Of a stretch of 64,000 nucleotides of DNA, positions 1 through 64,000 are shown one piece after another (the stretch's first letter is position 1; each line of letters begins with the position of its first letter). A program made the position numbers and the translations under genes. The stretch is from Actinomyces haliotis (GTDB lineage Bacteria > Actinomycetota > Actinomycetes > Actinomycetales > Actinomycetaceae): assembly GCF_015355765.1 (NCBI RefSeq), contig NZ_JACWNA010000001.1, positions 124,001 through 188,000 of the forward strand, in the 5' to 3' direction. The notes under the pieces were generated by a model that saw only the letters and a program-made list of their open reading frames with translations, made no database searches and was not told the origin of the DNA.

Positions 1-2855
1 CGAGCGACGAGACGCTGGCCCGCAACGGCGTCGGCAAGACCATCACGCTCACCTCTACCTACGACCACCGGGTCATCCAGGGCGCGCTGTCGGGCGAGTT
101 CCTGCGCCTGCTCGAGACCAAGCTCCTCGGCCTCGACGGCTTCTGGGAGCGGGCCTTCGAGTCCCTGCGAGTCCCCCACGAGCCCGTCACCTGGACGCGT
201 GACACGACCTACGACGCCGAGCTGGAGACGGGCAAGCCGGCCCGCGTCGCCGAGCTCATCCACGCCTTCCGGCAGCGCGGCCACCTCGCCGCGGACACGG
301 ACCCGCTCACGTACCGCCTGCGCCGCCACCCCGACCTGGACATCACCACCTACGGGCTGAGTCTGTGGGACCTGGACCGCACCTTCCCCACCGGAGGACT
401 GGGCGGGACCGAGCGCGCCACCCTGCGCGAGATCCTCGACCGCCTGCGCGAGGCCTACTGCCGCACCGTGGGCATCGAGTACATGCACATCCAGGACCCG
501 GCGCAGCGCGAGTGGTGGCAGGAGCGCCTCGAGGGCCCCTGGTCCCCCACGACCGACGCCGACCGCCGCCGCATCCTCACCAAGCTGCAGCAGGCCGAGG
601 CCTTCGAGACCTTCCTCCAGACGAAGTACATCGGCCAGAAGCGCTTCAGCCTCGAGGGCGGCGAGTCCCTCATCGTCCTGCTCGACCGCGTCCTGGACGA
701 GGCCGCCCACGACGGCCTCGACGAGGTCGTCATCGGCATGGCCCACCGCGGCCGCCTCAACGTCCTCACCAACATCGCCGGGAAGTCCTACGCGCAGGTC
801 TTCGACGAGTTCGACGGCAACGGCGTCATCGAGGGCGCCGGCACCGGCGACGTCAAGTACCACCTGGGCACGGAGGGCGTCTTCACGGGCACCGACGGGG
901 TCGAGACGCGCGTCTCCCTGGCCGCCAACCCCTCCCACCTGGAGACGGTCGACGGCGTCGTCGAGGGCATCGCCCGTGCCAAGCAGGACCGCATCGGCCT
1001 GGGAGAGAAGGGCTACACGGTGCTCCCGGTGCTCGTGCACGGCGACGCCGCCTTCGCCGGCCAGGGCGTCGTCTACGAGACCCTCAACATGTCCCAGCTG
1101 CCCGGCTACCGCACCGGCGGAACCGTCCACGTCGTCGTCAACAACCAGATTGGCTTCACGACCGGCTCCGCGTCTGGCCGCTCGACGACCTACGCCACGG
1201 ACCTCGCCAAGGGCCTCCAGGTGCCGATCTTCCACGTCAACGCGGACGACCCCGAGACCGTCGCGCGCGTCGCCGAGCGCGCCTACGAGTACCGGGCGAC
1301 CTTCCACAAGGACGTCATCATCGACCTGATCTGCTACCGCCGCCGCGGTCACAACGAGGGCGACGACCCCTCGATGACGCAGCCGGTCATGTACCGCCTC
1401 ATCGACTCCATGCCCTCGACCCGCGCCGTCTACCTCGGCCAGCTCGTGGGGCGCGAGGAGATCACCGAGGAGGAGGCCGAGCAGATCGAGACCGACTTCC
1501 ACGACGAGCTCGAGCGGATCCTCACCGAGACCCGTGCCGCCCACGCGGACAAGTCCGAGGAGACCTCGATGGCCGAGGAGGCCGCCGAGGGGCAGTCCGA
1601 GGCCGACCCGACCCTCGTCGGACGCCAGCGCTCCAGCCTCGAGCTGCCCAGCTCGCAGGCCGCCGGCGCCGGCATGATGATCGGATGGACGAGCGCGGTC
1701 CCGAGGGAGATCGTCGAGCGCATCGGCGACTCCCAGATCGCCTACCCGGAGGGCTTCCACGTCCACCCCAAGCTCGCCAAGATGCTTGAGAAGCGTCAGG
1801 CCGCCTCGCGCGATGGCGGCATCGACTGGGGCTTCGGCGAGCTGCTCGCCCTCGGCTCCCTCCTCATGGACGGCGTCCCCGTGCGACTCGCGGGCGAGGA
1901 CACGCGCCGCGCCACCTTCGCCCAGCGCCACGCGGTCCTCCACGACCACGACTCGGGCGCCGAGTGGACGCCGCTCGACTTCCTCACTCCGGACCAGGCG
2001 CCCTTCGAGATCTATGACTCGCTCCTGAGCGAGTACGCGGCGATGGCCTTCGAGTACGGCTACTCGGTGGAGCGCCCGGACGCCCTCACCCTGTGGGAGG
2101 CCCAGTTCGGCGACTTCGCCAACGGCGCCCAGAGCGTCATCGACGAGTACGTCACCTCGGCGGCCCAGAAGTGGGGCCAGCGCTCCGGTCTCGTCCTCCT
2201 CCTGCCCCACGGTCAGGAGGGCCAGGGCCCGGACCACTCCTCCGCCCGCATCGAGCGCTACCTGCAGATGTGCGGCCAGGACAACATGCGGGTCGTCATG
2301 CCGTCGACGCCGGCGAACCACTTCCACGTGCTTCGCGAGCAGGCCTTCCGCCGACCGCGGCGTCCGCTCATCGTCTTCACCCCGAAGCAGCTGCTGCGCC
2401 TCAAGGCGGCGACGTCGTCCGTGGAGGACTTCACCGACGGCGCGTTCCAGCCGGTCATCGGCGAGACGGAGCAGAAGGTCGTCGACGGTGGCCGCGTCAC
2501 CCGCGTTCTCCTGTGCTCCGGCCGCGTCTACTACGACCTCATCGCCGAGCGCGCCAAGCGTCAGGACGACACGATCGCGATCATCCGCCTCGAGCAGCTC
2601 TACCCGCTGCCCGTCGAGGAGCTCGCCGAGGCCCTCGCGCCCTTCGAGGGCGCGGAGCTCGTGTGGGTGCAGGACGAGCCGGAGAACCAGGGAGTGTGGC
2701 CCTTCCTGGCCCTCAACCTGCCCGACTCGATCACGGGCGGGAAGCGCCCCGGCCTCGCCTCGCGGCACGTCGCGGCGGCTCCGGCGGTCGGCACGGCCGG
2801 CGTTTACAAGCGCACCCAGGCCGAGCTCGTCGCCAAGGCCTTCGACCAGGGCTGA
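1..2855 (+). CDS. kgd: Multifunctional 2-oxoglutarate decarboxylase/dehydrogenase (E2-E1 fusion), 5' end outside window
   Basis: The frame is open from the first bases (codons from position 3) to the stop at 2853-2855, giving about 950 C-terminal residues of a protein that is usually 1200-1270 aa. The first residues contain the dihydrolipoamide acyltransferase active-site stretch TSTYDHRVIQGALSGEFL. A thiamine-diphosphate E1 part follows, with MAHRGRLNVL, GDAAFAGQG and NNQIGFTT (cofactor and Mg binding) and a transketolase-like C-terminal half. This E2-then-E1 fusion is the actinobacterial Kgd/OdhA architecture, which converts 2-oxoglutarate to succinyl-CoA or succinic semialdehyde in the cytoplasmic TCA cycle. 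A strong hairpin terminator follows. ATGs inside the frame, such as the one at 468, are not starts because homologous sequence continues upstream of them. Confidence 0.96.
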   Translation, partial: SDETLARNGVGKTITLTSTYDHRVIQGALSGEFLRLLETKLLGLDGFWERAFESLRVPHEPVTWTRDTTYDAELETGKPARVAELIHAFRQRGHLAADTDPLTYRLRRHPDLDITTYGLSLWDLDRTFPTGGLGGTERATLREILDRLREAYCRTVGIEYMHIQDPAQREWWQERLEGPWSPTTDADRRRILTKLQQAEAFETFLQTKYIGQKRFSLEGGESLIVLLDRVLDEAAHDGLDEVVIGMAHRGRLNVLTNIAGKSYAQVFDEFDGNGVIEGAGTGDVKYHLGTEGVFTGTDGVETRVSLAANPSHLETVDGVVEGIARAKQDRIGLGEKGYTVLPVLVHGDAAFAGQGVVYETLNMSQLPGYRTGGTVHVVVNNQIGFTTGSASGRSTTYATDLAKGLQVPIFHVNADDPETVARVAERAYEYRATFHKDVIIDLICYRRRGHNEGDDPSMTQPVMYRLIDSMPSTRAVYLGQLVGREEITEEEAEQIETDFHDELERILTETRAAHADKSEETSMAEEAAEGQSEADPTLVGRQRSSLELPSSQAAGAGMMIGWTSAVPREIVERIGDSQIAYPEGFHVHPKLAKMLEKRQAASRDGGIDWGFGELLALGSLLMDGVPVRLAGEDTRRATFAQRHAVLHDHDSGAEWTPLDFLTPDQAPFEIYDSLLSEYAAMAFEYGYSVERPDALTLWEAQFGDFANGAQSVIDEYVTSAAQKWGQRSGLVLLLPHGQEGQGPDHSSARIERYLQMCGQDNMRVVMPSTPANHFHVLREQAFRRPRRPLIVFTPKQLLRLKAATSSVEDFTDGAFQPVIGETEQKVVDGGRVTRVLLCSGRVYYDLIAERAKRQDDTIAIIRLEQLYPLPVEELAEALAPFEGAELVWVQDEPENQGVWPFLALNLPDSITGGKRPGLASRHVAAAPAVGTAGVYKRTQAELVAKAFDQG

Positions 2856-2917
2856 GGCTCCGGCAACCGGGGCGCCCGCGGTCGGCGCGGCGCTCCGCGC
2901 CGCCTCCACGGCGCGTC

Positions 2918-2952
2918 GGCGCCCGCGTCGCTCAGGCAGCGACGCGGGCGCC
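2918..2952 (+). terminator. Terminator hairpin after kgd
   Basis: A 15-bp GC stem (GGCGCCCGCGTCGCT paired with its complement) around a CAGG-type loop lies 63 bases after the kgd stop. There is no clear U-tract, as is common in high-GC actinobacteria. Confidence 0.6.
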
Positions 2953-2967
2953 GTCGTCGGACGCTGG

Positions 2968-2973
2968 TAGCGT
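2968..2973 (+). promoter_or_regulatory. Candidate -10 box of the SGNH-like gene
   Basis: TAGCGT lies 34 bases before the GTG start, directly after the kgd terminator. It matches the actinobacterial TANNNT -10 pattern. No convincing -35 was seen. Confidence 0.4.
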
Positions 2974-3007
2974 GCGCACTGGACCAATCCAAGTCAGGAG
3001 GACTCCC

Positions 3008-3598
3008 GTGGACGAGATGAGGATCCACTTCCTGGGCGACGAGCTCGTCGCCGGCTACGGCGACCCGCGCGCGCTCGGCTGGACGGGCCGCGTCATGGCG
3101 CGCACCCCGCGCGAGATCGACGCCGTGTGGATGCAGCTCGCCGTCCCCGGTGAGACCACCACCCAGCTCACCGCCCGCTGGGAGGAGGAGGTCGCCAGGC
3201 GCTCGACCCCTACCGGTCAGAACCGTCTCGTGCTGGGGCTCGGCGTCGGCGACGTCGTCAACGGCGTCTCCCACGCCCGCTCGCGCCTCGCGATCGCGAA
3301 CATCCTCGACACGGCGATCTCGGACCGCCGCTCCTGCTTCGTCGTCGGCCCGCCGCCCTTCCCGGGCGTCGACCCGGAGGGCACGGCCGCTCTCTCGCGC
3401 GCCGTGGCCGAGGTCTGCTCGCGCCGCAACGTGCCCTTCGTCGACACCTTCGAGCCGCTCCGCAACCACGAGCAGTGGGGCACGGACGTCGCCGCCGCGG
3501 GCGGCTCCCACCCCGGTCAGGCCGGTTACGGCCTCCTCGCGTGGCTCGTCCTGCACCGCGGCTGGTACGAGTGGATGGGCACCGCCCGCACCGTCTGA
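3008..3598 (+). CDS. SGNH/GDSL-fold protein with degenerate catalytic blocks
   Basis: This 196-aa protein starts at GTG 3008 behind a good ribosome site (AGGAGGA, about 6 bases away); an in-frame ATG at 3017 is an alternative. The block order resembles the SGNH hydrolase fold: HFLGDELVAG near the N-terminus, GLGVGDVVNG in the middle, and SHPGQAGY near the C-terminus. In block I the catalytic serine of GDS is Glu (GDE), and the Asn of the usual GxND block is not evident. The terminal His is kept. It has no signal peptide, so it is probably cytoplasmic. It may be an inactive or repurposed member of the family. It is monocistronic, with hairpins on both sides. Confidence 0.7.
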   Translation: MDEMRIHFLGDELVAGYGDPRALGWTGRVMARTPREIDAVWMQLAVPGETTTQLTARWEEEVARRSTPTGQNRLVLGLGVGDVVNGVSHARSRLAIANILDTAISDRRSCFVVGPPPFPGVDPEGTAALSRAVAEVCSRRNVPFVDTFEPLRNHEQWGTDVAAAGGSHPGQAGYGLLAWLVLHRGWYEWMGTARTV

Positions 3599-3618
3599 GC
3601 CGCGTACGTCTCCGCAGC

Positions 3619-3656
3619 GACCTCGCCCCGGCCCCTCTCAGGGCCGGGGCGAGGTC
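3619..3656 (+). terminator. Terminator hairpin after SGNH-like gene
   Basis: GACCTCGCCCCGGCCC and GGGCCGGGGCGAGGTC form a 16-bp stem with a 6-base loop, 21 bases after the stop codon. Confidence 0.65.
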
Positions 3657-3750
3657 GTCTCCGCCGTCGTTGCGCGGAGCGCACGCTCGACGTCTGACGT
3701 GACCATCGTGCGTCATCCGACGATCGCCTGCGCGTGCGGCTCGTCACACG

Positions 3751-3756
3751 TAGGGT
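3751..3756 (+). promoter_or_regulatory. Candidate -10 box of the sugar ABC operon
   Basis: TAGGGT lies 55 bases before the GTG start of the binding-protein gene, in the only intergenic space available for an operon promoter. The upstream stretch 3695-3730 holds related words (GACGTCTGACGTGACC, CGTCATCCGACGATCG) that could be an operator; this is speculative. Confidence 0.4.
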
Positions 3757-3811
3757 GGTCGCGGGTCCGTCCTCCCCACGCCAGACCCGTACTCAACGAT
3801 GAGGAGTGACC

Positions 3812-5155
3812 GTGCGCACCAGACTGCTGCCACGTCGTCAGGTCCTGGAGCTCGGCCTGGGCGCGGCCGCCCTGTCCCTCGGAGGCTGCGCGACGACCGG
3901 GACGGGGGTGAACACCTCCCCCACGGTCCCAGCGGCGAAGGGAAAGGTGACCCTGACCTACTGGTCATGGCTCAAGGACCTCCAGAAGGTCGCGGACCTG
4001 TACTCCAAGGTCAACCCCGACGTCTCCGTCGAGGTCACCTGGATCCCGTCCTCGACGCAGGGCGGCTACCAGAAGCTCTACTCCGCGCTCGCCGCCGGTG
4101 CCGGTCCTGACATCGGACAGGTCGAGCTCCGCATGATCCCCGAGTTCATCCTCGCGGGCGACCTCACCGACATCGCCCGCTACGGCGCCCGCTCGGACGA
4201 GTCCAAGTTCGACAAGGCCGCGTGGAGCTACGTCGACATCGCCGACGGCGTCTACGCGATCCCCCAGGACACCGGTCCCGTCGCGACCTTCTACCGCACC
4301 GACGTCTTCGAGAAGGTCGGAGCCGAGCCCCCGACGACGTGGGAGGAGTGGGCCGACACGGCCCGCACCATCAAGGGGACGCTGCCGGGCACGTACATGG
4401 ACGTGTTCAACGTGGCGGACGGCAACATGATGGCGACGTTCTGCCAGCAGGCCGGTGCGAACTGGTTCGTGCCCGAGGACGACGGCTCCTGGACCATCAA
4501 CCTCACTGACGACGCCTGCCGCACGGTCGCATCGTTCTGGGACGAGGCCATCGACGACGGCCTGGTCAACACCGCGTTCGGCCCCTTCTCCTCACCCTGG
4601 CTCTCAGCGATGGGAGACGGGACGCTCGCCTCCCACACCAACGGCTCCTGGGCCGACGCCCTCATCGAGGCGGTGCCGGGAGGCTCGGGGAAGTTCCGGG
4701 TGGCGCCCATGCCCCGGTGGGACATCGGCTACGGATCGTCCTACTCCGGTGGCTCCACCGCCGCCGTCATGGCGAACTCAAAGCACCCCAAGGAGGCCAT
4801 GGACTTCGTGGTGTGGATGCACTCCACGCCCGAGGCCCTCGACGCGCTCATCGCCAACTGCGGCATCGGCTGGTCCCCGGCCGCCGACTACGTCGGAGCC
4901 AGCCGGGAGAAGCCGAGCGAGTTCTTCTCCGGCCAGTCGTACAACACCGAGGTCATGGTCCCGATGGCCAAGGACCAGAACCTCGAGTGGAAGTGGCCCC
5001 CGTTGTGCCAGCAGTCCATCAACATCATCGCCGACGGCATGCGCAGCAAGCTCACCGACGGCACGACGCTCGTCGACTCGCTCGCCGCGTCCCAGAAGCA
5101 GATCGTGGAGGCCTTCGTCCGCCGCGGCCTGCGCGCGCAGGAGGTCTCCGCATGA
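3812..5155 (+). CDS. ABC transporter extracellular solute-binding lipoprotein (carbohydrate type, family 1)
   Basis: The 447-aa protein begins VRTRLLPRRQVLELGLG and has the lipobox ALSLGGC, so it is a lipoprotein anchored outside the membrane; the Arg pair before the hydrophobic stretch suggests possible Tat export. The mature part resembles maltose/oligosaccharide binding proteins (early LTYWSW segment, many aromatic residues). I chose GTG 3812 because GAGGAG sits 5 bases upstream; GTG 3806 overlaps that site. Its stop overlaps the next ATG by 4 bases (ATGA), so translation is coupled to the two permeases. The substrate cannot be told from sequence but is probably a sugar or oligosaccharide. 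Confidence 0.88.
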   Translation: MRTRLLPRRQVLELGLGAAALSLGGCATTGTGVNTSPTVPAAKGKVTLTYWSWLKDLQKVADLYSKVNPDVSVEVTWIPSSTQGGYQKLYSALAAGAGPDIGQVELRMIPEFILAGDLTDIARYGARSDESKFDKAAWSYVDIADGVYAIPQDTGPVATFYRTDVFEKVGAEPPTTWEEWADTARTIKGTLPGTYMDVFNVADGNMMATFCQQAGANWFVPEDDGSWTINLTDDACRTVASFWDEAIDDGLVNTAFGPFSSPWLSAMGDGTLASHTNGSWADALIEAVPGGSGKFRVAPMPRWDIGYGSSYSGGSTAAVMANSKHPKEAMDFVVWMHSTPEALDALIANCGIGWSPAADYVGASREKPSEFFSGQSYNTEVMVPMAKDQNLEWKWPPLCQQSINIIADGMRSKLTDGTTLVDSLAASQKQIVEAFVRRGLRAQEVSA

Positions 5156-6039
5156 AGAAGTCCTGGGCCCCCTGGGCCCTCCTCGCCCCGTTCCTCCTCT
5201 TCTTCCTGCTCACCTTCATCGTCCCGATCATCGTCGCGGTCGCCCAGTCGTTCACCCGGACCCGCTACTCGGGCCTGTACGGCGAGCGCGGCACGACGCA
5301 GGCCTTCGCCGGCCTCGACAACTACGCGACGGCACTGGGGAACATGAACTTCCTCCAGTCGATCGGCCGGGTGCTCCTCTTCGGGATCGTCCAGGTGACG
5401 GTCATGATCGCCGCGTCGACGATCCTGGCCCTCCTGCTGGAGTCGGCCGCCGCCAAGTGGCCCGGGCTGTTCCGCGGGCTGTACTTCATGCCCTACGGGG
5501 TCCCCGGGGTCATCGCGACGATCCTGTGGTCGTTCCTGTACATCCCGGGACTGTCCCCCATCGTCGACGCGCTCGGCGCCGTCGGGATCCACTACGACTT
5601 CCTGGCGGACAACCACGTCCTGTGGTCCATCGCCAACATCGTCACCTGGGCCTACACGGGCTACAACATGCTCATCATCATCGCCCAGCTCAAGGCGATC
5701 CCCTCCGAGGTCTACGAGGCCGCCAAGGTCGACGGCGCGGGCCCCCTGCGCATCGCCGCCTCGGTCCAGCTCCCGCTCATCAGGCCGGCGCTGCTGCTCA
5801 CGACCGTCTTCTCCATCATCGGGACCCTCCAGCTCTTCGCCGAGCCTCAGGTCCTCTCGACGATGGCCCCGGCCATCAACACGGAGTACACGCCGAACTA
5901 CTCGGCCTACACCTGGGCCTTCCAGTACAACGACTACGGGGTCGCCTCCGCCGAGGCCGTCATCATCGCCCTGGCGGCGTTCCTCCTGTCGTTCATCTTC
6001 CTCCGGGCGACCTCCTCACGCGGAAGGCAGAAGCGATGA
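5152..6039 (+). CDS. Sugar ABC transporter permease, MalF/UgpA type
   Basis: This 295-aa protein has about six membrane segments, starting with ALLAPFLLFFLLTFIVPIIV. The cytoplasmic EAA loop, which docks the ATPase, is seen as SEVYEAAKVDGAGPLRIA near residue 190. It overlaps the upstream binding-protein gene by 4 bases and the downstream permease gene also by 4 bases, so the three genes form one operon. No ATP-binding gene follows. Such importers commonly use a shared MsiK-like ATPase encoded elsewhere, which is an inference from the family. Confidence 0.9.
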   Translation: MKKSWAPWALLAPFLLFFLLTFIVPIIVAVAQSFTRTRYSGLYGERGTTQAFAGLDNYATALGNMNFLQSIGRVLLFGIVQVTVMIAASTILALLLESAAAKWPGLFRGLYFMPYGVPGVIATILWSFLYIPGLSPIVDALGAVGIHYDFLADNHVLWSIANIVTWAYTGYNMLIIIAQLKAIPSEVYEAAKVDGAGPLRIAASVQLPLIRPALLLTTVFSIIGTLQLFAEPQVLSTMAPAINTEYTPNYSAYTWAFQYNDYGVASAEAVIIALAAFLLSFIFLRATSSRGRQKR

Positions 6040-6905
6040 GCAGCACCAACTCCCGCGAGGCGGGCACCAAGCGGTCCACGACCTGGATCATCACCGCGAT
6101 CCTCGTTCTCGTCTCGCTGTACTTCGTCATCCCCGTCCTGTGGGTCCTCGTCAACGCGACGAAGACCACCGAGGACCTCTTCTCCACCAACGGCTTCTGG
6201 TTCGGCCACACCGTCGTCCTGTGGGACAACCTCAAGAACGTCCTCACCGCCAACGGCTCGGTGTTCCCCCGGTGGTTCCTCAACTCGCTGCTGTACTCGG
6301 GCGTCGGCGCCGTGCTCGCGACGTACTTCGCGGCAGCCGCCGGCTACGCGCTCTCGAAGTACGACTTCCGTGGGAAGAACGTCGTCTTCGGGCTCGTCAT
6401 GGGCGGCGTGCTCGTTCCGGGCACCGCCACCGCGCTCCCTCTCTTCCTCGTCTTCTCCCGGCTGGGGCTGACGAACTCCTACCTGGCCGTTCTCTTGCCG
6501 GCCGTCGTGAGTCCCTTCGGGCTGTTCCTCTGCCGGATCTACGCCGATGCCGCCGTGCCCTCCTCGCTCATCGAGGCCGCGCGGATCGACGGAGCAGGCG
6601 AGCTGGCGATCTTCCACCGGATCGGGCTGCGGCAGATGACTCCGTCGCTCGTGACGGTCTTCCTCTTCCAGTTCGTCGCCATCTGGAACAACTACTTCCT
6701 CCCGCTCATCATGCTGGCCGACGACCGGCTCTACCCGGTCACGCTGGGCCTCAACACCTGGCTGTCCCAGACGAACAGGCTGCCGCAGTACTACCAGCTG
6801 ACGATCGGCGGTGCGCTGCTCAGCATCATCCCGCTGGCGATCCTCATGCTCATCCTCCAGCGCTTCTGGAAGGGCGGTCTGACCGAGGGCGCCGTCAAGG
6901 AGTAG
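6036..6905 (+). CDS. Sugar ABC transporter permease, MalG/UgpE type
   Basis: This 289-aa polytopic protein is the second half of the permease heterodimer. The EAA loop reads SSLIEAARIDGAGELAIFHR, and the C-terminus has the family's typical FWKGGLTEGAVKE ending. The start ATG at 6036 overlaps the previous stop by 4 bases (ATGA). It is the last gene of the operon; a strong hairpin follows 27 bases after the stop. Confidence 0.92.
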   Translation: MSSTNSREAGTKRSTTWIITAILVLVSLYFVIPVLWVLVNATKTTEDLFSTNGFWFGHTVVLWDNLKNVLTANGSVFPRWFLNSLLYSGVGAVLATYFAAAAGYALSKYDFRGKNVVFGLVMGGVLVPGTATALPLFLVFSRLGLTNSYLAVLLPAVVSPFGLFLCRIYADAAVPSSLIEAARIDGAGELAIFHRIGLRQMTPSLVTVFLFQFVAIWNNYFLPLIMLADDRLYPVTLGLNTWLSQTNRLPQYYQLTIGGALLSIIPLAILMLILQRFWKGGLTEGAVKE

Positions 6906-6932
6906 CTCCGCCGCCACCAGTCCGCACGCACG

Positions 6933-6975
6933 GACCGGGGGCCGGTCACCATCTCGGTGACCGGCCCCCGGTACT
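6933..6975. terminator. Bidirectional terminator between the sugar ABC operon and bL37
   Basis: ACCGGGGGCCGGTCACC pairs perfectly with GGTGACCGGCCCCCGGT around a 5-base loop. It lies between two convergent genes and can end both transcripts. Confidence 0.75.
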
Positions 6976-7002
6976 CAGTTCTGGGTGCGTTCGCGACCCG
7001 GC

Positions 7003-7077
7003 TCAGGCGTTGGGACGCTTGCCGTGGTTCGCAGCGCTCTTCGCACGGGAACGACGCTTCCGACCGCGCTTGCTCAT
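7003..7077 (-). CDS. 50S ribosomal protein bL37 (24 aa)
   Basis: A 24-codon gene encodes MSKRGRKRRSRAKSAANHGK followed by RPNA. The highly basic sequence and the ANHGKRPN ending are the hallmark of bL37, the tiny large-subunit protein first seen in mycobacterial ribosome structures. A strong ribosome site (GAGGAGG, 6 bases before ATG) supports translation. The gene lies directly downstream of rsrA, a neighbourhood I believe is common in actinobacteria. It is easily missed by gene finders because of its length. Its leader contains a perfect hairpin close to the ribosome site, listed separately. Confidence 0.9.
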   Translation of the reverse strand: MSKRGRKRRSRAKSAANHGKRPNA

Positions 7078-7091
7078 AACTGCCTCCTCAT

Positions 7092-7109
7092 GTCTGGACT
7101 GCCCCAGAC
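7092..7109 (-). promoter_or_regulatory. Stem-loop just upstream of the bL37 ribosome site
   Basis: In the bL37 leader GTCTGG and CCAGAC form a perfect 6-bp stem with a 6-base loop. The loop strand carries GGCAG, a partial repeat of the ribosome-site sequence GAGGAGGCAG two bases downstream. It could influence ribosome access; no function is proven. Confidence 0.4.
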
Positions 7110-7230
7110 GGGGCACGGAACCTGCACATCCTCGCACAAGCGACCAAGTCGGTTCCAGTCGGTCACCCGTTGCGCGGGTCACGCCTCGGCACGGGGACCA
7201 GGCGACCGCCCGCGACGCCCCGGCAGGCCG

Positions 7231-7580
7231 TCAGCCCTCGGTGTGGCTGACCGTCCGGCGACGCACCGTCGTCGTGCTTCCACCGCTCGTCACGGTCGTG
7301 ACCGTGGAGGTGGCACGCATGACCGACAGACGCCCCAGGACGCGGGCGCGAAGCTCGGAGGGAGCCTGCTCGGCGCAGCGGGAGCGAAGGATCTCGCGGA
7401 GGTGCACCTCGGCGTCGGCGACCTTCGCGCAGTGCGAGCAGGTCGCGACGTGCGCGGCGAGGCGCTCGGAGAGGTCACCGTCGCACTCGTGGTCCAGGAA
7501 GGCCTCCAGGTGCGCCCGGGCCTCGGAGCACGAGCAGCCGCCGTCCGCGGCGTGGTCCGTGGCGTGACCGGCGTCGCGCA

Positions 7581-7581
<1 letters not shown>
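7231..7581 (-). CDS. rsrA: Zinc-binding redox-sensing anti-sigma factor RsrA/RshA
   Basis: This 116-aa protein carries the ZAS-type motif: an N-terminal CSC, then LDHEC, then HVATCSHC (HxxxCxxC) at about residue 45-52. In this family His and Cys residues bind zinc and hold SigR; disulfide stress oxidises the cysteines, expels zinc and frees the sigma factor. The ATG at 7581 overlaps the sigR stop by one base (TGATG), so the two are translationally coupled, which fits a 1:1 partner pair. A GTG one codon earlier is an alternative start. The C-terminal tail (MRATSTVTTVTSGGSTTTV) is low complexity. Confidence 0.93.
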
Positions 7582-8357
<776 letters not shown>

Positions 8358-8365
8358 CAGCCACG

Positions 8366-8371
8366 AGCCTA
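8366..8371 (-). promoter_or_regulatory. Candidate housekeeping -10 box of sigR (near-leaderless)
   Basis: TAGGCT on the minus strand ends 8 bases before the sigR ATG, and there is no ribosome site. This spacing fits a constitutive transcript that begins at or next to the start codon. Confidence 0.45.
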
Positions 8372-8457
8372 GCCCGCGACGGCGCGCGGGGCGGCGCGGG
8401 GCGGCGCTGAGTCCGCTTGCGGCTGGAGCGAGGGTCATCGTGGTCATCGCCTGGCAC

Positions 8458-8484
8458 AACGGCTCCCGGCCCGGACGCATTCCC
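8458..8484 (-). promoter_or_regulatory. SigR-type promoter (GGGAAT-N18-GTT) upstream of sigR
   Basis: On the minus strand GGGAAT (8484-8479) is followed by exactly 18 bases and GTT (8460-8458). This is the full consensus of sigma-R/sigma-H promoters and it faces sigR, so the sigma factor should activate its own operon. The expected transcription start is near 8451. Confidence 0.8.
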
Positions 8485-8567
8485 GGCGCGCCCGGCGCGG
8501 GATCGCCGAGCGCGCAACCGGGCCCTCCCGCCTGGCGGCCCGGCCCGACCTGAGTGAGGATGAGCAC

Positions 8568-9059
8568 ATGGACCTTCTTCGCAGCTTTGCCCGCCCCATC
8601 CTCGCGGCCTCCTTCATCGTCGACGGCGTCGACGCCATCGCGCGCCCGAGGCGCCACGTCGAGAAGTTCGAGCGCGTCGCCCCTCTCCTCGAGAAGACGG
8701 GCCTTCCGCCGGTCATCACCTCTGACGTCACCAACCTGACGCGCGCCACCGGCGCCGTCAGCGTCGTCGCCGGGCTCGGCCTGGCCACCGGGATCGCCCC
8801 GCGCAGCTCGGCCGCCGTGCTCGCCGGCCTCAACATCCCGCTCACCCTCATCAACAACCCCGTCTGGGCCGCACGCGGCAAGGACGAGCGCTCCGAGGCC
8901 CTGTCCGGCCTCGCTCGCGGCGGTGCGCTGGGCGCCGGGCTGCTCCTCGCCTCGGTGGACCGCGAGGGCGACCCGTCGCTCGCCTGGCAGCTGCGCAACT
9001 CCCGCCAGCAGCGCGAGGCCATGGAGAACGCCTTCGACGACGCCAAGGGCCTCTTCTGA
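8568..9059 (+). CDS. DoxX family membrane protein
   Basis: This 163-aa protein has the DoxX-like arrangement: an N-terminal [16 protein letters not shown] segment, a conserved Asn/Pro-containing central helix (LTLINNPVW) and about four weakly hydrophobic membrane helices. Members are small membrane proteins of poorly defined role, some linked to thiol or oxidative stress. It is transcribed divergently from sigR, and the 210-base space between them holds the SigR promoter, so stress control is possible but not shown on this strand. The start ATG 8568 has AGGATGAG upstream as a weak ribosome site. Confidence 0.75.
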
Positions 9060-9134
9060 GCCGCAGGGCTCCCGGGGGCGGCGCCATGCGCCCGCCCCGC
9101 GCAGCCAGCGGTCGCCCGTGAGCGGCCGACACGG

Positions 9135-9158
9135 GCCGCACCCCGAACGGGGTGCGGC
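9135..9158 (+). terminator. Terminator hairpin between doxX-like gene and icd
   Basis: GCCGCACCCC and GGGGTGCGGC form a perfect 10-bp stem with a GAAC loop, 75 bases after the DoxX-like stop. Confidence 0.6.
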
Positions 9159-9188
9159 TCGCGTCACATTCGCGTCGGCGCTTCGCGG

Positions 9189-9228
9189 TAACCTCGGAGC
9201 TGATACGGCTCCCGCCCGTCGGCGGGAG
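9189..9228 (+). promoter_or_regulatory. icd promoter (-10 TAACCT) and leader hairpin
   Basis: TAACCT (9189-9194) is a good -10 match about 95 bases before the icd start. The leader then contains CTCCCGCC and GGCGGGAG (9209-9228), an 8-bp stem with a 4-base loop close to the predicted 5' end, which may stabilise the mRNA. Confidence 0.4.
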
Positions 9229-9288
9229 GGACCACGCGCGGCGCGCCCAGCACGACCGCCGCGCCCGAGGAACCGGGAGACCAACGAC

Positions 9289-11526
9289 GTGACCCAGACC
9301 AGCACGAGCAACGAGCAGCCCGACGTCATCTGGACGTGGACGGACGAGGCACCGATGCTCGCCACCCACTCCTTCCTCCCCGTCGTCGAGGCCTTCACGC
9401 GCCCCGCGGGCGTGAGCGTCGGCACCGCGGACATCTCCCTGGCCGGGCGCGTCCTCGCCGCATTCGACCTCGCCGAGGACGACCTCGGCCGCCTCGGGGC
9501 CCTCACCCAGTCGCCGTCGGCCACCATCGTCAAGCTGCCGAACATCTCGGCCTCGCTCCCCCAGCTCAAGGCGGCGATCAAGGAGCTCCAGGCCGCCGGC
9601 TACGCCGTCCCGGACTACCCGGACAGCCCCTCGACGGACGCCGAGCGCGACGCCCGCGCACGGTACGACGCCGTCAAGGGCAGCGCCGTCAACCCGGTCC
9701 TGCGCGAGGGCAACTCCGACCGCCGCGCGCCGGGCGCCGTCAAGGCCTACGCGCGCACCCACCCGCACTCCATGGGCGAGTGGAGCAAGGACTCGCGCAC
9801 CCGCGTCGCCACCATGAGCGAGAGCGACTTCCGGCACAACGAGAAGAGCGTCGTCGTCCCCGAGGCGGGCACGTTGCGCATCCAGGAGCGCCCCGCCGAC
9901 GGCGGCGAGCCGATCGTCCTGCGCGAGTCGCTCCCGGTCACCGCCGGGGAGATCGTGGACGCGACCCACATGTCCGCCTCCGCCCTCGACTCCTTCCTCG
10001 CCGAGCAGGTCCGCGCCGCCAAGGCCGACGACGTCCTGCTCTCCGTGCACCTCAAGGCCACGATGATGAAGGTCTCCGACCCGCTCATCTTCGGCCACGC
10101 CGTCCGCGCGGCCCTGCCGGGCACCTTCGCCACCTACGGCGAGGAGCTCGCTGAGGCCGGTCTGCGCCCGGAGGACGGCCTCGGCGCCATCCTCGCCGGG
10201 CTCGACGGCCTCGCCTCGGGCCAGCGCATCCGCGACTCCATCGAGAACGACCTCGCACAGGGCCCGCGCCTCAACATGGTCGACTCCGACCACGGCATCA
10301 CCAACCTGCACGTCCCGTCCGACGTCATCATCGACGCCTCGATGCCCGCCATGATCAGGAACGGCGGCAAGCTCTGGGACGCCGACGGCGAGAAGGCTGA
10401 CACGCTCGCCGTCATCCCGGACAGCTCCTACGCCGGCGTCTACGAGGCGGTCATCGAGGACTGCAAGGAGCACGGCGCCCTCGACCCGACCACGATGGGC
10501 ACCGTCCCGAACGTCGGCCTCATGGCCCGCAAGGCCGAGGAGTACGGCAGCCACGACAAGACCTTCCTCATCGACGTACCCGGAACCGTCGAGGTGGTCG
10601 TCGTCGACGGCGCCGGCGCCGAGCCCGCCACCGTCTTGCTCTCCGACGAGGTCGAGGCCGGGGACATCTGGCGCGCCTGCCAGACCCAGGACGCCCCGGT
10701 CCGCGACTGGGTCCACCTCGCCGTCACCCGTGCCCGCGCCACGGGCGCGCCCGCCGTCTTCTGGCTCGACCCCGAGCGCGGCCACGACGCCGTCATCATC
10801 GGGCTCGTGAAGAAGTACCTGGCGGACGAGGACACCGAGGGCCTGGACATCCGCATCCTCGACCCGGTCGCCGCCACGCGGCTCTCCCTCGAGCGGATCC
10901 GCCGCGGCGAGGACACGATCTCCGTGACGGGCAACGTCCTGCGCGACTACAACACGGACCTCTTCCCGATCCTCGAGGTGGGCACGAGCGCCAAGATGCT
11001 CTCCGTCGTCCCGCTCATGAACGGCGGCGGCCTGTACGAGACCGGCGCCGGCGGCTCCGCCCCGAAGCACGTGCGCCAGCTTCTCGAGGAGGACTACCTG
11101 CGCTGGGACTCCCTGGGGGAGTTCCTTGCCCTGGCGGAGGCGCTACGCCACGTCGCGGAGGTCTCGGGCAACCCGAAGGCCACCGTCCTCGCTGACGCCC
11201 TCGACGCAGCGACGACGACCCTGCTGGAGGAGAACCGCTCCCCCGAGCGCCGCGTCGGAGGCATCGACAACCGCGGCTCGCACGCCTGGCTCGCCCTGTA
11301 CTGGGCCACCGAGCTCGCCGCCCAGACGACGGACACCGAGCTCGCCGCCGCCTTCGCCCCCGTGGCCGAGAGGCTCAAGGCGGACAACGAGCAGATCCAG
11401 GCGGAGCTCGTCGGGGTCCAGGGGCACCCGGTCGACCTCGGCGGCTACTACCTGCCGACGCCCGAGCTGGCGGACAAGGTCATGCGCCCGAGCGCGACCT
11501 TCAACGCCGTCATCGACGCGCTGTGA
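9289..11526 (+). CDS. icd: Monomeric NADP-dependent isocitrate dehydrogenase
   Basis: The 745-aa length and overall sequence match the monomeric Idh class, unrelated in size to the dimeric 400-aa enzymes. It oxidises isocitrate to 2-oxoglutarate and CO2 with NADP in the cytoplasm, feeding Kgd, which lies 6 kb upstream. Recognisable blocks include [33 protein letters not shown] (substrate-binding serine region), [17 protein letters not shown] and [21 protein letters not shown] chose GTG 9289 because the protein then begins just before the conserved [13 protein letters not shown] segment. The frame is open further upstream but without family similarity. Confidence 0.95.
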
Positions 11527-11684
11527 GCGCGTGATCCGGGTCTGGCCACCCGCCCCCCCCACGAGCACGACCTCCCTGGACGAGCACGATGCCGACGGCG
11601 CCCGTCCCGTCCAAGGAGGTTGTGCTCGTCGTTCGAGGCGGACCCACGGGACCGGCCCGGCTGCCGCCTGACACAATGGCGCCC

Positions 11685-13217
11685 GTGACGAGCACGGACG
11701 AACGCAGCAGTAACGCAGCCACCGAGAGGCCGACCACCCGCGTCGCGGACCCGTGGCCGGCTCCCACCGCAGCCGGACCGCTCGACGCCGTCGTGCCGCT
11801 GCCGGGCTCGAAGTCCCTCACCGCCCGTGCGCTCGTCCTCGCGGCCGTCGCCGACGCCCCCACCGAGCTCACCGGGGTCCTGCGCTCACGCGACACCGAT
11901 CTCATGGTCTCGGCCCTCACCACCCTCGGTGCCCGCGTCGAGCGCCTCGACGCCACGGGACCGCGTCTGCGCGTCACGCCAGCAGCGCTCCCCCTCCCAG
12001 TCGCCACCGGCCCCGACGGCGCGGCGCACGTCGACTGCGGGCTCGCGGGCACGGTCATGCGCTTCGTCCCGCCACTCGCCACCCTCGCTGACGGTCCCGT
12101 CATCTTCGACGGCGACGCCGGAGCGCGTCTGCGCCCTCTCGGACCGGTCCTCGACGCACTGTCAGCCCTCGGCGCCGAGGTGACCTGGCTCGGCGAGCCG
12201 GGGCACCTGCCCGTGCGGGTCGGCCCCGGCAACGGAGGCTTGCTCAAGCCTGGCGGCACCATGAACCCCGGCGAGCCGCACCGCGTCGCCGTCGACGCCG
12301 AGGGCTCCTCGCAGTTCCTCTCCGCGCTCCTGATGCTCGGCCCCCTCGTCCCGGGCGGGCTCGCCCTCACGCCGACCGGTCACGTCCCCTCCCTCCCCCA
12401 CGTCGCCATGACGGTCGCCTCCCTGCGCGGGCGCGGCGTCACCGTCGACGAGCCGGACGCGGACGTGCCCGAGGGCGAGCGCACCTGGACGGTCCGTCCA
12501 GGCCGCCCCGCGGGCGGCGCCGTCTTCATCGAACCGGACCTGTCCAACGCCGGTCCCTTCCTCGCCGCGGCCCTCGTCGCGGGCGGATCCGTCACCGTAC
12601 CCGCATGGCCCTCCACCACGACCCAGGCCGGCGACGCCTGGCGCGATCTCCTCCCCCGCCTCGGCGGTCGGGTCTCGCTCGCCGACGTCGACGACGGGCT
12701 CGCCCTCACGGCTACCGGCGACGGCGCCGCCTCGCTCACCGGCATCGACGCCGACCTCTCGGCCGTCGGCGAGCTCGCTCCCACCGTGGCGGCCCTGGCA
12801 GCCCTTGCCTCCGCGAACGGGCAGGCCTCACGCCTCACCGGCATCGCCCACCTGCGGGGTCACGAAACGAACCGGCTCGCCGCCCTCGTCACCGAGATCC
12901 AGCGAGTCGGAGGACTCGCCCGGGAGACCGACGACGGCATCGAGATCGACGCCCTGCCCGCCGGCGCCGCGCTCCACCCGGCCGTCCTGGAGACCTACGC
13001 CGACCACCGGATGGCGACCTTCGCCGCTCTCCTGGGCGTCGGGATCCCGGGCTGCCAGGTGGTCGACGTCGCCTGCACCTCGAAGACCCTCCCGAACTTC
13101 CCCGCCATGTGGACGACTCTTCTCGAGCCGAGATCGGGACATCCTGACCTCGAGATCGGGACATCCGAACCACGAGATCGGTCACTCGCCCCTGCCTCCG
13201 ACGGAGAGACCCACTGA
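11685..13217 (+). CDS. aroA: 3-phosphoshikimate 1-carboxyvinyltransferase (EPSP synthase)
   Basis: The roughly 510-aa enzyme joins shikimate-3-phosphate and PEP in the aromatic amino-acid pathway. Diagnostic motifs are LPGSKSLTARAL (N-terminal), DCGLAGTVMRF, DAEGSSQFLSALLM, LRGHETNRLAAL, ETYADHRMATFAALLG and the final CTSKTLPNFPAMW. GTG 11685 is preferred because CACAAT lies 7 bases upstream (leaderless pattern); ATG 11676 is the alternative. The conserved protein ends near TTLL. The last 30 or so residues are encoded by a 56-bp repeat (13128-13183) and are probably an acquired tail. The stop overlaps the rsgA ATG by one base. Confidence 0.95.
   Translation: MTSTDERSSNAATERPTTRVADPWPAPTAAGPLDAVVPLPGSKSLTARALVLAAVADAPTELTGVLRSRDTDLMVSALTTLGARVERLDATGPRLRVTPAALPLPVATGPDGAAHVDCGLAGTVMRFVPPLATLADGPVIFDGDAGARLRPLGPVLDALSALGAEVTWLGEPGHLPVRVGPGNGGLLKPGGTMNPGEPHRVAVDAEGSSQFLSALLMLGPLVPGGLALTPTGHVPSLPHVAMTVASLRGRGVTVDEPDADVPEGERTWTVRPGRPAGGAVFIEPDLSNAGPFLAAALVAGGSVTVPAWPSTTTQAGDAWRDLLPRLGGRVSLADVDDGLALTATGDGAASLTGIDADLSAVGELAPTVAALAALASANGQASRLTGIAHLRGHETNRLAALVTEIQRVGGLARETDDGIEIDALPAGAALHPAVLETYADHRMATFAALLGVGIPGCQVVDVACTSKTLPNFPAMWTTLLEPRSGHPDLEIGTSEPRDRSLAPASDGETH
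13128..13183 (+). repeat. 56-bp dispersed repeat, copy 1 (inside the aroA 3' end)
   Basis: It contains tandem 22-base units: AGATCGGGACATCCTGACCT plus CG (13131-13152), AGATCGGGACATCCGAACCA plus CG (13153-13174), and a partial third unit AGATCGGTC (13175-13183). The reverse complement of 36473-36528 matches it without gaps at 47 of 56 positions. Because 22 is not a multiple of 3, the units are read in different frames and give the AroA tail SGHPDLEIGTSEPRDRS. Confidence 0.85.
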
Positions 13218-14332
13218 TGGCCCGCCGCGACACGGGCACCGACGACCCGCGCGTCCGCGTCCGTCCCAACCGCCGCGGCTCGCGCCCGCGCACGAAGCAG
13301 CGCCCCGCCCACGAGGACGCCGTCATCGGCATGGTCACCCGCATCGACCGGGGCCACTACCGCATCCGCCTCGAGGACCCCTCCCTCACCGAGGACGGCA
13401 CCGGCGACATCACCGCGATGAAGGCCCGCGAGCTCGGTCGGGGGAAGGTCGTCGTCGGGGACCGTGTCGGCGTCGTCGGCGACGTCTCGGGCCGCAAGGA
13501 CACGCTCGCCCGCATGGTCCGGGTCGAGGAGCGCCGCACGCTCCTGCGCCGGTCCGCCGAGGACGGCGACGCCGCCGGCACCGAGCGCCCGGTGGTCGCC
13601 AACGCGGAGCTCCTCGTCATCGTCACCGCCGTCGCGGACCCCGAGCCGCGACCGCGCATGATCGACCGCTACCTCGTGGCCGCCTACGACGCGGGGATGG
13701 AGCCCCTCCTCGTCCTCACCAAGTCCGACCTCGCCGACGCGGGTCCGCTCCTCGCGCTCTACGAGCCGCTCGGCGTGGCCTCCGTCGCGACGCACCTCGA
13801 GCGCGCTGTCCGTGAGGCCGGCCCCGACGGCGCCGCCGCGGCCGGGACGGGTGTCGACGCGGTGCGCGAGCGCATCGCCGGCCGCACGAGCGTGTTCGTC
13901 GGCCACTCCGGCGTGGGCAAGTCGACCCTCATCAACGCGCTCGTCCCCGAGGCGCACAGGGTCACCGGGCACGTGAACGAGGTGACGGGCCGCGGCCGAC
14001 ACACCTCGACGAGCCTTCAGGCGGTCGCGCTGCCTGGCGGCGGCTGGGTCATCGACACCCCGGGAGTGCGCTCCTTCGGGGTTGCGCACGTCTCGAGCGC
14101 CGACGTCCTGCGCGGGTTCCCGGACCTGGCCGAGGTGGCCGAGGACTGCCCGCGCGGCTGCACCCACGACGAGGGCGTCATCGACTGCGCGCTCGACGAG
14201 TGGGCCGCCGCGACCGACGTCGACGACGCCGTGCGCGAGCAGCGGGGCAGCCGCGTCGCCTCCCTCCGCCGGCTCCTCGCGCCCTCGCTCGAGGCGGAGG
14301 ACCCGACGCTCCCCAGTGGTCACCACCGCTGA
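13217..14332 (+). CDS. rsgA: Ribosome small subunit-dependent GTPase A
   Basis: This 371-aa circularly permuted GTPase assists late 30S assembly. It has an N-terminal OB-like domain, then G4 (TKSD), G1/P-loop (GHSGVGKSTLIN), switch region (GRGRHTST), G3 (DTPGVRSFG) and a C-terminal zinc knuckle with Cys and His in CPRGCTHDEGVIDC. The N-terminal RPNRRGSRPRTKQRP stretch is basic and probably contacts rRNA. Coupled to aroA by TGATG. In many actinobacteria aroA-rsgA is followed by hisN, but here hisN is 24.7 kb away. Confidence 0.95.
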   Translation: MARRDTGTDDPRVRVRPNRRGSRPRTKQRPAHEDAVIGMVTRIDRGHYRIRLEDPSLTEDGTGDITAMKARELGRGKVVVGDRVGVVGDVSGRKDTLARMVRVEERRTLLRRSAEDGDAAGTERPVVANAELLVIVTAVADPEPRPRMIDRYLVAAYDAGMEPLLVLTKSDLADAGPLLALYEPLGVASVATHLERAVREAGPDGAAAAGTGVDAVRERIAGRTSVFVGHSGVGKSTLINALVPEAHRVTGHVNEVTGRGRHTSTSLQAVALPGGGWVIDTPGVRSFGVAHVSSADVLRGFPDLAEVAEDCPRGCTHDEGVIDCALDEWAAATDVDDAVREQRGSRVASLRRLLAPSLEAEDPTLPSGHHR

Positions 14333-14362
14333 GCGCACACACCTGCCCGAGAGCGGCGACTC

Positions 14363-14447
14363 CGTGACAATTCCGCGCCCGGGACCCGCACGATAACGGC
14401 GCGAACAACGCGTTCTGGGACCTTTTTCCGCTTCAGAGTCGTGACAA
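14363..14447 (+). repeat. Two CGTGACAA direct repeats in the regulator's promoter region
   Basis: CGTGACAA occurs at 14363-14370 and 14440-14447. The second copy lies a few bases upstream of the -10 box TAGGGT, a position typical for a repressor site. They may be operators for the adjacent HTH regulator. Confidence 0.4.
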
Positions 14448-14451
14448 AGGT

Positions 14452-14457
14452 TAGGGT
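14452..14457 (+). promoter_or_regulatory. -10 box of the SufR-like regulator (leaderless)
   Basis: TAGGGT is followed by 6 bases and then ATG 14464, so transcription would start at the start codon. No ribosome site is present, consistent with a leaderless mRNA. Confidence 0.5.
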
Positions 14458-14463
14458 GGTGGC

Positions 14464-15192
14464 ATGTCAGAAGCCCCCACGCGACTCCCGCGCCCGTCCT
14501 GGGCGGACCTCTCGGCCCGCTCAGACCTGTCGGTGGCGCGCCGCAGGGTCCTGGAGACCATCGAGTCGGCCGACGAGCCGATGACCGCCGCTGAGGTGGC
14601 TGAGAGGCTCGACCTCCACCACAACACGGTGCGAGAGCACCTCGACGCCCTTGTCGAGGCGGGCTTCGTCGAGGTCTCCACCAGGCCGACGGGTCGGCGC
14701 GGCCGCCCCGCCCTGCGCTACGCCTCGACCGCACCGGACCCCGCCCAGGTCCTCGACTCCTACCTCACCCTGCTCGACGCCATCGCCGACACTCTCGGGA
14801 CGGGCCCCGAGGCCCAGCGCCTCGCCCGCGAGATCGGTCGACGGTGGGCTCAGCTGACACCGCTCTCCGAGGCCGACGCGGCGACCGCCGGGGCCCCGAA
14901 CGCCCTCACGCGCGCGACGGCGCTGCTTCCCGACCTGTCGACGATGGGCTTCGCCCCCGACGTCGCCGGCGAGGAGATCGTCCTCAAGGCGTGCCCGCTC
15001 GTGACGAGGGACCGCGTCCCGCACTCGCTCGTCTGCCTCATGCACGAGGGCTTCCTCAACGAGGTGCTCGCCGAGCAGGGCCGTGGTCTGAGCCCGGCGA
15101 ACGACCCGGGTTCCCGCACGCACCTGTCCGTCGTCCCGCTGGTGGACGACGGCTGCCACGTCCTCGCGAGCGACGAGCCCGCGACGGTCTGA
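14464..15192 (+). CDS. HTH transcriptional regulator, ArsR/DeoR-SufR-like
   Basis: This 242-aa protein has an N-terminal winged helix (residues about 20-85; TAAEVAERLDLHHNTVREHL is the recognition region, RGRPALRY the wing) and a C-terminal sensor domain. The C-terminal part has three cysteines (KACPLV, SLVCLM, DDGCHV). The first two are separated by 13 residues, which recalls the iron-sulfur ligands of SufR-type regulators, although the third is further away. It is convergent with the nirK operon and next to nitrate genes, so a redox, NO or Fe-S sensing role is plausible. Fold assignment is firm; the signal is inferred. Confidence 0.75.
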   Translation: MSEAPTRLPRPSWADLSARSDLSVARRRVLETIESADEPMTAAEVAERLDLHHNTVREHLDALVEAGFVEVSTRPTGRRGRPALRYASTAPDPAQVLDSYLTLLDAIADTLGTGPEAQRLAREIGRRWAQLTPLSEADAATAGAPNALTRATALLPDLSTMGFAPDVAGEEIVLKACPLVTRDRVPHSLVCLMHEGFLNEVLAEQGRGLSPANDPGSRTHLSVVPLVDDGCHVLASDEPATV

Positions 15193-15204
15193 GTAGGCCG
15201 TCTC

Positions 15205-15240
15205 CTGAGCCCCGCCGCGTCCCAGAAAGGCGGGGCTCAG
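15205..15240. terminator. Bidirectional terminator between regulator and nirK
   Basis: CTGAGCCCCGCC and GGCGGGGCTCAG form a perfect 12-bp stem with a 12-base loop. The right arm contains the nirK stop codon, so it serves both convergent genes. Confidence 0.65.
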
Positions 15241-16799
15241 GCCGTCGCCCTGAGGATCCCCTTGGCGCCCTTCTCCATGTCGGCGAAGGCGTGGGTGACG
15301 ATCGAGTAGCTGCCCGCCGCAGGCACCTCGGCCTCGACGAAGCCGCCCTGGGCGGGCTGGAGGGCGAGGGCCTGCGAGCCGCCGTGCCAGGCTCGCCCGA
15401 GCTCGTCGGGGCCGCCGAGGAGGTAGGCGCCCTCGGAGAAGACGGTGTCGAACTGGAGCCCGACGACGTGGAAGGAGCTGGGCAGGCTCGGGCCGGCGTC
15501 GAGCACCCAGAAGCGGACGCGCTCGCCGGCCCTGGCGGCCAGCGGCTCGAGTGCGTACTGGAAGGCGACGCCGTTGAAGCTCATGAGGTCCGGCGTCTTG
15601 GCGGAGATCTTCGCGGTGTCGGGGGTGCCGCCCTCGGGCCCGAGGTAGGTCTCGGACTGGATGAGGAGGTACTCCCTGTCGACGTCGGCGAGGCCGTCGG
15701 GGTCGATGATGACGGCGCCGTACATGCCGGCGGCCAGGTGCTCGCTCATGGGGACCGTCGAGCAGTGGTAGAGCCAGATGCCTGAGTGCTGGGCGGTGAA
15801 CTTGTAGACGAGGCTCTCGCCGGGGTCGATGGAGCGCATGGTGTCGTCCGGGGACACCATGCCGGCGTGGAAGTCGATCGAGTGGCTCATCTCGCCCTTG
15901 TTGACGAGGGTGATCTCGAAGGTGTCGCCGACGTGCCCGCGCAGGACCGGGCCGGGCGCGGTGCCGTTGTAGGTCCAGCGGGTCTGAGTGACACCGGCCC
16001 CGACGTAGGCGTCGGCGACCTCGGTGACGGTGAGGGTCTCGCTGTGGGTCGTGGCCGTGGGCGCGGGGTCGAGGGCGGCGTCCCACGGGGTGAAGCCGTG
16101 GGGCAGGGCGGCGGAGAGGTCGGGGACGGCGTCGGAGCCCGTGCTCGCCGCGGAGGTTGCTGTCGCTGAGGCGGCTGCGCTGGCGCCGTCGGCGGTGACG
16201 TGGAGGACCATGCCCTGGGCGCGGTGGCCGGCGATGGAGCACCAGCCCTCGACGGGCCCGGGGATGACGCCGGCGTCGAGCGTGGCGCTCGCTCCGGCGG
16301 CGACGCGCCCCGTGGTGAGGCTCGTGCCGTCGACGTCGAGGACGAGGTCGTGGACCTGGTCGGCGGTGTTGTCGAGGGTGAGGACGAGGCGGTCGCCGAC
16401 GCTCACCTCGACGGTCTCGGGCACGAAGCGCATGCCGTTGACGGTGATCGTCTGGCGGACGGTGCGGCCGGTGGGGGTGACGCCGTCGGCGCCCGAGCCG
16501 CTGGTGGAGCTGGAGCCGTGCTCGTGGGCGGCGTAGGCGGAGCCGACGACGACGGCCGCGCCCGCCGTGACGAGACCCATGAGGGCGCCGCGGCGGTCGG
16601 TCGCGCGAGCCGCCTGACGGGCGGCCTCGGTGTCCTGCGCGGAGGAGCCGGCTCGGCCGCGCCCGACCGCGGGCGCGGTGCCGGAGGTGACGGCGCCCCG
16701 GTGCGCGGCGCCTCGGGCGCGTCCCGACGCGCCGGGGGTCGATGACGTGGGGGTCGATGACGCAGCGTCGTCCTGCGCGGGCTCGTCGGCGTCACTCAT
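15237..16799 (-). CDS. nirK: Copper-containing nitrite reductase (NirK/AniA-like) with extra N-terminal cupredoxin
   Basis: This 520-aa protein has a cytoplasmic tail of about 70 residues and a hydrophobic anchor or signal (GALMGLVTAGAAVVVGSAYA). A first cupredoxin domain follows with a full type-1 copper set (VHDLVLD, then GWCSIAGHRAQGM). The two NirK domains then show all expected ligands: HSIDFHAG (type-1 His, catalytic Asp, type-2 His), YHCSTVPMSEHLAAGM (type-2 His, type-1 Cys, His, Met), SSFHVVG (catalytic His) and VTHAFADM (type-2 His). It reduces nitrite to NO outside the membrane. The start ATG 16799 overlaps the upstream membrane-protein gene by 8 bases. The extra blue-copper domain probably relays electrons. 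Confidence 0.88.
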   Translation of the reverse strand: MSDADEPAQDDAASSTPTSSTPGASGRARGAAHRGAVTSGTAPAVGRGRAGSSAQDTEAARQAARATDRRGALMGLVTAGAAVVVGSAYAAHEHGSSSTSGSGADGVTPTGRTVRQTITVNGMRFVPETVEVSVGDRLVLTLDNTADQVHDLVLDVDGTSLTTGRVAAGASATLDAGVIPGPVEGWCSIAGHRAQGMVLHVTADGASAAASATATSAASTGSDAVPDLSAALPHGFTPWDAALDPAPTATTHSETLTVTEVADAYVGAGVTQTRWTYNGTAPGPVLRGHVGDTFEITLVNKGEMSHSIDFHAGMVSPDDTMRSIDPGESLVYKFTAQHSGIWLYHCSTVPMSEHLAAGMYGAVIIDPDGLADVDREYLLIQSETYLGPEGGTPDTAKISAKTPDLMSFNGVAFQYALEPLAARAGERVRFWVLDAGPSLPSSFHVVGLQFDTVFSEGAYLLGGPDELGRAWHGGSQALALQPAQGGFVEAEVPAAGSYSIVTHAFADMEKGAKGILRATA

Positions 16800-18321
16800 C
16801 GGTGTGCTCCTCGGTCTTCTTCTGGGCGGGTGCGGGAGTGAGGATGGTCGTGGGACCGCTCGTCCTGCGGTCGGAGGCACTCGACGGACGTGACGACAGT
16901 CCGCCGACAGGGAGCATGCTGCCCCCCGTCGCACCCTTGGGCGGTCCGACCGGGATGCTGAGGGCGACGACGTCGTCGTCCTTCTTGCGGGAGCGGCGGA
17001 CGAGCTCGCGGCCGGACAGGCCCATGCCGACGAGGACGTAGCAGGCGACCGCGCCGGCGACGAGGGCGGCGGTGGCGCGCACGGGCCAGCTGAGGAAGGG
17101 CAGGACGGCGAGGAGCAGGCAGGCGTTCGACGCGGTGACGCGGTAGGCCGCGGCCCGGTCCATGATCGCGTTGATCGCCCGGGTGGTGGCGGGTCCGCCG
17201 CCGAGCATGACGGGGGTGAGGTAGGACAGCGCCGCGGCGAGGACCTGGAGGGCGAAGCCGGCGCCGAGGGCGACGCGCACCCCGTGGATGACGTCGCGGG
17301 CGCCTGAGGCGTCGCCGGCGAGGGTGATGCCGATCCCGATCCTCACGACGCAGGCGAGGAACCAGACGACGGCGGCGGCCGCGGAGGCCGTCGCGAAGGA
17401 GGACGGCGGGACGCGCCGGGCGGTCCGCACCGCGGGGACGACGACGCCGCAGGCACCGGCGAGGTAGACGAGGGCGCCGACGGCGGCGAGCGGCGCCCAG
17501 AGGCCGGAGCACGCGAGGAGGACGGTCCCGACGACGATGACGGGCAGACCGCGGCTCGTCCAGCGCGGCGCCTCGACCTCCATCTTGGTGCGCAGCATCG
17601 TCGGCCACAGCACGGTGAGGGTGCCGAGCACGGTGGTGCCGACGAAGCCGAGGAGCATGGTCATCGTGTGGGAGACGTAGAGGACGTCGGCGAGGTGGAC
17701 GCCGCCCCGCGCCTCCGCCCAGCTCGTGAGGTAGCCGAGGGTGGCACCGACGGCGAGGAGCAGGAGGGCGACGGCGTAGTGGACGGCGAGGGCTGCCAGG
17801 CGCGGGGCGACGGCGCGCCGGTACTGGACGCCGATGGCGAGCACGCCGGCGAGCGCGGCGAGCATGACGACGGTGACGCCGACCATCGCGAGGACCTGCC
17901 AGCCGGCCGTGATCCCGATGAGGACGAGGAGGCTGCCGGCGCTGTGCGCGTAGAGGCGGGCGTCGAGGAGGGCGGCTCCGCCGAGTGCCGGGCGGTGCAG
18001 GAGGGTGTCCGCGAAGTGCGCGGACCAGATGGTGATCGCGGAGCCGATGCCGCCGAGGAGGACGGTGTGCAGCGGCAGCCACTGGCCCCAGCTCGCAAGC
18101 GGTCCGCCGACGACGAGGAGGGCGAGGACGGCGGCGGCCACGACCCAGGCGAGCACGACGGCGTTGCGCCGGACCTGGGTGTTCCGGCGGGTGTGACGCT
18201 GGGCGGGCAGGCGCTGGGTGCCGGGGGTGGCGAAGCCGGCGCCGGGGCGACCGCTGGCGCTGGAGGCGGGCTGCTCGCCCGGACGGCCGGGGCTTCCGGG
18301 CACGCCGACGGAGATGGACAT
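16792..18321 (-). CDS. Histidine-rich polytopic membrane protein of the nirK operon
   Basis: This 509-aa protein has about 12 membrane helices, a polar N-terminal tail (residues 1-50) and a cytoplasmic C-terminal tail rich in basic residues and Pro (about 70 aa). Conserved-looking histidines sit in membrane segments: LPLHTVLLGG, WSAHFADTLLH, LYAHSAG, LAVHYAVAL and YVSHTMTMLLGF. The stretch GFVGTTVLGTLTVLWPTMLR resembles NnrS or heme-copper-like proteins, but no firm family was recognised. It starts directly after the previous gene's stop (TGAATG) and overlaps nirK by 8 bases, so all three proteins are made together. Possible roles are heme or copper binding, NO handling or electron delivery to NirK. 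Confidence 0.65.
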   Translation of the reverse strand: MSISVGVPGSPGRPGEQPASSASGRPGAGFATPGTQRLPAQRHTRRNTQVRRNAVVLAWVVAAAVLALLVVGGPLASWGQWLPLHTVLLGGIGSAITIWSAHFADTLLHRPALGGAALLDARLYAHSAGSLLVLIGITAGWQVLAMVGVTVVMLAALAGVLAIGVQYRRAVAPRLAALAVHYAVALLLLAVGATLGYLTSWAEARGGVHLADVLYVSHTMTMLLGFVGTTVLGTLTVLWPTMLRTKMEVEAPRWTSRGLPVIVVGTVLLACSGLWAPLAAVGALVYLAGACGVVVPAVRTARRVPPSSFATASAAAAVVWFLACVVRIGIGITLAGDASGARDVIHGVRVALGAGFALQVLAAALSYLTPVMLGGGPATTRAINAIMDRAAAYRVTASNACLLLAVLPFLSWPVRATAALVAGAVACYVLVGMGLSGRELVRRSRKKDDDVVALSIPVGPPKGATGGSMLPVGGLSSRPSSASDRRTSGPTTILTPAPAQKKTEEHTDE

Positions 18322-19554
18322 TCAGGCCCTCCTGTCGGGCGCTGGGGTGATGTGCGTGGAGGAAGCGACGGGCTCGGGCCCCGGGGAGGGACGGGCGCTG
18401 GTCGCTCGGACCGTCGCTCCGCTGCGGCGGGTCCTCGTGATGGACCCGGAGGCCAAGGCGCTCACGACGACGATGGCGAGGAAGACGAGGATCGCGGCGA
18501 CGCCGAGCGCCCCGCCGGTCTGCCACGGCCCGGCGGCGCCGACGGCGAGGCCGATGACGCGGGCGGCGAGCCCGAGGTGCAGCAGGGCGTAGGGCAACCA
18601 CATGAGCGGGTGGTAGGGCAGGCGCCGGTGGACGATGGCGGGGACGATCGTCGGCGCGTGCGCCAGGATCATGGAGAAGGCGTAGCCCAGCGCCAGGCAG
18701 TGGATGACGATCTCGTAGGCGGCGCCGGTCCCGCCGTCGATACTCGTGAGGGTCCAGACGACGCCGGCGAGAGCCAGCCAGACGTAGCCGGCGAGCATGG
18801 AGGCGGCCATGAAGCGAGGTCCCCCGCTGGCGCGGATCGTGCGGCGGGCGACGTCGTAGTACGTCATGACGACCGCGAGCGCGAGGAGGGCGGGGCCGAG
18901 GACGAGGTGCGCGGCGTCGGTGACGGGCAGGAGGCAGGCGGCGAGGAGGGCGAGGGCGGACAGGCCGCGGACGGTCCCCTCGACGCCGTCGCCGAGGAAG
19001 GCGACGCGGGCGAGCTCGAGCCGCTCCCCCACGATGGTGAGCACGGGGAAGAGGAGCCAGAGGGGGACCGCGGCGGGGACGGCCTGTGCCGCGGAGGTGC
19101 CCGACGCTCCGGCGGCGAGCCACTGGAGGTCGCCGAGGGCGAGTGCGATGGCGCCGAGGGACTCGACGTCGCCGGCGACGGATGGTGCGCGCCGGTGGAC
19201 GGCGACGTAGATGCCGCACAGGGCGAGAGCCCCGGCGAGGACGACGGCGCAGCCGAGGAGCGCGGGGGCGCCGGCCAGGAGGAGCAGGCAGCCGAGGGCG
19301 GATCCGAGCGGAGCGAGGAAGGCCCAGGGGGCGCGGGCGGCGACGGCGCGCTCGAGGGCGATGACGGTGCCGAGGAAGCCGACGAGCATGAGGGGGCCGT
19401 GGAGGTCGGAGAGCTCGGCGCCGCTCACGGGCGCGGGGAGCCCGACGCGCAGGAGGGCGGCGTCGAGGCCGGCGAGGAGGCAGGCGGCGCCGAGGAGCAG
19501 GCAGATGAGCCGGGGCCAGACGCGGGTCGTGAGGACCTCTGCGCTCTTCGACAC
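18322..19554 (-). CDS. Polytopic membrane protein, NnrS-like, first gene of the nirK operon
   Basis: This protein of about 410 aa has roughly 12 membrane helices. Motifs LSDLHGPLMLVGFLGTVIAL and VIHCLALGYAFSMILAHAPT, then VHRRLPYHPLMW, resemble the His-containing helices of NnrS, a heme-copper protein linked to NO stress in denitrifiers. The match is by eye and partial. I chose GTG 19554 (MSKSAEVL) because AGAGGGG lies about 6 bases upstream; GTG 19575 is an alternative. The stop abuts the next ATG. The order NnrS-like, His-rich, NirK suggests a nitrite/NO respiratory unit. Confidence 0.62.
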   Translation of the reverse strand: MSKSAEVLTTRVWPRLICLLLGAACLLAGLDAALLRVGLPAPVSGAELSDLHGPLMLVGFLGTVIALERAVAARAPWAFLAPLGSALGCLLLLAGAPALLGCAVVLAGALALCGIYVAVHRRAPSVAGDVESLGAIALALGDLQWLAAGASGTSAAQAVPAAVPLWLLFPVLTIVGERLELARVAFLGDGVEGTVRGLSALALLAACLLPVTDAAHLVLGPALLALAVVMTYYDVARRTIRASGGPRFMAASMLAGYVWLALAGVVWTLTSIDGGTGAAYEIVIHCLALGYAFSMILAHAPTIVPAIVHRRLPYHPLMWLPYALLHLGLAARVIGLAVGAAGPWQTGGALGVAAILVFLAIVVVSALASGSITRTRRSGATVRATSARPSPGPEPVASSTHITPAPDRRA

Positions 19555-19590
19555 ACCCACCCCTCTGTTTTTCACAAGAGCAACCGTAAT

Positions 19591-19598
19591 AATATAGT
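19591..19598. promoter_or_regulatory. Overlapping divergent -10 boxes for the nirK operon and the DUF2249 gene
   Basis: In an unusually AT-rich island, TATATT on the minus strand (19596-19591) and TATAGT on the plus strand (19593-19598) overlap, so polymerase can probably serve only one direction at a time. The nearby half-palindrome CTTGTGAAAAACAG (minus strand, just before the GTG starts) is a possible CRP/FNR-family half site. Confidence 0.5.
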
Positions 19599-19712
19599 CG
19601 CGTACCGGGCAATGCTCTCACGGCGCGCTCCGTGTCACGTCGGACGCCAACGAGGCCGCCCACCACCCGCCGTACCACGAGCGCGGCGCACCCACAAACG
19701 AGAGGAACCTCA

Positions 19713-20012
19713 ATGAGCGAGAACCCGAACCTCATCCCGATCCAGGAGAAGCACTCCGGCGGCTGCTCCTGCGGCGAGCACGACTCCGGCCGTCTCACCC
19801 TCGACGCCCGCGAGATCCCGCACCGTCTGCGTCACGCCGCCGTCATCGGCGCCGCCTCCTCCCTCAACGTGGGCGAGGGCTTCGACCTCGTCGCCCCGCA
19901 CGTCCCCACCCCGCTCCTCACGCAGATCGACCAGCTGCCCTTCACGTTCCAGCACACCCTCCTGGAGCAGGAGGACGGCTTCGCCCGCGTCGAGATCCTC
20001 CGCGTGGCCTGA
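19713..20012 (+). CDS. DUF2249 domain protein
   Basis: This 99-aa soluble protein has an N-terminal HSGGCSCGEHDSG motif that could bind metal, followed by the DUF2249 core (LDAREIPHRLRHAAVIGA ... FTFQHTLLEQEDGFARVEI). DUF2249 proteins are often found beside hemerythrin, nitrite or NO-related genes, and their function is unknown. The gene is divergent from the nirK operon. The ribosome site GAGGAA is 7 bases before ATG 19713. A strong hairpin follows the stop. Confidence 0.8.
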   Translation: MSENPNLIPIQEKHSGGCSCGEHDSGRLTLDAREIPHRLRHAAVIGAASSLNVGEGFDLVAPHVPTPLLTQIDQLPFTFQHTLLEQEDGFARVEILRVA

Positions 20013-20027
20013 CCCGCCGCAGGACCG

Positions 20028-20070
20028 ACCGGACGCCCGCCCCGCCCCTGGCGCCGGACGGGCGTCCGGT
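20028..20070 (+). terminator. Terminator hairpin abutting the moaA promoter
   Basis: ACCGGACGCCCG and CGGGCGTCCGGT form a 12-bp perfect stem. Its last base touches the -10 box of moaA (TATCCT, 20071). Confidence 0.65.
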
Positions 20071-20076
20071 TATCCT
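20071..20076 (+). promoter_or_regulatory. -10 box of moaA (leaderless)
   Basis: TATCCT is followed by 6 bases and ATG 20083, with no ribosome site. This is the leaderless spacing also seen at several other genes in the window. Confidence 0.5.
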
Positions 20077-20082
20077 CACCCC

Positions 20083-21273
20083 ATGACTTCCGCCGACGTC
20101 CGCACGAGGGGGAGCAGCGCCGCGCCCGTGGCGCTGCCGATGCCCCTGCGCCGCGACGCCGTCGCCGCCCCCTGGTCCCCTGACCAGGTCCCTGAGGTCC
20201 CGACGACCGCCGACGGCGCCGTCCCCGACCACCTCACCGACCGCTTCGGACGCACCGTGCGCGACCTGCGCCTGTCCGTCACGGACCGGTGCAACCTGCG
20301 CTGCACCTACTGCATGCCCGCCGCGGGCCTCGAGTGGCTCCCGAGCGAGTCCCTCCTCACCGTTGAGGAGCTGGGTCGGCTCGCGCGCATCGCCGTCGAG
20401 AGGCTCGGCGTCGAGCGGATCCGTCTCACGGGCGGCGAGCCGCTCATGCGCCGCGACCTCGAGGAGATCGTCGCCGCGGTCGCCTCGCTGCGCACCCGCC
20501 GCACCGGCGAGGCCCCCGACGTCGGCCTCACCACGAACGGCCTCGGCCTGGACAAGCGGGCGGAGGGCCTGCGCGCCGCCGGGCTCAGGCGCGTCAACGT
20601 CTCCATCGACACCCTCGACCCCGAGGAGTACGCCCGCACCACGCGCCGCGACCGCCTCGACGACGTCCTGCGCGGCGTCGCGGGCGCCCAGGCGGCGGGG
20701 CTTGACCCGATCAAGGTCAACGCCGTCGCCATGCCGGGCACCGTGGACCGGCGCGCTCCCGAGCTTCTCGGGGAGTGCCTGCGCCGCGGCTGGAGCCTGC
20801 GATTCATCGAGCACATGCCGCTCGGTCCGCGCGAGTCGTGGCAGCCGGAGGACGTCGTCGGCGTCGCCGACGTGCTGGCCTCGCTCGAGGCCGCCGGCTA
20901 CGAGCTGACTGAGGTGGGGCGCCCCGACCGCCGCCCGGCCGCCCTGTGGGACGTCGCCGCGGGCACCGACCGCGGGGGCCACGAGCACCCGGCAGGCCGC
21001 GTCGGCATCATCGCCTCGGTGACCGCCCCCTTCTGCGAGGACTGCGACCGCACGCGGGTCACCGCGGACGGGCGCCTCATGACCTGCCTCTTCTCCTCGA
21101 CGGAGACGGACCTGCGCGGCCCCGTGCGCGCGGGCGCCACCGACGACGAGCTCATCCGCATCTGGGCGGGCGCCACCTGGCACAAGCCCCTCGGGCACGG
21201 CACGAACGAGCCCTGGGAGGCGCCAGACGGCTTCGTCCGCCCGGCGCGCACGATGTCCGCGATCGGCGGCTGA
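20083..21273 (+). CDS. moaA: GTP 3',8-cyclase (molybdenum cofactor biosynthesis)
   Basis: This 396-aa radical-SAM enzyme converts GTP to 3',8-cH2GTP, the first step of Moco synthesis. The N-terminal cluster motif is CNLRCTYC, with LTGGEPLMR for SAM binding. The C-terminal cluster is FCEDCDRTRVT plus MTCLF, and the protein ends SAIGG, whose double Gly tail is needed in MoaA. An N-terminal extension of about 50 residues (RTRGSSAAP...) precedes the TIM barrel. It starts a Moco gene group spread over both strands. Confidence 0.96.
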   Translation: MTSADVRTRGSSAAPVALPMPLRRDAVAAPWSPDQVPEVPTTADGAVPDHLTDRFGRTVRDLRLSVTDRCNLRCTYCMPAAGLEWLPSESLLTVEELGRLARIAVERLGVERIRLTGGEPLMRRDLEEIVAAVASLRTRRTGEAPDVGLTTNGLGLDKRAEGLRAAGLRRVNVSIDTLDPEEYARTTRRDRLDDVLRGVAGAQAAGLDPIKVNAVAMPGTVDRRAPELLGECLRRGWSLRFIEHMPLGPRESWQPEDVVGVADVLASLEAAGYELTEVGRPDRRPAALWDVAAGTDRGGHEHPAGRVGIIASVTAPFCEDCDRTRVTADGRLMTCLFSSTETDLRGPVRAGATDDELIRIWAGATWHKPLGHGTNEPWEAPDGFVRPARTMSAIGG

Positions 21274-21363
21274 GCCCGCCGGCCCGCGCGCTGCGCGCGG
21301 GTCCCCGCACGGCGCACTGCCCGCGCCCCTCCCCCATCCACCAGCCTCGAGACAGGAGCCTCG

Positions 21364-21642
21364 TTGAGCACTGAGTCCTCCACCGGGACGATCTCGGTCG
21401 AGATCCACTACTTCGCGGCCGCCGCCGAGGCCGCCGGACGGACCGAGGAGCGCCTCGACGTCGCCGAGGGCACGACCCTCGCGGCGCTGCGCGAGGAGCT
21501 GGCCGGGCGCGGCCTCGCGATGGCGAAGGTCATCGGGGTGTCGAGCTACCTCGTGAACTCGATGTCGACGCCGCCGGACTCGCTGACGCCGCTGGCCGAC
21601 GGCACCCGGGTCGACGTCCTACCGCCTTTTGCGGGCGGCTGA
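21364..21642 (+). CDS. moaD: Molybdopterin synthase sulfur carrier subunit
   Basis: This 92-aa ubiquitin-like protein ends in DVLPPFAGG; the C-terminal Gly-Gly is thiocarboxylated and donates sulfur to the MoaE active site. The start is TTG 21364, with ACAGGAG 6 bases upstream; no ATG fits better. No adenylating enzyme (MoeB/MoeZ) gene lies in the window, so MoaD activation must rely on a gene elsewhere. The gap to moaA is 90 bases. Confidence 0.88.
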   Translation: MSTESSTGTISVEIHYFAAAAEAAGRTEERLDVAEGTTLAALREELAGRGLAMAKVIGVSSYLVNSMSTPPDSLTPLADGTRVDVLPPFAGG

Positions 21643-21686
21643 GCCCGCGGCAGCACAGCGGGCGGCAGCACCGCAGGCGCTCCCGC

Positions 21687-22142
21687 TCAGGCGATGTTGG
21701 ACCACTCCTTGGAGCCGTCCTCGAAGAGCTGGTGCTTCCAGATCGGCAGGCGCTTCTTGACCTCCTCGACCGCCTCGCGCAGCGCGTCGAAGGCGGGCGC
21801 GCGGTGGTCGGCGCTCACGGCGACGCCGAGCGCGGTCTCCCCGATGCGCAGGTCCCCGACGCGGTGGACGACGGCGACGGCGCGCAGACCGGGACGCGCC
21901 GCGACCTCCTCGGCGATGGTCCGCACGATCTCGTCGGCACTGGGGTGCGAGGAGTAGGTCAGGCCGATGACGCCACGACCGCCGTCGTGGTCGCGCACGA
22001 CGCCGTCGAAGGTGAGGACCGCTCCGGCGGCACGGTCCCCGACGGCGTCGGCGAGCTCGGAGACGCTGATCGGCTCCGAGGTGACCTCGGCACGGACGAT
22101 CCGCGCGCTCAGCCTGTCGTCGGCGGGCACCTTCTCGCTCAC
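21687..22142 (-). CDS. moaE: Molybdopterin synthase catalytic subunit
   Basis: This 151-aa protein has the MoaE motifs GAVLTFDGVVRDHD, VHRVGDLRIGETA, SADHRAPAFDAL and the catalytic Lys region VKKRLPIWKHQLFEDGSKEW. It joins with MoaD to insert the dithiolene sulfurs into precursor Z. It is convergent with moaD, tail to tail with a 44-base gap. The start ATG 22142 has GAGGAGGAG upstream. Confidence 0.95.
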   Translation of the reverse strand: MSEKVPADDRLSARIVRAEVTSEPISVSELADAVGDRAAGAVLTFDGVVRDHDGGRGVIGLTYSSHPSADEIVRTIAEEVAARPGLRAVAVVHRVGDLRIGETALGVAVSADHRAPAFDALREAVEEVKKRLPIWKHQLFEDGSKEWSNIA

Positions 22143-22178
22143 TGCTCCTCCTCGGGACGGGTCCGGGACTGCCCCGAG

Positions 22179-22184
22179 ACGCTA
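22179..22184 (-). promoter_or_regulatory. Candidate -10 box of moaE
   Basis: TAGCGT on the minus strand (in TGTAGCGT, extended -10) is 36 bases before the moaE ATG, followed by a leader with a strong ribosome site. Confidence 0.45.
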
Positions 22185-22300
22185 CACGTACCCACCCGGG
22201 CACGGCACCCGTGGGCGGGTGCGTCGGTCGAGCGGATGCGGGCATGATGGGGACCCCGGGCGCGCCCCGCCCGCAACCGACTCATCGAGGAAGGGACCTC

Positions 22301-23782
22301 ATGCCCGAGCTGCTGCCGCTGGAAGACTACGTCGCCGAGGTGCTGGCCTCCCTCACGCCGCTCGAGCCCGTCGAGGTCCCGCTCGCCGAGGCCCACGGCC
22401 TCGTGCTCGCCGAGGACGTCACCGCGGCCCTCCCGGTGCCGCCGTGGACGAACTCCTCCATGGACGGTTACGCCGTGCGCGCCGCCGAGAGCGCGGGCGC
22501 CTCACCGGAGAACCCGGTCCTCCTGCCCGTGACGGGCGACGTCCCCGCGGGCGCCGCGCCCGAGCCTCTCGCGCCGGGGACGGCGCAGCGCATCATGACC
22601 GGCGCGATGCTGCCCGAGGGTGCGGACGCCGTCGTCAAGGTGGAGGACACGGACCAGGAGCCGGGCAGCCACCCGCTGCCCGAGCGCGTCGGGATCATGG
22701 CCGAGGTCGGCGTCGGGCTCGCGATCCGTCAGGCGGGCGAGGACGTCGCCGTCGGCGACCCCGTCATGGCGGCCGGGACGGTCCTGTCCGCCACCGCCGT
22801 CTCCTCGCTGGCGAGCGTCGGCCGCGGCACGGTCACGGCGTTCCCCCGGGTGCGCGTCGCCGTCGTCTCGACCGGCGCCGAGCTCGTCGACCCCGGCGAG
22901 TCCCTGCCCACGGGTGCGGTCCCGGACTCCAACAGCCTTCTCATCGCCGGGCTCGTCGAGGAGAACGGTGAGGCCGTCGCCTCCGTCCACCGCTCCGGCG
23001 ACACCGCCGAGGCGCTCTCAGCGGTGCTGGCCCGGGCCGCCGACGGCGCGGACCTCATCGTCACCTCCGGAGGAGTCTCGGCCGGCGCCTTCGACCCGCT
23101 CAAGATGCTCGCGGACGCCTCCCGTGAGGGCTCCCAGGCCGGTGCCGACGTCGTCCTCACCTTCTCGAAGGTCGCCATGCAGCCGGGCAAGCCGCAGGGC
23201 CACGGCACCGTGCGCGCCTCCGACGGTCGCGAGGTGCCGATCATCATGCTGCCGGGCAACCCGGTGAGCGTCCTCGTGTCCTTCACGACGATCGTCGCCC
23301 CGGCGCTGGCCCGCCTCGACGGGCACGACGGCGTCGCGCTCGCTCCCGCCACCACCTCCGACGGCGTCGACCAGTCCGCGGCCACCGCGCTCACCCCGGC
23401 CCGCGCCGGCACCGCGCTTCCGGTGCGCACACGCGCCGGGATCTCCTGGAGGACCGCCGGGAGCCGCCGCCAGCACGTCCCTGTGCGCCTCATCGAGAGG
23501 CCCGCCGACCTGCCCGAGGGCACCGACGCCGCGCCGCAGGACGTCTGGGTGACCCGCTGGGTGGCGCCGACGCACCGCCTGGGCTCGGGCTCGCACCTCG
23601 TCGCCTCCCTGCCGGCGGCGCAGGCCCTCGCCGTCGTCCCCGCGAACACGCCGGCCGTCGAGCCGGGCGACGAGGTCGGGCTCATCGCGCTCGCCTCCCC
23701 CGCCGCTCCCGGCGGCGCGCAGCTCCCGGTCCGCTCGGGCGCCCCCGTGCCGCCGCACGCGCCCGAGCAGCCGACCGCCTGA
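22301..23782 (+). CDS. moeA: Molybdopterin molybdenumtransferase
   Basis: This 493-aa protein inserts molybdate into adenylated molybdopterin. Motifs PPWTNSSMDGYAVRA, IMTGAMLPEGADAVV, VVSTGAELVDPG, VTSGGVSAGAFDPL and MLPGNPVSVLVSF are all present. It is longer than the usual 400-420 aa because of inserted linkers in the C-terminal domain IV. ATG 22301 has GAGGAAGGGA upstream. It is probably transcribed with moaC (27 bases downstream) and mobA. Confidence 0.95.
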   Translation: MPELLPLEDYVAEVLASLTPLEPVEVPLAEAHGLVLAEDVTAALPVPPWTNSSMDGYAVRAAESAGASPENPVLLPVTGDVPAGAAPEPLAPGTAQRIMTGAMLPEGADAVVKVEDTDQEPGSHPLPERVGIMAEVGVGLAIRQAGEDVAVGDPVMAAGTVLSATAVSSLASVGRGTVTAFPRVRVAVVSTGAELVDPGESLPTGAVPDSNSLLIAGLVEENGEAVASVHRSGDTAEALSAVLARAADGADLIVTSGGVSAGAFDPLKMLADASREGSQAGADVVLTFSKVAMQPGKPQGHGTVRASDGREVPIIMLPGNPVSVLVSFTTIVAPALARLDGHDGVALAPATTSDGVDQSAATALTPARAGTALPVRTRAGISWRTAGSRRQHVPVRLIERPADLPEGTDAAPQDVWVTRWVAPTHRLGSGSHLVASLPAAQALAVVPANTPAVEPGDEVGLIALASPAAPGGAQLPVRSGAPVPPHAPEQPTA

Positions 23783-23809
23783 CCCTCGAGACACGTCCAG
23801 GAGACAGCC

Positions 23810-24307
23810 GTGACCGACCCGTCCCAGATCCGCCTCACCCACCTCGACGACGCCGGGGCCGCCTACATGGTCGACGTGACCGCCAAGCAACCGACGGTCC
23901 GGACCGCGAGCGCGACCGCCTTCGTGGCCTGCGCCCCGAACATCGTCGCGGCGCTGCGCGACGGCACGGTCCCGAAGGGCGACGTCCTCGCGGTGGCGCG
24001 GATCGCGGGTATCGCCGCAGCGAAGAAGGTCCCGGACCTGCTGCCGCTCGCCCACGTCATCGGCGTCCACGGCTGCTCGGTCGACCTCGCCGTCGAGGAC
24101 GAGGGCGTCCGGATCGAGACGACGGTGCGCACCGCGGACCGCACCGGCGTGGAGATGGAGGCCCTCACGGCCGCGACGGTCGCGGGTCTCGCGATCGTCG
24201 ACATGGTCAAGGGCGTCGACCGCTCCGTCGCGCTGCGCGAGGCGAAGGTGACCGCGAAGTCCGGCGGCCGCTCCGGCGACTGGGTCCGTCCCGATGACGC
24301 CGTCTGA
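23810..24307 (+). CDS. moaC: Cyclic pyranopterin monophosphate synthase
   Basis: This 165-aa enzyme turns 3',8-cH2GTP into cPMP, following MoaA. Family blocks are MVDVTAKQPTVRTASA, KKVPDLLPLAHVIGVHGCSV and GVEMEALTAATVAGLAIVDM with the catalytic Lys and Asp. The GTG 23810 start has CCAGGAGA 7 bases upstream. Its end overlaps mobA by 14 bases. Confidence 0.95.
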   Translation: MTDPSQIRLTHLDDAGAAYMVDVTAKQPTVRTASATAFVACAPNIVAALRDGTVPKGDVLAVARIAGIAAAKKVPDLLPLAHVIGVHGCSVDLAVEDEGVRIETTVRTADRTGVEMEALTAATVAGLAIVDMVKGVDRSVALREAKVTAKSGGRSGDWVRPDDAV

Positions 24308-25043
24308 GCCTCGGGCCCCCGCCGGAGCCTCCTCACCCCGAACGCGCGGTACCAGCGGCAGCGTCGGCGGCGCTGGCGCAGTCGGCGTCGTCGTGCTGGC
24401 GGGCGGGACCGGACGCCGCCTGGGCGGGGTCTCCAAGCCCGACGTCGTCGCCCGCGGCGAGCGCCTGCTCGACCACGTCCTCGCGGGGATCGAGTCGCTG
24501 CGCGCCCCGCTGGGGCTCGGCGGGGTCGTCGTCGTGGCGCCCGAGGAGGTCGCCCTGCCGGTCGGCGTCCTGCGAGCCCTCGAGGACCCGCCGCTCGGCG
24601 GACCGGTCGCCGGCCTCGCGGCGGGGCTCCTCGCGCTCGCCCACGTCTCCGACGGCGCCGAGGCCGCTGACGGCCCGGTACCGCTCACGGCCGTCCTCAC
24701 CTGCGACGCCCCGGACTCCTACCGGGCGCTGCCCGCCCTCCTCGTCGCCGCACAGGACGCCCCGGAGCGCGACGGCGCCGTCGCCGTCTCCGGACGGGGC
24801 GCGGACCGGCACACGCAGTACCTCCTCGGCGTCTACCGCACGGCACGGCTCAGTGCCGTCGTCGCTCCGGGCGGGCGCCCGCTCCGGGACGTCGCCGTGC
24901 ACCGGACCCTGCGGGCCCTCGACGTCGTCGAGCTCGCTGAGGACGCCGTGCGCGACGCCTCGCGGGACCTCGACACCTGGCAGGACGTGCACGACTGGGA
25001 GCGAGCCGGCGGAGGTCCTTCCGGGGACGCGACCGTCCGCTGA
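24294..25043 (+). CDS. mobA: Molybdenum cofactor guanylyltransferase-like NTP transferase
   Basis: This 249-aa protein has the nucleotide-binding signature VVVLAGGTGRRLGGVSKPDV and the downstream LTCDAPDSYRALP segment of MobA-type enzymes, which add GMP to Moco to make the guanine dinucleotide form used by NarG. The first 30 residues are low complexity and probably a linker. The start ATG 24294 lies inside the moaC end, implying translational coupling. MobA is favoured over other NTP transferases because of the context. Confidence 0.85.
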   Translation: MTPSEPRAPAGASSPRTRGTSGSVGGAGAVGVVVLAGGTGRRLGGVSKPDVVARGERLLDHVLAGIESLRAPLGLGGVVVVAPEEVALPVGVLRALEDPPLGGPVAGLAAGLLALAHVSDGAEAADGPVPLTAVLTCDAPDSYRALPALLVAAQDAPERDGAVAVSGRGADRHTQYLLGVYRTARLSAVVAPGGRPLRDVAVHRTLRALDVVELAEDAVRDASRDLDTWQDVHDWERAGGGPSGDATVR

Positions 25044-25145
25044 GCCCGCGAGGCCGGTCGGCGCCGCTAGCACGCGGGCGCGCCCCTGGGACTGCGCCCG
25101 CCCCAGAGTCGGAACCGGGCGCGCGCGGAGCGCCCGAGAACGACG

Positions 25146-25179
25146 GAGCCGCCCGGCGCCGTGGAGCGCTGGGCGGCTC
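25146..25179. terminator. Terminator hairpin between mobA and mogA (convergent)
   Basis: GAGCCGCCC-GGCGC and GCGCT-GGGCGGCTC make a stem of about 14 bp. It lies between convergent stops and can serve both. Confidence 0.6.
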
Positions 25180-25200
25180 CGGGTCGGCTCAGCGACGACC

Positions 25201-25809
25201 TCAGTGGTCGCCGCCGCCGAGCTGCTCGAGGACGTGCGGGACGAGCGGGCCGATGACGGCGACGGTGTCCTTGACCCCGCCGCGCGACCCGGGGGCGTTG
25301 ACGACGAGCGCGCCCGCTGAGTCCCGGGACGTGACGCCCACGAGCCCGCGGGAGAGCCCCGCGAGCGGCGTCTTGGCCAGGCCGTAGGAGCGGACCTGCG
25401 CCTCAAGGCCCTCAAGGCGGGTCTCGAGGAGCGGCGCGGTGCCCTCCGGGGTGAGGTCGCGCGGGGTGACACCGGTGCCGCCGGTCGTGAGGATGACCCG
25501 CGACCCCGTCGCGACGGCCTCGCGGATCGCCTGGGAGACGGACTCGACGCCGTCGGGGACGACCTGGACGTCCTGGACGAGGACGCCGTGCTCAGCGAGC
25601 AGGCGCATGGCGAGCGGGCCGGAGAGGTCATCGCGCTCGCCGGATGCGCAGCGGTCGGAGACGGTGATGACGGCACCGCGCACCTCGTGCTCGAGGGGCT
25701 GCAGGCTCTTCTGGACGACCTCATCGGCGCTCGGCTGGGAGCCGGGGCGGGCGCCCTCGCCCGGACCGTGCGCGGAGCCGCCGTGGGCGTGCTCGTGGAA
25801 GTGACTCAT
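25201..25809 (-). CDS. mogA: Molybdopterin adenylyltransferase (MogA/MoaB family)
   Basis: This 202-aa protein adenylates molybdopterin before MoeA acts. Motifs VITVSDRCASGERDDLSGP, ILTTGGTGVTPRD and NAPGSRGGVKDT match the family. The N-terminus MSHFHEHAHGGSAHGPGEGA is histidine-rich, an unusual extension that may bind metal. ATG 25809 was chosen over an upstream in-frame GTG because TAGCGT lies 7 bases before it (leaderless). Confidence 0.92.
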   Translation of the reverse strand: MSHFHEHAHGGSAHGPGEGARPGSQPSADEVVQKSLQPLEHEVRGAVITVSDRCASGERDDLSGPLAMRLLAEHGVLVQDVQVVPDGVESVSQAIREAVATGSRVILTTGGTGVTPRDLTPEGTAPLLETRLEGLEAQVRSYGLAKTPLAGLSRGLVGVTSRDSAGALVVNAPGSRGGVKDTVAVIGPLVPHVLEQLGGGDH

Positions 25810-25816
25810 GGGCACC

Positions 25817-25822
25817 ACGCTA
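25817..25822 (-). promoter_or_regulatory. -10 box of mogA (leaderless)
   Basis: TAGCGT on the minus strand followed by GGTGCCC and then ATG 25809. There is no ribosome site. Confidence 0.5.
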
Positions 25823-25857
25823 CCCGGGCCCCGACGCAGCCCAATAGCGAAGCCCCC

Positions 25858-25863
25858 TATTAT
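25858..25863 (+). promoter_or_regulatory. Candidate narK/nar operon -10 box in an AT-rich patch
   Basis: TATTAT within CCCCTATTATTTAAAACAAA is one of only two clearly AT-rich islands in the window (the other is at the nirK promoter). Transcription from here would give a leader of about 225 bases before narK. Confidence 0.45.
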
Positions 25864-25873
25864 TTAAAACAAA

Positions 25874-26095
25874 GCATCCCGTGAGAAATCCGGGTGCGGA
25901 GAACCCGCGTCCTACCGGGGAAAACACGCCGTTGTCCAACCGGCTACCGGTCGAGTGCATCATGAGCCCAGCACGTGCCGAGGGCCACCCCGCCGACGGC
26001 GCCGCCACCGGCTCCGGCACCCCGCCCACCGCACCGACGCACGGGCCCGCGAGCCCTCCAGGTCATCAGCACGACGTCACTCAACAGGAGACCAC
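25874..26095 (+). other. Long structured narK leader, possible cis-regulatory RNA
   Basis: The space between the AT-rich promoter and narK holds local stem-loops: GCATCC with GGGTGC (25874-25896), GCGG with CCGC (25896-25908), and ACCGG with CCGGT (25939-25951). An open frame from GTG 25881 (72 codons) ends at TGA 26097-26099, overlapping the narK ATG, and could be a leader peptide. I could not match it to a known riboswitch class. Confidence 0.35.
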
Positions 26096-27436
26096 ATGAG
26101 CAGCGAGATCCCGCTCGACACCTCGGGGAAGGTCCTCCAGGGCTGGAACCCCGAGGACCCGGAGCACTGGGACTCCAAGATCGCCTGGCGGACCCTGGCC
26201 ATCTCGACCTTCTCGATGGTCATCGCCTTCTGCGTCTTCTTCCTCGTCTCGGCCATCGCCCCGAAGCTCAAGCTCATCGGCTTCGACCTCACCAAGGGCC
26301 AGCTCTACTGGCTCACCGCCATGCCCGGCCTGTCCGGCGGGCTCATCCGCCTCATCTACATGTTCCTGCCGGCCCCCCTGGGCACGCGCAAGCTCATCGG
26401 GATCTCCTCGATGCTCTACCTGATCCCGATGATCGGCTGGTTCTTCGCCGTCCAGGACGTCCACACGCCCTACGCCGTCCTCCTCCTGCTGTCCTTCCTC
26501 TGCGGCGTCGGCGGCGGCACCTTCTCCGGCTACATGCCCTCGACCGGCTTCTTCTTCCCGAAGCGACTGTCAGGCACGGCCCTCAACCTCCAGGCCGGCA
26601 TCGGCAACCTCGGCATGTCGATCATCCAGATCGTCGGCCCCTGGCTCATGGGCTTCGGCCTCCTCGGCATCACCTTCATCGCCCCGCAGCGCCAGGCCGG
26701 CAACGAGGCGATCTTCGTCCACAACGCCGCGATCTTCTTCGTGCCGTGGACGATCCTCGCCGCGATCCTCGCCTTCGCCTACCTCAAGGACGTCCCGGTC
26801 AAGGCGAACTTCCGCCAGCAGATCGACATCTTCTCCAACCCGAACACGTGGTTCATGACCATGCTCTACGTGCTCACCTTCGGGCTCTTCTCCGGCTTCT
26901 CCGCCCAGTTCGGCCTCCTCATCAACAACACCTTCGGCGCCTCGTCCCACCTCGCCGAGCTCGGCTTCAAGGACCTGCCGCTGGGTGCCACCTACGCCTT
27001 CCTCGGCCCCCTCATCGGCTCGATCGTCCGCGTCGCCTGGGGCCCGCTGTGCGACAAGCTCTCCGGCGGCCTGTGGACCTTCGTCTCCGCCGTCGGCATG
27101 GCCGTCACCCTCGGCTGGGCCGCCCTCTACCTCCACCCGAGCGACCCGTCCCAGTTCACGCCCTTCCTGTGGGCGATGCTCGCCATGTTCTTCTTCGCAG
27201 GCATCGGCAACGCCGGCACCTTCAAGCAGATGCCGATGATCATGCCCAAGACCCAGGCCGGCGGCGCCATCGGCTTCACCGCCGCCATCGCCTGCTTCGG
27301 GCCCTTCCTCGTCGGCGTCGCCCTGTCCTCTATGGACGCCGCCACCTGGTTCTGGATCTCCGCCGCCTACTCGGCCCTGTGCGCCGTCGTCTGCTGGATC
27401 CGCTACGCCCGTCCGAACGCCCCCTTCCGGGGCTGA
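26096..27436 (+). CDS. narK: Nitrate/nitrite MFS transporter
   Basis: This 446-aa, 12-helix protein has the nitrate-porter signature regions (GVGGGTFSGYMPSTGFFFP, LNLQAGIGNLGMSI and GIGNAGTFKQMPMIMPK). It exchanges external nitrate for cytoplasmic nitrite or co-imports nitrate, supplying NarG. An N-terminal tail of about 30 residues precedes helix 1. ATG 26096 has CAGGAG 8 bases upstream. It is the first gene of narKGHJI and is separated from narG by a strong hairpin. Confidence 0.95.
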   Translation: MSSEIPLDTSGKVLQGWNPEDPEHWDSKIAWRTLAISTFSMVIAFCVFFLVSAIAPKLKLIGFDLTKGQLYWLTAMPGLSGGLIRLIYMFLPAPLGTRKLIGISSMLYLIPMIGWFFAVQDVHTPYAVLLLLSFLCGVGGGTFSGYMPSTGFFFPKRLSGTALNLQAGIGNLGMSIIQIVGPWLMGFGLLGITFIAPQRQAGNEAIFVHNAAIFFVPWTILAAILAFAYLKDVPVKANFRQQIDIFSNPNTWFMTMLYVLTFGLFSGFSAQFGLLINNTFGASSHLAELGFKDLPLGATYAFLGPLIGSIVRVAWGPLCDKLSGGLWTFVSAVGMAVTLGWAALYLHPSDPSQFTPFLWAMLAMFFFAGIGNAGTFKQMPMIMPKTQAGGAIGFTAAIACFGPFLVGVALSSMDAATWFWISAAYSALCAVVCWIRYARPNAPFRG

Positions 27437-27441
27437 CGCCA

Positions 27442-27476
27442 CGGCCCGGTCCGCCCGCTCAGAGCGGACCGGGCCG
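27442..27476 (+). terminator. Intra-operon hairpin between narK and narG
   Basis: CGGCCCGGTCCGC and GCGGACCGGGCCG make a perfect 13-bp stem with a 9-base loop. It may partly terminate narK transcripts or protect mRNA ends, setting the ratio of transporter to reductase. Confidence 0.55.
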
Positions 27477-27523
27477 AACCGCTTTCCGACCACCACCTCC
27501 ACCGCACCGATCGAAGGACCTCG

Positions 27524-30500
27524 ATGAGCACCGTGCACGAGCCCCTCGTCCCCAGCGACGACACCCAGGTCGAGACCGCCCCAGGGCTGTTCTCCCTCGG
27601 CTCCTACCTCCGCAAGGGCAAGGCGTCCAAGGACGGCCGCCGACTCTTCCTCGAGGGCGGCCGCGAGGCCGACACCTTCTACCGGCACCGCTGGAGCCAC
27701 GACAAGATGGTCCACTCCACGCACGGAGTGAACTGCACGGGCTCGTGCGCCTGGGAGGTGTACGTCACCGACGGCGTCATCACCTGGGAGAAGCAGATCA
27801 CCGACTACCCGACCACCGGGCCGGACATGCCGGAGTACGAGCCGCGCGGCTGCCCCCGCGGCGCCGCCTTCTCCTGGTACACCTACTCCCCCACCCGCAT
27901 CCGCTACCCCTACGTGCGCTCCGTCCTCCTGGACGCCTTCCGCGAGGCGCGAGCCCGCCACGACGGCGACGCCGTCGCCGCCTGGGCCGAGGTCACCGGG
28001 AACCCCGAGACCGCCCGCGCCTACAAGTCCGCCCGCGGCAAGGGCGGCATGGTGCGCGTCGGCTGGGACGAGGCCATGGACATCATCGCCGCGGCCTACG
28101 TCCACACGATCCGCACCTGGGGCCCGGACCGCTGCGCCGGCTTCTCCGTCATCCCCGCCATGTCGATGCTCTCCTACGGCGCCGGCTCGCGCTTCCACGA
28201 GCTCATCGGCGGCACGATGCTGTCCTTCTACGACTGGTACGCGGACCTGCCGCCCGCCTCCCCGCAGGTCTTCGGCGACCAGACCGACGTCCCCGAGGCC
28301 GGCGACTGGTACAACTCGCAGTTCCTCATCATGTGGGGCTCCAACCTCCCAGTCACCCGCACCCCCGACGCCCACTTCATGACCGAGGCCCGCTACCACG
28401 GCCAGAAGGTCGTCGCCGTCTCCCCCGACTACGCGGACAACACCAAGTTCGCCGACCAGTGGCTGCGCGTCGCCCCCGGCACCGACGGGGCCCTCGCCAT
28501 GGCGATGGGGCACGTCATCCTCAAGGAGTTCCACGTGGGGCGGCGCGAGCCCTACTTCCTGGACTACATGCGCCGCCACACCGACGCACCCTTCCTCATC
28601 GAGCTCGACGAGCGCCCCGAGGGCGGCTACGTCCCCGGCCGCTTCGTCACCGCCGACGGCGTCGACGGCGTCGCCGAGGGCGCCCCCAAGAACGCCTTCC
28701 GACCGCTGGTCTGGGACCGCGAGCGCGGCCCCGCCGACCCCGGCGGCACCCTCGCCGACCGCTTCACCCCGGAGGGCGAGGGCCGCTGGAACCTCCTCAT
28801 GGAGGGCGTCGACGCGATCATGAGCATCGACGACCTCTCCGGGCAGCGCGAGGTCCTGCCGACCGAGGTGCTCCTCCCCCGCTTCGACCTGCCCGCCTCC
28901 AAGACCCCCACCGGGAGCGTCGGCGGCGGCGTCGTCCACCGCGGCGTCCCCGCCACGCGACTGGCCGACGGCCGCCTCGTCACCACCGTCTACGACGTCC
29001 TGCTCGCCAACTACGCCGTCGAGCGCCCCGGCCTGCCCGGCCAGTGGCCCGCCGACTACCAGGACGCCACCGTCCCCGGCACCCCCGCCTGGGCCAGCGA
29101 GATCACCGGCGTCGCCGGCCCCGCCGCCATCCGCGTCGCCCGCGACTTCGCGCAGAACGCCGTCGAGTCCCAGGGCCGCTCGCAGGTCATCATGGGCGCC
29201 GGGATCAACCACTACTACCACGCCGACGAGATCTACCGGACGATCCTCGCCCTCACCTCCATGTGCGGCACCCAGGGCGTCAACGGCGGCGGCTGGGCCC
29301 ACTACGTCGGGCAGGAGAAGGTCCGCCCGATCGGCGGCTGGTCCATGTTCGCCTTCGCCCTCGACTGGGCCCGCCCGGCCCGACAGATGATCTCGACCGC
29401 CTTCTGGTACCTCACCACCGGCCAGTGGCGCTACGACGACACCCCCGCCGACCGCCTCGGCTCACCGCTGGGTACCGGAGATCTCGCGGGCAAGTCCGCC
29501 GCCGACACCATGGTCGAGTCCATGAAGCGCGGCTGGATGCCCTCCTACCCGACCTTCAACCGCAACCCGCTCCTCCTCGGCCAGCAGGCCGCTGAGGCCG
29601 GGATGAAGCCCGCCGAGTACGTCGCCGACCAGCTGAGCAAGGGCGAGCTGCGCTTCGCCTGCGAGGACCCCGACGCCGAGGAGAACTTCCCGCGCATCCT
29701 CGCCTCCTGGCGCACGAACCTCCTCGGCTCCTCCGCCAAGGGCACCGAGTTCTTCCTGCGCCACATGGTGGGCGCGGACAACGACGTCAACGCCGTCGAG
29801 ACCCCCGAGGACCGCCGCCCCAAGTCGATGACCTGGCGCGAGGCCCCCCAGGGCAAGCTCGACCTCATGTGGACCGCGGACTTCCGCAACACCTCCACCA
29901 CCCTGCACTCCGACGTCGTCCTGCCCGCCGCGACCTGGTACGAGAAGTACGACCTGTCCACGACGGACATGCACCCCTTCATCCACTCCTTCAACATGGC
30001 GATCAACCCGCCGTGGGAGGCGCGCAGCGACTTCGACATCTACCAGCAGCTCGCGCGCATGGTCTCGCAGTGGGCACCGACGTACCTCGGCACCCAGACC
30101 GACGTCGTCGCCGCCCCGCTCAGCCATGACACGCCCGACGCCATGACCATGGCGCACGGCGACGTGCGCACCCTGCCCGAGGGCTGGGTCCCCGGCGTCA
30201 CGATGCCCAAGCTCGTCCCCATCGAGCGCGACTACACGCAGATCCTCAACAAGTTCAACACCGTCGGCCCGCTCGTGGAGTCCCCCGGCATCCCCGCCAA
30301 GGGCATCATGCTGGTGGCCGACAAGGAGATGGAGAAGCTGCGCCGCGCCCACGGGACCGGCACCGGCGCGGGCGAGGACCGCCCGCTCATCGACACCCCC
30401 ATCAGGGCCGGCGACGCCGTCATGCACATGTCCGGCGCCACCAACGGCCGCCTCGCCACCCAGGGATGGGGCACGCTGTCGAGGCGGACCGGCACCGACC

Positions 30501-31276
30501 TCGTCGAGCTGAGCGAGGAGGAGGCCGGCAAGCAGATCACCTTCGCGGACACGCAGGTCAAGCCCCAGCCGGTCATCACCACCCCCGAGTGGTCCGGCTC
30601 CGAGCACGGCGGGCGCCGCTACAGCGCCTTCGTCGTCAACGTCGAGCACCACAAGCCGTGGCACACGCTCACCGGCCGCATGCACTACTACCTCGACCAC
30701 GACTGGATGCGGGACATGGGCGAGTCCCTCCCGCAGTTCCGTCCGCCGCTGGACCTCGCGAGCCTCTACGGCGAGCAGGCCCCCGGCACGGTCTCCCAGT
30801 CCGGGGCGGGCACCGCGCAGGTCGCCGTCCGGTACCTCACCGCGCACAACAAGTGGGCGATCCACTCCCAGTACTACGACAACCTCCACATGCTCACCCT
30901 GGGCCGAGGCGGTCAGACCATCTGGATGAGTCCCCAGGACGCCGAGAAGATCGGCGTGAGGGACAACGAGTGGGTCGAGGCCTACAACCGCAACGGCAAC
31001 GTCGCGGCCCGCGCCATCGTCTCGCACCGCATCCCCGAGGGCATGGTCTTCATGTACCACGCCCAGGAGCGCACGATGAACACCCCGCTCACCGAGGAGT
31101 CCGGCCGTCGAGGCGGCACGCACAACTCGCTCACGCGCATCGTCCTCAAGCCCAGCCACTTCGCGGGCGGCTACGCCCAGCTCTCCTACGCGTTCAACTA
31201 CATCGGCCCGACCGGAAACAACCGTGACGAGGTCACGCTCATCCGCCGCCGCGTCAACCAGGAGGTGACCTTCTGA
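27524..31276 (+). CDS. narG: Respiratory nitrate reductase alpha subunit (molybdenum)
   Basis: This 1250-aa catalytic subunit reduces nitrate to nitrite using bis-MGD and an FS0 cluster. The N-terminal HSTHGVNCTGSCAWEVYV has the His and Cys cluster ligands. FLIMWGSNLPVTRTPDAHF is the characteristic NarG stretch near the Mo site. MLSYGAGSRFHELIGG and GINHYYHADEIYRT follow. There is no Tat signal, so it is cytoplasmic-facing, as for NarGHI-type enzymes. GAAGGA lies about 8 bases before ATG 27524. It is coupled to narH by a one-base TGATG overlap. Confidence 0.97.
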   Translation: MSTVHEPLVPSDDTQVETAPGLFSLGSYLRKGKASKDGRRLFLEGGREADTFYRHRWSHDKMVHSTHGVNCTGSCAWEVYVTDGVITWEKQITDYPTTGPDMPEYEPRGCPRGAAFSWYTYSPTRIRYPYVRSVLLDAFREARARHDGDAVAAWAEVTGNPETARAYKSARGKGGMVRVGWDEAMDIIAAAYVHTIRTWGPDRCAGFSVIPAMSMLSYGAGSRFHELIGGTMLSFYDWYADLPPASPQVFGDQTDVPEAGDWYNSQFLIMWGSNLPVTRTPDAHFMTEARYHGQKVVAVSPDYADNTKFADQWLRVAPGTDGALAMAMGHVILKEFHVGRREPYFLDYMRRHTDAPFLIELDERPEGGYVPGRFVTADGVDGVAEGAPKNAFRPLVWDRERGPADPGGTLADRFTPEGEGRWNLLMEGVDAIMSIDDLSGQREVLPTEVLLPRFDLPASKTPTGSVGGGVVHRGVPATRLADGRLVTTVYDVLLANYAVERPGLPGQWPADYQDATVPGTPAWASEITGVAGPAAIRVARDFAQNAVESQGRSQVIMGAGINHYYHADEIYRTILALTSMCGTQGVNGGGWAHYVGQEKVRPIGGWSMFAFALDWARPARQMISTAFWYLTTGQWRYDDTPADRLGSPLGTGDLAGKSAADTMVESMKRGWMPSYPTFNRNPLLLGQQAAEAGMKPAEYVADQLSKGELRFACEDPDAEENFPRILASWRTNLLGSSAKGTEFFLRHMVGADNDVNAVETPEDRRPKSMTWREAPQGKLDLMWTADFRNTSTTLHSDVVLPAATWYEKYDLSTTDMHPFIHSFNMAINPPWEARSDFDIYQQLARMVSQWAPTYLGTQTDVVAAPLSHDTPDAMTMAHGDVRTLPEGWVPGVTMPKLVPIERDYTQILNKFNTVGPLVESPGIPAKGIMLVADKEMEKLRRAHGTGTGAGEDRPLIDTPIRAGDAVMHMSGATNGRLATQGWGTLSRRTGTDLVELSEEEAGKQITFADTQVKPQPVITTPEWSGSEHGGRRYSAFVVNVEHHKPWHTLTGRMHYYLDHDWMRDMGESLPQFRPPLDLASLYGEQAPGTVSQSGAGTAQVAVRYLTAHNKWAIHSQYYDNLHMLTLGRGGQTIWMSPQDAEKIGVRDNEWVEAYNRNGNVAARAIVSHRIPEGMVFMYHAQERTMNTPLTEESGRRGGTHNSLTRIVLKPSHFAGGYAQLSYAFNYIGPTGNNRDEVTLIRRRVNQEVTF

Positions 31277-32892
31277 TGAAGGTGATGGCCCAGATCGGCA
31301 TGATCATGAACCTCGACAAGTGCATCGGCTGCCACACGTGCTCCGTCACGTGCAAGCAGGCGTGGACGAACCGCGAGGGCACCGAGTACATGTGGTTCAA
31401 CAACGTCGAGACCCGTCCCGGCGTCGGCTACCCCAAGGGGTGGGAGGACCAGGACAGGTGGAAGGGCGGCTGGAGGCGCACCCGCAACGGTCGCCTCGTC
31501 CCGCGCGGCGGCGGCCGTCTGCGCAAGCTCGCCACCATCTTCGCCAACCCGGACCTGCCCGGCGTCGAGGACTACTACGAGCCCTGGACCTACGAGTACG
31601 ACAAGCTGCTCTCGGCCCCCAAGGACTCCCCCGCGCTGCCCGTGGCCCGTGCCAAGAGCCAGCTCACCGGCGACTACATGTCGAAGATCGAGTGGGGCCC
31701 GAACTGGGACGACGACCTCGGCGGCTCCATGGAGACCCTCGCCGAGGACCCGGTCCTCGCCGGCATGAACGAGAAGGTCCGCACCCAGATCGACCAGACC
31801 TTCATGTTCTACCTGCCGCGCATCTGCGAGCACTGCCTCAACCCCACCTGCGTCTCGGCCTGCCCGAGCGGCGCCATGTACAAGCGCTCCGAGGACGGCA
31901 TCGTCCTGGTCGACCAGGACCGCTGCCGCGGCTGGCGCATGTGCGTCTCCGCCTGCCCGTACAAGAAGGTCTACTTCAACCACACCACGGGCAAGGCCGA
32001 GAAGTGCACCCTGTGCTACCCGCGCCTCGAGGTCGGCCAGCCGACCGTCTGCTCCGAGACCTGCGTGGGCCGCCTGCGCTACCTCGGCGTCCTCCTCTAC
32101 GACGCCGACCGCGTCTCCCAGGCCGCCGCCGTCGAGGACCCCCAGGACCTCTACATGGCCCAGCGCGAGATCCTCCTCGACCCGCGCGACCCGGAGGTCA
32201 TCGCCTCCGCACGCGCCGAGGGCGTCCCGGAGTCCTGGATCACCGCCGCGCAGGAGTCCCCGCTGTGGGACCTCATCCAGACCTACGAGGTCGCCCTGCC
32301 GCTGCACCCCGAGTACCGCACCATGCCGATGGTCTGGTACATCCCGCCGCTGTCCCCCGTCGTCGACGAGGTGGCCGCGGCCGGGATGGACGCCGAGGAC
32401 CACCGCGTCCTCCTCTCCGCCGTCTCCGACATGCGCATCCCGCTGGAGTATCTCGCCGGGCTCTTCACCGCCGGCGACACGAACCCCGTCGAGAAGTCGC
32501 TGCGCCGCCTGGCGGCCATGCGCTCCCACATGCGCGACGTCGACCTCGGTACCACCCCGGACCCGGCGATCGCCGCATCGGTGGGCACCACCGGCGAGCG
32601 GCTCGAGGCCATGTACCGCCTCCTCGCCATCGCCAAGTACGACGACCGCTACGTCATCCCCACGAACAAGCCCGAGGTGCCCCGAGGCATGGAGGCGATG
32701 GGCGACGACGTGCGCACCCTGCTGGGCGACGGCGCCCCCGAGGCCTGCCACACCGCCGACGTCGCCTCCTTCCACGGCCAGCCCGGCTCCGGCCGCGTCG
32801 CCCTGCCGATGCCCTCCGTGCGCCCCTCCCCCGTGCCGGCCGCGGGTCCGGGCCTCGCGGGGGTCGGCTCCAGCGGCGAGGGTCGGTCATGA
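31276..32892 (+). CDS. narH: Respiratory nitrate reductase beta subunit (Fe-S)
   Basis: This 538-aa electron-transfer subunit has cysteine motifs CIGCHTCSVTC, CEHCLNPTCVSAC, CRGWRMCVSAC (Trp replacing a Cys, giving the usual [3Fe-4S] cluster of NarH), CTLCYPRLEVGQPTVCSETC. It passes electrons from NarI to NarG. The last 40 residues are Gly/Pro/Ser-rich and variable. Both ends overlap neighbouring genes by 1-4 bases. Confidence 0.97.
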   Translation: MKVMAQIGMIMNLDKCIGCHTCSVTCKQAWTNREGTEYMWFNNVETRPGVGYPKGWEDQDRWKGGWRRTRNGRLVPRGGGRLRKLATIFANPDLPGVEDYYEPWTYEYDKLLSAPKDSPALPVARAKSQLTGDYMSKIEWGPNWDDDLGGSMETLAEDPVLAGMNEKVRTQIDQTFMFYLPRICEHCLNPTCVSACPSGAMYKRSEDGIVLVDQDRCRGWRMCVSACPYKKVYFNHTTGKAEKCTLCYPRLEVGQPTVCSETCVGRLRYLGVLLYDADRVSQAAAVEDPQDLYMAQREILLDPRDPEVIASARAEGVPESWITAAQESPLWDLIQTYEVALPLHPEYRTMPMVWYIPPLSPVVDEVAAAGMDAEDHRVLLSAVSDMRIPLEYLAGLFTAGDTNPVEKSLRRLAAMRSHMRDVDLGTTPDPAIAASVGTTGERLEAMYRLLAIAKYDDRYVIPTNKPEVPRGMEAMGDDVRTLLGDGAPEACHTADVASFHGQPGSGRVALPMPSVRPSPVPAAGPGLAGVGSSGEGRS

Positions 32893-33626
32893 CGACCTTC
32901 GTGCGCGCCCCGCGCGTGCTCGCGGCCCCGGAGCCCGTGGCCGTCACCTCCGCCCAGCGCGCGACGACCCACATGATCGCCTCCCTCCTCCTCGACTACC
33001 CCGAGGAGACCACGATCAGCGACCGGCTGGGCGCCTCCGAGGCCGCCCTCGCCGGCCCGGACGCACCGCCGGAGCCCGTGGCCGCAGCCCTGCGCCGCTT
33101 CATCACGGCCGCCCATGACATGGGGCCCCGGGCGCTCGCCGAGCACTACGTCGAGACCTTCGACCGCCGTCGGCGCTGCTGCCTGTACCTCACCTACTAC
33201 GCGGTGGGCGACACCCGGCAGCGCGGCAGCGCGATCCTCGCCTTCAAGGAGGCGCTCGCAGCAGCGGGCTGGGGGATGACGAACGACGAGCTGCCGGACT
33301 ACCTGCCGGTCGTCCTCGAGCTCTCGGCGCGCTCGGGCGACGAGATCGCCGACGTCCTCCTGTCCTCCCACCGCGAGGGCATCGAGGTGCTGCGCGCCGC
33401 CCTCACGGACGCGCGCAGCCCCTACACGGACCTCGTCGAGGCCGTCTCCATGACGCTGCCGGAGATCGACGAGGCCACCGCGGACCGGATCAGGGCGCTC
33501 GTCGCGGCCGGCCCGCCCACGGAGACCGTCGGCGTCACCGACGTCCTGCCCTTCCCGACACTCCCCGTCCGGAACGCCCTCGCCGGGCTCGCTCCGGCAG
33601 CCGCCACCCAGGAGACCCGCTCATGA
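32889..33626 (+). CDS. narJ: Nitrate reductase molybdenum cofactor assembly chaperone
   Basis: This 245-aa cytoplasmic chaperone of the redox-enzyme maturation family has core motifs LLLDYPEET, YVETFDRRRRCCLYLTYYA and DELPDYLPVVLELSA. It holds apo-NarGH until Moco and heme-bearing NarI are in place; it is not part of the final enzyme. ATG 32889 overlaps the narH stop by 4 bases (ATGA), and its stop overlaps narI in the same way. Confidence 0.95.
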   Translation: MTTFVRAPRVLAAPEPVAVTSAQRATTHMIASLLLDYPEETTISDRLGASEAALAGPDAPPEPVAAALRRFITAAHDMGPRALAEHYVETFDRRRRCCLYLTYYAVGDTRQRGSAILAFKEALAAAGWGMTNDELPDYLPVVLELSARSGDEIADVLLSSHREGIEVLRAALTDARSPYTDLVEAVSMTLPEIDEATADRIRALVAAGPPTETVGVTDVLPFPTLPVRNALAGLAPAAATQETRS

Positions 33627-34417
33627 GCACCTTCGAGTCCGCCGTCCTGTGGACGGCACTGCCCTACGCGTCCCTCACCCTGCTCGTCGTGGGGCTCGTG
33701 TGGCGCTACCGCACGGACCAGTTCGGCTGGACGAGCCGCTCCTCCCAGTGGAACGAGTCCGCCATCCTGCGCTGGGCCAGCCCCCTGTTCCACTTCGGCA
33801 TCATCTTCGTGGCCCTCGGTCACGTCATGGGCCTCCTCATCCCGAAGAGCTGGACCGAGGCCGTCGGGATCCCGGAGCACGTCTACCACCTCATGGCGAT
33901 GATCCCGGGGTCGATCGCCGGACTCATGACCCTCGTGGGCCTCGCGGGCCTGCTGTACCGCCGCTTCGTCGTAAGGTCCGTGCGCTTCGCGACCACCCGC
34001 AACGACAAGGTCATGTACTGCTTCCTCCTCGTCCCGATCCTCCTCGGCTCGTGGGCGACGATCACGACGCAGCTCCTGGGCGGCGCCGACGGCGGCTACG
34101 ACTACCGCCAGACGATCAGCCCCTGGCTGCGCTCGGTCCTGTCCTTCCACCCGGACACGGCCCTCATGGCGGGCGTGCCGCTCGCCTTCAAGCTCCACGT
34201 CGTCGCGGCCTTCCTCCTCTTCGCGATCTGGCCCTTCACGCGCCTCGTCCACGTGGTCTCGGCCCCGGTCGGCTACGTGACGCGCCCCTACGTCGTCTAC
34301 CGCACCCGCGAGGCGTCGGTCTCCGCCGCCCCGGTCCGGCGCGGCTGGCAGCCGGTGCGCACGCAGGGCACCGGCAACCAGGGCTCCGACGACGTCGCCG
34401 CCTCCCGCGGCGCCTGA
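33623..34417 (+). CDS. narI: Respiratory nitrate reductase gamma subunit (cytochrome b)
   Basis: This 264-aa protein has five membrane helices and binds two b hemes that oxidise menaquinol. Likely heme ligands are the His pair in FHFGIIFVALGHVMG and the pair in the C-terminal helices around FKLHVVAAFLLFAIWPFTRL and VHVV. The C-terminal 40 residues are a polar tail. It is last in the nar operon; a strong terminator follows 49 bases downstream. Confidence 0.96.
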   Translation: MSTFESAVLWTALPYASLTLLVVGLVWRYRTDQFGWTSRSSQWNESAILRWASPLFHFGIIFVALGHVMGLLIPKSWTEAVGIPEHVYHLMAMIPGSIAGLMTLVGLAGLLYRRFVVRSVRFATTRNDKVMYCFLLVPILLGSWATITTQLLGGADGGYDYRQTISPWLRSVLSFHPDTALMAGVPLAFKLHVVAAFLLFAIWPFTRLVHVVSAPVGYVTRPYVVYRTREASVSAAPVRRGWQPVRTQGTGNQGSDDVAASRGA

Positions 34418-34465
34418 GCACGGTCCCAGAGCCCGGTCCCAGCCAGCGGGCCGAGCACCCTCCAC

Positions 34466-34503
34466 ACGGCGGGGCGTCCTCCTCCAGGAGGGCGCCCCGC
34501 CGT
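34466..34503 (+). terminator. nar operon terminator
   Basis: ACGGCGGGGCG and CGCCCCGCCGT pair perfectly, extended by TCCTCC with GGAGGG around a short loop, 49 bases after narI. The rest of the 323-base gap (34418-34740) holds the modA promoter and leader. Confidence 0.7.
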
Positions 34504-34611
34504 CGTCGTGCCCGGGCGAGGAGCCGACTGGCCGGGGCCGGTGGCGGAGCCAGCACACGCTGCATGGTCCGAGGTCCGGGCAGACCGCCCGAATATCGAC
34601 GGCCACCACCG

Positions 34612-34740
34612 TACGATTGAGGCGGCCCCGGTCCTCCGCGCAGCCCGGCGTGCAGGAGAGCGGGACCCGGGGGGCCCGGCGCCGTCGGCGGGAGCCACGG
34701 AGCCCGGTCTCGCAATCGCCTCGATCCCGAAAGGAACGCC
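34612..34740 (+). promoter_or_regulatory. modA promoter and structured leader
   Basis: TACGAT (34612-34617) is a candidate -10, preceded by an AT-rich GAATATCGA. The leader of about 115 bases has a hairpin TCCT-CGCGC with GCGTG-AGGA (34631-34656) and CCGGG-CCCGG (about 34665-34677), then a ribosome site AAAGGAA. The density of stems suggests RNA control, perhaps by molybdate or Moco; no known class could be assigned. Confidence 0.4.
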
Positions 34741-35613
34741 ATGCGCCTCTCGCGCCGCGTCGCACTCACCACCCTGTCCCTCGTCTCCGCCGCCTCGCTC
34801 GCCGCCTGCGGTGGTGGCTCCTCCAGCTCCTCGACCGCCTCCGCGAACGACGCCGGCGCGTCCAGCGCCGCGACCGCGGGCGCCTCCGGAACCGTCTCCG
34901 GGGAGATCACCGTCTTCGCCGCAGCCAGCCTCCAGGACTCCTTCGAGGAGATCGCCAAGGACTTCAAGGCGGACAACCCCGACGCCTCCGTCACCTTCGA
35001 CTTCGAGGGCTCCCAGGACCTCGTCTCCGCCCTCGCCGAGGGCTCCGCGGCCGATGTCCTCGCCACCGCGAACAGCTCGACGATGAAGGACGCCGCCGAC
35101 CAGGGCCTCGTCGGCGAGCAGACCGAGTTCGCCACGAACGCCCTCACGCTCATCGTTCCCGAGGGGAACCCTGCTGGCGTCACGGGACTCAACGGCACGC
35201 TCAAGCACGCGGACCTCGTCGTCTGCGCGCCCGAGGTCCCCTGCGGCGCCGCCACCGTCAAGCTCGAGAAGGAGCTCGGAGTGACCCTCGCCCCGGTCTC
35301 CGAGGAGCAGAAGGTGACCGACGTGCGAGGCAAGGTCGAGTCCGGTGAGGCCGACGCCGGCATCGTCTACGCCACCGACGCCAAGGACGCCGGCGACGCC
35401 GTCGAGACCGTCGCCCTCCCGGCGAACGACGTCATCAACCACTACCCGATCGCCGTCACCAAGGACGCGAAGAACGCCGCGGCCGCGCAGGCCTTCGTCG
35501 ACTACGTCCTGTCCCGGAGCGGCCAGACCGTCCTGCAGGGCACCTACGGCTTCGGAGCCCCGGGCGCCGGCGCGGACGCGAGCAGGTCAGCGTCCCCCGC
35601 GACCACGAAGTGA
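34741..35613 (+). CDS. modA: Molybdate ABC transporter substrate-binding lipoprotein
   Basis: This 290-aa lipoprotein has lipobox SLAACGGG at about residue 20, a Ser-rich linker, then the ModA fold (GEITVFAAASLQDSFEEIAK, FDFEGSQDLVSALAEGS, ADVLATANSSTM, EVPCGAATVKLEKELG, GEADAGIVYATDAKDAG). It captures molybdate or tungstate for Moco synthesis. It ends with a 4-base GTGA overlap with modBC. Confidence 0.95.
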   Translation: MRLSRRVALTTLSLVSAASLAACGGGSSSSSTASANDAGASSAATAGASGTVSGEITVFAAASLQDSFEEIAKDFKADNPDASVTFDFEGSQDLVSALAEGSAADVLATANSSTMKDAADQGLVGEQTEFATNALTLIVPEGNPAGVTGLNGTLKHADLVVCAPEVPCGAATVKLEKELGVTLAPVSEEQKVTDVRGKVESGEADAGIVYATDAKDAGDAVETVALPANDVINHYPIAVTKDAKNAAAAQAFVDYVLSRSGQTVLQGTYGFGAPGAGADASRSASPATTK

Positions 35614-37673
35614 GCCGTCGGTCGCGCGCCGTCCGGACGCCCCTTCCGACGCTCGTCGTCCTCCTGGGGGCGCTGGGCGGCTGCGCCATCGTACTGCCCC
35701 TCCTGGGCCTGGGCACCCGCGTCGGCTGGACCGAGCTCCCGACGGTCCTGTCATCCCAGAGCGCCCGGCTCGCCCTCGGCCTGTCCCTGCGCACCTGCGT
35801 CGTCTCCACCGCCGTCTCGGTGCTGCTCGGTGTCCCCCTCGCGCTCCTTCTCGCCCGCGACTGGCCAGGGGTCCGCGTGGCCCGGGTCATCGCCGTGCTC
35901 CCGATGACGATGCCGCCCGTCGTCGCCGGCATCGCGCTGCTCGCCACGCTCGGCAGGCGCGGCGTCCTCGGCCCGGTCCTCCAGGCCTCGGGCCTGCAGA
36001 TCTCCTTCACGACGGCTGCGGTCGTCGTCGCCCAGGTCTTCGTGTCCATGCCCTACCTCGTCGTCACCCTCGAGGCGGCCCTGCGCACGCGCGACACCCG
36101 CGCGGAGACGGTCGCCCGGACGCTCGGCGCCGGGCCCTGGACGGTTCTGCGGCGCGTCACGCTGCCCCTGGCGGGACCCGCGCTGGCCCGCGGGACGGCC
36201 CTGGCCCTGGGACGGAGCCTCGGCGAGTTCGGCGCGACGATCGCCTTCGCCGGCTCCAAGGAGGGCGTGACCCGCACGATGCCGCTCGCGATCTACCTCG
36301 AGCGCGAGTCGGACACGCAGACCTCGCTGGCCCTCGCCGTCGTCCTCATCGCCCTGTCCTTCGTCATCGTGGGCGCGACCAACGTGTCCTGGTCGGCCCT
36401 GCGGCCGCGGCGCGGCGCCGAGGGACGCGGTCCGGGCGACGCAGTCGCAGCGTCTGACGGCACGGACGCGTCGACCGATCTGGCGGTCGGGACGTCCCGA
36501 TCCCGGGGTCAGGACGTCCCGATCCCGGCGGGGACGGAGCGGCCGGAGCCCGGGCGCGGGCGCGGCCGCGAGCTTCACGTGTCCTTCACGTCGCCCGAGC
36601 GCGACGTCGCCGTCGACCTCGACGTCCCCGCCGGACGCGCACTCGCCCTCATCGGCCCCAACGGATCCGGCAAGTCGACGACCTGCCTCGTCCTCGCCGG
36701 TCTCCTCGACGCCACCGGTGGCGCTGTCCGCGTCGGCGAGCGGACCGTCGACGACGGAGGGACCGGCGCCTTCGTCCCCGCCGGGCGGCGCGACGTCGCC
36801 CTCCTGTCCCAGGCACCCGGCGTCTTCACCCACATGAGCGTCCTCGACAACGTCGCCTTCGGCCCGCGCTGCCACGGGTCGGGACGCACAGTCGCCCGCG
36901 AGCGCGCCCGTGCCGAGCTGGCCGCCGTCGGTGCCGAGCACCTCGCCGGCCGCGCCGGGTCCGACCTCTCCGGCGGGCAGGCCGCCCGCGTCGCCCTCGC
37001 CCGGGCCCTCGCGACGGACCCCGCCGTCCTCGTCCTCGACGAGCCGATGGCCGCGCTCGACGTGACCGCCCGCGCGCAGATGCGTCGTCTCATCGCCCGG
37101 CGAGCTGCCGAGGAGGGGCTGACGGTCCTCCTCGTCACCCACGACGTCCTCGACGTCACCGCCCTGGCCGACGACGTCGTCGTCCTCGTGCGGGGGCGCG
37201 TCGTCGAGCGGGGCGCCGCGGCGGAGGTGCTCGCCGCCCCGACCACGGACTTCACCGCTCGCCTCACGGGCACGAGCGTCCTCACAGGGGTCCTCGACGG
37301 GACCCCGTCCGCCCCCGCCCTCCTTCTCGGTGACGGCCCCCGGGTCGCCGGCCGCCCGGACACCGACTGGGACGGAGCCCGGCACGGCTCCCCCGGCATC
37401 GCCCTCGTGCCCCCGGACGCCGTCGGCCTGTACCCGGTCCGGGAGGAGGGGGACGCCGCGCACGGCTCCCCGCGCAACGCACTTCCGGTCATCGTGACGT
37501 CCCTGGAGCGAGCCGGCGCCCTCGTCACCGTCGCGCTGGAGACGCCCGAGGGCCAGCGCCTCGCCGCGGCCGTGACCGCCGGCGCCGTCGCCGAGCTGGG
37601 CCTCGAGCCCGGGGCGCAGGTGCTCGCCGTCATCAAGGCGGTCCAGGTGCGGGTACTACCCGCCCGAGGCTGA
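35610..37673 (+). CDS. modBC: Molybdate ABC transporter permease-ATPase fusion (ModB-ModC)
   Basis: This 687-aa fusion has residues 1-265 as the ModB permease (five to six helices, EAA-like ETVARTLGAGPWTVLRRVTL). Residues about 265-310 are a polar linker that includes the product of a 56-bp repeat. Residues 310-525 are the ATPase: Walker A GPNGSGKST, Q-loop LLSQAPG, signature LSGGQAARVALARALA, Walker B VLVLDEPMAALD, H-loop VTHD. The remainder includes a C-terminal TOBE/Mop-like molybdate domain (VIVTSLERAGALVTVALETP). GTG start coupled to modA. Separate modB and modC genes are the usual form. Confidence 0.93.
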   Translation: MSRRSRAVRTPLPTLVVLLGALGGCAIVLPLLGLGTRVGWTELPTVLSSQSARLALGLSLRTCVVSTAVSVLLGVPLALLLARDWPGVRVARVIAVLPMTMPPVVAGIALLATLGRRGVLGPVLQASGLQISFTTAAVVVAQVFVSMPYLVVTLEAALRTRDTRAETVARTLGAGPWTVLRRVTLPLAGPALARGTALALGRSLGEFGATIAFAGSKEGVTRTMPLAIYLERESDTQTSLALAVVLIALSFVIVGATNVSWSALRPRRGAEGRGPGDAVAASDGTDASTDLAVGTSRSRGQDVPIPAGTERPEPGRGRGRELHVSFTSPERDVAVDLDVPAGRALALIGPNGSGKSTTCLVLAGLLDATGGAVRVGERTVDDGGTGAFVPAGRRDVALLSQAPGVFTHMSVLDNVAFGPRCHGSGRTVARERARAELAAVGAEHLAGRAGSDLSGGQAARVALARALATDPAVLVLDEPMAALDVTARAQMRRLIARRAAEEGLTVLLVTHDVLDVTALADDVVVLVRGRVVERGAAAEVLAAPTTDFTARLTGTSVLTGVLDGTPSAPALLLGDGPRVAGRPDTDWDGARHGSPGIALVPPDAVGLYPVREEGDAAHGSPRNALPVIVTSLERAGALVTVALETPEGQRLAAAVTAGAVAELGLEPGAQVLAVIKAVQVRVLPARG
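36473..36528 (-). repeat. 56-bp dispersed repeat, copy 2 (inside the modBC linker)
   Basis: Read on the minus strand it has tandem 22-base units, GGATCGGGACGTCCTGACCC plus CG and GGATCGGGACGTCCCGACCG plus CC, and the same partial unit AGATCGGTC as copy 1. Alignment with 13128-13183 is ungapped with 47/56 identities. It encodes LAVGTSRSRGQDVPIP within the linker and so does not disrupt either domain. Confidence 0.85.
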
Positions 37674-37746
37674 GCGCTTGAGCGCGGCGACGTTCGCCGT
37701 AGGCGTGTGACCCTGCCACGGTCTCCCTCGTCACCGGACACGACCG

Positions 37747-37752
37747 TAGGCT
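37747..37752 (+). promoter_or_regulatory. Candidate -10 box of the zinc alcohol dehydrogenase gene
   Basis: TAGGCT lies 38 bases before ATG 37791, which has AGGGAGG as ribosome site. Confidence 0.4.
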
Positions 37753-37790
37753 GGCCCATCACCACTCACCTGCACCAGGGAGGCCGCTCC

Positions 37791-38843
37791 ATGAGCACCA
37801 GCACCACCGACATCCCGGCCACCATGAAGGCCGTCATCATGAACGCCCCCGGCGAGGTCGTCGTCGAGGAGATCGACGTCCCCCGCGTCCAGAAGGACGG
37901 CGACGTCGTGCTCCAGGTCGCGGCCGCCTGCGTCTGCGGCTCGGACCTCTGGCCCTTCCGCGGCGCGCAGCCCGTCGACCACAAGCGCATGGGCCACGAG
38001 TACGTCGGGACCGTCGTCGAGAAGGGCGACGGCGTCGAGACCCTCGAGCTCGGCGACTTCGTCATCGGCTCCTTCATGCTCTCGGACGGCACCTGCGAGA
38101 TCTGCGAGGCCGGCTACCCGTCCCGCTGCGCCAACGCCGGCGAGTTCACCGGCTCCCAGGCCCAGTACATGCGCGTCGAGCAGGCCGACGGCTCGCTGGT
38201 CAAGGTCCCGGGCGGCAAGCCCGAGGACCCGGAGCGCCTCGCCGACTACCTCGCCGCCTCCGACGTCCTCGGCACGGGCTGGTACGCCGCCGTCGCCGCC
38301 CAGGCCGGCCCGGGCAAGACCATCGCCGTCGTCGGCGACGGCGCCGTCGGCCTCTCCGCCGTCCTCGCCGCCAAGGCGCTCGGCGCGGAGAAGGTCATCG
38401 CGTTCTCGCGTCACGAGGACCGTGCGGCCCTCGCCCGCGAGTTCGGCGCCGACGTCGTCATCGCCGAGCGTGGCGAGGAGGGCGCCGCCAAGGTCAAGGA
38501 GCTCACGAACGGCTACGGCGCCCACGGCGTCTGCGAGGCCGTCGGCACCCAGGGCTCCATGGACCAGGCGCTCGCCTCCTGCCGCCCGGGCGGCTACGTC
38601 GGCTTCGTCGGCGTCAGCCACGACCAGACCATCGACGGCCAGGACCTCTTCCTCCGCGAGGTGCACCTCGAGGGCGGCCCGGCTCCCGTGCGCCGCTTCC
38701 TGCCGGACCTCATCGCGCGCATCGACCGCGGCGAGATCCACCCCGGCAAGGTCTTCACCAAGCGGATCCCGCTCGACGACGCCGCCGAGGCCTACAAGGC
38801 CATGGACGAGCGCCGCGAGATCAAGGTCCTCCTCGAGGTCTGA
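37791..38843 (+). CDS. Zinc-dependent alcohol dehydrogenase family protein
   Basis: This 350-aa medium-chain dehydrogenase/reductase has catalytic zinc ligands in CVCGSDLWPFRG and MGHEYVGTVVEKGDG and a Rossmann motif IAVVGDGAVGLSAVLAAK. The structural zinc loop reads GTCEICEAGYPSRC, with three cysteines; the first of the usual four is replaced. The substrate is unknown; this subgroup is often annotated as NAD(P)-dependent alcohol dehydrogenase or IMP-dehydrogenase-like. It is monocistronic and follows modBC by 117 bases. Confidence 0.88.
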   Translation: MSTSTTDIPATMKAVIMNAPGEVVVEEIDVPRVQKDGDVVLQVAAACVCGSDLWPFRGAQPVDHKRMGHEYVGTVVEKGDGVETLELGDFVIGSFMLSDGTCEICEAGYPSRCANAGEFTGSQAQYMRVEQADGSLVKVPGGKPEDPERLADYLAASDVLGTGWYAAVAAQAGPGKTIAVVGDGAVGLSAVLAAKALGAEKVIAFSRHEDRAALAREFGADVVIAERGEEGAAKVKELTNGYGAHGVCEAVGTQGSMDQALASCRPGGYVGFVGVSHDQTIDGQDLFLREVHLEGGPAPVRRFLPDLIARIDRGEIHPGKVFTKRIPLDDAAEAYKAMDERREIKVLLEV

Positions 38844-38993
38844 TCCGTGAGCCTCTTCCCGCGCAGCGCCTGCTGCGAGGTCATGCTCCGCGACTGAGGG
38901 CACCGCCGGGCGAAGAAGCACCCGCTCGGGAGGGCGGACGGCGCGGCACCTGCTGCGTCGTCGGCCGTCCCGGGCACTCCGGCAGGCTCCGGC

Positions 38994-38999
38994 TACCCT
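38994..38999 (+). promoter_or_regulatory. -10 box of hisN (leaderless)
   Basis: TACCCT followed by 6 bases and ATG 39006; no ribosome site. Confidence 0.5.
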
Positions 39000-39005
39000 C
39001 GCACC

Positions 39006-39836
39006 ATGAGCACGCCGGCCTCCCCGCTCCCCCCGTCCCTCACCGACCGCCGCTGGCGCGACGACCTGCACCTCGCGCACACGATCGCGGACCAGGTCGA
39101 CCCGCTGACCCGAGCCCGCTTCGAGGCGCAGGACTTCGTCGTCGAGACCAAGCCGGACCTCACCCCCGTCACGGAGGCGGACCGCGAGGCCGAGCGCACC
39201 ATCCGCGACATGCTGGGACGCGCACGCACCCGCGACTCAGTGCTCGGCGAGGAGTTCCCGACGACGGGCTCCGCCCCGCGCCAGTGGGTCATCGACCCGA
39301 TCGACGGGACGAAGAACTTCGTGCGGGGCGTGCCCGTGTGGGCCACCCTCATCAGCCTCGTCGAGGACGACGAGGTCGTCGTCGGGGTCGTGTCCGCCCC
39401 GGCGCTGGGACGGCGCTGGTGGGCCGTCAAGGGCGGCGGCGCCTGGACTGGCCGCTCGCTCGCCTCCGCCAAGCGCCTCCACGTCTCCGACGTCTCGGAC
39501 CTCGAGCACGCCTCTCTGTCCTACTCGTCCCTGTCGGGCTGGGTCGAGCGCAAGCGCCTGCGCGGCATGCTCTCCCTCATGCAGTCCTGCTGGCGCACGC
39601 GCGCCTACGGCGACTTCTGGTCCTACATGCTGCTCGCTGAGGGCGCCGTCGACCTCGCCGCGGAGCCGGACCTCGAGCTCTACGACATGGGTGCGCTCGT
39701 CCCGATCGTCACCGAGGCGGGCGGCGTCTTCACGTCCCTCGCCGGCCAGCCGGGACCGTGGGGCGGCAACGCCGTCGCGACGAACGGACGGCTCCACGAG
39801 GCGGTCCTCTCGATCCTGGGTGAGGAGACCGACTGA
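39006..39836 (+). CDS. hisN: Histidinol-phosphatase, inositol monophosphatase family
   Basis: This 276-aa protein has metal-binding motifs VTEADREAE, VLGEEF, WVIDPIDGTKNFVRGVPVW and the C-terminal ELYDMGALVPIVTEAGG of the IMPase superfamily. The HisN assignment (dephosphorylates histidinol phosphate in His synthesis) rests on similarity to actinobacterial HisN and on its normal placement beside rsgA in related genomes; another IMPase role cannot be excluded. Here the nitrate block separates it from rsgA. Confidence 0.82.
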   Translation: MSTPASPLPPSLTDRRWRDDLHLAHTIADQVDPLTRARFEAQDFVVETKPDLTPVTEADREAERTIRDMLGRARTRDSVLGEEFPTTGSAPRQWVIDPIDGTKNFVRGVPVWATLISLVEDDEVVVGVVSAPALGRRWWAVKGGGAWTGRSLASAKRLHVSDVSDLEHASLSYSSLSGWVERKRLRGMLSLMQSCWRTRAYGDFWSYMLLAEGAVDLAAEPDLELYDMGALVPIVTEAGGVFTSLAGQPGPWGGNAVATNGRLHEAVLSILGEETD

Positions 39837-39960
39837 CGGCGTCCTCCTCCGCACGGTCATACCTGATCGCACCGACGCCAAGGGAGCGCCAAGAATCAGC
39901 ACCGAGCGACTGAGTGCGTTCCCACACCGGTCAGTGATCTCCCGGGGCCGCCGCCGCCGG

Positions 39961-39966
39961 TAGCCT
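39961..39966 (+). promoter_or_regulatory. Candidate -10 box of uppP
   Basis: TAGCCT lies 33 bases before ATG 40000, with CACAGGAG as ribosome site. Confidence 0.4.
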
Positions 39967-39999
39967 GCACGAGGCCCATCCGCCTCACACAGGAGCACC

Positions 40000-40839
40000 A
40001 TGAACTGGCTGCACGCGATCCTCCTCGGCATCGTCGAGGGGATCACCGAGTTCCTGCCCGTGTCCTCGACCGGACACCTCAACATCGTCGAGAAGCTCCT
40101 CGGCTACAACATCGACTCCGTCGGCATGACGGCCTTCACCGCCGTCATCCAGGTCGGCGCCATCATCGCCGCCGTCGTGTACTTCTGGGGCGACATCGTC
40201 CGGATCCTCACCGCGTGGTTCAAGGGCCTGGGCAACCAGTCCGCCCGCAACGACCCGGACTACACGCTTGGCTGGGGCATCATCCTCGGCTCGGTCCCCG
40301 TGGCCGTCGTCGGCCTCGCGTTCAAGAGCTTCATCGAGGTCACCTCCCGGTCCCTGTGGGTCATCGCCGGCGCGCTCATCATCTGGTCGGCGGTCATGTG
40401 GGTCGCGGACCGCCGCAAGAACCTCACCAAGGACATGAAGCAGGTCGGCATCGTCGACGCCCTCGTCATCGGGTGCTTCCAGGCCCTCGCCCCGGTCTTC
40501 CCCGGCATCTCCCGCTCGGGCGCGACCATCTCCGCCGGACTGTTCCGCGGCTTCGACCGCGTCACCGCGACCCGCCTGTCCTTCTTCATGGGCATCCCGG
40601 CGCTGCTCGCCGCCGGCGCGCTCGAGGCCGTCACGAGCGCGGGCGGCATCTCCGCGACCGTCGGCTGGGGCCCGACCATCCTCGCCACCGTCGTGTCCGG
40701 CGTGGTCGCCTTCGCGACGATCAAGTGGCTGCTCGACTTCGTGTCCTCCAACAAGTTCACGAGCTTCCTCGTCTACCGCGTCGTCCTCGGCGTCGTCATC
40801 ATCGTGCTCGTCGCGACCGGCCTCGTCGCCGCGGCCTGA
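40000..40839 (+). CDS. uppP: Undecaprenyl-diphosphate phosphatase (BacA type)
   Basis: This 279-aa integral membrane enzyme recycles undecaprenyl pyrophosphate for cell-wall synthesis and can confer bacitracin resistance. Both signature stretches are seen: GIVEGITEFLPVSSTGHLNI (catalytic Glu and Ser) near residue 10 and ALAPVFPGISRSGATIS (catalytic Arg) near residue 165. It has seven to eight helices. It is followed by a perfect hairpin. Confidence 0.96.
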   Translation: MNWLHAILLGIVEGITEFLPVSSTGHLNIVEKLLGYNIDSVGMTAFTAVIQVGAIIAAVVYFWGDIVRILTAWFKGLGNQSARNDPDYTLGWGIILGSVPVAVVGLAFKSFIEVTSRSLWVIAGALIIWSAVMWVADRRKNLTKDMKQVGIVDALVIGCFQALAPVFPGISRSGATISAGLFRGFDRVTATRLSFFMGIPALLAAGALEAVTSAGGISATVGWGPTILATVVSGVVAFATIKWLLDFVSSNKFTSFLVYRVVLGVVIIVLVATGLVAAA

Positions 40840-40857
40840 GCACACCCAGCACGCGGG

Positions 40858-40891
40858 TCGGCCGCCGTCGGAGCTCTCCGACGGCGGCCGA
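40858..40891 (+). terminator. uppP terminator
   Basis: TCGGCCGCCGTCGGA and TCCGACGGCGGCCGA form a perfect 15-bp stem with a GCTC loop, 19 bases after the stop. Confidence 0.7.
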
Positions 40892-40951
40892 TCCGCGTTC
40901 ACGGGCGACGGCGCGCCCATTCGTGTCGGAGGGCCGTGAGACAGTGCGGTC

Positions 40952-42235
40952 ATGCGGATCCTCCACACCTCCGACTGGCACCTCGGGCGGACCTTCCACG
41001 GGCGGGTCCTGGACGAGGCGCAGGCGGCCTTCGCGGACCACCTCGTCGAGCTCGTCGAGGCCGAGTCCGTGGACGCCGTCGTCGTGTCCGGGGACGTCTA
41101 CGACCGCGCCATCCCGCCGACGGCGTCGGTGAGCCTGCTCGATGACACCCTCGCGCGCCTGGCGGACCGCACCCGGGTGGTCCTCACCTCGGGCAACCAC
41201 GACTCCGCCCAGCGTCTCGCCTTCGGCTCGGGACTGCTCCGCGAGGGACTGTCGATCCGGGCGCGACCGGCGCAGGTGGACCAGCCCGTGCTCATCCCGG
41301 ACGCCGACGGCGGCACGGGGCTGTACGTCTACGCCCTGCCCTACCTGGACCCGGACGGGGCGAGGGAGACCCTGCCGCCCCTGCTCTCGCTGCGCCTCGG
41401 CGAGGGTGATCCCGAGGCTCCGACGCCGCTCGCCCGCTCGCACGAGGCCGTCGTCTCCGGCGCGCTGCGGCTCGTCGCGCATGACCTCGCGGCGCGTCGA
41501 GGCGGTGCGGGGAGCCGGGTGCCGGCGCTCGTCATGGCGCACGCCTTCGTCGTGGGCGGCCGTGCGAGCGAGGACTCCGAGCGGGACATCCGCGTCGGCG
41601 GGGTCGACTCGGTGCACGGCGAGGTCTTCACGGCCCTCGGCGGCTCGGCGGAGGCGGCCGCCTCCGGCGGGCTCGACTACGTCGCCCTCGGGCACCTGCA
41701 CCGCCCCCAGGAGATCCGGCAGGGCTCGAACGCGCTCGACTCGGGCGACGCGCCCACCGTCGGTGGCCCGAGGCTCGTCTACTCGGGAAGCCCCCTGCCG
41801 TTCTCCTTCGCTGAGGCCGACTCCCCCAAGTCCTCGGTCCTCCTCGAGGTCGGCGCCGACGGCGTCACCTCCCTGGAGCGCGTACCCGCTCCCCTGCCCT
41901 ACCGGGCGACGACGCTGCGAGGCACGCTCGACGAGCTCCTCGGCCGCCTCGGAGACGGCCACGAGCGGGACTGGGTGCGTGTTGAGCTCACCGGCCCGAT
42001 GCCGCCGGAGACGATGGCGCGGCTGAAGGAGCGCTTCCCGGACATGCTCGCCTTCTCCTGGTCCCGGCCCGCCGAGCCCCGCACCCAGGCGGCCCGCGTC
42101 ACCCGCACCTCGGACCCGGTGGAGGTCAGCGAGCGCTTCCTCGCCCGGATGCTCGGGCGCGATCCTGACGACGCCGAGCGCGCCGTCCTCACCGAGGCCT
42201 ACGACGCCGTGCGCGCCACCAGGGAGGACTCATGA
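40952..42235 (+). CDS. sbcD: Exonuclease SbcCD nuclease subunit
   Basis: This 427-aa calcineurin-like phosphoesterase (Mre11 family) has motifs ILHTSDWHLGRTFHG, VVSGDVYDRAIPP, LTSGNHDSAQRLA, VMAHAFVV and VALGHLHRPQEI, which bind the two Mn ions. It cleaves hairpins and blocked DNA ends together with SbcC. The start has GACAGT 6 bases upstream, possibly leaderless. A 4-base ATGA overlap couples it to sbcC. Confidence 0.96.
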   Translation: MRILHTSDWHLGRTFHGRVLDEAQAAFADHLVELVEAESVDAVVVSGDVYDRAIPPTASVSLLDDTLARLADRTRVVLTSGNHDSAQRLAFGSGLLREGLSIRARPAQVDQPVLIPDADGGTGLYVYALPYLDPDGARETLPPLLSLRLGEGDPEAPTPLARSHEAVVSGALRLVAHDLAARRGGAGSRVPALVMAHAFVVGGRASEDSERDIRVGGVDSVHGEVFTALGGSAEAAASGGLDYVALGHLHRPQEIRQGSNALDSGDAPTVGGPRLVYSGSPLPFSFAEADSPKSSVLLEVGADGVTSLERVPAPLPYRATTLRGTLDELLGRLGDGHERDWVRVELTGPMPPETMARLKERFPDMLAFSWSRPAEPRTQAARVTRTSDPVEVSERFLARMLGRDPDDAERAVLTEAYDAVRATREDS

Positions 42236-45200
42236 GACTGCACCGCCTCACCATGACCGGGATCGGCCCCTACGCGGGGACCGAGACCATCGACTTCGAG
42301 CGCTTCGCCGAGTCTGGACGCTTCCTGCTCACCGGCCCGACGGGCGCCGGCAAGTCGACCATCATCGACGCCATCGTCTTCGCCCTCTACGGCGCCGTCG
42401 CGGACACCGCGGGCTCTTCGAAGCAGCGGCTGCGCTCCACGCTCGTCGACCCCACCACCCCGAGCGAGGTCGAGCTCGTCTTCTCCACCTCCGCCGGGAC
42501 GTACCGGATCCGGCGCACCCCCGAGTACGAGCGTCCCAAGCGCCGCGGCACGGGCCTGACCAAGGAGAAGGCCTCGGTGCGCCTGTGGCGCCTGTCGGGA
42601 CCGGACGGGGAGTCCCAGGGAGAGCCCCTCACCCGCTTCGACGAGGTCGGCCACGAGATGCAGCGCGTCGTCGGGCTGAGCCGGGACCAGTTCACGCAGA
42701 CGGTCGTCCTGCCCCAGGGGCGCTTCGCGCAGTTCCTCCGGGCGAGCTCGGCCGAGCGGCACGAGCTCCTCCGCGACGTCTTCGGCACCGCCGTCTTCGA
42801 CCGCCTCCAGGAGGAGCTGCGCGAGCGCGGCCGCACGCTCAAGCGTGAGACGGACGCCGCCCGGCAGACGCTGCGCAGCCGCGCCGAGGTGCTCGCGCCA
42901 TTGCTGCCGGAGGAGCCCCAGGACCCGCAGCACGGCGCCTCCGCAGCCGAGGAGCTGATCGGCCTCGTGGAGGCGGCGGTGCCGGACGCCGACGCCATCA
43001 GCGCGATCGGACAGGCCGCCGTCACTCAGGCCGAGGTCGGTCTCGCCCCGCTCGTCGCGACGCTCGAGGCTGCGCGCAGCGAGCGTGCCTCCGCCGCCTC
43101 GGAGGTGGAGGCCGCGGTGTCCCTCCAGGACCGCCTCAGCCGTCGAGCACGCCTCATCGCCGAGCGCAATGAGCTCGAGACCTCGGCGCAGTCGGACGCC
43201 GCCGACGCCGAGCGCCTCGAGCGGGCACGCCGCGCTTCCACGGTCACCGGCACCCTGACAGCGCTGCGACGGTCCGAGCAGGCCAGTCGCTCGGCGGAGA
43301 CCGTCGCCCGGGAGTCGCTTGCGGCCGCCGCTGAGCGCGAGCCCGACGACGAGGGCTTCCTCTCCCTCCTCCACTCCGCCGGCGAGGTACTTTCCCAGGC
43401 AGGTGAGCAGCGGCCCGACGGCGCCCGTTCGTCGATTGAGACGGCCTCCGCCGTGCTCGCGCGCACCGCGGACGAGGCCCGGTCCAGTGCCGGGGCGCTC
43501 AGGCCCCTCGCCGACCTCGAGGGCGGCCTCGGCGCCCGGGCGGACGAGCTCGAGCGGAACCGTGAGGAGCTCGCGACGCGCACTGAGGCAGCCGCCTCCA
43601 GCCGCGACGCGCTCGAGGCCCGTCCCGCGAAGCAGACCGCCCTCGAGGCACGACTCCAGGCCGCGCGCACGGCGGCGGCCGGTCTCGACGGCCTCAGGCT
43701 CGCCCGCACCGCCGCCGAGGAGCGCCTCGCCCGGGCTCGCGGCGCCGTCGCCCTCGAGCAGTCCCTCGCCCTGGCTGTCGCGGCCGTCGAGCACGCCCGC
43801 GACGCCGCAAGCGCCGCCGCTGCCGCCGTCGCGGAGCGCCGCGGTGCCTGGATCGCAGCCACCGCCGCCTCCATCGTCGGTGAGCTCGAGGACGGCGCCC
43901 CCTGCCCGGTCTGCGGATCGACCGAGCACCCCGCGCCCGCGAGCCGCGAGCCCGGCGCAGTCACTCGCAAGCAGGTCGAGGCCGCCGAGAAGTCGCAGCG
44001 TGCCGCCGACGACGATCTCGCCGCAGCCGCGTCCGAGCACACCCGCATCACCCGGGAGCTCGAGACCGCCCGGGCGGCTGTCGGCGAGGCGAGCGTCGAG
44101 GAGCTCGAGACCGGGCTCGCCCAGGCCACCGAACGGCTCACGGCCTCGGCGGCCGCCGCCGCGGAGGAGCCCGCGCTCGCCGCGGAGCTCGAGGGGTTCA
44201 CGGCGCGGACCGCGGAGCTGCGCGAGGCCCTCGACGCCGAGTCCACCGACCTCGCGGCCGCTCGCAGCCGGGCCCAGGCGGCGGGGCAGCAGCTGGAGAC
44301 GGACCGGGCTCGCTGCGAGGCCGCTCGCGGAGAGCACACCGACGTCGCCGGTCGGATGAACGCCCTCGCCGCTCGGGCGGGGCAGGACGATGCTGCAGCG
44401 TCCGCCCTCGACCGCGTCCTGGCCGCCTGGGCCACTGCGGGCGCGGCAGCGGAGGACCTCCGCACAGCCCTGACCGTGGCCGGCTTCGAGACGCCGGAGG
44501 AGGCCTCCGCCGCCTCGCTGCCGCCCGCGGACCTGCGCCGCCTCGAGGAGTCCGTCGCCTCGGTCCGTGCTCGGCGCGAGCGCGTCGAACACGGCCTCAC
44601 GCGCGACGAGTCCCTCGCCTCGCTCACGGGCGAGGAGGTCGCGGACGTCGACGGGGCGCGTGCCCGCCTCGCGGAGGCTGACGCCCGGCAGACGGCGGCA
44701 GTCGAGACGCTTGAGCGAGCCCGGGCCGCACGGGCCCGGCTGGCGGACGCGGCCGGTGGCGTCGGGGCGGCGGCCCGCGCTCTGGAGGGTGTGGTCGCCG
44801 GCGCGGCCGCGCTCGCGCAGGTCGTCGAGGCGGTCACCGGTCAGAACCCCGAGTCAACGCCTCTGGCCACGTGGGTGCTGCTGGAGCGCTTCAACGACGT
44901 GCTCGTCTTCGCGAACAACCGACTCGCGCAGATGTCGTCTGGACGCTACGAGCTCATCCGCGTCGACGACGAGTCCGGGTCAGCGGGCCGGCGCGACAAG
45001 GGCCTCGGTCTCGGGGTCATCGACCGGTTCAGCGGCGACGGGACGGGCGTGAGGGACCCGCGCACCCTGTCGGGCGGTGAGACCTTCTACGTCTCCCTGG
45101 CGCTCGCACTCGCCCTAGCGGACGTCGTCTCAGCGGAGGCGGGCGGCGTCCAGATGGAGACCCTCTTCGTCGATGAGGGCTTCGGCTCCCTTGACCCCGA

Positions 45201-45360
45201 GACCCTTCAGATGGTCCTCGGCGAGCTCTCGCGGCTCCAGGAGGGCGGGCGCACCGTCGGGATCGTCAGCCACGTCGAGGAGCTGCGCCGGCAGGTCCTC
45301 GACCGCATCGAGGTCACCAAGACGGGCCACGGCTCCACACTGCGGGTCGTCGCGCCCTGA
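42232..45360 (+). CDS. sbcC: Exonuclease SbcCD ATPase subunit (Rad50-like)
   Basis: This 1042-aa SMC-like ATPase has Walker A LTGPTGAGKSTIIDAIVFAL at the N-terminus, a Q-loop near VVLPQGRFAQFLRA, and long Ala/Glu/Arg-rich coiled coils. The central zinc hook CPVCGSTEHPAP is at about residue 560. At the C-terminus are the signature TLSGGETFYVSLALALALAD and Walker B TLFVDEGFGSLD. It tethers and processes DNA ends with SbcD. It is the last gene of a two-gene operon. Confidence 0.96.
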   Translation: MRLHRLTMTGIGPYAGTETIDFERFAESGRFLLTGPTGAGKSTIIDAIVFALYGAVADTAGSSKQRLRSTLVDPTTPSEVELVFSTSAGTYRIRRTPEYERPKRRGTGLTKEKASVRLWRLSGPDGESQGEPLTRFDEVGHEMQRVVGLSRDQFTQTVVLPQGRFAQFLRASSAERHELLRDVFGTAVFDRLQEELRERGRTLKRETDAARQTLRSRAEVLAPLLPEEPQDPQHGASAAEELIGLVEAAVPDADAISAIGQAAVTQAEVGLAPLVATLEAARSERASAASEVEAAVSLQDRLSRRARLIAERNELETSAQSDAADAERLERARRASTVTGTLTALRRSEQASRSAETVARESLAAAAEREPDDEGFLSLLHSAGEVLSQAGEQRPDGARSSIETASAVLARTADEARSSAGALRPLADLEGGLGARADELERNREELATRTEAAASSRDALEARPAKQTALEARLQAARTAAAGLDGLRLARTAAEERLARARGAVALEQSLALAVAAVEHARDAASAAAAAVAERRGAWIAATAASIVGELEDGAPCPVCGSTEHPAPASREPGAVTRKQVEAAEKSQRAADDDLAAAASEHTRITRELETARAAVGEASVEELETGLAQATERLTASAAAAAEEPALAAELEGFTARTAELREALDAESTDLAAARSRAQAAGQQLETDRARCEAARGEHTDVAGRMNALAARAGQDDAAASALDRVLAAWATAGAAAEDLRTALTVAGFETPEEASAASLPPADLRRLEESVASVRARRERVEHGLTRDESLASLTGEEVADVDGARARLAEADARQTAAVETLERARAARARLADAAGGVGAAARALEGVVAGAAALAQVVEAVTGQNPESTPLATWVLLERFNDVLVFANNRLAQMSSGRYELIRVDDESGSAGRRDKGLGLGVIDRFSGDGTGVRDPRTLSGGETFYVSLALALALADVVSAEAGGVQMETLFVDEGFGSLDPETLQMVLGELSRLQEGGRTVGIVSHVEELRRQVLDRIEVTKTGHGSTLRVVAP

Positions 45361-45447
45361 CGATCCCGTGGCGGGGCCCGACGGTCAGGCCGCTCCTCAG
45401 ACGGCGCCCACGGTCGCGTCGCGCAGGCCCGGTCAGGCACTCGCCCG

Positions 45448-45464
45448 GGCTCCCGTCGGGAGCC
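45448..45464. terminator. Hairpin between sbcC and the convergent DUF6912-like gene
   Basis: GGCTCCC and GGGAGCC pair around a 3-base loop within a 195-base gap (45361-45555) that holds nothing else recognisable. Confidence 0.45.
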
Positions 45465-45555
45465 CCGCACCGCGAGCCCGGCTGGCGTGCCCCGGAGGTC
45501 TCGACGCGCCGCGAGCGGAACGGCCGGCCGTCGAGAGGCCTCGCCGGGTCCTGGC

Positions 45556-46023
45556 TCAGCGGAGCTCTGCGGCGAGGGCGGCCCGCTCGGAGATGTCGTA
45601 CCACAGCAGGTCCGCGTCCGCGGCCCGCTCGAAGGCCTCCTCGTCACCGGTGCGGGCTGCGCGCACGTCCGCCTCGGCCTCGGCCTCGTCGACGAGGACG
45701 GCGGCGACGTCGTCCCAGGTGACGGGCTCGGAGACCTCAACCGTGCCGGGCAGGACGTCCTCGCCGGAGGGCACCTCGTCCACGGAGCCTGCAGGGACGT
45801 CCGCGGCGATGACGACGCGGCGGTCGGGCTCGTCGGCGCTACCCGGCTCGGCGAGCAGCACGAGGGAGGAGTCGGCGGCGCACAGGCTCGCCGAGACCTC
45901 GAGGCCCTCCTCGTCCTCCTCGGGGAGGGCGGAAGCGAGCGCCTTCGTGACGGCGTGCGCGCGGCGCGCGGTCACGGCGTCGGCGGCGAGGTCGGAGGCG
46001 GTGGCTGGCAGGTAGATGCGCAT
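45556..46023 (-). CDS. Conserved actinobacterial protein, DUF6912-like
   Basis: This 155-aa acidic protein (MRIYLPATASDLAADAVTARR...LLWYDISERAALAAELR) has no transmembrane segment and no catalytic motif I can name. Its start MRIYLPAT and the end pattern of alternating aromatic and acidic residues match a small family widespread in actinobacteria and annotated as DUF6912. ATG 46023 was chosen; the frame is open upstream without similarity. It lies 49 bases after the CpaE-like gene on the same strand and may be cotranscribed. Confidence 0.65.
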   Translation of the reverse strand: MRIYLPATASDLAADAVTARRAHAVTKALASALPEEDEEGLEVSASLCAADSSLVLLAEPGSADEPDRRVVIAADVPAGSVDEVPSGEDVLPGTVEVSEPVTWDDVAAVLVDEAEAEADVRAARTGDEEAFERAADADLLWYDISERAALAAELR

Positions 46024-46072
46024 GGGCACAGTGTGCCGCACCCCACCCGTGAATCGCGCGAGCGCCCCAGGC

Positions 46073-47650
46073 TCAGGCGGCCCCACCTGCGGAGGTCTCC
46101 ACCTCCTCGGCGGTCACGACGTCGCCGCGTCGACCAAGACCGTGCAACCGCGCCCGGAGGCCTCCCCTCGCCCGGGCTGCCGCGCGCACGGCTCCCGCCG
46201 AGGGATCCACACGGTCGACGAGCACGGCGAGCGCCCGTCCCAGCTCCGACCCCGGGGCGCCCTCGAGGACGCTCGTCCCCTCGAGCAGGCACCGGTCGGC
46301 GGCGACGGGGTCGTTCGGCAGCACGACGACGTCGCCGAGCCCGCCGAAGCGCTCAAGGGTCTCGCGGACGGCGCGCTCCGGCGATGGCCCCGCCACGGAG
46401 GCCCGGACGCGGTTGACGACCACCTCCACGCGTCCGGAGGGCCGTTGGCCCTCGTCGAGGTCACCGAGGAGCTGGAGGAGGCGGCGCACGCCCACCGGGT
46501 CCCCGGCGCCGACGACCACGACGACGTCGGCAGCACGCAGGAGCTCCGCGACGACGGCGCCCCGCCCGGGCTCGAGCGTGAAGTCGTCGACCTCGTCGTC
46601 CGCGGCGCCGCCGGCGACGTCGACGACGGTCCATGCCGCGGTGCCGCGCGCCCGCTCCCAGACCTCCCGCATGGCGACAGGCGGCAGCTCGCGCCAGCGG
46701 CCGGCACGGCCGAGACCGGAGAGGAGCTCGACGTCGTCGGAGACGGGGACGGTGAGACGGGCGAGGGCCTCGTCGTCGAGGCGCCCGTGCGTGGCCAACC
46801 GCGCAGCGCTCGCGAGACCGGAGGAGTCACCGGGCAGGCCGAGGACCTGGACGAGTCCCGGGGCCTCGAGGTCGGCGTCGACGAGCAGGCTCCCGCCCGC
46901 GCGGGCGAGCCCGTGGGCGAGGGAGGCAGCGACCGTCGTGCGCCCGGGTGCGCCGTGCGGTCCCCACACGACGAGGAGCCGGCCGTCCCCGCGACCCGTT
47001 GTGCTCGGCGCGCCCGGATCACCGTCGGGAGCGGTCCCGGCAGCCGGGCTCTCACGGTGCGGGCAGGGCCCGTCGGGTGCCGAGGCGCCGTCCTCCGGCC
47101 CGGGTACCGTCTTGGCGGCGTCGAGGCGGGCCCACTCGTCGTCGATGGCGTCGCCGCGCCCAAGATGAGCCGGCGTACCGGCGGCGTGGGCAGGGCTCTC
47201 CGAGCCCGGGGCGCCGTCCCCCGTCTCAGCGCCGGAACCACCGGAGCTGCTGCCTCTCGCGGTGTGCTCGCCGGACGGGCGAGCCCCGTCCTCGGTCCCG
47301 CGCGCGATCCTCTGGAGCCGCACTCGCACGTCGTCCACGGAGGCGTCATCGTCGAGCACCGTCCACCCCGAGCTCGCCCAGCGCTCCCGCTCCGCGGAGG
47401 AGGCGATCAGCACCCCGCGCAGCCCGGCACGCTCGAGCCTGTCGAGGACGGTGCGGTCGACGTCGTCGAGCCGGGTGTCCAGGACGACGAGGCTCGCCAT
47501 CCCCGCCATGCCGGCGCTGAGGAGCTCGGGCAGGTCCCCGCAGCGCCGCACGACCTGCAGGCCGGTGCCAGTGGCGTCGAGTCGGCGGACGAGCGGGGCG
47601 TCGTCCCCGGTGAGGGCCAGGAGGACTCCGACGGCACCGGTGCCCTCCAT
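46073..47650 (-). CDS. CpaE-like P-loop ATPase (MinD/ParA superfamily)
   Basis: This 525-aa protein has an N-terminal receiver-like domain of about 115 residues (VVLDTRLDDVDRTVLDRL, lacking a clear phosphorylation pocket), a 120-residue disordered linker rich in Gly, Ser and Pro, then a deviant ATPase: VVWGPHGAPGRTTVAASLAH (Walker A-like), LLVDADLEAPGL, VVDVAGGAADDE. This layout is like CpaE of Tad/Flp pilus systems, but no other pilus gene is present. The ATG overlaps the stop of the SAF-domain gene by one base. Confidence 0.8.
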   Translation of the reverse strand: MEGTGAVGVLLALTGDDAPLVRRLDATGTGLQVVRRCGDLPELLSAGMAGMASLVVLDTRLDDVDRTVLDRLERAGLRGVLIASSAERERWASSGWTVLDDDASVDDVRVRLQRIARGTEDGARPSGEHTARGSSSGGSGAETGDGAPGSESPAHAAGTPAHLGRGDAIDDEWARLDAAKTVPGPEDGASAPDGPCPHRESPAAGTAPDGDPGAPSTTGRGDGRLLVVWGPHGAPGRTTVAASLAHGLARAGGSLLVDADLEAPGLVQVLGLPGDSSGLASAARLATHGRLDDEALARLTVPVSDDVELLSGLGRAGRWRELPPVAMREVWERARGTAAWTVVDVAGGAADDEVDDFTLEPGRGAVVAELLRAADVVVVVGAGDPVGVRRLLQLLGDLDEGQRPSGRVEVVVNRVRASVAGPSPERAVRETLERFGGLGDVVVLPNDPVAADRCLLEGTSVLEGAPGSELGRALAVLVDRVDPSAGAVRAAARARGGLRARLHGLGRRGDVVTAEEVETSAGGAA

Positions 47651-48318
47651 CAGGCGCCCTCTCCCGTGGGCACGAGGACGAGGGACCCCTCGGAGGCGAC
47701 GGCGGTGAGCACCTGGGAGACCCTGGACCTGGGGACGAGGACCTCGACGGAGGTGGTGCGGGCGCCGACGAGGTCGTTGCCCGCCTCGCCCACCCGGACG
47801 ACGACGAGCTCATCCGCGACGAGGGAGGCGTCGGTCTCCCCCGTCTTGGCCGTGACGGAGGCCGAGGGCAGGGTCCACAGGTCGACGAGGTCGCCGGTGC
47901 CAGTGCCCTCGGGCAGCCCCGAGGCGATGTCGAGGACGACGGAGCGGGTGTCCGCGGCCGCCTCCGTGGAGACGCCCGCCTGCGGGAGGAGCTCACCGGC
48001 CTTCATCGAGCGGGTGGCGACCGCGTCATCGGGGAGCTCGTCGGCCGTGACGTAGTCACCCGTGCCCGGGTGGGAGGAGACGAGCGTGAGGACGCCGTCG
48101 GCGGTGAGCGAGGCACCCGGGGCGACGTCGGCCGTGAGGGCGTAGAGGTCCTGGGTGTCGGCCGCCGCGTCGACGGCCCAGGCTCCGACGGCGACGGACG
48201 CGCCGATGAGGACGAGGCCGCCGGCGAGACGCGGGTCGCGCCAGCGGGAGCGCCGGGAACGACTCGGGACAGGGTGGTCGACGCCGCCTCGGCGTCGGGG
48301 GCGAGAGATCGGGGGCAT
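47650..48318 (-). CDS. SAF domain protein (CpaB/RcpC-like)
   Basis: This 222-aa protein has one N-terminal membrane segment (LAGGLVLIGASVAVGAWAVDA) and an extracytoplasmic SAF domain (LTADVAPGASLTADGVL, ATRSMKAGELLPQAGVS). SAF domains occur in CpaB/RcpC, periplasmic or wall-side parts of Flp pilus systems. ATG 48318 is preferred because AAGGAAGA lies 5 bases upstream; an upstream ATG (48368) lacks a ribosome site. Cotranscribed with the CpaE-like gene. Confidence 0.8.
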   Translation of the reverse strand: MPPISRPRRRGGVDHPVPSRSRRSRWRDPRLAGGLVLIGASVAVGAWAVDAAADTQDLYALTADVAPGASLTADGVLTLVSSHPGTGDYVTADELPDDAVATRSMKAGELLPQAGVSTEAAADTRSVVLDIASGLPEGTGTGDLVDLWTLPSASVTAKTGETDASLVADELVVVRVGEAGNDLVGARTTSVEVLVPRSRVSQVLTAVASEGSLVLVPTGEGA

Positions 48319-48339
48319 GAGATCTTCCTTGATCGTGTC

Positions 48340-48360
48340 GCCGCTCGGACCGAGAGCGGC
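48340..48360 (-). promoter_or_regulatory. Leader hairpin of the SAF-domain operon
   Basis: GCCGCTC and GAGCGGC form a perfect 7-bp stem with a 7-base loop between the presumed promoter (TATGAA, near 48370) and the ribosome site. Confidence 0.35.
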
Positions 48361-48431
48361 TTCGTCATGTTTCATACCCGGTGATGCTGCTTGGAGTGGT
48401 ACCGGGTGGGATGGGGTGAGATCATCGTGGC

Positions 48432-48653
48432 ATGAGCGAGAAGTTCCTGACCATCGCGGAGGTCGCAGAGAACCTGCAACTGTCCGCACAAGCCGTGCGG
48501 GCCCTCATCCTTTCGGGCGAACTCCCCGCGATCCAGGTCGGCGCCCGTCGCCTGTGGCGCGTCCCCGAGTCGGCCTTCGACGGGTACGTCGAGCGTCAGC
48601 TCGAGGCCACGCGGGCGATGGTGGCGGCGGGGCACCGTTCCACTGGGGACTGA
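48432..48653 (+). CDS. Excisionase-type helix-turn-helix protein
   Basis: This 73-aa DNA-binding protein (FLTIAEVAENLQLSAQAVRA... ILSGELPAIQVGARRLWRV...) has the MerR/excisionase-like winged helix found in small actinobacterial regulators and phage Xis proteins. No integrase or phage gene is nearby, so it is probably a host regulator, perhaps of the divergent SAF-CpaE operon whose start lies 113 bases away. No clear ribosome site precedes ATG 48432. Confidence 0.8.
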   Translation: MSEKFLTIAEVAENLQLSAQAVRALILSGELPAIQVGARRLWRVPESAFDGYVERQLEATRAMVAAGHRSTGD

Positions 48654-48669
48654 CACCCCACCCGTGCGG

Positions 48670-49215
48670 TCAGCGGGACCGCACGACCTCCAGGGCTCCG
48701 AGGGCGACGGTCACGGCGTCCCGGGACGCACGCGCCGCGGTCCGCAGGGCCCTGTCGGGAGTGCCGTCGACGACGAGGTCGACGTGGTCGCGCCCGACGC
48801 GCACGACCCGGCCGGTCACCTCTGAGCCGACCAGGAGGACACGGACGCGCGAGCCCGACCGGGCGAGCCCGCGAAGGGCGTCCGCGAGGCACGCCCGCCG
48901 GCACCTCGCTTCAGGAGCCGGTCCTGGCAGGGGCCCCGCGGTCGCGACCGCCCGGAGGCGGACGAGCGCCTGGAGCCCCTCCCCCTCCTCGAGCAGGAGG
49001 ACGTCCTCACCAACACGGGCGAGCCGCCCAGCAACTGTCCGCCCGCTCCACGTCCCGAGACTCACGGGACGTCCGACGGCACCGCGGAACCTGTCCACAA
49101 GAAGAACCTGCCCGCGCTCCGCCTCGGCAAGGTCGGCACTCTGGGCCGTGATGTCCGCACGACGCTCCGCGTCGAAGCGGCTCTCGAGGTCGGCGAGGAG
49201 CTCGTTCCAGTCCAT
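48670..49215 (-). CDS. Conserved hypothetical actinobacterial protein
   Basis: This 181-aa soluble protein begins MDWNELLADLESRFDAERRA, with a helical N-terminus. The rest looks like two small beta-barrel repeats (SLGTWSGRTVAGRLARVGED, VLLVGSEVTGRVVRVGRDHV), with similar Gly-Arg-Val patterns suggesting an internal duplication. Comparable genes sit next to excisionase-HTH and LysM genes in other actinobacteria. No function is assigned. It is convergent with the HTH gene, 16 bases apart. Confidence 0.65.
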   Translation of the reverse strand: MDWNELLADLESRFDAERRADITAQSADLAEAERGQVLLVDRFRGAVGRPVSLGTWSGRTVAGRLARVGEDVLLLEEGEGLQALVRLRAVATAGPLPGPAPEARCRRACLADALRGLARSGSRVRVLLVGSEVTGRVVRVGRDHVDLVVDGTPDRALRTAARASRDAVTVALGALEVVRSR

Positions 49216-49372
49216 GGGACCAGCCCACCACAGGGGCAGTCGTCCGTGTCCGCACTCGACCGCGCCGCACCCCGCAAGGCCGCACAGCGAATCCACATCC
49301 TCTTGACGACACCCACAACCATCATCGATCCTCAAACCACCTCAAACATCATCATCGAAGGTCGGAGACCAC

Positions 49373-50236
49373 ATGCGCACCTCAGTCGCCCTCGCCGGAG
49401 TCGGCACCACGTCGTGTCTCGCCGCTCTCGCCCTCGGTATCGTCACCAGGAACGCCGTCGTCCACCTCGTCTCCCTCCCGGTCGCGGCGTGGGGCCCGGA
49501 CCAGCTGGCCACCTGCGTCGTCGCCGTCGCCGCGGCGGCTGGGACGCTCGGCACCCTCTGGCACCTCGGCTCGGTCCTCCTCGCGTGCGTGGCACTGATG
49601 CCCACTGAGCCCCACCCCTCGGTGAGGACGGACCGCGGTCGCCAGCTGGCCCTGGCGCTCCTCGAGAGGTGGGGCGCCCCTGTCGTCAGGCGCGCGGTCA
49701 TCGGCACGGTTCTCTCTGGCCTCCTCCTGCCCGCAACAGCGACGGCCGCGAGCGCCGCGCCCAGTCCCGCCCCGGACGACCTCGGGTGGGCACCCGCCGC
49801 GAGCGCACCCGCCACCGACGCTGCAGCACCAGAGTCGGAGCCCTCCCCCACCACTGCAACCGCCGAGTCCGCCGCGCCCGATGAGGAGATGACAACCGCG
49901 GTGCCGGACGAGTCATCCACGCAGGCGGGTCATGAGCCCTCGCGGGACCAGAAGACCACGGCGACGACCGAAGCAGCCGACGACGGGGCTCAGGACCAGA
50001 GCACCCCGAGCCGCGCCCCGGAACGCCGGACCGTCACCGCTGGCGATTCCCTCTGGACCATCACGAGCGACCTCCTCGGGGCCGACGCCCCTGACACCCG
50101 GGTCGCCGTCGCTTGGCCCGAGCTCTACCGAGCCAACGCCGAACGCATCGGTGACGACCCCGGTCTCATCCGCCCCGGCACCGAGCTCGTCATCCCCACG
50201 GGCCTCACCTCCACAGGCCCGTCACAGCCGAGCTGA
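49373..50236 (+). CDS. LysM domain cell-wall-associated protein
   Basis: This 287-aa protein has an N-terminal helix (TSCLAALALGIVTRNAVV), further hydrophobic segments near residues 45-75 and 105-125 (the last ending in ATATAASAAP, like a signal cleavage site), a long Pro/Ala/Thr/Glu linker (125-215) and one C-terminal LysM domain (RTVTAGDSLWTITSDLLG...ELVIPTG) that binds peptidoglycan. Divergent from the previous gene across a 157-base space containing a low-G stretch and a TTGACG word (49302). Confidence 0.82.
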   Translation: MRTSVALAGVGTTSCLAALALGIVTRNAVVHLVSLPVAAWGPDQLATCVVAVAAAAGTLGTLWHLGSVLLACVALMPTEPHPSVRTDRGRQLALALLERWGAPVVRRAVIGTVLSGLLLPATATAASAAPSPAPDDLGWAPAASAPATDAAAPESEPSPTTATAESAAPDEEMTTAVPDESSTQAGHEPSRDQKTTATTEAADDGAQDQSTPSRAPERRTVTAGDSLWTITSDLLGADAPDTRVAVAWPELYRANAERIGDDPGLIRPGTELVIPTGLTSTGPSQPS

Positions 50237-50288
50237 CGCCCCTCACCTCCTCCGCCCACGACGCCCTTCCGCACCCCCTGGAGTCCCC

Positions 50289-50912
50289 ATGAGCGCCCTC
50301 CTCCTGCCCACCGAGCCCGACCACCGCCCGTCCCTCACGGCCGTGCCCAGCGCTGACGCCGCTGCCACTCGCAGTCGCAGCGCGTCCGGGCCCGCGCCGT
50401 CGGGTCGCTCAGCTCCCACCGTCCGGCGGACCACTGCGGCCGGTCGCCCCCGCCGGCCCTCCGCTCTGGCGGGACCCGAGCGCCGAAGCTGGGACCCGCT
50501 CCGCTTCCAACCCGCCCTGGCCGATGGGACGGGGCAGGAGAAGCCTCCGGCTCGGTCAGGCGTGCGATCCTCCCCGGCGACGCCCGTTGCGGCACCGCGC
50601 CGCCAGGCGGGAACGCTGGTGTGCGCCGCGGCCGAGTCGCTCCTCGGCCTGCGCCCCGCCGAGCAGCTGGCGCGGTGGACGACGCCCGAGCTCTTTGACG
50701 CCCTCGTGCGGCGCGCGGGCCTGGCCCGCCGAATCCTGGGCAGCGGTCCTCGCAGGCACCCCGTCGTGCGGTCGGTCCACCTCCAGGCGACCCCGTCGGG
50801 CGCCTGCGAGGCGGCCGTCATCCTCGACGACGGCCGCCGGATGCGGGCCGCGGCGGCACGGCTCATCGTGCGGCGAGGACGCTGGGTCCTCGACCGCCTC
50901 GAGATCGCCTGA
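50289..50912 (+). CDS. Rv3235 family protein
   Basis: This 207-aa protein has a disordered Ser/Arg/Pro-rich N-terminal half and a conserved C-terminal domain (LVCAAAESLLGLRPAEQLARW, ELFDALVRRAGLARR, VRSVHLQATPSGACEAAVIL, RRGRWVLDRLEIA). This matches the mycobacterial Rv3235 family, usually encoded near secA. Its role is unknown. ATG 50289 follows the LysM stop by 52 bases, so the two may be cotranscribed. The frame is open further upstream but overlaps the LysM gene. Confidence 0.8.
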   Translation: MSALLLPTEPDHRPSLTAVPSADAAATRSRSASGPAPSGRSAPTVRRTTAAGRPRRPSALAGPERRSWDPLRFQPALADGTGQEKPPARSGVRSSPATPVAAPRRQAGTLVCAAAESLLGLRPAEQLARWTTPELFDALVRRAGLARRILGSGPRRHPVVRSVHLQATPSGACEAAVILDDGRRMRAAAARLIVRRGRWVLDRLEIA

Positions 50913-50978
50913 TCCCGGTCGCCTCGCCACGTCGTCCGCCACCTCGCACGGCGGCGGATCGGACCTCGCACCGCGCCC

Positions 50979-51030
50979 ACGACGACGTCGCCGCCCCTCC
51001 CCGCCCGGGGACGGGCGGCGACGTCGTCGT
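50979..51030. terminator. Bidirectional terminator between Rv3235-like gene and secA
   Basis: ACGACGACGTCGCCGCCC and GGGCGGCGACGTCGTCGT are an 18-bp perfect inverted repeat, 11 bases past the secA stop and 67 past the Rv3235-like stop. Confidence 0.75.
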
Positions 51031-51040
51031 GCGGTGGCGC

Positions 51041-53887
<2,847 letters not shown>

Positions 53888-54162
53888 GCTGGCTTCTCCC
53901 TTGGTTCGCGGGGGCGGGCCCGGGGGCCCCGGCCGCGGTGGCGGCTCACGCGCCGAGGGGCGCGGCCCGGCGCCCGGTCACCCGGGCGCAGTCGCCACAA
54001 TCGTAGTGGACGGCCTCCCCTCTTCCGCATGATCTCGCTCATCGCGAGCGTCGCGGAGCGGTTGTGGCTCCCGGGCTCCCCAGGGGCCGGCGGTGCGGCC
54101 TCCCTCCCCCGCCCGAGCATCGGCGCGGACGCGCGGCGGACCTTGCGCCGCAGCATCGTCCC

Positions 54163-55182
54163 GTGCCTCCCGACAGCCCGCTGCGACCCCTCGCCCGCCT
54201 CGTCCTTCCCGCCGCCTGCGCCGGTTGCGGCTGCTGGGAGACGACGCTGTGCCCGCGGTGCACCGCCCTTCTGGAGGGCCCGCTCGAGCTCGTCGAGCAC
54301 CTTCGAGCAGTGGAGGGGCTCGAGGTGGTGGCCCTGACCCGCTACACCGGTCCCGTCCGGTCGATCGTCCTCGGGTGGAAGAACGGGGCGCGCGAGGACC
54401 TCGACGCCGTCGTCGCCGACGCGGGGCGGCGAGCGGGTGCCGCGTGGGCGGCGTCGCACCTACCGCAGGCGGACGGCACGGACCACCTCGGCACGGCGGA
54501 CGGGCCCAGCGCCGCTGCCCGGCGCCCGACGGGTCCCGTCCTCGTCGTGCCGGCGCCATCGGGGCTGGGGCGTCGGCTGCGGGGGCGGCTCGTGGTCGCG
54601 CGGCTGGCGGACGAGGTCGCGCGGGGGATCGCTCGGGGCCTGCGGCCGGACGGCCTCACCGACGACACGTCCAGCGACCGTCCTGGCCCGGGCGCTGGCG
54701 CGAGCGCATCCCCCTTTGACACCGCCCCTCCTGCCCCGGCTGCAGCCCCCGTCCGCGTGCTCTCCGCCGACGTGCTGCGGCGCGAGCGTCACCGAGCGAG
54801 CGCGCACCAGGCGGGCCTGTCCTCTCGCGGCCGACGCACCAACCGCGCCCGTGAGCCCCGCGTCCTGGCCGACGTCGCCGGGACGCGGGTCCTGCTCGTC
54901 GACGACGTCGTCACGACGGGGGCGACGCTCGGCGCCTGCGCCAGGGCGCTGCGGGCCGAGGGCGCCGAGGTTCTGGGCGCGCTCGTCCTGGCGGCCGCGC
55001 CACCGCCGGCCTCCGCACGCCCACGGGTCCCCGGAGGCGTCGTGCGGGGCACCGCGGAGTGCGCTCGGAGCGTCGCCTCACTGGCGACCCCGCCGTCGTC
55101 GGACTCCGCATCCTCCGCCGGTGGCGAACCGGGCCCCGCCCTGCCCGCGACGGCGCCCACGGACGTCGGACGAGTGGTGTAA
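54163..55182 (+). CDS. ComF family phosphoribosyltransferase-like protein
   Basis: This protein of about 339 aa has an N-terminal zinc ribbon (CAGCGCWETTLCPRC), a ComF core (RSIVLGWKNGAREDL, VVPAPSG) and the PRPP motif VLLVDDVVTTGATLGAC. It has Pro/Ala/Asp-rich insertions before and after the PRPP loop, making it longer than the usual 230-250 aa. The family is linked to DNA uptake in competent bacteria, but its role in actinobacteria is unclear. GTG 54163 was chosen as the start just before the zinc ribbon; no strong ribosome site is seen. It is divergent from secA across a 275-base region with no other clear content. Confidence 0.8.
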   Translation: MPPDSPLRPLARLVLPAACAGCGCWETTLCPRCTALLEGPLELVEHLRAVEGLEVVALTRYTGPVRSIVLGWKNGAREDLDAVVADAGRRAGAAWAASHLPQADGTDHLGTADGPSAAARRPTGPVLVVPAPSGLGRRLRGRLVVARLADEVARGIARGLRPDGLTDDTSSDRPGPGAGASASPFDTAPPAPAAAPVRVLSADVLRRERHRASAHQAGLSSRGRRTNRAREPRVLADVAGTRVLLVDDVVTTGATLGACARALRAEGAEVLGALVLAAAPPPASARPRVPGGVVRGTAECARSVASLATPPSSDSASSAGGEPGPALPATAPTDVGRVV

Positions 55183-55185
55183 GTT
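55180..55185 (+). promoter_or_regulatory. Candidate extended -10 box of hpf
   Basis: TAAGTT in GGTGTAAGTTATG overlaps the comF-like stop codon and lies 178 bases before the hpf ATG. It is the most AT-rich spot in the interval. Confidence 0.4.
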
Positions 55186-55320
55186 ATGTGGCACATCGCA
55201 CACGAGGTCGTCACGGTCCCAACGACGTCAACGACGACGCCGAACCGGGGACGCGCAGTCAGGAGGTGGTCGAGGACTCTCCAGAACCCGTCGCGAGGTG
55301 CGGCGGGCGCTCTTCGGACC

Positions 55321-55336
55321 GATCCCCCGAGGGATC
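55321..55336 (+). promoter_or_regulatory. Leader hairpin upstream of hpf ribosome site
   Basis: GATCCC and GGGATC form a 6-bp stem with a 4-base loop, about 13 bases before the ribosome site GAAGAAGG. Confidence 0.35.
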
Positions 55337-55362
55337 CCCTGAACCCGGAAGAAGGTTCCACC

Positions 55363-56007
55363 ATGGACATCACCGTCGTCGGCCGTAACGCTGAGATCAG
55401 CTCGCGCCTGCGGGACTACGTTGAGGAGAAGGCCGTCAAGGTCGAGCAGTTCGACCCACGCGTCCAGCGCGTCGAGGTCGAGGTCACCCACGAGCGCAAC
55501 CCGCGACAGGCGGACACCGCCGAGCGCTGCGAGATCACCGTGGTCTCCAAGGGCCCGGTCATCCGCGCCGAGGCCAGCTCCTCCGACCGCTTCGCCGCCT
55601 TCGACATCGCCATGGGCAAGCTCACCGAGCGCCTCCGCCGCGCCCGGGACCGCAAGAAGGACCACCGCCGTTACGCGGTCGAGGCCTCCGGCGTGCTCGA
55701 GGGCGCGTCGACCCTCGCGGAGCCGACCGCCCCGGAGACGGACGACGCCCCCATTGAGGACCAGCCCAAGGCGCCCACGGAGCACGGTGTCGCCGTCGAG
55801 TCCCAGCTGGGCGACTCCCCGGTCCTCGTGCGCCAGAAGCTCCACGAGGCGACCCCGATGACCGTCGACGAGGCGCTCTACCAGATGGAGCTCGTGGGCC
55901 ACCCCTTCTACCTCTTCATCGAGAAGTCCACGAAGCAGCCCTGCGCGGTCTACCACCGCCGCGGGTGGACCTACGGCGTCATCCGCCTCGACGCCCAGGT
56001 CCTCTGA
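55363..56007 (+). CDS. hpf: Ribosome hibernation promoting factor, long form
   Basis: This 214-aa protein has an N-terminal HPF/RaiA domain (MDITVVGRNAEISSRLRDYV, KLTERLRRARDRKKDHRR) that binds the decoding centre. A linker (residues 115-150) leads to the C-terminal dimerisation domain (MTVDEALYQMELVGHPFYLF, GVIRLD) that forms 100S ribosomes. Long HPF is the standard form in actinobacteria. The long leader (about 170 bases) suggests growth-phase control at the RNA level. Confidence 0.95.
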   Translation: MDITVVGRNAEISSRLRDYVEEKAVKVEQFDPRVQRVEVEVTHERNPRQADTAERCEITVVSKGPVIRAEASSSDRFAAFDIAMGKLTERLRRARDRKKDHRRYAVEASGVLEGASTLAEPTAPETDDAPIEDQPKAPTEHGVAVESQLGDSPVLVRQKLHEATPMTVDEALYQMELVGHPFYLFIEKSTKQPCAVYHRRGWTYGVIRLDAQVL

Positions 56008-56024
56008 GAGAGATCCCTCCGCAC

Positions 56025-56064
56025 GGGCGCGCCCCGCCGTCCTCCGGGACGGCGGGGCGCGCCC
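56025..56064. terminator. Bidirectional terminator between hpf and lpqB
   Basis: GGGCGCGCCCCGCCGTCC and GGACGGCGGGGCGCGCCC form an 18-bp perfect stem with a 4-base loop between convergent genes. Confidence 0.8.
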
Positions 56065-56091
56065 CTGCCCGACGAGAGCCGGGCCACCGCG

Positions 56092-57795
56092 TCACACCAG
56101 CGGGTACGAGACGTCGCTGACGTCCGTGGAGATGACTCTCCAGGTGGCGCCGACGCGCTGCCAGACCTGGCGGGAGCCATCCGTGAGCAGGACGGTGCCA
56201 TCCACGCGGTTGGCGACGACGGCGACCGCGCCCTGGGCACCGGGGCTCGCCGCCTGGGTCCCGGGGACCTGGACCCGCCGGACGACGGGCGCGTCCTCCC
56301 CGTCGGAGGGGTCGGCGAGCAGGCACAGGTCGGTCGGGTCGTACCAGGCCAGGCCCTCGCGGACGCCGGCGCCGGGAAGAACCCGGACGGCGTCGCCGAG
56401 ACCGGTCGGGGCGCCGTCGTCGTCACGGACGATGGCAGCGAGCGTGATGGTCGGTCCGGAGCTGCGCACGAGGAGGCGCTCGGACTCGGCCGAGAGGTCG
56501 ATCGCCTCGATACCGTCCTTGAGCCAGTCCGCGGCGACCTCGGCGCGCAGGCCCTGGGCGTTGACGACCGTGAGCGCGCCGGCCGAGGCGGTCCAGACCC
56601 ACCCGTGGCGGTCGACGACGGGCGGCAGCATGACGATCTTCGAGGGGTCGTTGGTGTCGGCCGAGAGGACGGCGGCCGCGGCCCTCTCCCCCACCCCGAC
56701 GCGCAGGAGGCTCGCTCCCGAGAGGACGTAGACGGCGCCGTCGGCGCCGAGCGCCGGGTAACGGGCGTCCTTGGTCCCCAGCACGTCCGAGGTGACGAGG
56801 GTGGTGCGCGTCGACGAGGCGCCGCGCACGACGTTCCCGCCGCTCATCCCGACGAGCGCGCCCGGGGAGGCACCCGGAACAGGAAGGTCCGCCGCCTTGC
56901 CGAGGTCGTCCGAGCCGGAGCTCGCCGTGACGGTGTCGACGCCGTCGACCTGGGTGAGCGTCGCGCTCAGCTGGGCGACGAGGAGCCCCCGCTGCGCGGC
57001 GGTGAGGCTCCCCGCCTCCTCCGAGACGCTGACCTGGGCGGTGCCGCCGCCTGTGACGACGCCGTCGTCGACGAGGGCGAGGCCCTTCGGGACGGCCGTC
57101 GTGACGGCGGGCGCGAGCCACGCGGCGGGACCGCCGAGGAGCGCCTGGGCGAGCCCCTTCTCACCGTCGCGTCGCGGCAGGAAGCGCAGGTCGGGGACGA
57201 GTCGCTCGCGGTCGCGGGTGAGGAAGTAGACCGGGCGCGCGATGAAGTTGTCGGTGAGAGCCGAGGAGGGCAGGAGGATCCCGCCGGGCAGGTCGACGAT
57301 GCGCCACTGCCCGGCGGCGTTCGTCGCCAGGGAGTACGAGGCGTCGAGCGTGCTGCCATCGACCTGGGTGAGGACGCCGGTGGAGTCGAGGGAGGCGGTC
57401 TGCTCGGCGGAGACTCGCACCGCCCCGTCCTCAGCGACCTCGAGGACGCGGGCCTTGGAGCCCTGGTAGACGCGGACGACGCCGAGCGGTTCCCAGCTCG
57501 TCCGAACGGGCCCCAGGAGGAAGCTGCGCGCGGTGGCGAACTCGTCGGAGAAGCCCGCCTCGCAGGCGCGCAGGAAGCCGGAGACGATCTGCTCGACGGT
57601 GGCGCCGTCGGCGGGTCCCGCGGCCGTCTGGACGAGGCCGGAGTCGTCCTTCGTGACGGCGTCGGAGCGCGTGACGTCTCCCGAGCGGGGCAACGAGGCG
57701 CAGCCGGCCAGCGCGCCGACGGCGGCGCTCCAGCCGAGGGCCGCGAGCGCGCGGCGACGGGTCATGGGGGCGACGGGGAGGAGGCCGCGGGTCAT
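56092..57795 (-). CDS. lpqB: LpqB family lipoprotein, MtrAB partner
   Basis: This 567-aa lipoprotein has RRRALAALGWSAAVGALAGC (lipobox LAGC) and then a GerMN-type domain (residues about 60-330). The C-terminal half is a beta-propeller-like LpqB domain (YPALGADGAVYVLSG, MLPPVVDRHGWVWTASAG). LpqB binds the MtrB sensor outside the membrane and tunes signalling in mycobacteria. The ATG overlaps the mtrB stop by 4 bases, the third gene of mtrA-mtrB-lpqB. Confidence 0.94.
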   Translation of the reverse strand: MTRGLLPVAPMTRRRALAALGWSAAVGALAGCASLPRSGDVTRSDAVTKDDSGLVQTAAGPADGATVEQIVSGFLRACEAGFSDEFATARSFLLGPVRTSWEPLGVVRVYQGSKARVLEVAEDGAVRVSAEQTASLDSTGVLTQVDGSTLDASYSLATNAAGQWRIVDLPGGILLPSSALTDNFIARPVYFLTRDRERLVPDLRFLPRRDGEKGLAQALLGGPAAWLAPAVTTAVPKGLALVDDGVVTGGGTAQVSVSEEAGSLTAAQRGLLVAQLSATLTQVDGVDTVTASSGSDDLGKAADLPVPGASPGALVGMSGGNVVRGASSTRTTLVTSDVLGTKDARYPALGADGAVYVLSGASLLRVGVGERAAAAVLSADTNDPSKIVMLPPVVDRHGWVWTASAGALTVVNAQGLRAEVAADWLKDGIEAIDLSAESERLLVRSSGPTITLAAIVRDDDGAPTGLGDAVRVLPGAGVREGLAWYDPTDLCLLADPSDGEDAPVVRRVQVPGTQAASPGAQGAVAVVANRVDGTVLLTDGSRQVWQRVGATWRVISTDVSDVSYPLV

Positions 57796-59765
57796 CGCGA
57801 AGCTCCCTTCGGGGCGTCGGGGGTCCGGGCGGAGGGGGCGTCGCCGGGGACGCGCACGGTGACGCGCCGGCCGGTCGCTGGTGGCGGGGCCGGGCGGCCG
57901 GCGCCGCGTGCCTCGGCGGCGAGGTCGGGGGTCGGGGCGGTCGGGGCCTGCTCGTCCTCGTCGTCGTGGTGGACGCCCTCGGCACGACGGGACACGGGGA
58001 CGGGCCCGATGGCGGAGCTCGGCGCCGGAGCGGCGGTGTCACGCCGGGACGCGGCCCGTGAGACCGCCGGGGCGTCGTCCGGGACTGCGGTGAGCGGCCA
58101 GGGGCCCGTGAGCGCGCCCGGTGTCGCGTCGGGTCCGAGGGTGCGCGGCAGGACCATGAGGAAGGCGGAGCCGTCGCCGGGCCAGCCCCAGTTCTCCAGG
58201 GTTCCGCCGTGGAGGTGCGCGTCCTCGAGGGAGATCGACAGGCCGAGCCCGGTTCCGCCCAGGGTGCGCTTGCGCGAGGGGTCGGCGCGGTAGAAGCGGT
58301 CGAAGACCTTGCCGAGGACGTCCGGGCTCATGCCGACGCCGTGGTCGCGCACGCGCACCGCGACGATCGTGTCCGTCCCGGCCATGGTCACGTCGATCCG
58401 CGGTGGCTCGTCCTCGCGGGCGTGGTCGAGGGCGTTGGTGACGAAGTTGCGGACGATGCGCTCGACGCGCACGGAGTCCATCTCGGCGATGAGGGGCTCG
58501 GGCGCTGGGGCCACGGTGATGACGGCGTCGCGCTCGTCGATCTGGACGCGCAGGTCCTCGATGACCCGGGCGACGACGGTGCGCAGGTCGATCTCCTCCA
58601 CGGAGAGCTGGACGCGGCCGGAGTCGATCCGGGAGATGGCCAGGAGGTCCTCGAGCATGCGGGCGAAGCGGTCGACCTCGCGCTGGAGGATCTCGATGGC
58701 GCGCACGGCGAAGGGGTCCTCGATCTCGTCGCGGGCCTCCATGATCTGCTCACTGGCGAGCTGGATGGAGGACAGGGGCGTGCGGAGCTCGTGGGAGACG
58801 TCGGAGACGAAGAGGCGCTGGAGCTCGGAGAGGTTCTCCAGCCGCTTGATCTGGGACTCGAGCGCGTCGGCCATGTCGTTGAAGGAGCGCGCCAGCGCGG
58901 CGAGCTCGTCCTCGCCCGTGACCTCGAGGCGCTCGGACAGGAGGCCGGAGGCCAGGCGCTGCGCGGCGAGCGAGGTGCGGCGCACGGGGATGAGCACGCG
59001 CCAGGTCAGGCCCCACACTCCCAGGATGAGGATGAGGAGGAACCCGACGCCGGCCAGGACGATGGCGCGGGTGGCGGTCGAGATGAGGCGCTGCTCGGGC
59101 TCGAGGGAGTAGACGAGGTAGAGGTCGTAGTCGCCGGCCACGGGGAGGCTGGCGCGGGAGCCGACGATGATGCCGGGCGCCGTGCCCTTGCCTGAGGCGG
59201 CCGGGACCGACACGGACTGCCAGAACTGGGCTCCCGTGTCCCCCGTGGCGGCCGCGGCGTCGACGGCCTTCTCGAGCTCGGGCGTGACGAGCGAGGACAG
59301 GCGGGGGTCGGTGGCGAGGTCGTTGATGGCGGCTGACGAGTCGTCGGAGCCGCTGCGGAGCATGACGACGCCGACCCCGCCGGAGCCGGAGGCGGAGCCC
59401 TTGATGCGGGAGACCTCGTCCTGGACGGCGGCGGCCGCCTCGTCGGCGGTGGTGACGGTGGTGTCGTCGAACTCGGACTGGACGCCGGCGACGCGCTGGC
59501 GGGCGTCGGCGAGGACGGCGTCGCGGCGGTCGTTGAAGACGTCGTCCCGCACACGGCTCGTGACGCCGGTGAGAAGGAGGGCGATGAGCACGACGCCGGC
59601 CACGGTGGCGAGGAGCGCCATGCGGGTGGACAGGCTCCTGCGCGCGGCGAGCACGAGGCGGCGCAGCCGCGGGGGCAGCCACCTCGGCACGGGGCGAGGC
59701 GTCGGGGCGCCCGGGGAGCTCGTCACTGGTTCATCATCCCGCGTCCGGGCCGCCGATCCGGTCAC
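57792..59765 (-). CDS. mtrB: MtrB sensor histidine kinase
   Basis: This 657-aa kinase has membrane segments near residues 50-70 and 235-255 flanking an extracellular sensor, then HAMP (RLASGLLSERLEVTGEDELA). HisKA is seen as VSDVSHELRTPLSSIQLASE with the phosphoacceptor His. The ATPase boxes are RIVRNFVTNALDHA, VRDHGVGMS and LGGTGLGLSI. The C-terminal 130 residues are a Pro/Ala-rich tail. It phosphorylates MtrA and controls cell-wall and division genes. The start is uncertain: GTG 59765 and GTG 59726 are both possible, and neither has a good ribosome site. Confidence 0.94.
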   Translation of the reverse strand: MTGSAARTRDDEPVTSSPGAPTPRPVPRWLPPRLRRLVLAARRSLSTRMALLATVAGVVLIALLLTGVTSRVRDDVFNDRRDAVLADARQRVAGVQSEFDDTTVTTADEAAAAVQDEVSRIKGSASGSGGVGVVMLRSGSDDSSAAINDLATDPRLSSLVTPELEKAVDAAAATGDTGAQFWQSVSVPAASGKGTAPGIIVGSRASLPVAGDYDLYLVYSLEPEQRLISTATRAIVLAGVGFLLILILGVWGLTWRVLIPVRRTSLAAQRLASGLLSERLEVTGEDELAALARSFNDMADALESQIKRLENLSELQRLFVSDVSHELRTPLSSIQLASEQIMEARDEIEDPFAVRAIEILQREVDRFARMLEDLLAISRIDSGRVQLSVEEIDLRTVVARVIEDLRVQIDERDAVITVAPAPEPLIAEMDSVRVERIVRNFVTNALDHAREDEPPRIDVTMAGTDTIVAVRVRDHGVGMSPDVLGKVFDRFYRADPSRKRTLGGTGLGLSISLEDAHLHGGTLENWGWPGDGSAFLMVLPRTLGPDATPGALTGPWPLTAVPDDAPAVSRAASRRDTAAPAPSSAIGPVPVSRRAEGVHHDDEDEQAPTAPTPDLAAEARGAGRPAPPPATGRRVTVRVPGDAPSARTPDAPKGASR

Positions 59766-59869
59766 GGACAGGCCGCATCACGGCGTCGCCGCGTGAGACG
59801 CGCGACCCGCCGGGCGGCGCGCCGGTCGGGCGACCGCACGGGCCTGACCGCGGCGGACGCGCGCTCAGC

Positions 59870-60553
59870 TCACTTGGACTCGCCGGCCCGGTAGCCGACG
59901 CCGCGCACCGTGATGACGATCGCGGGGTGCTCGGGGTCGTGCTCGATCTTGGCGCGGAGGCGCTGGACGTGCACGTTGACGAGACGGGTGTCAGCGGCGT
60001 GCTGGTAGCCCCAGACCTGCTCAAGAAGCTCCTCGCGGGTGAAGACCTTCCAGGGGGTGCGGGCCAGCGTGACGAGGAGGTCGAACTCGAGGGGCGTGAG
60101 GGCGATGGTCTGGTCACCGCGGTGGACCTGGTGACCGGCGACGTCGATGTCGAGGTCCCCGGCGCGCACGTGCTCCGCGTTGCCGCCGTCGGTGTTGCGG
60201 CGGAGCCGGGTGCGGACGCGGGCGAGCAGCTCCTTGGACTTGAAGGGCTTGGTGACGTAGTCGTCCGCGCCGGCCTCGAGCCCGGCGACGACGTCCTGGG
60301 TGTCCGTGCGCGCGGTGAGCATGATGACGGGGACGTCGGACTCGGCGCGGATGAGGCGGCAGATCTCCACGCCGTCCAGGCCGGGGAGCATGAGGTCGAG
60401 GAGCACGAGGTCGGGGTCCGTGCTCCGGAAGGTCTCGAGGGCCTGGGTGCCGTCAGCGCAGAAGGACGGCGTGTACCCCTCGGACTCGAGCATGATGCCG
60501 ATCATCTCTGCGAGGGCGGTGTCGTCGTCGACGACGAGGATGCGCGTGCTCAT
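59870..60553 (-). CDS. mtrA: MtrA response regulator (OmpR family)
   Basis: This 227-aa protein has a receiver domain with acidic pocket ILVVDDDTALAEM, phosphoacceptor in DLVLLDLMLPGLDGVEI, and TKPFKSKELLAR. The C-terminal winged helix is TPLEFDLLVTLARTPWKVFT and HVQRLRAKIEHDPEHPAIVI. It is the DNA-binding half of the essential MtrAB system. It is the first gene of the operon, 104 bases before mtrB. Confidence 0.97.
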   Translation of the reverse strand: MSTRILVVDDDTALAEMIGIMLESEGYTPSFCADGTQALETFRSTDPDLVLLDLMLPGLDGVEICRLIRAESDVPVIMLTARTDTQDVVAGLEAGADDYVTKPFKSKELLARVRTRLRRNTDGGNAEHVRAGDLDIDVAGHQVHRGDQTIALTPLEFDLLVTLARTPWKVFTREELLEQVWGYQHAADTRLVNVHVQRLRAKIEHDPEHPAIVITVRGVGYRAGESK

Positions 60554-60699
60554 GCCCCTATCTTGGCACGAACATGATCCACACAGCGGGCTTGCGTCAC
60601 GGACCGGTCACGCACCCGTCCTCCGGGCGGGGACGCGCGCACCGGATCTCCTCCTCCTGGCGGAGGGCACCGAGGCACGGGACGTGCCAGGGTGGGCCC

Positions 60700-61959
60700 A
60701 TGAGCGAGAACTCCGGGTGGCTCCCGCCCTCGTCCGACGGCGGCCACGGCACGAGCCCGCAGGACGAGACCCCAGCCCCGCGCTACGGCGCCTACGGCAG
60801 CGCCCCCGCAGGCTACCCGTCCTACGGGTCCCGCGGGGCGGACGCCCCTGGCCAGGAGGGCGCCGGGCACCCGGACAGCAGCCACCCCGGCGCGTACCCC
60901 ACCGGCCTCCCGCCGCAGGGAGGCTGGGGCGGACCGGACGCCGCCGCCCCGTACGCGCAGGGCGCCGGCGCGCCCGGCGGCTTCTTCCTCGCCCCCAAGC
61001 CCGGCATCATCCCGCTGCGCCCGCTCGGCATCACCGAGATCATCGGCGGCGCCGTCGAGGCCCTCCGGGCGAACCCGCGCGCCATGTTCCTGCCCGCGCT
61101 CGTCGTCATGAGCGTCGTCGGCCTCGTCTCCGCGCTCCTGTCCGGGCTGGCGACGCACTCCCTCGCCTCGCTCGGGACGACGCTCGAGTCCGGCAGCGAC
61201 CCGACCGAGGCGCAGCTCGCGAACCTCCTGGGCGGAGGCGTCTCGAGCCTCGGCTCGATCACGCTTCAGGGCCTCATCTCGGCGATCGCCACGGCGGTGC
61301 TCACGGGGCTGCTCATCGTCGCCGTCTCACGGTCGGTCCTGGGCCGGGTCGCCACCCCGGGCGAGGTGTGGGAGCGGACGCGCCGCCGCGTGTGGGCCCT
61401 CATCGGCCAGTCCCTCCTCGTCAGCCTCATCAGCGGCCTCGCCGCCCTCCTCCTCGTCGGTGCCGCCGTCCTCCTCGTCATCGCGATCCTCTCCGCGTCG
61501 TCCGACGGCTCGACCACCGGCATCGTCCTGGCGGTCCTCGCCGCGATCGTCGTCGGGCTCGGCGCGATCATCGCGGCCGTGTTCCTCGGGGTCCGGCTGT
61601 CGATGTCCTCGGCCGCGCTCATCCTCGAGAACGTCGGTGTCCTCGACGGCATCCGCCGCTCCTGGCGACTCACCAAGGGCTCCTTCTGGCGGGTCCTCGG
61701 GATCCTCGTGCTCGCCGCCCTCATCCAGGGCGCCGTCGGAGCGCTCCTCGGCGGTGTCACCGGTGCGCTGACCGGGCTCATCACCGTCACCGCGCCGGAC
61801 CAGGTCGCCCTCGCGAGCGCGCTGTCCACCTTCCTCTCGGCGCTCCTGTCCGCGCTCATCCTCCCCTTCACCGCCGCCGTGACCGCCCTGACCTACATCG
61901 ACCTGCGCATGCGCCACGAGGGCCTCGACGTCGAGCTGCGCCAGGCCGCGGGCCGCTGA
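60700..61959 (+). CDS. Polytopic membrane protein with disordered N-terminus (GDPD-type membrane domain-like)
   Basis: This 419-aa protein has first 100 residues rich in Gly, Pro, Tyr and Ser (disordered), then six or more helices (MFLPALVVMSVVGLVSALLS, ALLLVGAAVLLVIAILSA, IVLAVLAAIVVGLGAIIAA) with ENVGVLDGIRRSWRLTKGSF between helices, typical of the glycerophosphodiesterase-associated membrane domain family in actinobacteria. ATG 60700 is preceded by CAGGGT at 6 bases (leaderless pattern). It heads a coupled DUF4129/DUF4350/MoxR cluster and is divergent from mtrA. Confidence 0.78.
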   Translation: MSENSGWLPPSSDGGHGTSPQDETPAPRYGAYGSAPAGYPSYGSRGADAPGQEGAGHPDSSHPGAYPTGLPPQGGWGGPDAAAPYAQGAGAPGGFFLAPKPGIIPLRPLGITEIIGGAVEALRANPRAMFLPALVVMSVVGLVSALLSGLATHSLASLGTTLESGSDPTEAQLANLLGGGVSSLGSITLQGLISAIATAVLTGLLIVAVSRSVLGRVATPGEVWERTRRRVWALIGQSLLVSLISGLAALLLVGAAVLLVIAILSASSDGSTTGIVLAVLAAIVVGLGAIIAAVFLGVRLSMSSAALILENVGVLDGIRRSWRLTKGSFWRVLGILVLAALIQGAVGALLGGVTGALTGLITVTAPDQVALASALSTFLSALLSALILPFTAAVTALTYIDLRMRHEGLDVELRQAAGR

Positions 61960-61989
61960 GCCGGCCGCAGGAACCGGCACCCGAGCCCC

Positions 61990-62721
61990 GTGGACCTCGC
62001 GCTCACGACCGTCGTTCCCGCCCGCGCCCAGCCGCGGGCGGGCACCGTCGTGCGCTCACGGGTCCTCGCCTCGGACGTCCCCGCCACCCCGAGCGCTCAG
62101 GAGGCGCGCGACGCCGCGGACCGCGAGCTCGCCAAGCCCGCGTACCACCCGCGCCAGGACGTGCTGGAGGCCGCCCTGACCTGGCTGCGGCACCACCTCG
62201 ACCCGGCCGGGATCGTGCCCGGCGTCCCCGCGTGGCTCTCCGTCCTCATCGTCGTGCTCGCCGCCGGCGCGCTCATTGCCGCCGTCCTCCTCACGCTCAC
62301 CAGGTTGTCCGCCGCACGCGCGAGCCGGGTCCCGTCCCACGCGCTCTTCGCCGGCGACGAGCGCGACGCCGCCACGCTGCGGGCGGCAGCGGATGCCGCC
62401 GTGACCCGCTCCGACTGGGCGACGGCCGTCATCGAGCGGTACCGCGCCATCATCCGGTCCCTCGACGAGCGCGGCCTCATCGACGACCACCCCGGCCTCA
62501 CTGCCCACGAGGCGGCGGTCGCTGCCGCTGAGGCGCTCGGCGGCCTCGGGGGCGACCTCGTCTCCGCGGCCAGGGTCTTCGACTTCGTCCGATACGGCGA
62601 CCTCCTGCCCACGGAGCACCAGGACCAGTCCATGCGCGACCTCGCCGAGCGCGTCGCCGCCGCGGCGCCGCGGGCTCCCGAGTCCTCCCCCGCCCCTGAG
62701 CGCTGGACGGTGCGCCGATGA
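61990..62721 (+). CDS. DUF4129 domain protein
   Basis: This 243-aa protein has a GTG start and one membrane helix (VPAWLSVLIVVLAAGALIAAVLLTL). The C-terminal DUF4129 domain reads SDWATAVIERYRAIIRSLDE and GLTAHEAAVAAAEAL, ending FDFVRYGDL. It is usual in actinobacterial MoxR-DUF58 operons, where it may act in cell-surface or transglutaminase-like protein maturation; function unproven. Its end overlaps the next ATG by 4 bases. Confidence 0.82.
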   Translation: MDLALTTVVPARAQPRAGTVVRSRVLASDVPATPSAQEARDAADRELAKPAYHPRQDVLEAALTWLRHHLDPAGIVPGVPAWLSVLIVVLAAGALIAAVLLTLTRLSAARASRVPSHALFAGDERDAATLRAAADAAVTRSDWATAVIERYRAIIRSLDERGLIDDHPGLTAHEAAVAAAEALGGLGGDLVSAARVFDFVRYGDLLPTEHQDQSMRDLAERVAAAAPRAPESSPAPERWTVRR

Positions 62722-63899
62722 GCGCTCCCGTCCTCCCCTCCGCCGCGGCCGATGAGGACCAGGTCCTCGGGGCGCCCGAGCGCGAGCGCCTGCGCCGGTG
62801 GCGGCCGTTCGCCGTGGCGCTCACCGTGCTCCTCGCCGTCGCCCTCCTCACCAGCTGGACGCGCCCGGCCACCTCGAGCACCCCCCTCGCACCCACCAAC
62901 CCAGGGGATGACGGCGCCCAGGCGCTCGCCGCGCTGCTCCACGACGAGGGCGTCTCCGTCACCACCGTCACGAGCGTCGACGACGCCGTCGCCGCTTCCT
63001 CGCAGCAGCACGCCACCGTCGCCCTCGTCAACGCCGGCTCGCTGAGCACCGCCGACCGGAAGCGCCTCGCCGCCGCCGGGGGCGACGTCACCATCATCGG
63101 CTCCACCTACCAGTCCCTCACCGGTCTGACGGACCTGACCCCCACGGGCGCCTCGGCCGGGACGGGCACCGCGCTCAGCGCCCAGTGCGAGGACCACGAC
63201 GCCGTGGCCGCCGCGACGCTCCGCGGCTCCAAGGGAGCCGTGACGGTCGACGGCGTTCCCGGCGCCGTCGGCTGCTTCCCCGTCAAGGACGACGCCTACG
63301 CCTACGCCACGGCTCCCCTGTCCTCCGGCGCCGTCCTGCGCGTCGTCGCGGACCGGGGCGCCCTCACGAACGCCCGGCTCGCCACCGCGGGCGAAGCCGC
63401 CCTGGGCGTCCGGGCCCTGGGGCACCACGACCGCGTCGTCTGGCTCGACGCCGCCCACCTGGAGCCGCCCAGCGTGTGGGACACGACGGTCGTGCCGCCG
63501 TGGGCTCCGGTCGTCCTGGCCCAGCTCGGGATCGCCGTCCTCGCCCTCGCCCTGGTCCGCGGGCGCCGGATGGGACCGGTGATCGTCGAGGACCTGCCGG
63601 TCGTCGTGCGGGCGACGGAGACCACCCGCGGTCGCGGCCGGCTGTACCGCCGGGCCGGCGACCGCGAGCACGCCGCACGCGTCCTGCGCACGGCCACCGC
63701 GACTCGCCTGGGCCGACGACTCGGCGTGCCCGCGGGCACGGGCGCCGACGAGCTCGTCGGCGCCGTCGCCCGCACGACCGGCCGACCCGAGCCGCTCGTC
63801 CGCGAGACGCTCACCGGCGCCCCACCCACCGATGACCAGTCCCTCGTGGACCTGGCCGTCCAGCTCGACCGACTCGAGAGCGAGGCAGAGAACTCATGA
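62718..63899 (+). CDS. DUF4350 domain membrane protein
   Basis: This 393-aa protein has an N-terminal helix (FAVALTVLLAVALLTSW), an extracytoplasmic DUF4350 domain (PGDDGAQALAALLHDEGVSV) and a second helix near residue 260 (VLAQLGIAVLALALV), followed by a cytoplasmic part. It is coupled on both sides by ATGA overlaps to DUF4129 and moxR, consistent with one complex. Role unknown. Confidence 0.82.
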   Translation: MSAPVLPSAAADEDQVLGAPERERLRRWRPFAVALTVLLAVALLTSWTRPATSSTPLAPTNPGDDGAQALAALLHDEGVSVTTVTSVDDAVAASSQQHATVALVNAGSLSTADRKRLAAAGGDVTIIGSTYQSLTGLTDLTPTGASAGTGTALSAQCEDHDAVAAATLRGSKGAVTVDGVPGAVGCFPVKDDAYAYATAPLSSGAVLRVVADRGALTNARLATAGEAALGVRALGHHDRVVWLDAAHLEPPSVWDTTVVPPWAPVVLAQLGIAVLALALVRGRRMGPVIVEDLPVVVRATETTRGRGRLYRRAGDREHAARVLRTATATRLGRRLGVPAGTGADELVGAVARTTGRPEPLVRETLTGAPPTDDQSLVDLAVQLDRLESEAENS

Positions 63900-64000
63900 G
63901 CACCTCACCGGACCACGGCGCCGTCCCCGCAGAGGATCGGAACGACCCGCACTCCCGGCTCGTCGCCGTCCGCGGCGAGGTCGGCAAGGCCGTCGTCGGG
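63896..64000 (+). CDS. MoxR-family AAA ATPase, N-terminus only
   Basis: Thirty-five residues are visible (MSTSPDHGAVPAEDRNDPHS then RLVAVRGEVGKAVVG) before the window ends. The LxxVRGEVGKAVVG pattern just before the expected P-loop and the upstream DUF4129-DUF4350 genes point to a MoxR ATPase. The Walker motifs are outside the window. Confidence 0.75.
   Translation, partial: MSTSPDHGAVPAEDRNDPHSRLVAVRGEVGKAVVG

Follow-up and report, generated by a model that had tools for sequence, protein, structure and literature searches.

Copper nitrite reductases (NirK) are commonly supplied with electrons via the cytochrome bc1 complex and soluble carriers. The solved NirK chain of Hyphomicrobium denitrificans (PDB 2dv6, 6tfd) consists of an N-terminal cupredoxin and the NirK core, and the extra cupredoxin was judged to lie too far away to pass electrons effectively to the core (PMC4770552). 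A long actinobacterial NirK of the Propionibacterium acnes type, made up of a transmembrane domain of about 400 amino acids, a cupredoxin with a CX4HX4M motif and the NirK core, was reported in 2016 with the function of the fused membrane domain given as unknown and neither its fold nor a partner named (PMC4770552). Among open papers we found none that assigns a fold, partner or function to this domain, and in the open literature no description of a direct electron route from the membrane to NirK. A paper on a fusion in Chloroflexi was set aside, as it concerns NirS and not NirK.

The second family of interest is NnrS (PF05940), whose members are 12-helix membrane proteins tied to nirK, DUF2249 and NO genes, with a conserved His on transmembrane helix 10. 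nnrS genes are members of NO-responsive regulons (PMC1274295). Here we analyse a nirK operon of Actinomyces haliotis; the nearest relatives of the genome place it in Actinomyces. Unlike in the P. acnes type, the operon has a gene of its own for the membrane part, P2, and ahead of it a second such gene, P1.

Organization of the operon

The window, i.e. the whole stretch of 64,000 nucleotides that was analysed (contig NZ_JACWNA010000001.1, positions 124,001 to 188,000), carries P1, P2 and nirK as a compact block (Table 1). At the P1/P2 junction, CCTGAATGTCC, the stop codon is followed directly by the start codon (TGAATG), and P2 overlaps nirK by 8 bases (16792-16799), just as a sequence-only reading of this DNA had described. 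The third-position G+C of all three reading frames is that of true genes. The idea of that reading that two membrane proteins and NirK are produced together as a module is supported. Upstream and divergent from the operon lie moaA and a gene for a DUF2249 protein. The respiratory nitrate reductase encoded in the window is the likely source of nitrite.

Some features of the surroundings recur elsewhere. The winged-helix regulator adjoins the nirK operon in several genera and carries in its C-terminal part a conserved CPL...VC..H.G motif that would suit an Fe-S cluster and the sensing of NO or redox state. The aroA-like and rsgA-like genes beside it (window positions 11589-14332) keep their order near the nirK operon in most of the fetched Actinomyces loci. 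DUF2249 proteins adjoin P1 or NnrS in Actinomycetes and Proteobacteria (L182-L184, L186, L188), often together with a metal-sulfur cluster assembly factor.

Table 1. Features of the nirK operon and its neighbourhood (window coordinates)
Feature	Position	Strand	Remarks
Winged-helix regulator	14464-15192	plus	convergent with nirK; conserved neighbour with conserved CP...C..H motif
NirK gene	15237-16799	minus	520 aa, ATG start; three-domain copper nitrite reductase
NirK catalytic core	15237-16040	minus	type 1 and type 2 Cu sites
NirK cupredoxin domain	16185-16457	minus	about residues 115-205; type 1 Cu ligands H150, C187, H192, M197 (CX4HX4M)
NirK N-terminal membrane anchor	16524-16589	minus	about residues 71-92, read from sequence
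P2 gene	16792-18321	minus	509 aa, ATG start; 12-helix membrane protein, P1 homologue, near-obligate NirK partner
P2 invariant H85	18067-18069	minus	
P2 invariant H218	17668-17670	minus	
P2 invariant Q359	17245-17247	minus	
P1 gene	18322-19575	minus	417 aa, GTG start; NnrS-like 12-helix membrane protein
P1 invariant H59	19399-19401	minus	
P1 invariant H292	18700-18702	minus	
P1 invariant H306	18658-18660	minus	
P1 invariant E184-R185	19021-19026	minus	
DUF2249 protein	19710-20012	plus	divergent from operon
MFS transporter (NarK-like) and respiratory nitrate reductase (NarGHI)	25955-34417	plus	context

The nitrite reductase

The assignment of the third gene to copper nitrite reductases was borne out by the residues of the window protein. 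The core has a complete set of type 1 (H306, C346, H354, M359) and type 2 Cu ligands (H311, H345, H503) and the catalytic residues D309 and H444; copper ligands and catalytic residues are conserved to 95-100% in the family. In the predicted model of a fused homologue the core superposed on AniA with 1.7 Å over 268 residues (Z 34.7) and on known NirK structures with 1.3-1.9 Å, i.e. the modelled core has the two-cupredoxin fold of NirK. On the other hand, the window protein scored 139 bits (E 1.7e-40) against TIGR02376 and the fused relatives 122-172 bits. Because the curated equivalog cut-off is 296 bits, we did not file the window NirK under this model. Taken whole, the soluble part has its best match in the three-domain NirK of H. 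denitrificans, at about 30% identity. Both have a cupredoxin in front of the core, while the solved chain from Hyphomicrobium lacks a membrane module. The N-terminal anchor of the window NirK corresponds to helix 13 of the fused proteins, which spans 441-459 in the model of the fused homologue.

Linkage and fusion of P2 and NirK

The sequence-only reading suggested a survey of co-occurrence with nirK, and the outcome was nearly perfect. Of 200 genomes surveyed in the family, 105 had both P2 and NirK, three only P2, three only NirK and 89 neither (Fisher 5e-49, with the relatedness of the genomes left in). Among the discordant cases that were inspected, L128 and L129 have broken or partial genes and L130 lies at the end of a contig. 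In two Actinomyces genomes (L128:4646-6664, L129:5668-6410) broken remnants of nirK were seen with no P2 nearby; there P2 and nirK appear to have been lost together. P1 is missing in 23 of 108 NirK genomes of the family, and P1 without P2 was never found in this family.

Genomes of the order showed the same linkage of P2 and NirK as the family. P2, cupredoxin and NirK usually form a single open reading frame of about 900 amino acids there, which has the layout of the P. acnes-type NirK (PMC4770552). According to the NirK tree the state changed between fused and separate about nine times. L047 has P1, P2, cupredoxin and NirK in one frame, and L005 has P1 and P2 in one frame. In a genus of another family (L123-L126) it is P1 that precedes cupredoxin-NirK in the fusion, with P2 not found, which shows that P1 can also take the place of P2.

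Outside the class, most NirK loci of the phylum are without P1 and P2. Three of them (L164, L167, L174) have a neighbouring P2, which in L167 adjoins a free-standing cupredoxin gene and NirK. Twice P2 was found with no NirK nearby (L127:4615-6456, L180:7881-9215); the P2 of L180 lies near a molybdopterin oxidoreductase, an MFS transporter and a response regulator. The module is real and occurs widely among Actinomycetes, and part of it was already known as a fusion; its linkage and the homology of its membrane proteins are well supported.

Conserved residues of the membrane proteins

Both membrane proteins had been called His-rich. This label had to be dropped, because only 9 of 417 residues of P1 and 10 of 509 of P2 (2%) are His. 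The motifs quoted for them, HGPLM, IHCLALGYAFSM, YVSHTMTMLLGF and WSAHFADTLLH, are all present, but the His of the last is not invariant (H102 is His in 29 of 48 sequences), and the invariant PLH85 of P2 had been missed. The sole invariant His residues of P1 are H59 on helix 2 and H292 and H306 on helix 10. Those of P2 are H85 on helix 2 and H218 on helix 6; in addition P2 conserves one Gln and structural Gly, Pro and Trp, and it has no conserved Cys or Met. In the predicted models P1 has 12 transmembrane helices; a fused P2 homologue also has 12, followed by a thirteenth that runs on into the cupredoxin.

Relation of P1 to NnrS

P1 had been described as NnrS-like, and a weak profile match and the common His on helix 10 bear this out. 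P1 scored 13.1 bits against PF05940 (E 0.059), which is below the Pfam gathering cut-off of 28 bits; the profile matched 6 of 47 P1 members with a best E of 8e-4. In a profile alignment (hhalign E 2.6e-4) H292 of P1 fell on H304 of NnrS at the start of helix 10 (HALTVG). P1 differs from NnrS in that it has HGPLM at H59 instead of the WHxHEM motif, which is on helix 2 of all six NnrS proteins aligned, and in Variovorax a separate NnrS gene adjoins P1. The search of the genome of the window with PF05940 gave nothing above threshold, nor did that of the control genomes.

Homologues of P1 in Cupriavidus, Paraburkholderia and Variovorax, in which all key residues are conserved, adjoin NnrS, hemerythrin, YtfE, nitric-oxide reductase or DUF2249, and in Rhizobium and Gemmobacter NnrS itself adjoins nirK and DUF2249. 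Because of these neighbours and the aligned His we regard P1 as NnrS-like in its context and in one His. The NO-stress neighbours of the proteobacterial P1 fit protection against NO better than electron supply, and NO protection is the likeliest role of P1 in Actinomyces.

P1, P2 and the fold of heme-copper oxidases

In subunit I of heme-copper oxidases the low-spin heme is held by helices 2 and 10. The predicted P1 model (pLDDT 92) superposed along its full length on subunit I of these enzymes (CcoN, NorB; Z 24-28), best on CcoN of the cbb3 oxidase with Z 28.3 over 358 residues at 3.7 Å, and on cNOR with Z 25.9, although identity was 8-15%. Thus the model gives P1 the 12-helix subunit I fold of the heme-copper oxidase superfamily, and its invariant His residues are on helices 2 and 10, the pair that carries the low-spin heme in oxidases. 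A sequence search of solved structures yielded no match for P1. Alignments of P1 and P2 with profiles of aa3 subunit I and qNOR by hhalign were not significant; because those profiles are shallow, a relationship may still exist.

The profiles of P1 and P2 matched each other with a probability of 94.7 and E 5.7e-8 over 320 columns, while unrelated 12-helix MFS profiles, used as controls, gave E 0.45-0.48. By sequence profile the two proteins are homologous over their full length. P2 probably has the heme-copper-oxidase fold, because it is related to P1. Further hints are weak COX1 matches in two P2 members (best E 1e-5) and an AHxH...LGW stretch on helix 6 of several P2 proteins that resembles the oxidase heme helix (AHFHYVVFG). 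Neither Pfam nor NCBIfam assigned P2 to a family, the NnrS profile did not match it (hhalign E 0.03-0.08), and the search of solved structures returned chance matches only (E 0.06 and above). In the PDB comparison of the fused P2-NirK model the match list was filled by NirK and multicopper chains only. A profile hit above cut-off in a well-described family would have gone against the view of an undescribed pair, and neither P1 nor P2 gave one.

The CuB site of the superfamily is formed by one His on helix 6 and two on helix 7. P1 has no invariant His on these helices and P2 a single one. Judged by their sequences, neither protein should therefore be able to use the known mechanism of oxygen or NO reduction. 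With these results the membrane part is set close to the heme-copper-oxidase fold, and we found no open paper that had done so before.

Respiratory background of the genome

Among the genes called in the window there is no NO reductase, in line with the sequence-only reading, which spoke of the window alone. Elsewhere in the genome we found a qNOR-type enzyme (PF22085 and PF00115) at L111:2618-5038 (C8) and L112:3940-6360 (C20). Its locus is present in two identical copies of 4.4 kb at contig ends, i.e. a true repeat or an assembly overlap. The qNOR-type enzyme and the NarI of the window are presumably b-type heme enzymes, as their families are. In roughly half of the NirK-bearing Actinomyces genomes no protein of PF00115, the family of such NO reductases, was seen, and all 14 genomes of the genus that have one also have P1 as well as P2. 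According to a survey of 2024, many organisms of the Actinobacteriota and ammonia-oxidizing archaea NirK clades lack Nor (PMC10999283).

Cytochrome bc1 was detected neither in the genome of the window nor in any of 37 genomes of the genus, while the Corynebacterium glutamicum control was positive. No c-type cytochrome assembly protein was found in the genome of the window; 16 of 41 genomes of the genus have kept one. Yet P2 is also kept in 23 NirK genomes with bc1. Thus P2 is not simply a substitute for bc1, and the argument from the absence of bc1 is strong for Actinomyces and weaker elsewhere.

Function of the membrane module

As to function, the sequence-only reading had left a choice between electron transfer to NirK, detoxification of NO and maturation of the copper sites. 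We consider electron supply the best of these readings, at even chances. Because bc1 is absent, a cytochrome c unlikely and the module repeatedly fused to a cupredoxin, the membrane module is the obvious donor of NirK. Our proposal, held at even odds, is that the three genes specify a nitrite reductase complex in the membrane that draws its electrons straight from the quinol pool. It starts from the gene anatomy, the one-to-one linkage, the repeated fusion, the homology of P1 and P2, the P1 fold, the intact NirK sites and the fact that no bc1 was found; what we infer beyond these is the heme, the oxidation of quinol, the direction of electron flow and the side of the membrane. P2 would oxidize menaquinol and hold a heme b between the His residues of helices 2 and 6, near the outer face. 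Electrons would pass from P2 to the cupredoxin domain of NirK and from there to its type 1 and type 2 coppers; here the nitrite formed by NarGHI would be converted to NO. P1 would be another member of the superfamily, of NnrS-like type, in which helices 2 and 10 may hold a heme; it may handle or protect against NO or serve as an alternative or additional electron module. In its most specific form, which we put forward tentatively, P2 (or P1 where it substitutes) would be a quinol dehydrogenase on a heme-copper-oxidase scaffold without an oxygen or NO site, with a heme between helices 2 and 6 of P2, and the whole a self-contained menaquinol:nitrite oxidoreductase that bypasses bc1 and cytochrome c. 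We know of no oxidase with a heme between these helices.

A division of labour, in which P2 either supplies NirK with electrons or anchors it while the dispensable P1 serves NO protection only, overlaps with this proposal and narrows the role of P1. We rate it slightly short of even. It accounts well for P1 being absent from part of the NirK genomes in which P2 is nearly always present, for the NO-stress neighbours of P1 in Proteobacteria and for the presence of P1 in every genome of the genus with a PF00115 protein; the fusion of P1 to cupredoxin-NirK in L123-L126, where no P2 was found, argues that P1 can take the membrane position. If instead both P1 and P2 were NO-tolerance proteins of the NnrS type, which bind NO or shield metal centres near NirK and transfer no electrons, the homology of P2 with the NnrS-like P1, the aligned His, the NO genes around the proteobacterial P1, the NnrS genes beside nirK and DUF2249 and the many NirK genomes of the genus without a PF00115-type NO reductase would find a ready explanation. 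However, repeated fusion in front of a cupredoxin and strict linkage to NirK exceed the needs of a general NO defence, P2 has no match to the NnrS profile, and all genomes of the genus with a PF00115 protein retain P2. We hold this reading to be rather unlikely.

Fusion and adjacency alone would suit just as well a P2 that merely anchors NirK and its cupredoxin in the membrane or loads them with copper. Yet 12 helices are many for an anchor, and the window NirK has an N-terminal helix of its own; P2 conserves no Cys or Met, and relatives outside the class make cupredoxin-NirK without any P2. Such a role is improbable. The fold of P1 and the weak COX1 matches of P2 might suggest that one of the two is a novel heme-copper oxidase or NO reductase, which we judge very improbable. 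A new NO reductase was rejected, since the CuB ligands are missing and a qNOR-type gene is already present elsewhere in the genome.

Thus we favor, at the even chances stated above, the view that the operon encodes a quinol-fed nitrite reductase of the membrane. P1, a member of an NnrS-like family, would by its predicted model belong to the heme-copper-oxidase fold class. If the proposal is true, a heme-copper-oxidase fold would deliver electrons rather than act as a terminal reductase, and a domain of the kind reported in 2016 as of unknown function would be given one. Bacteria of the Actinomyces type are common in the mouth, and a direct quinol route would then explain how they respire nitrite and release NO.
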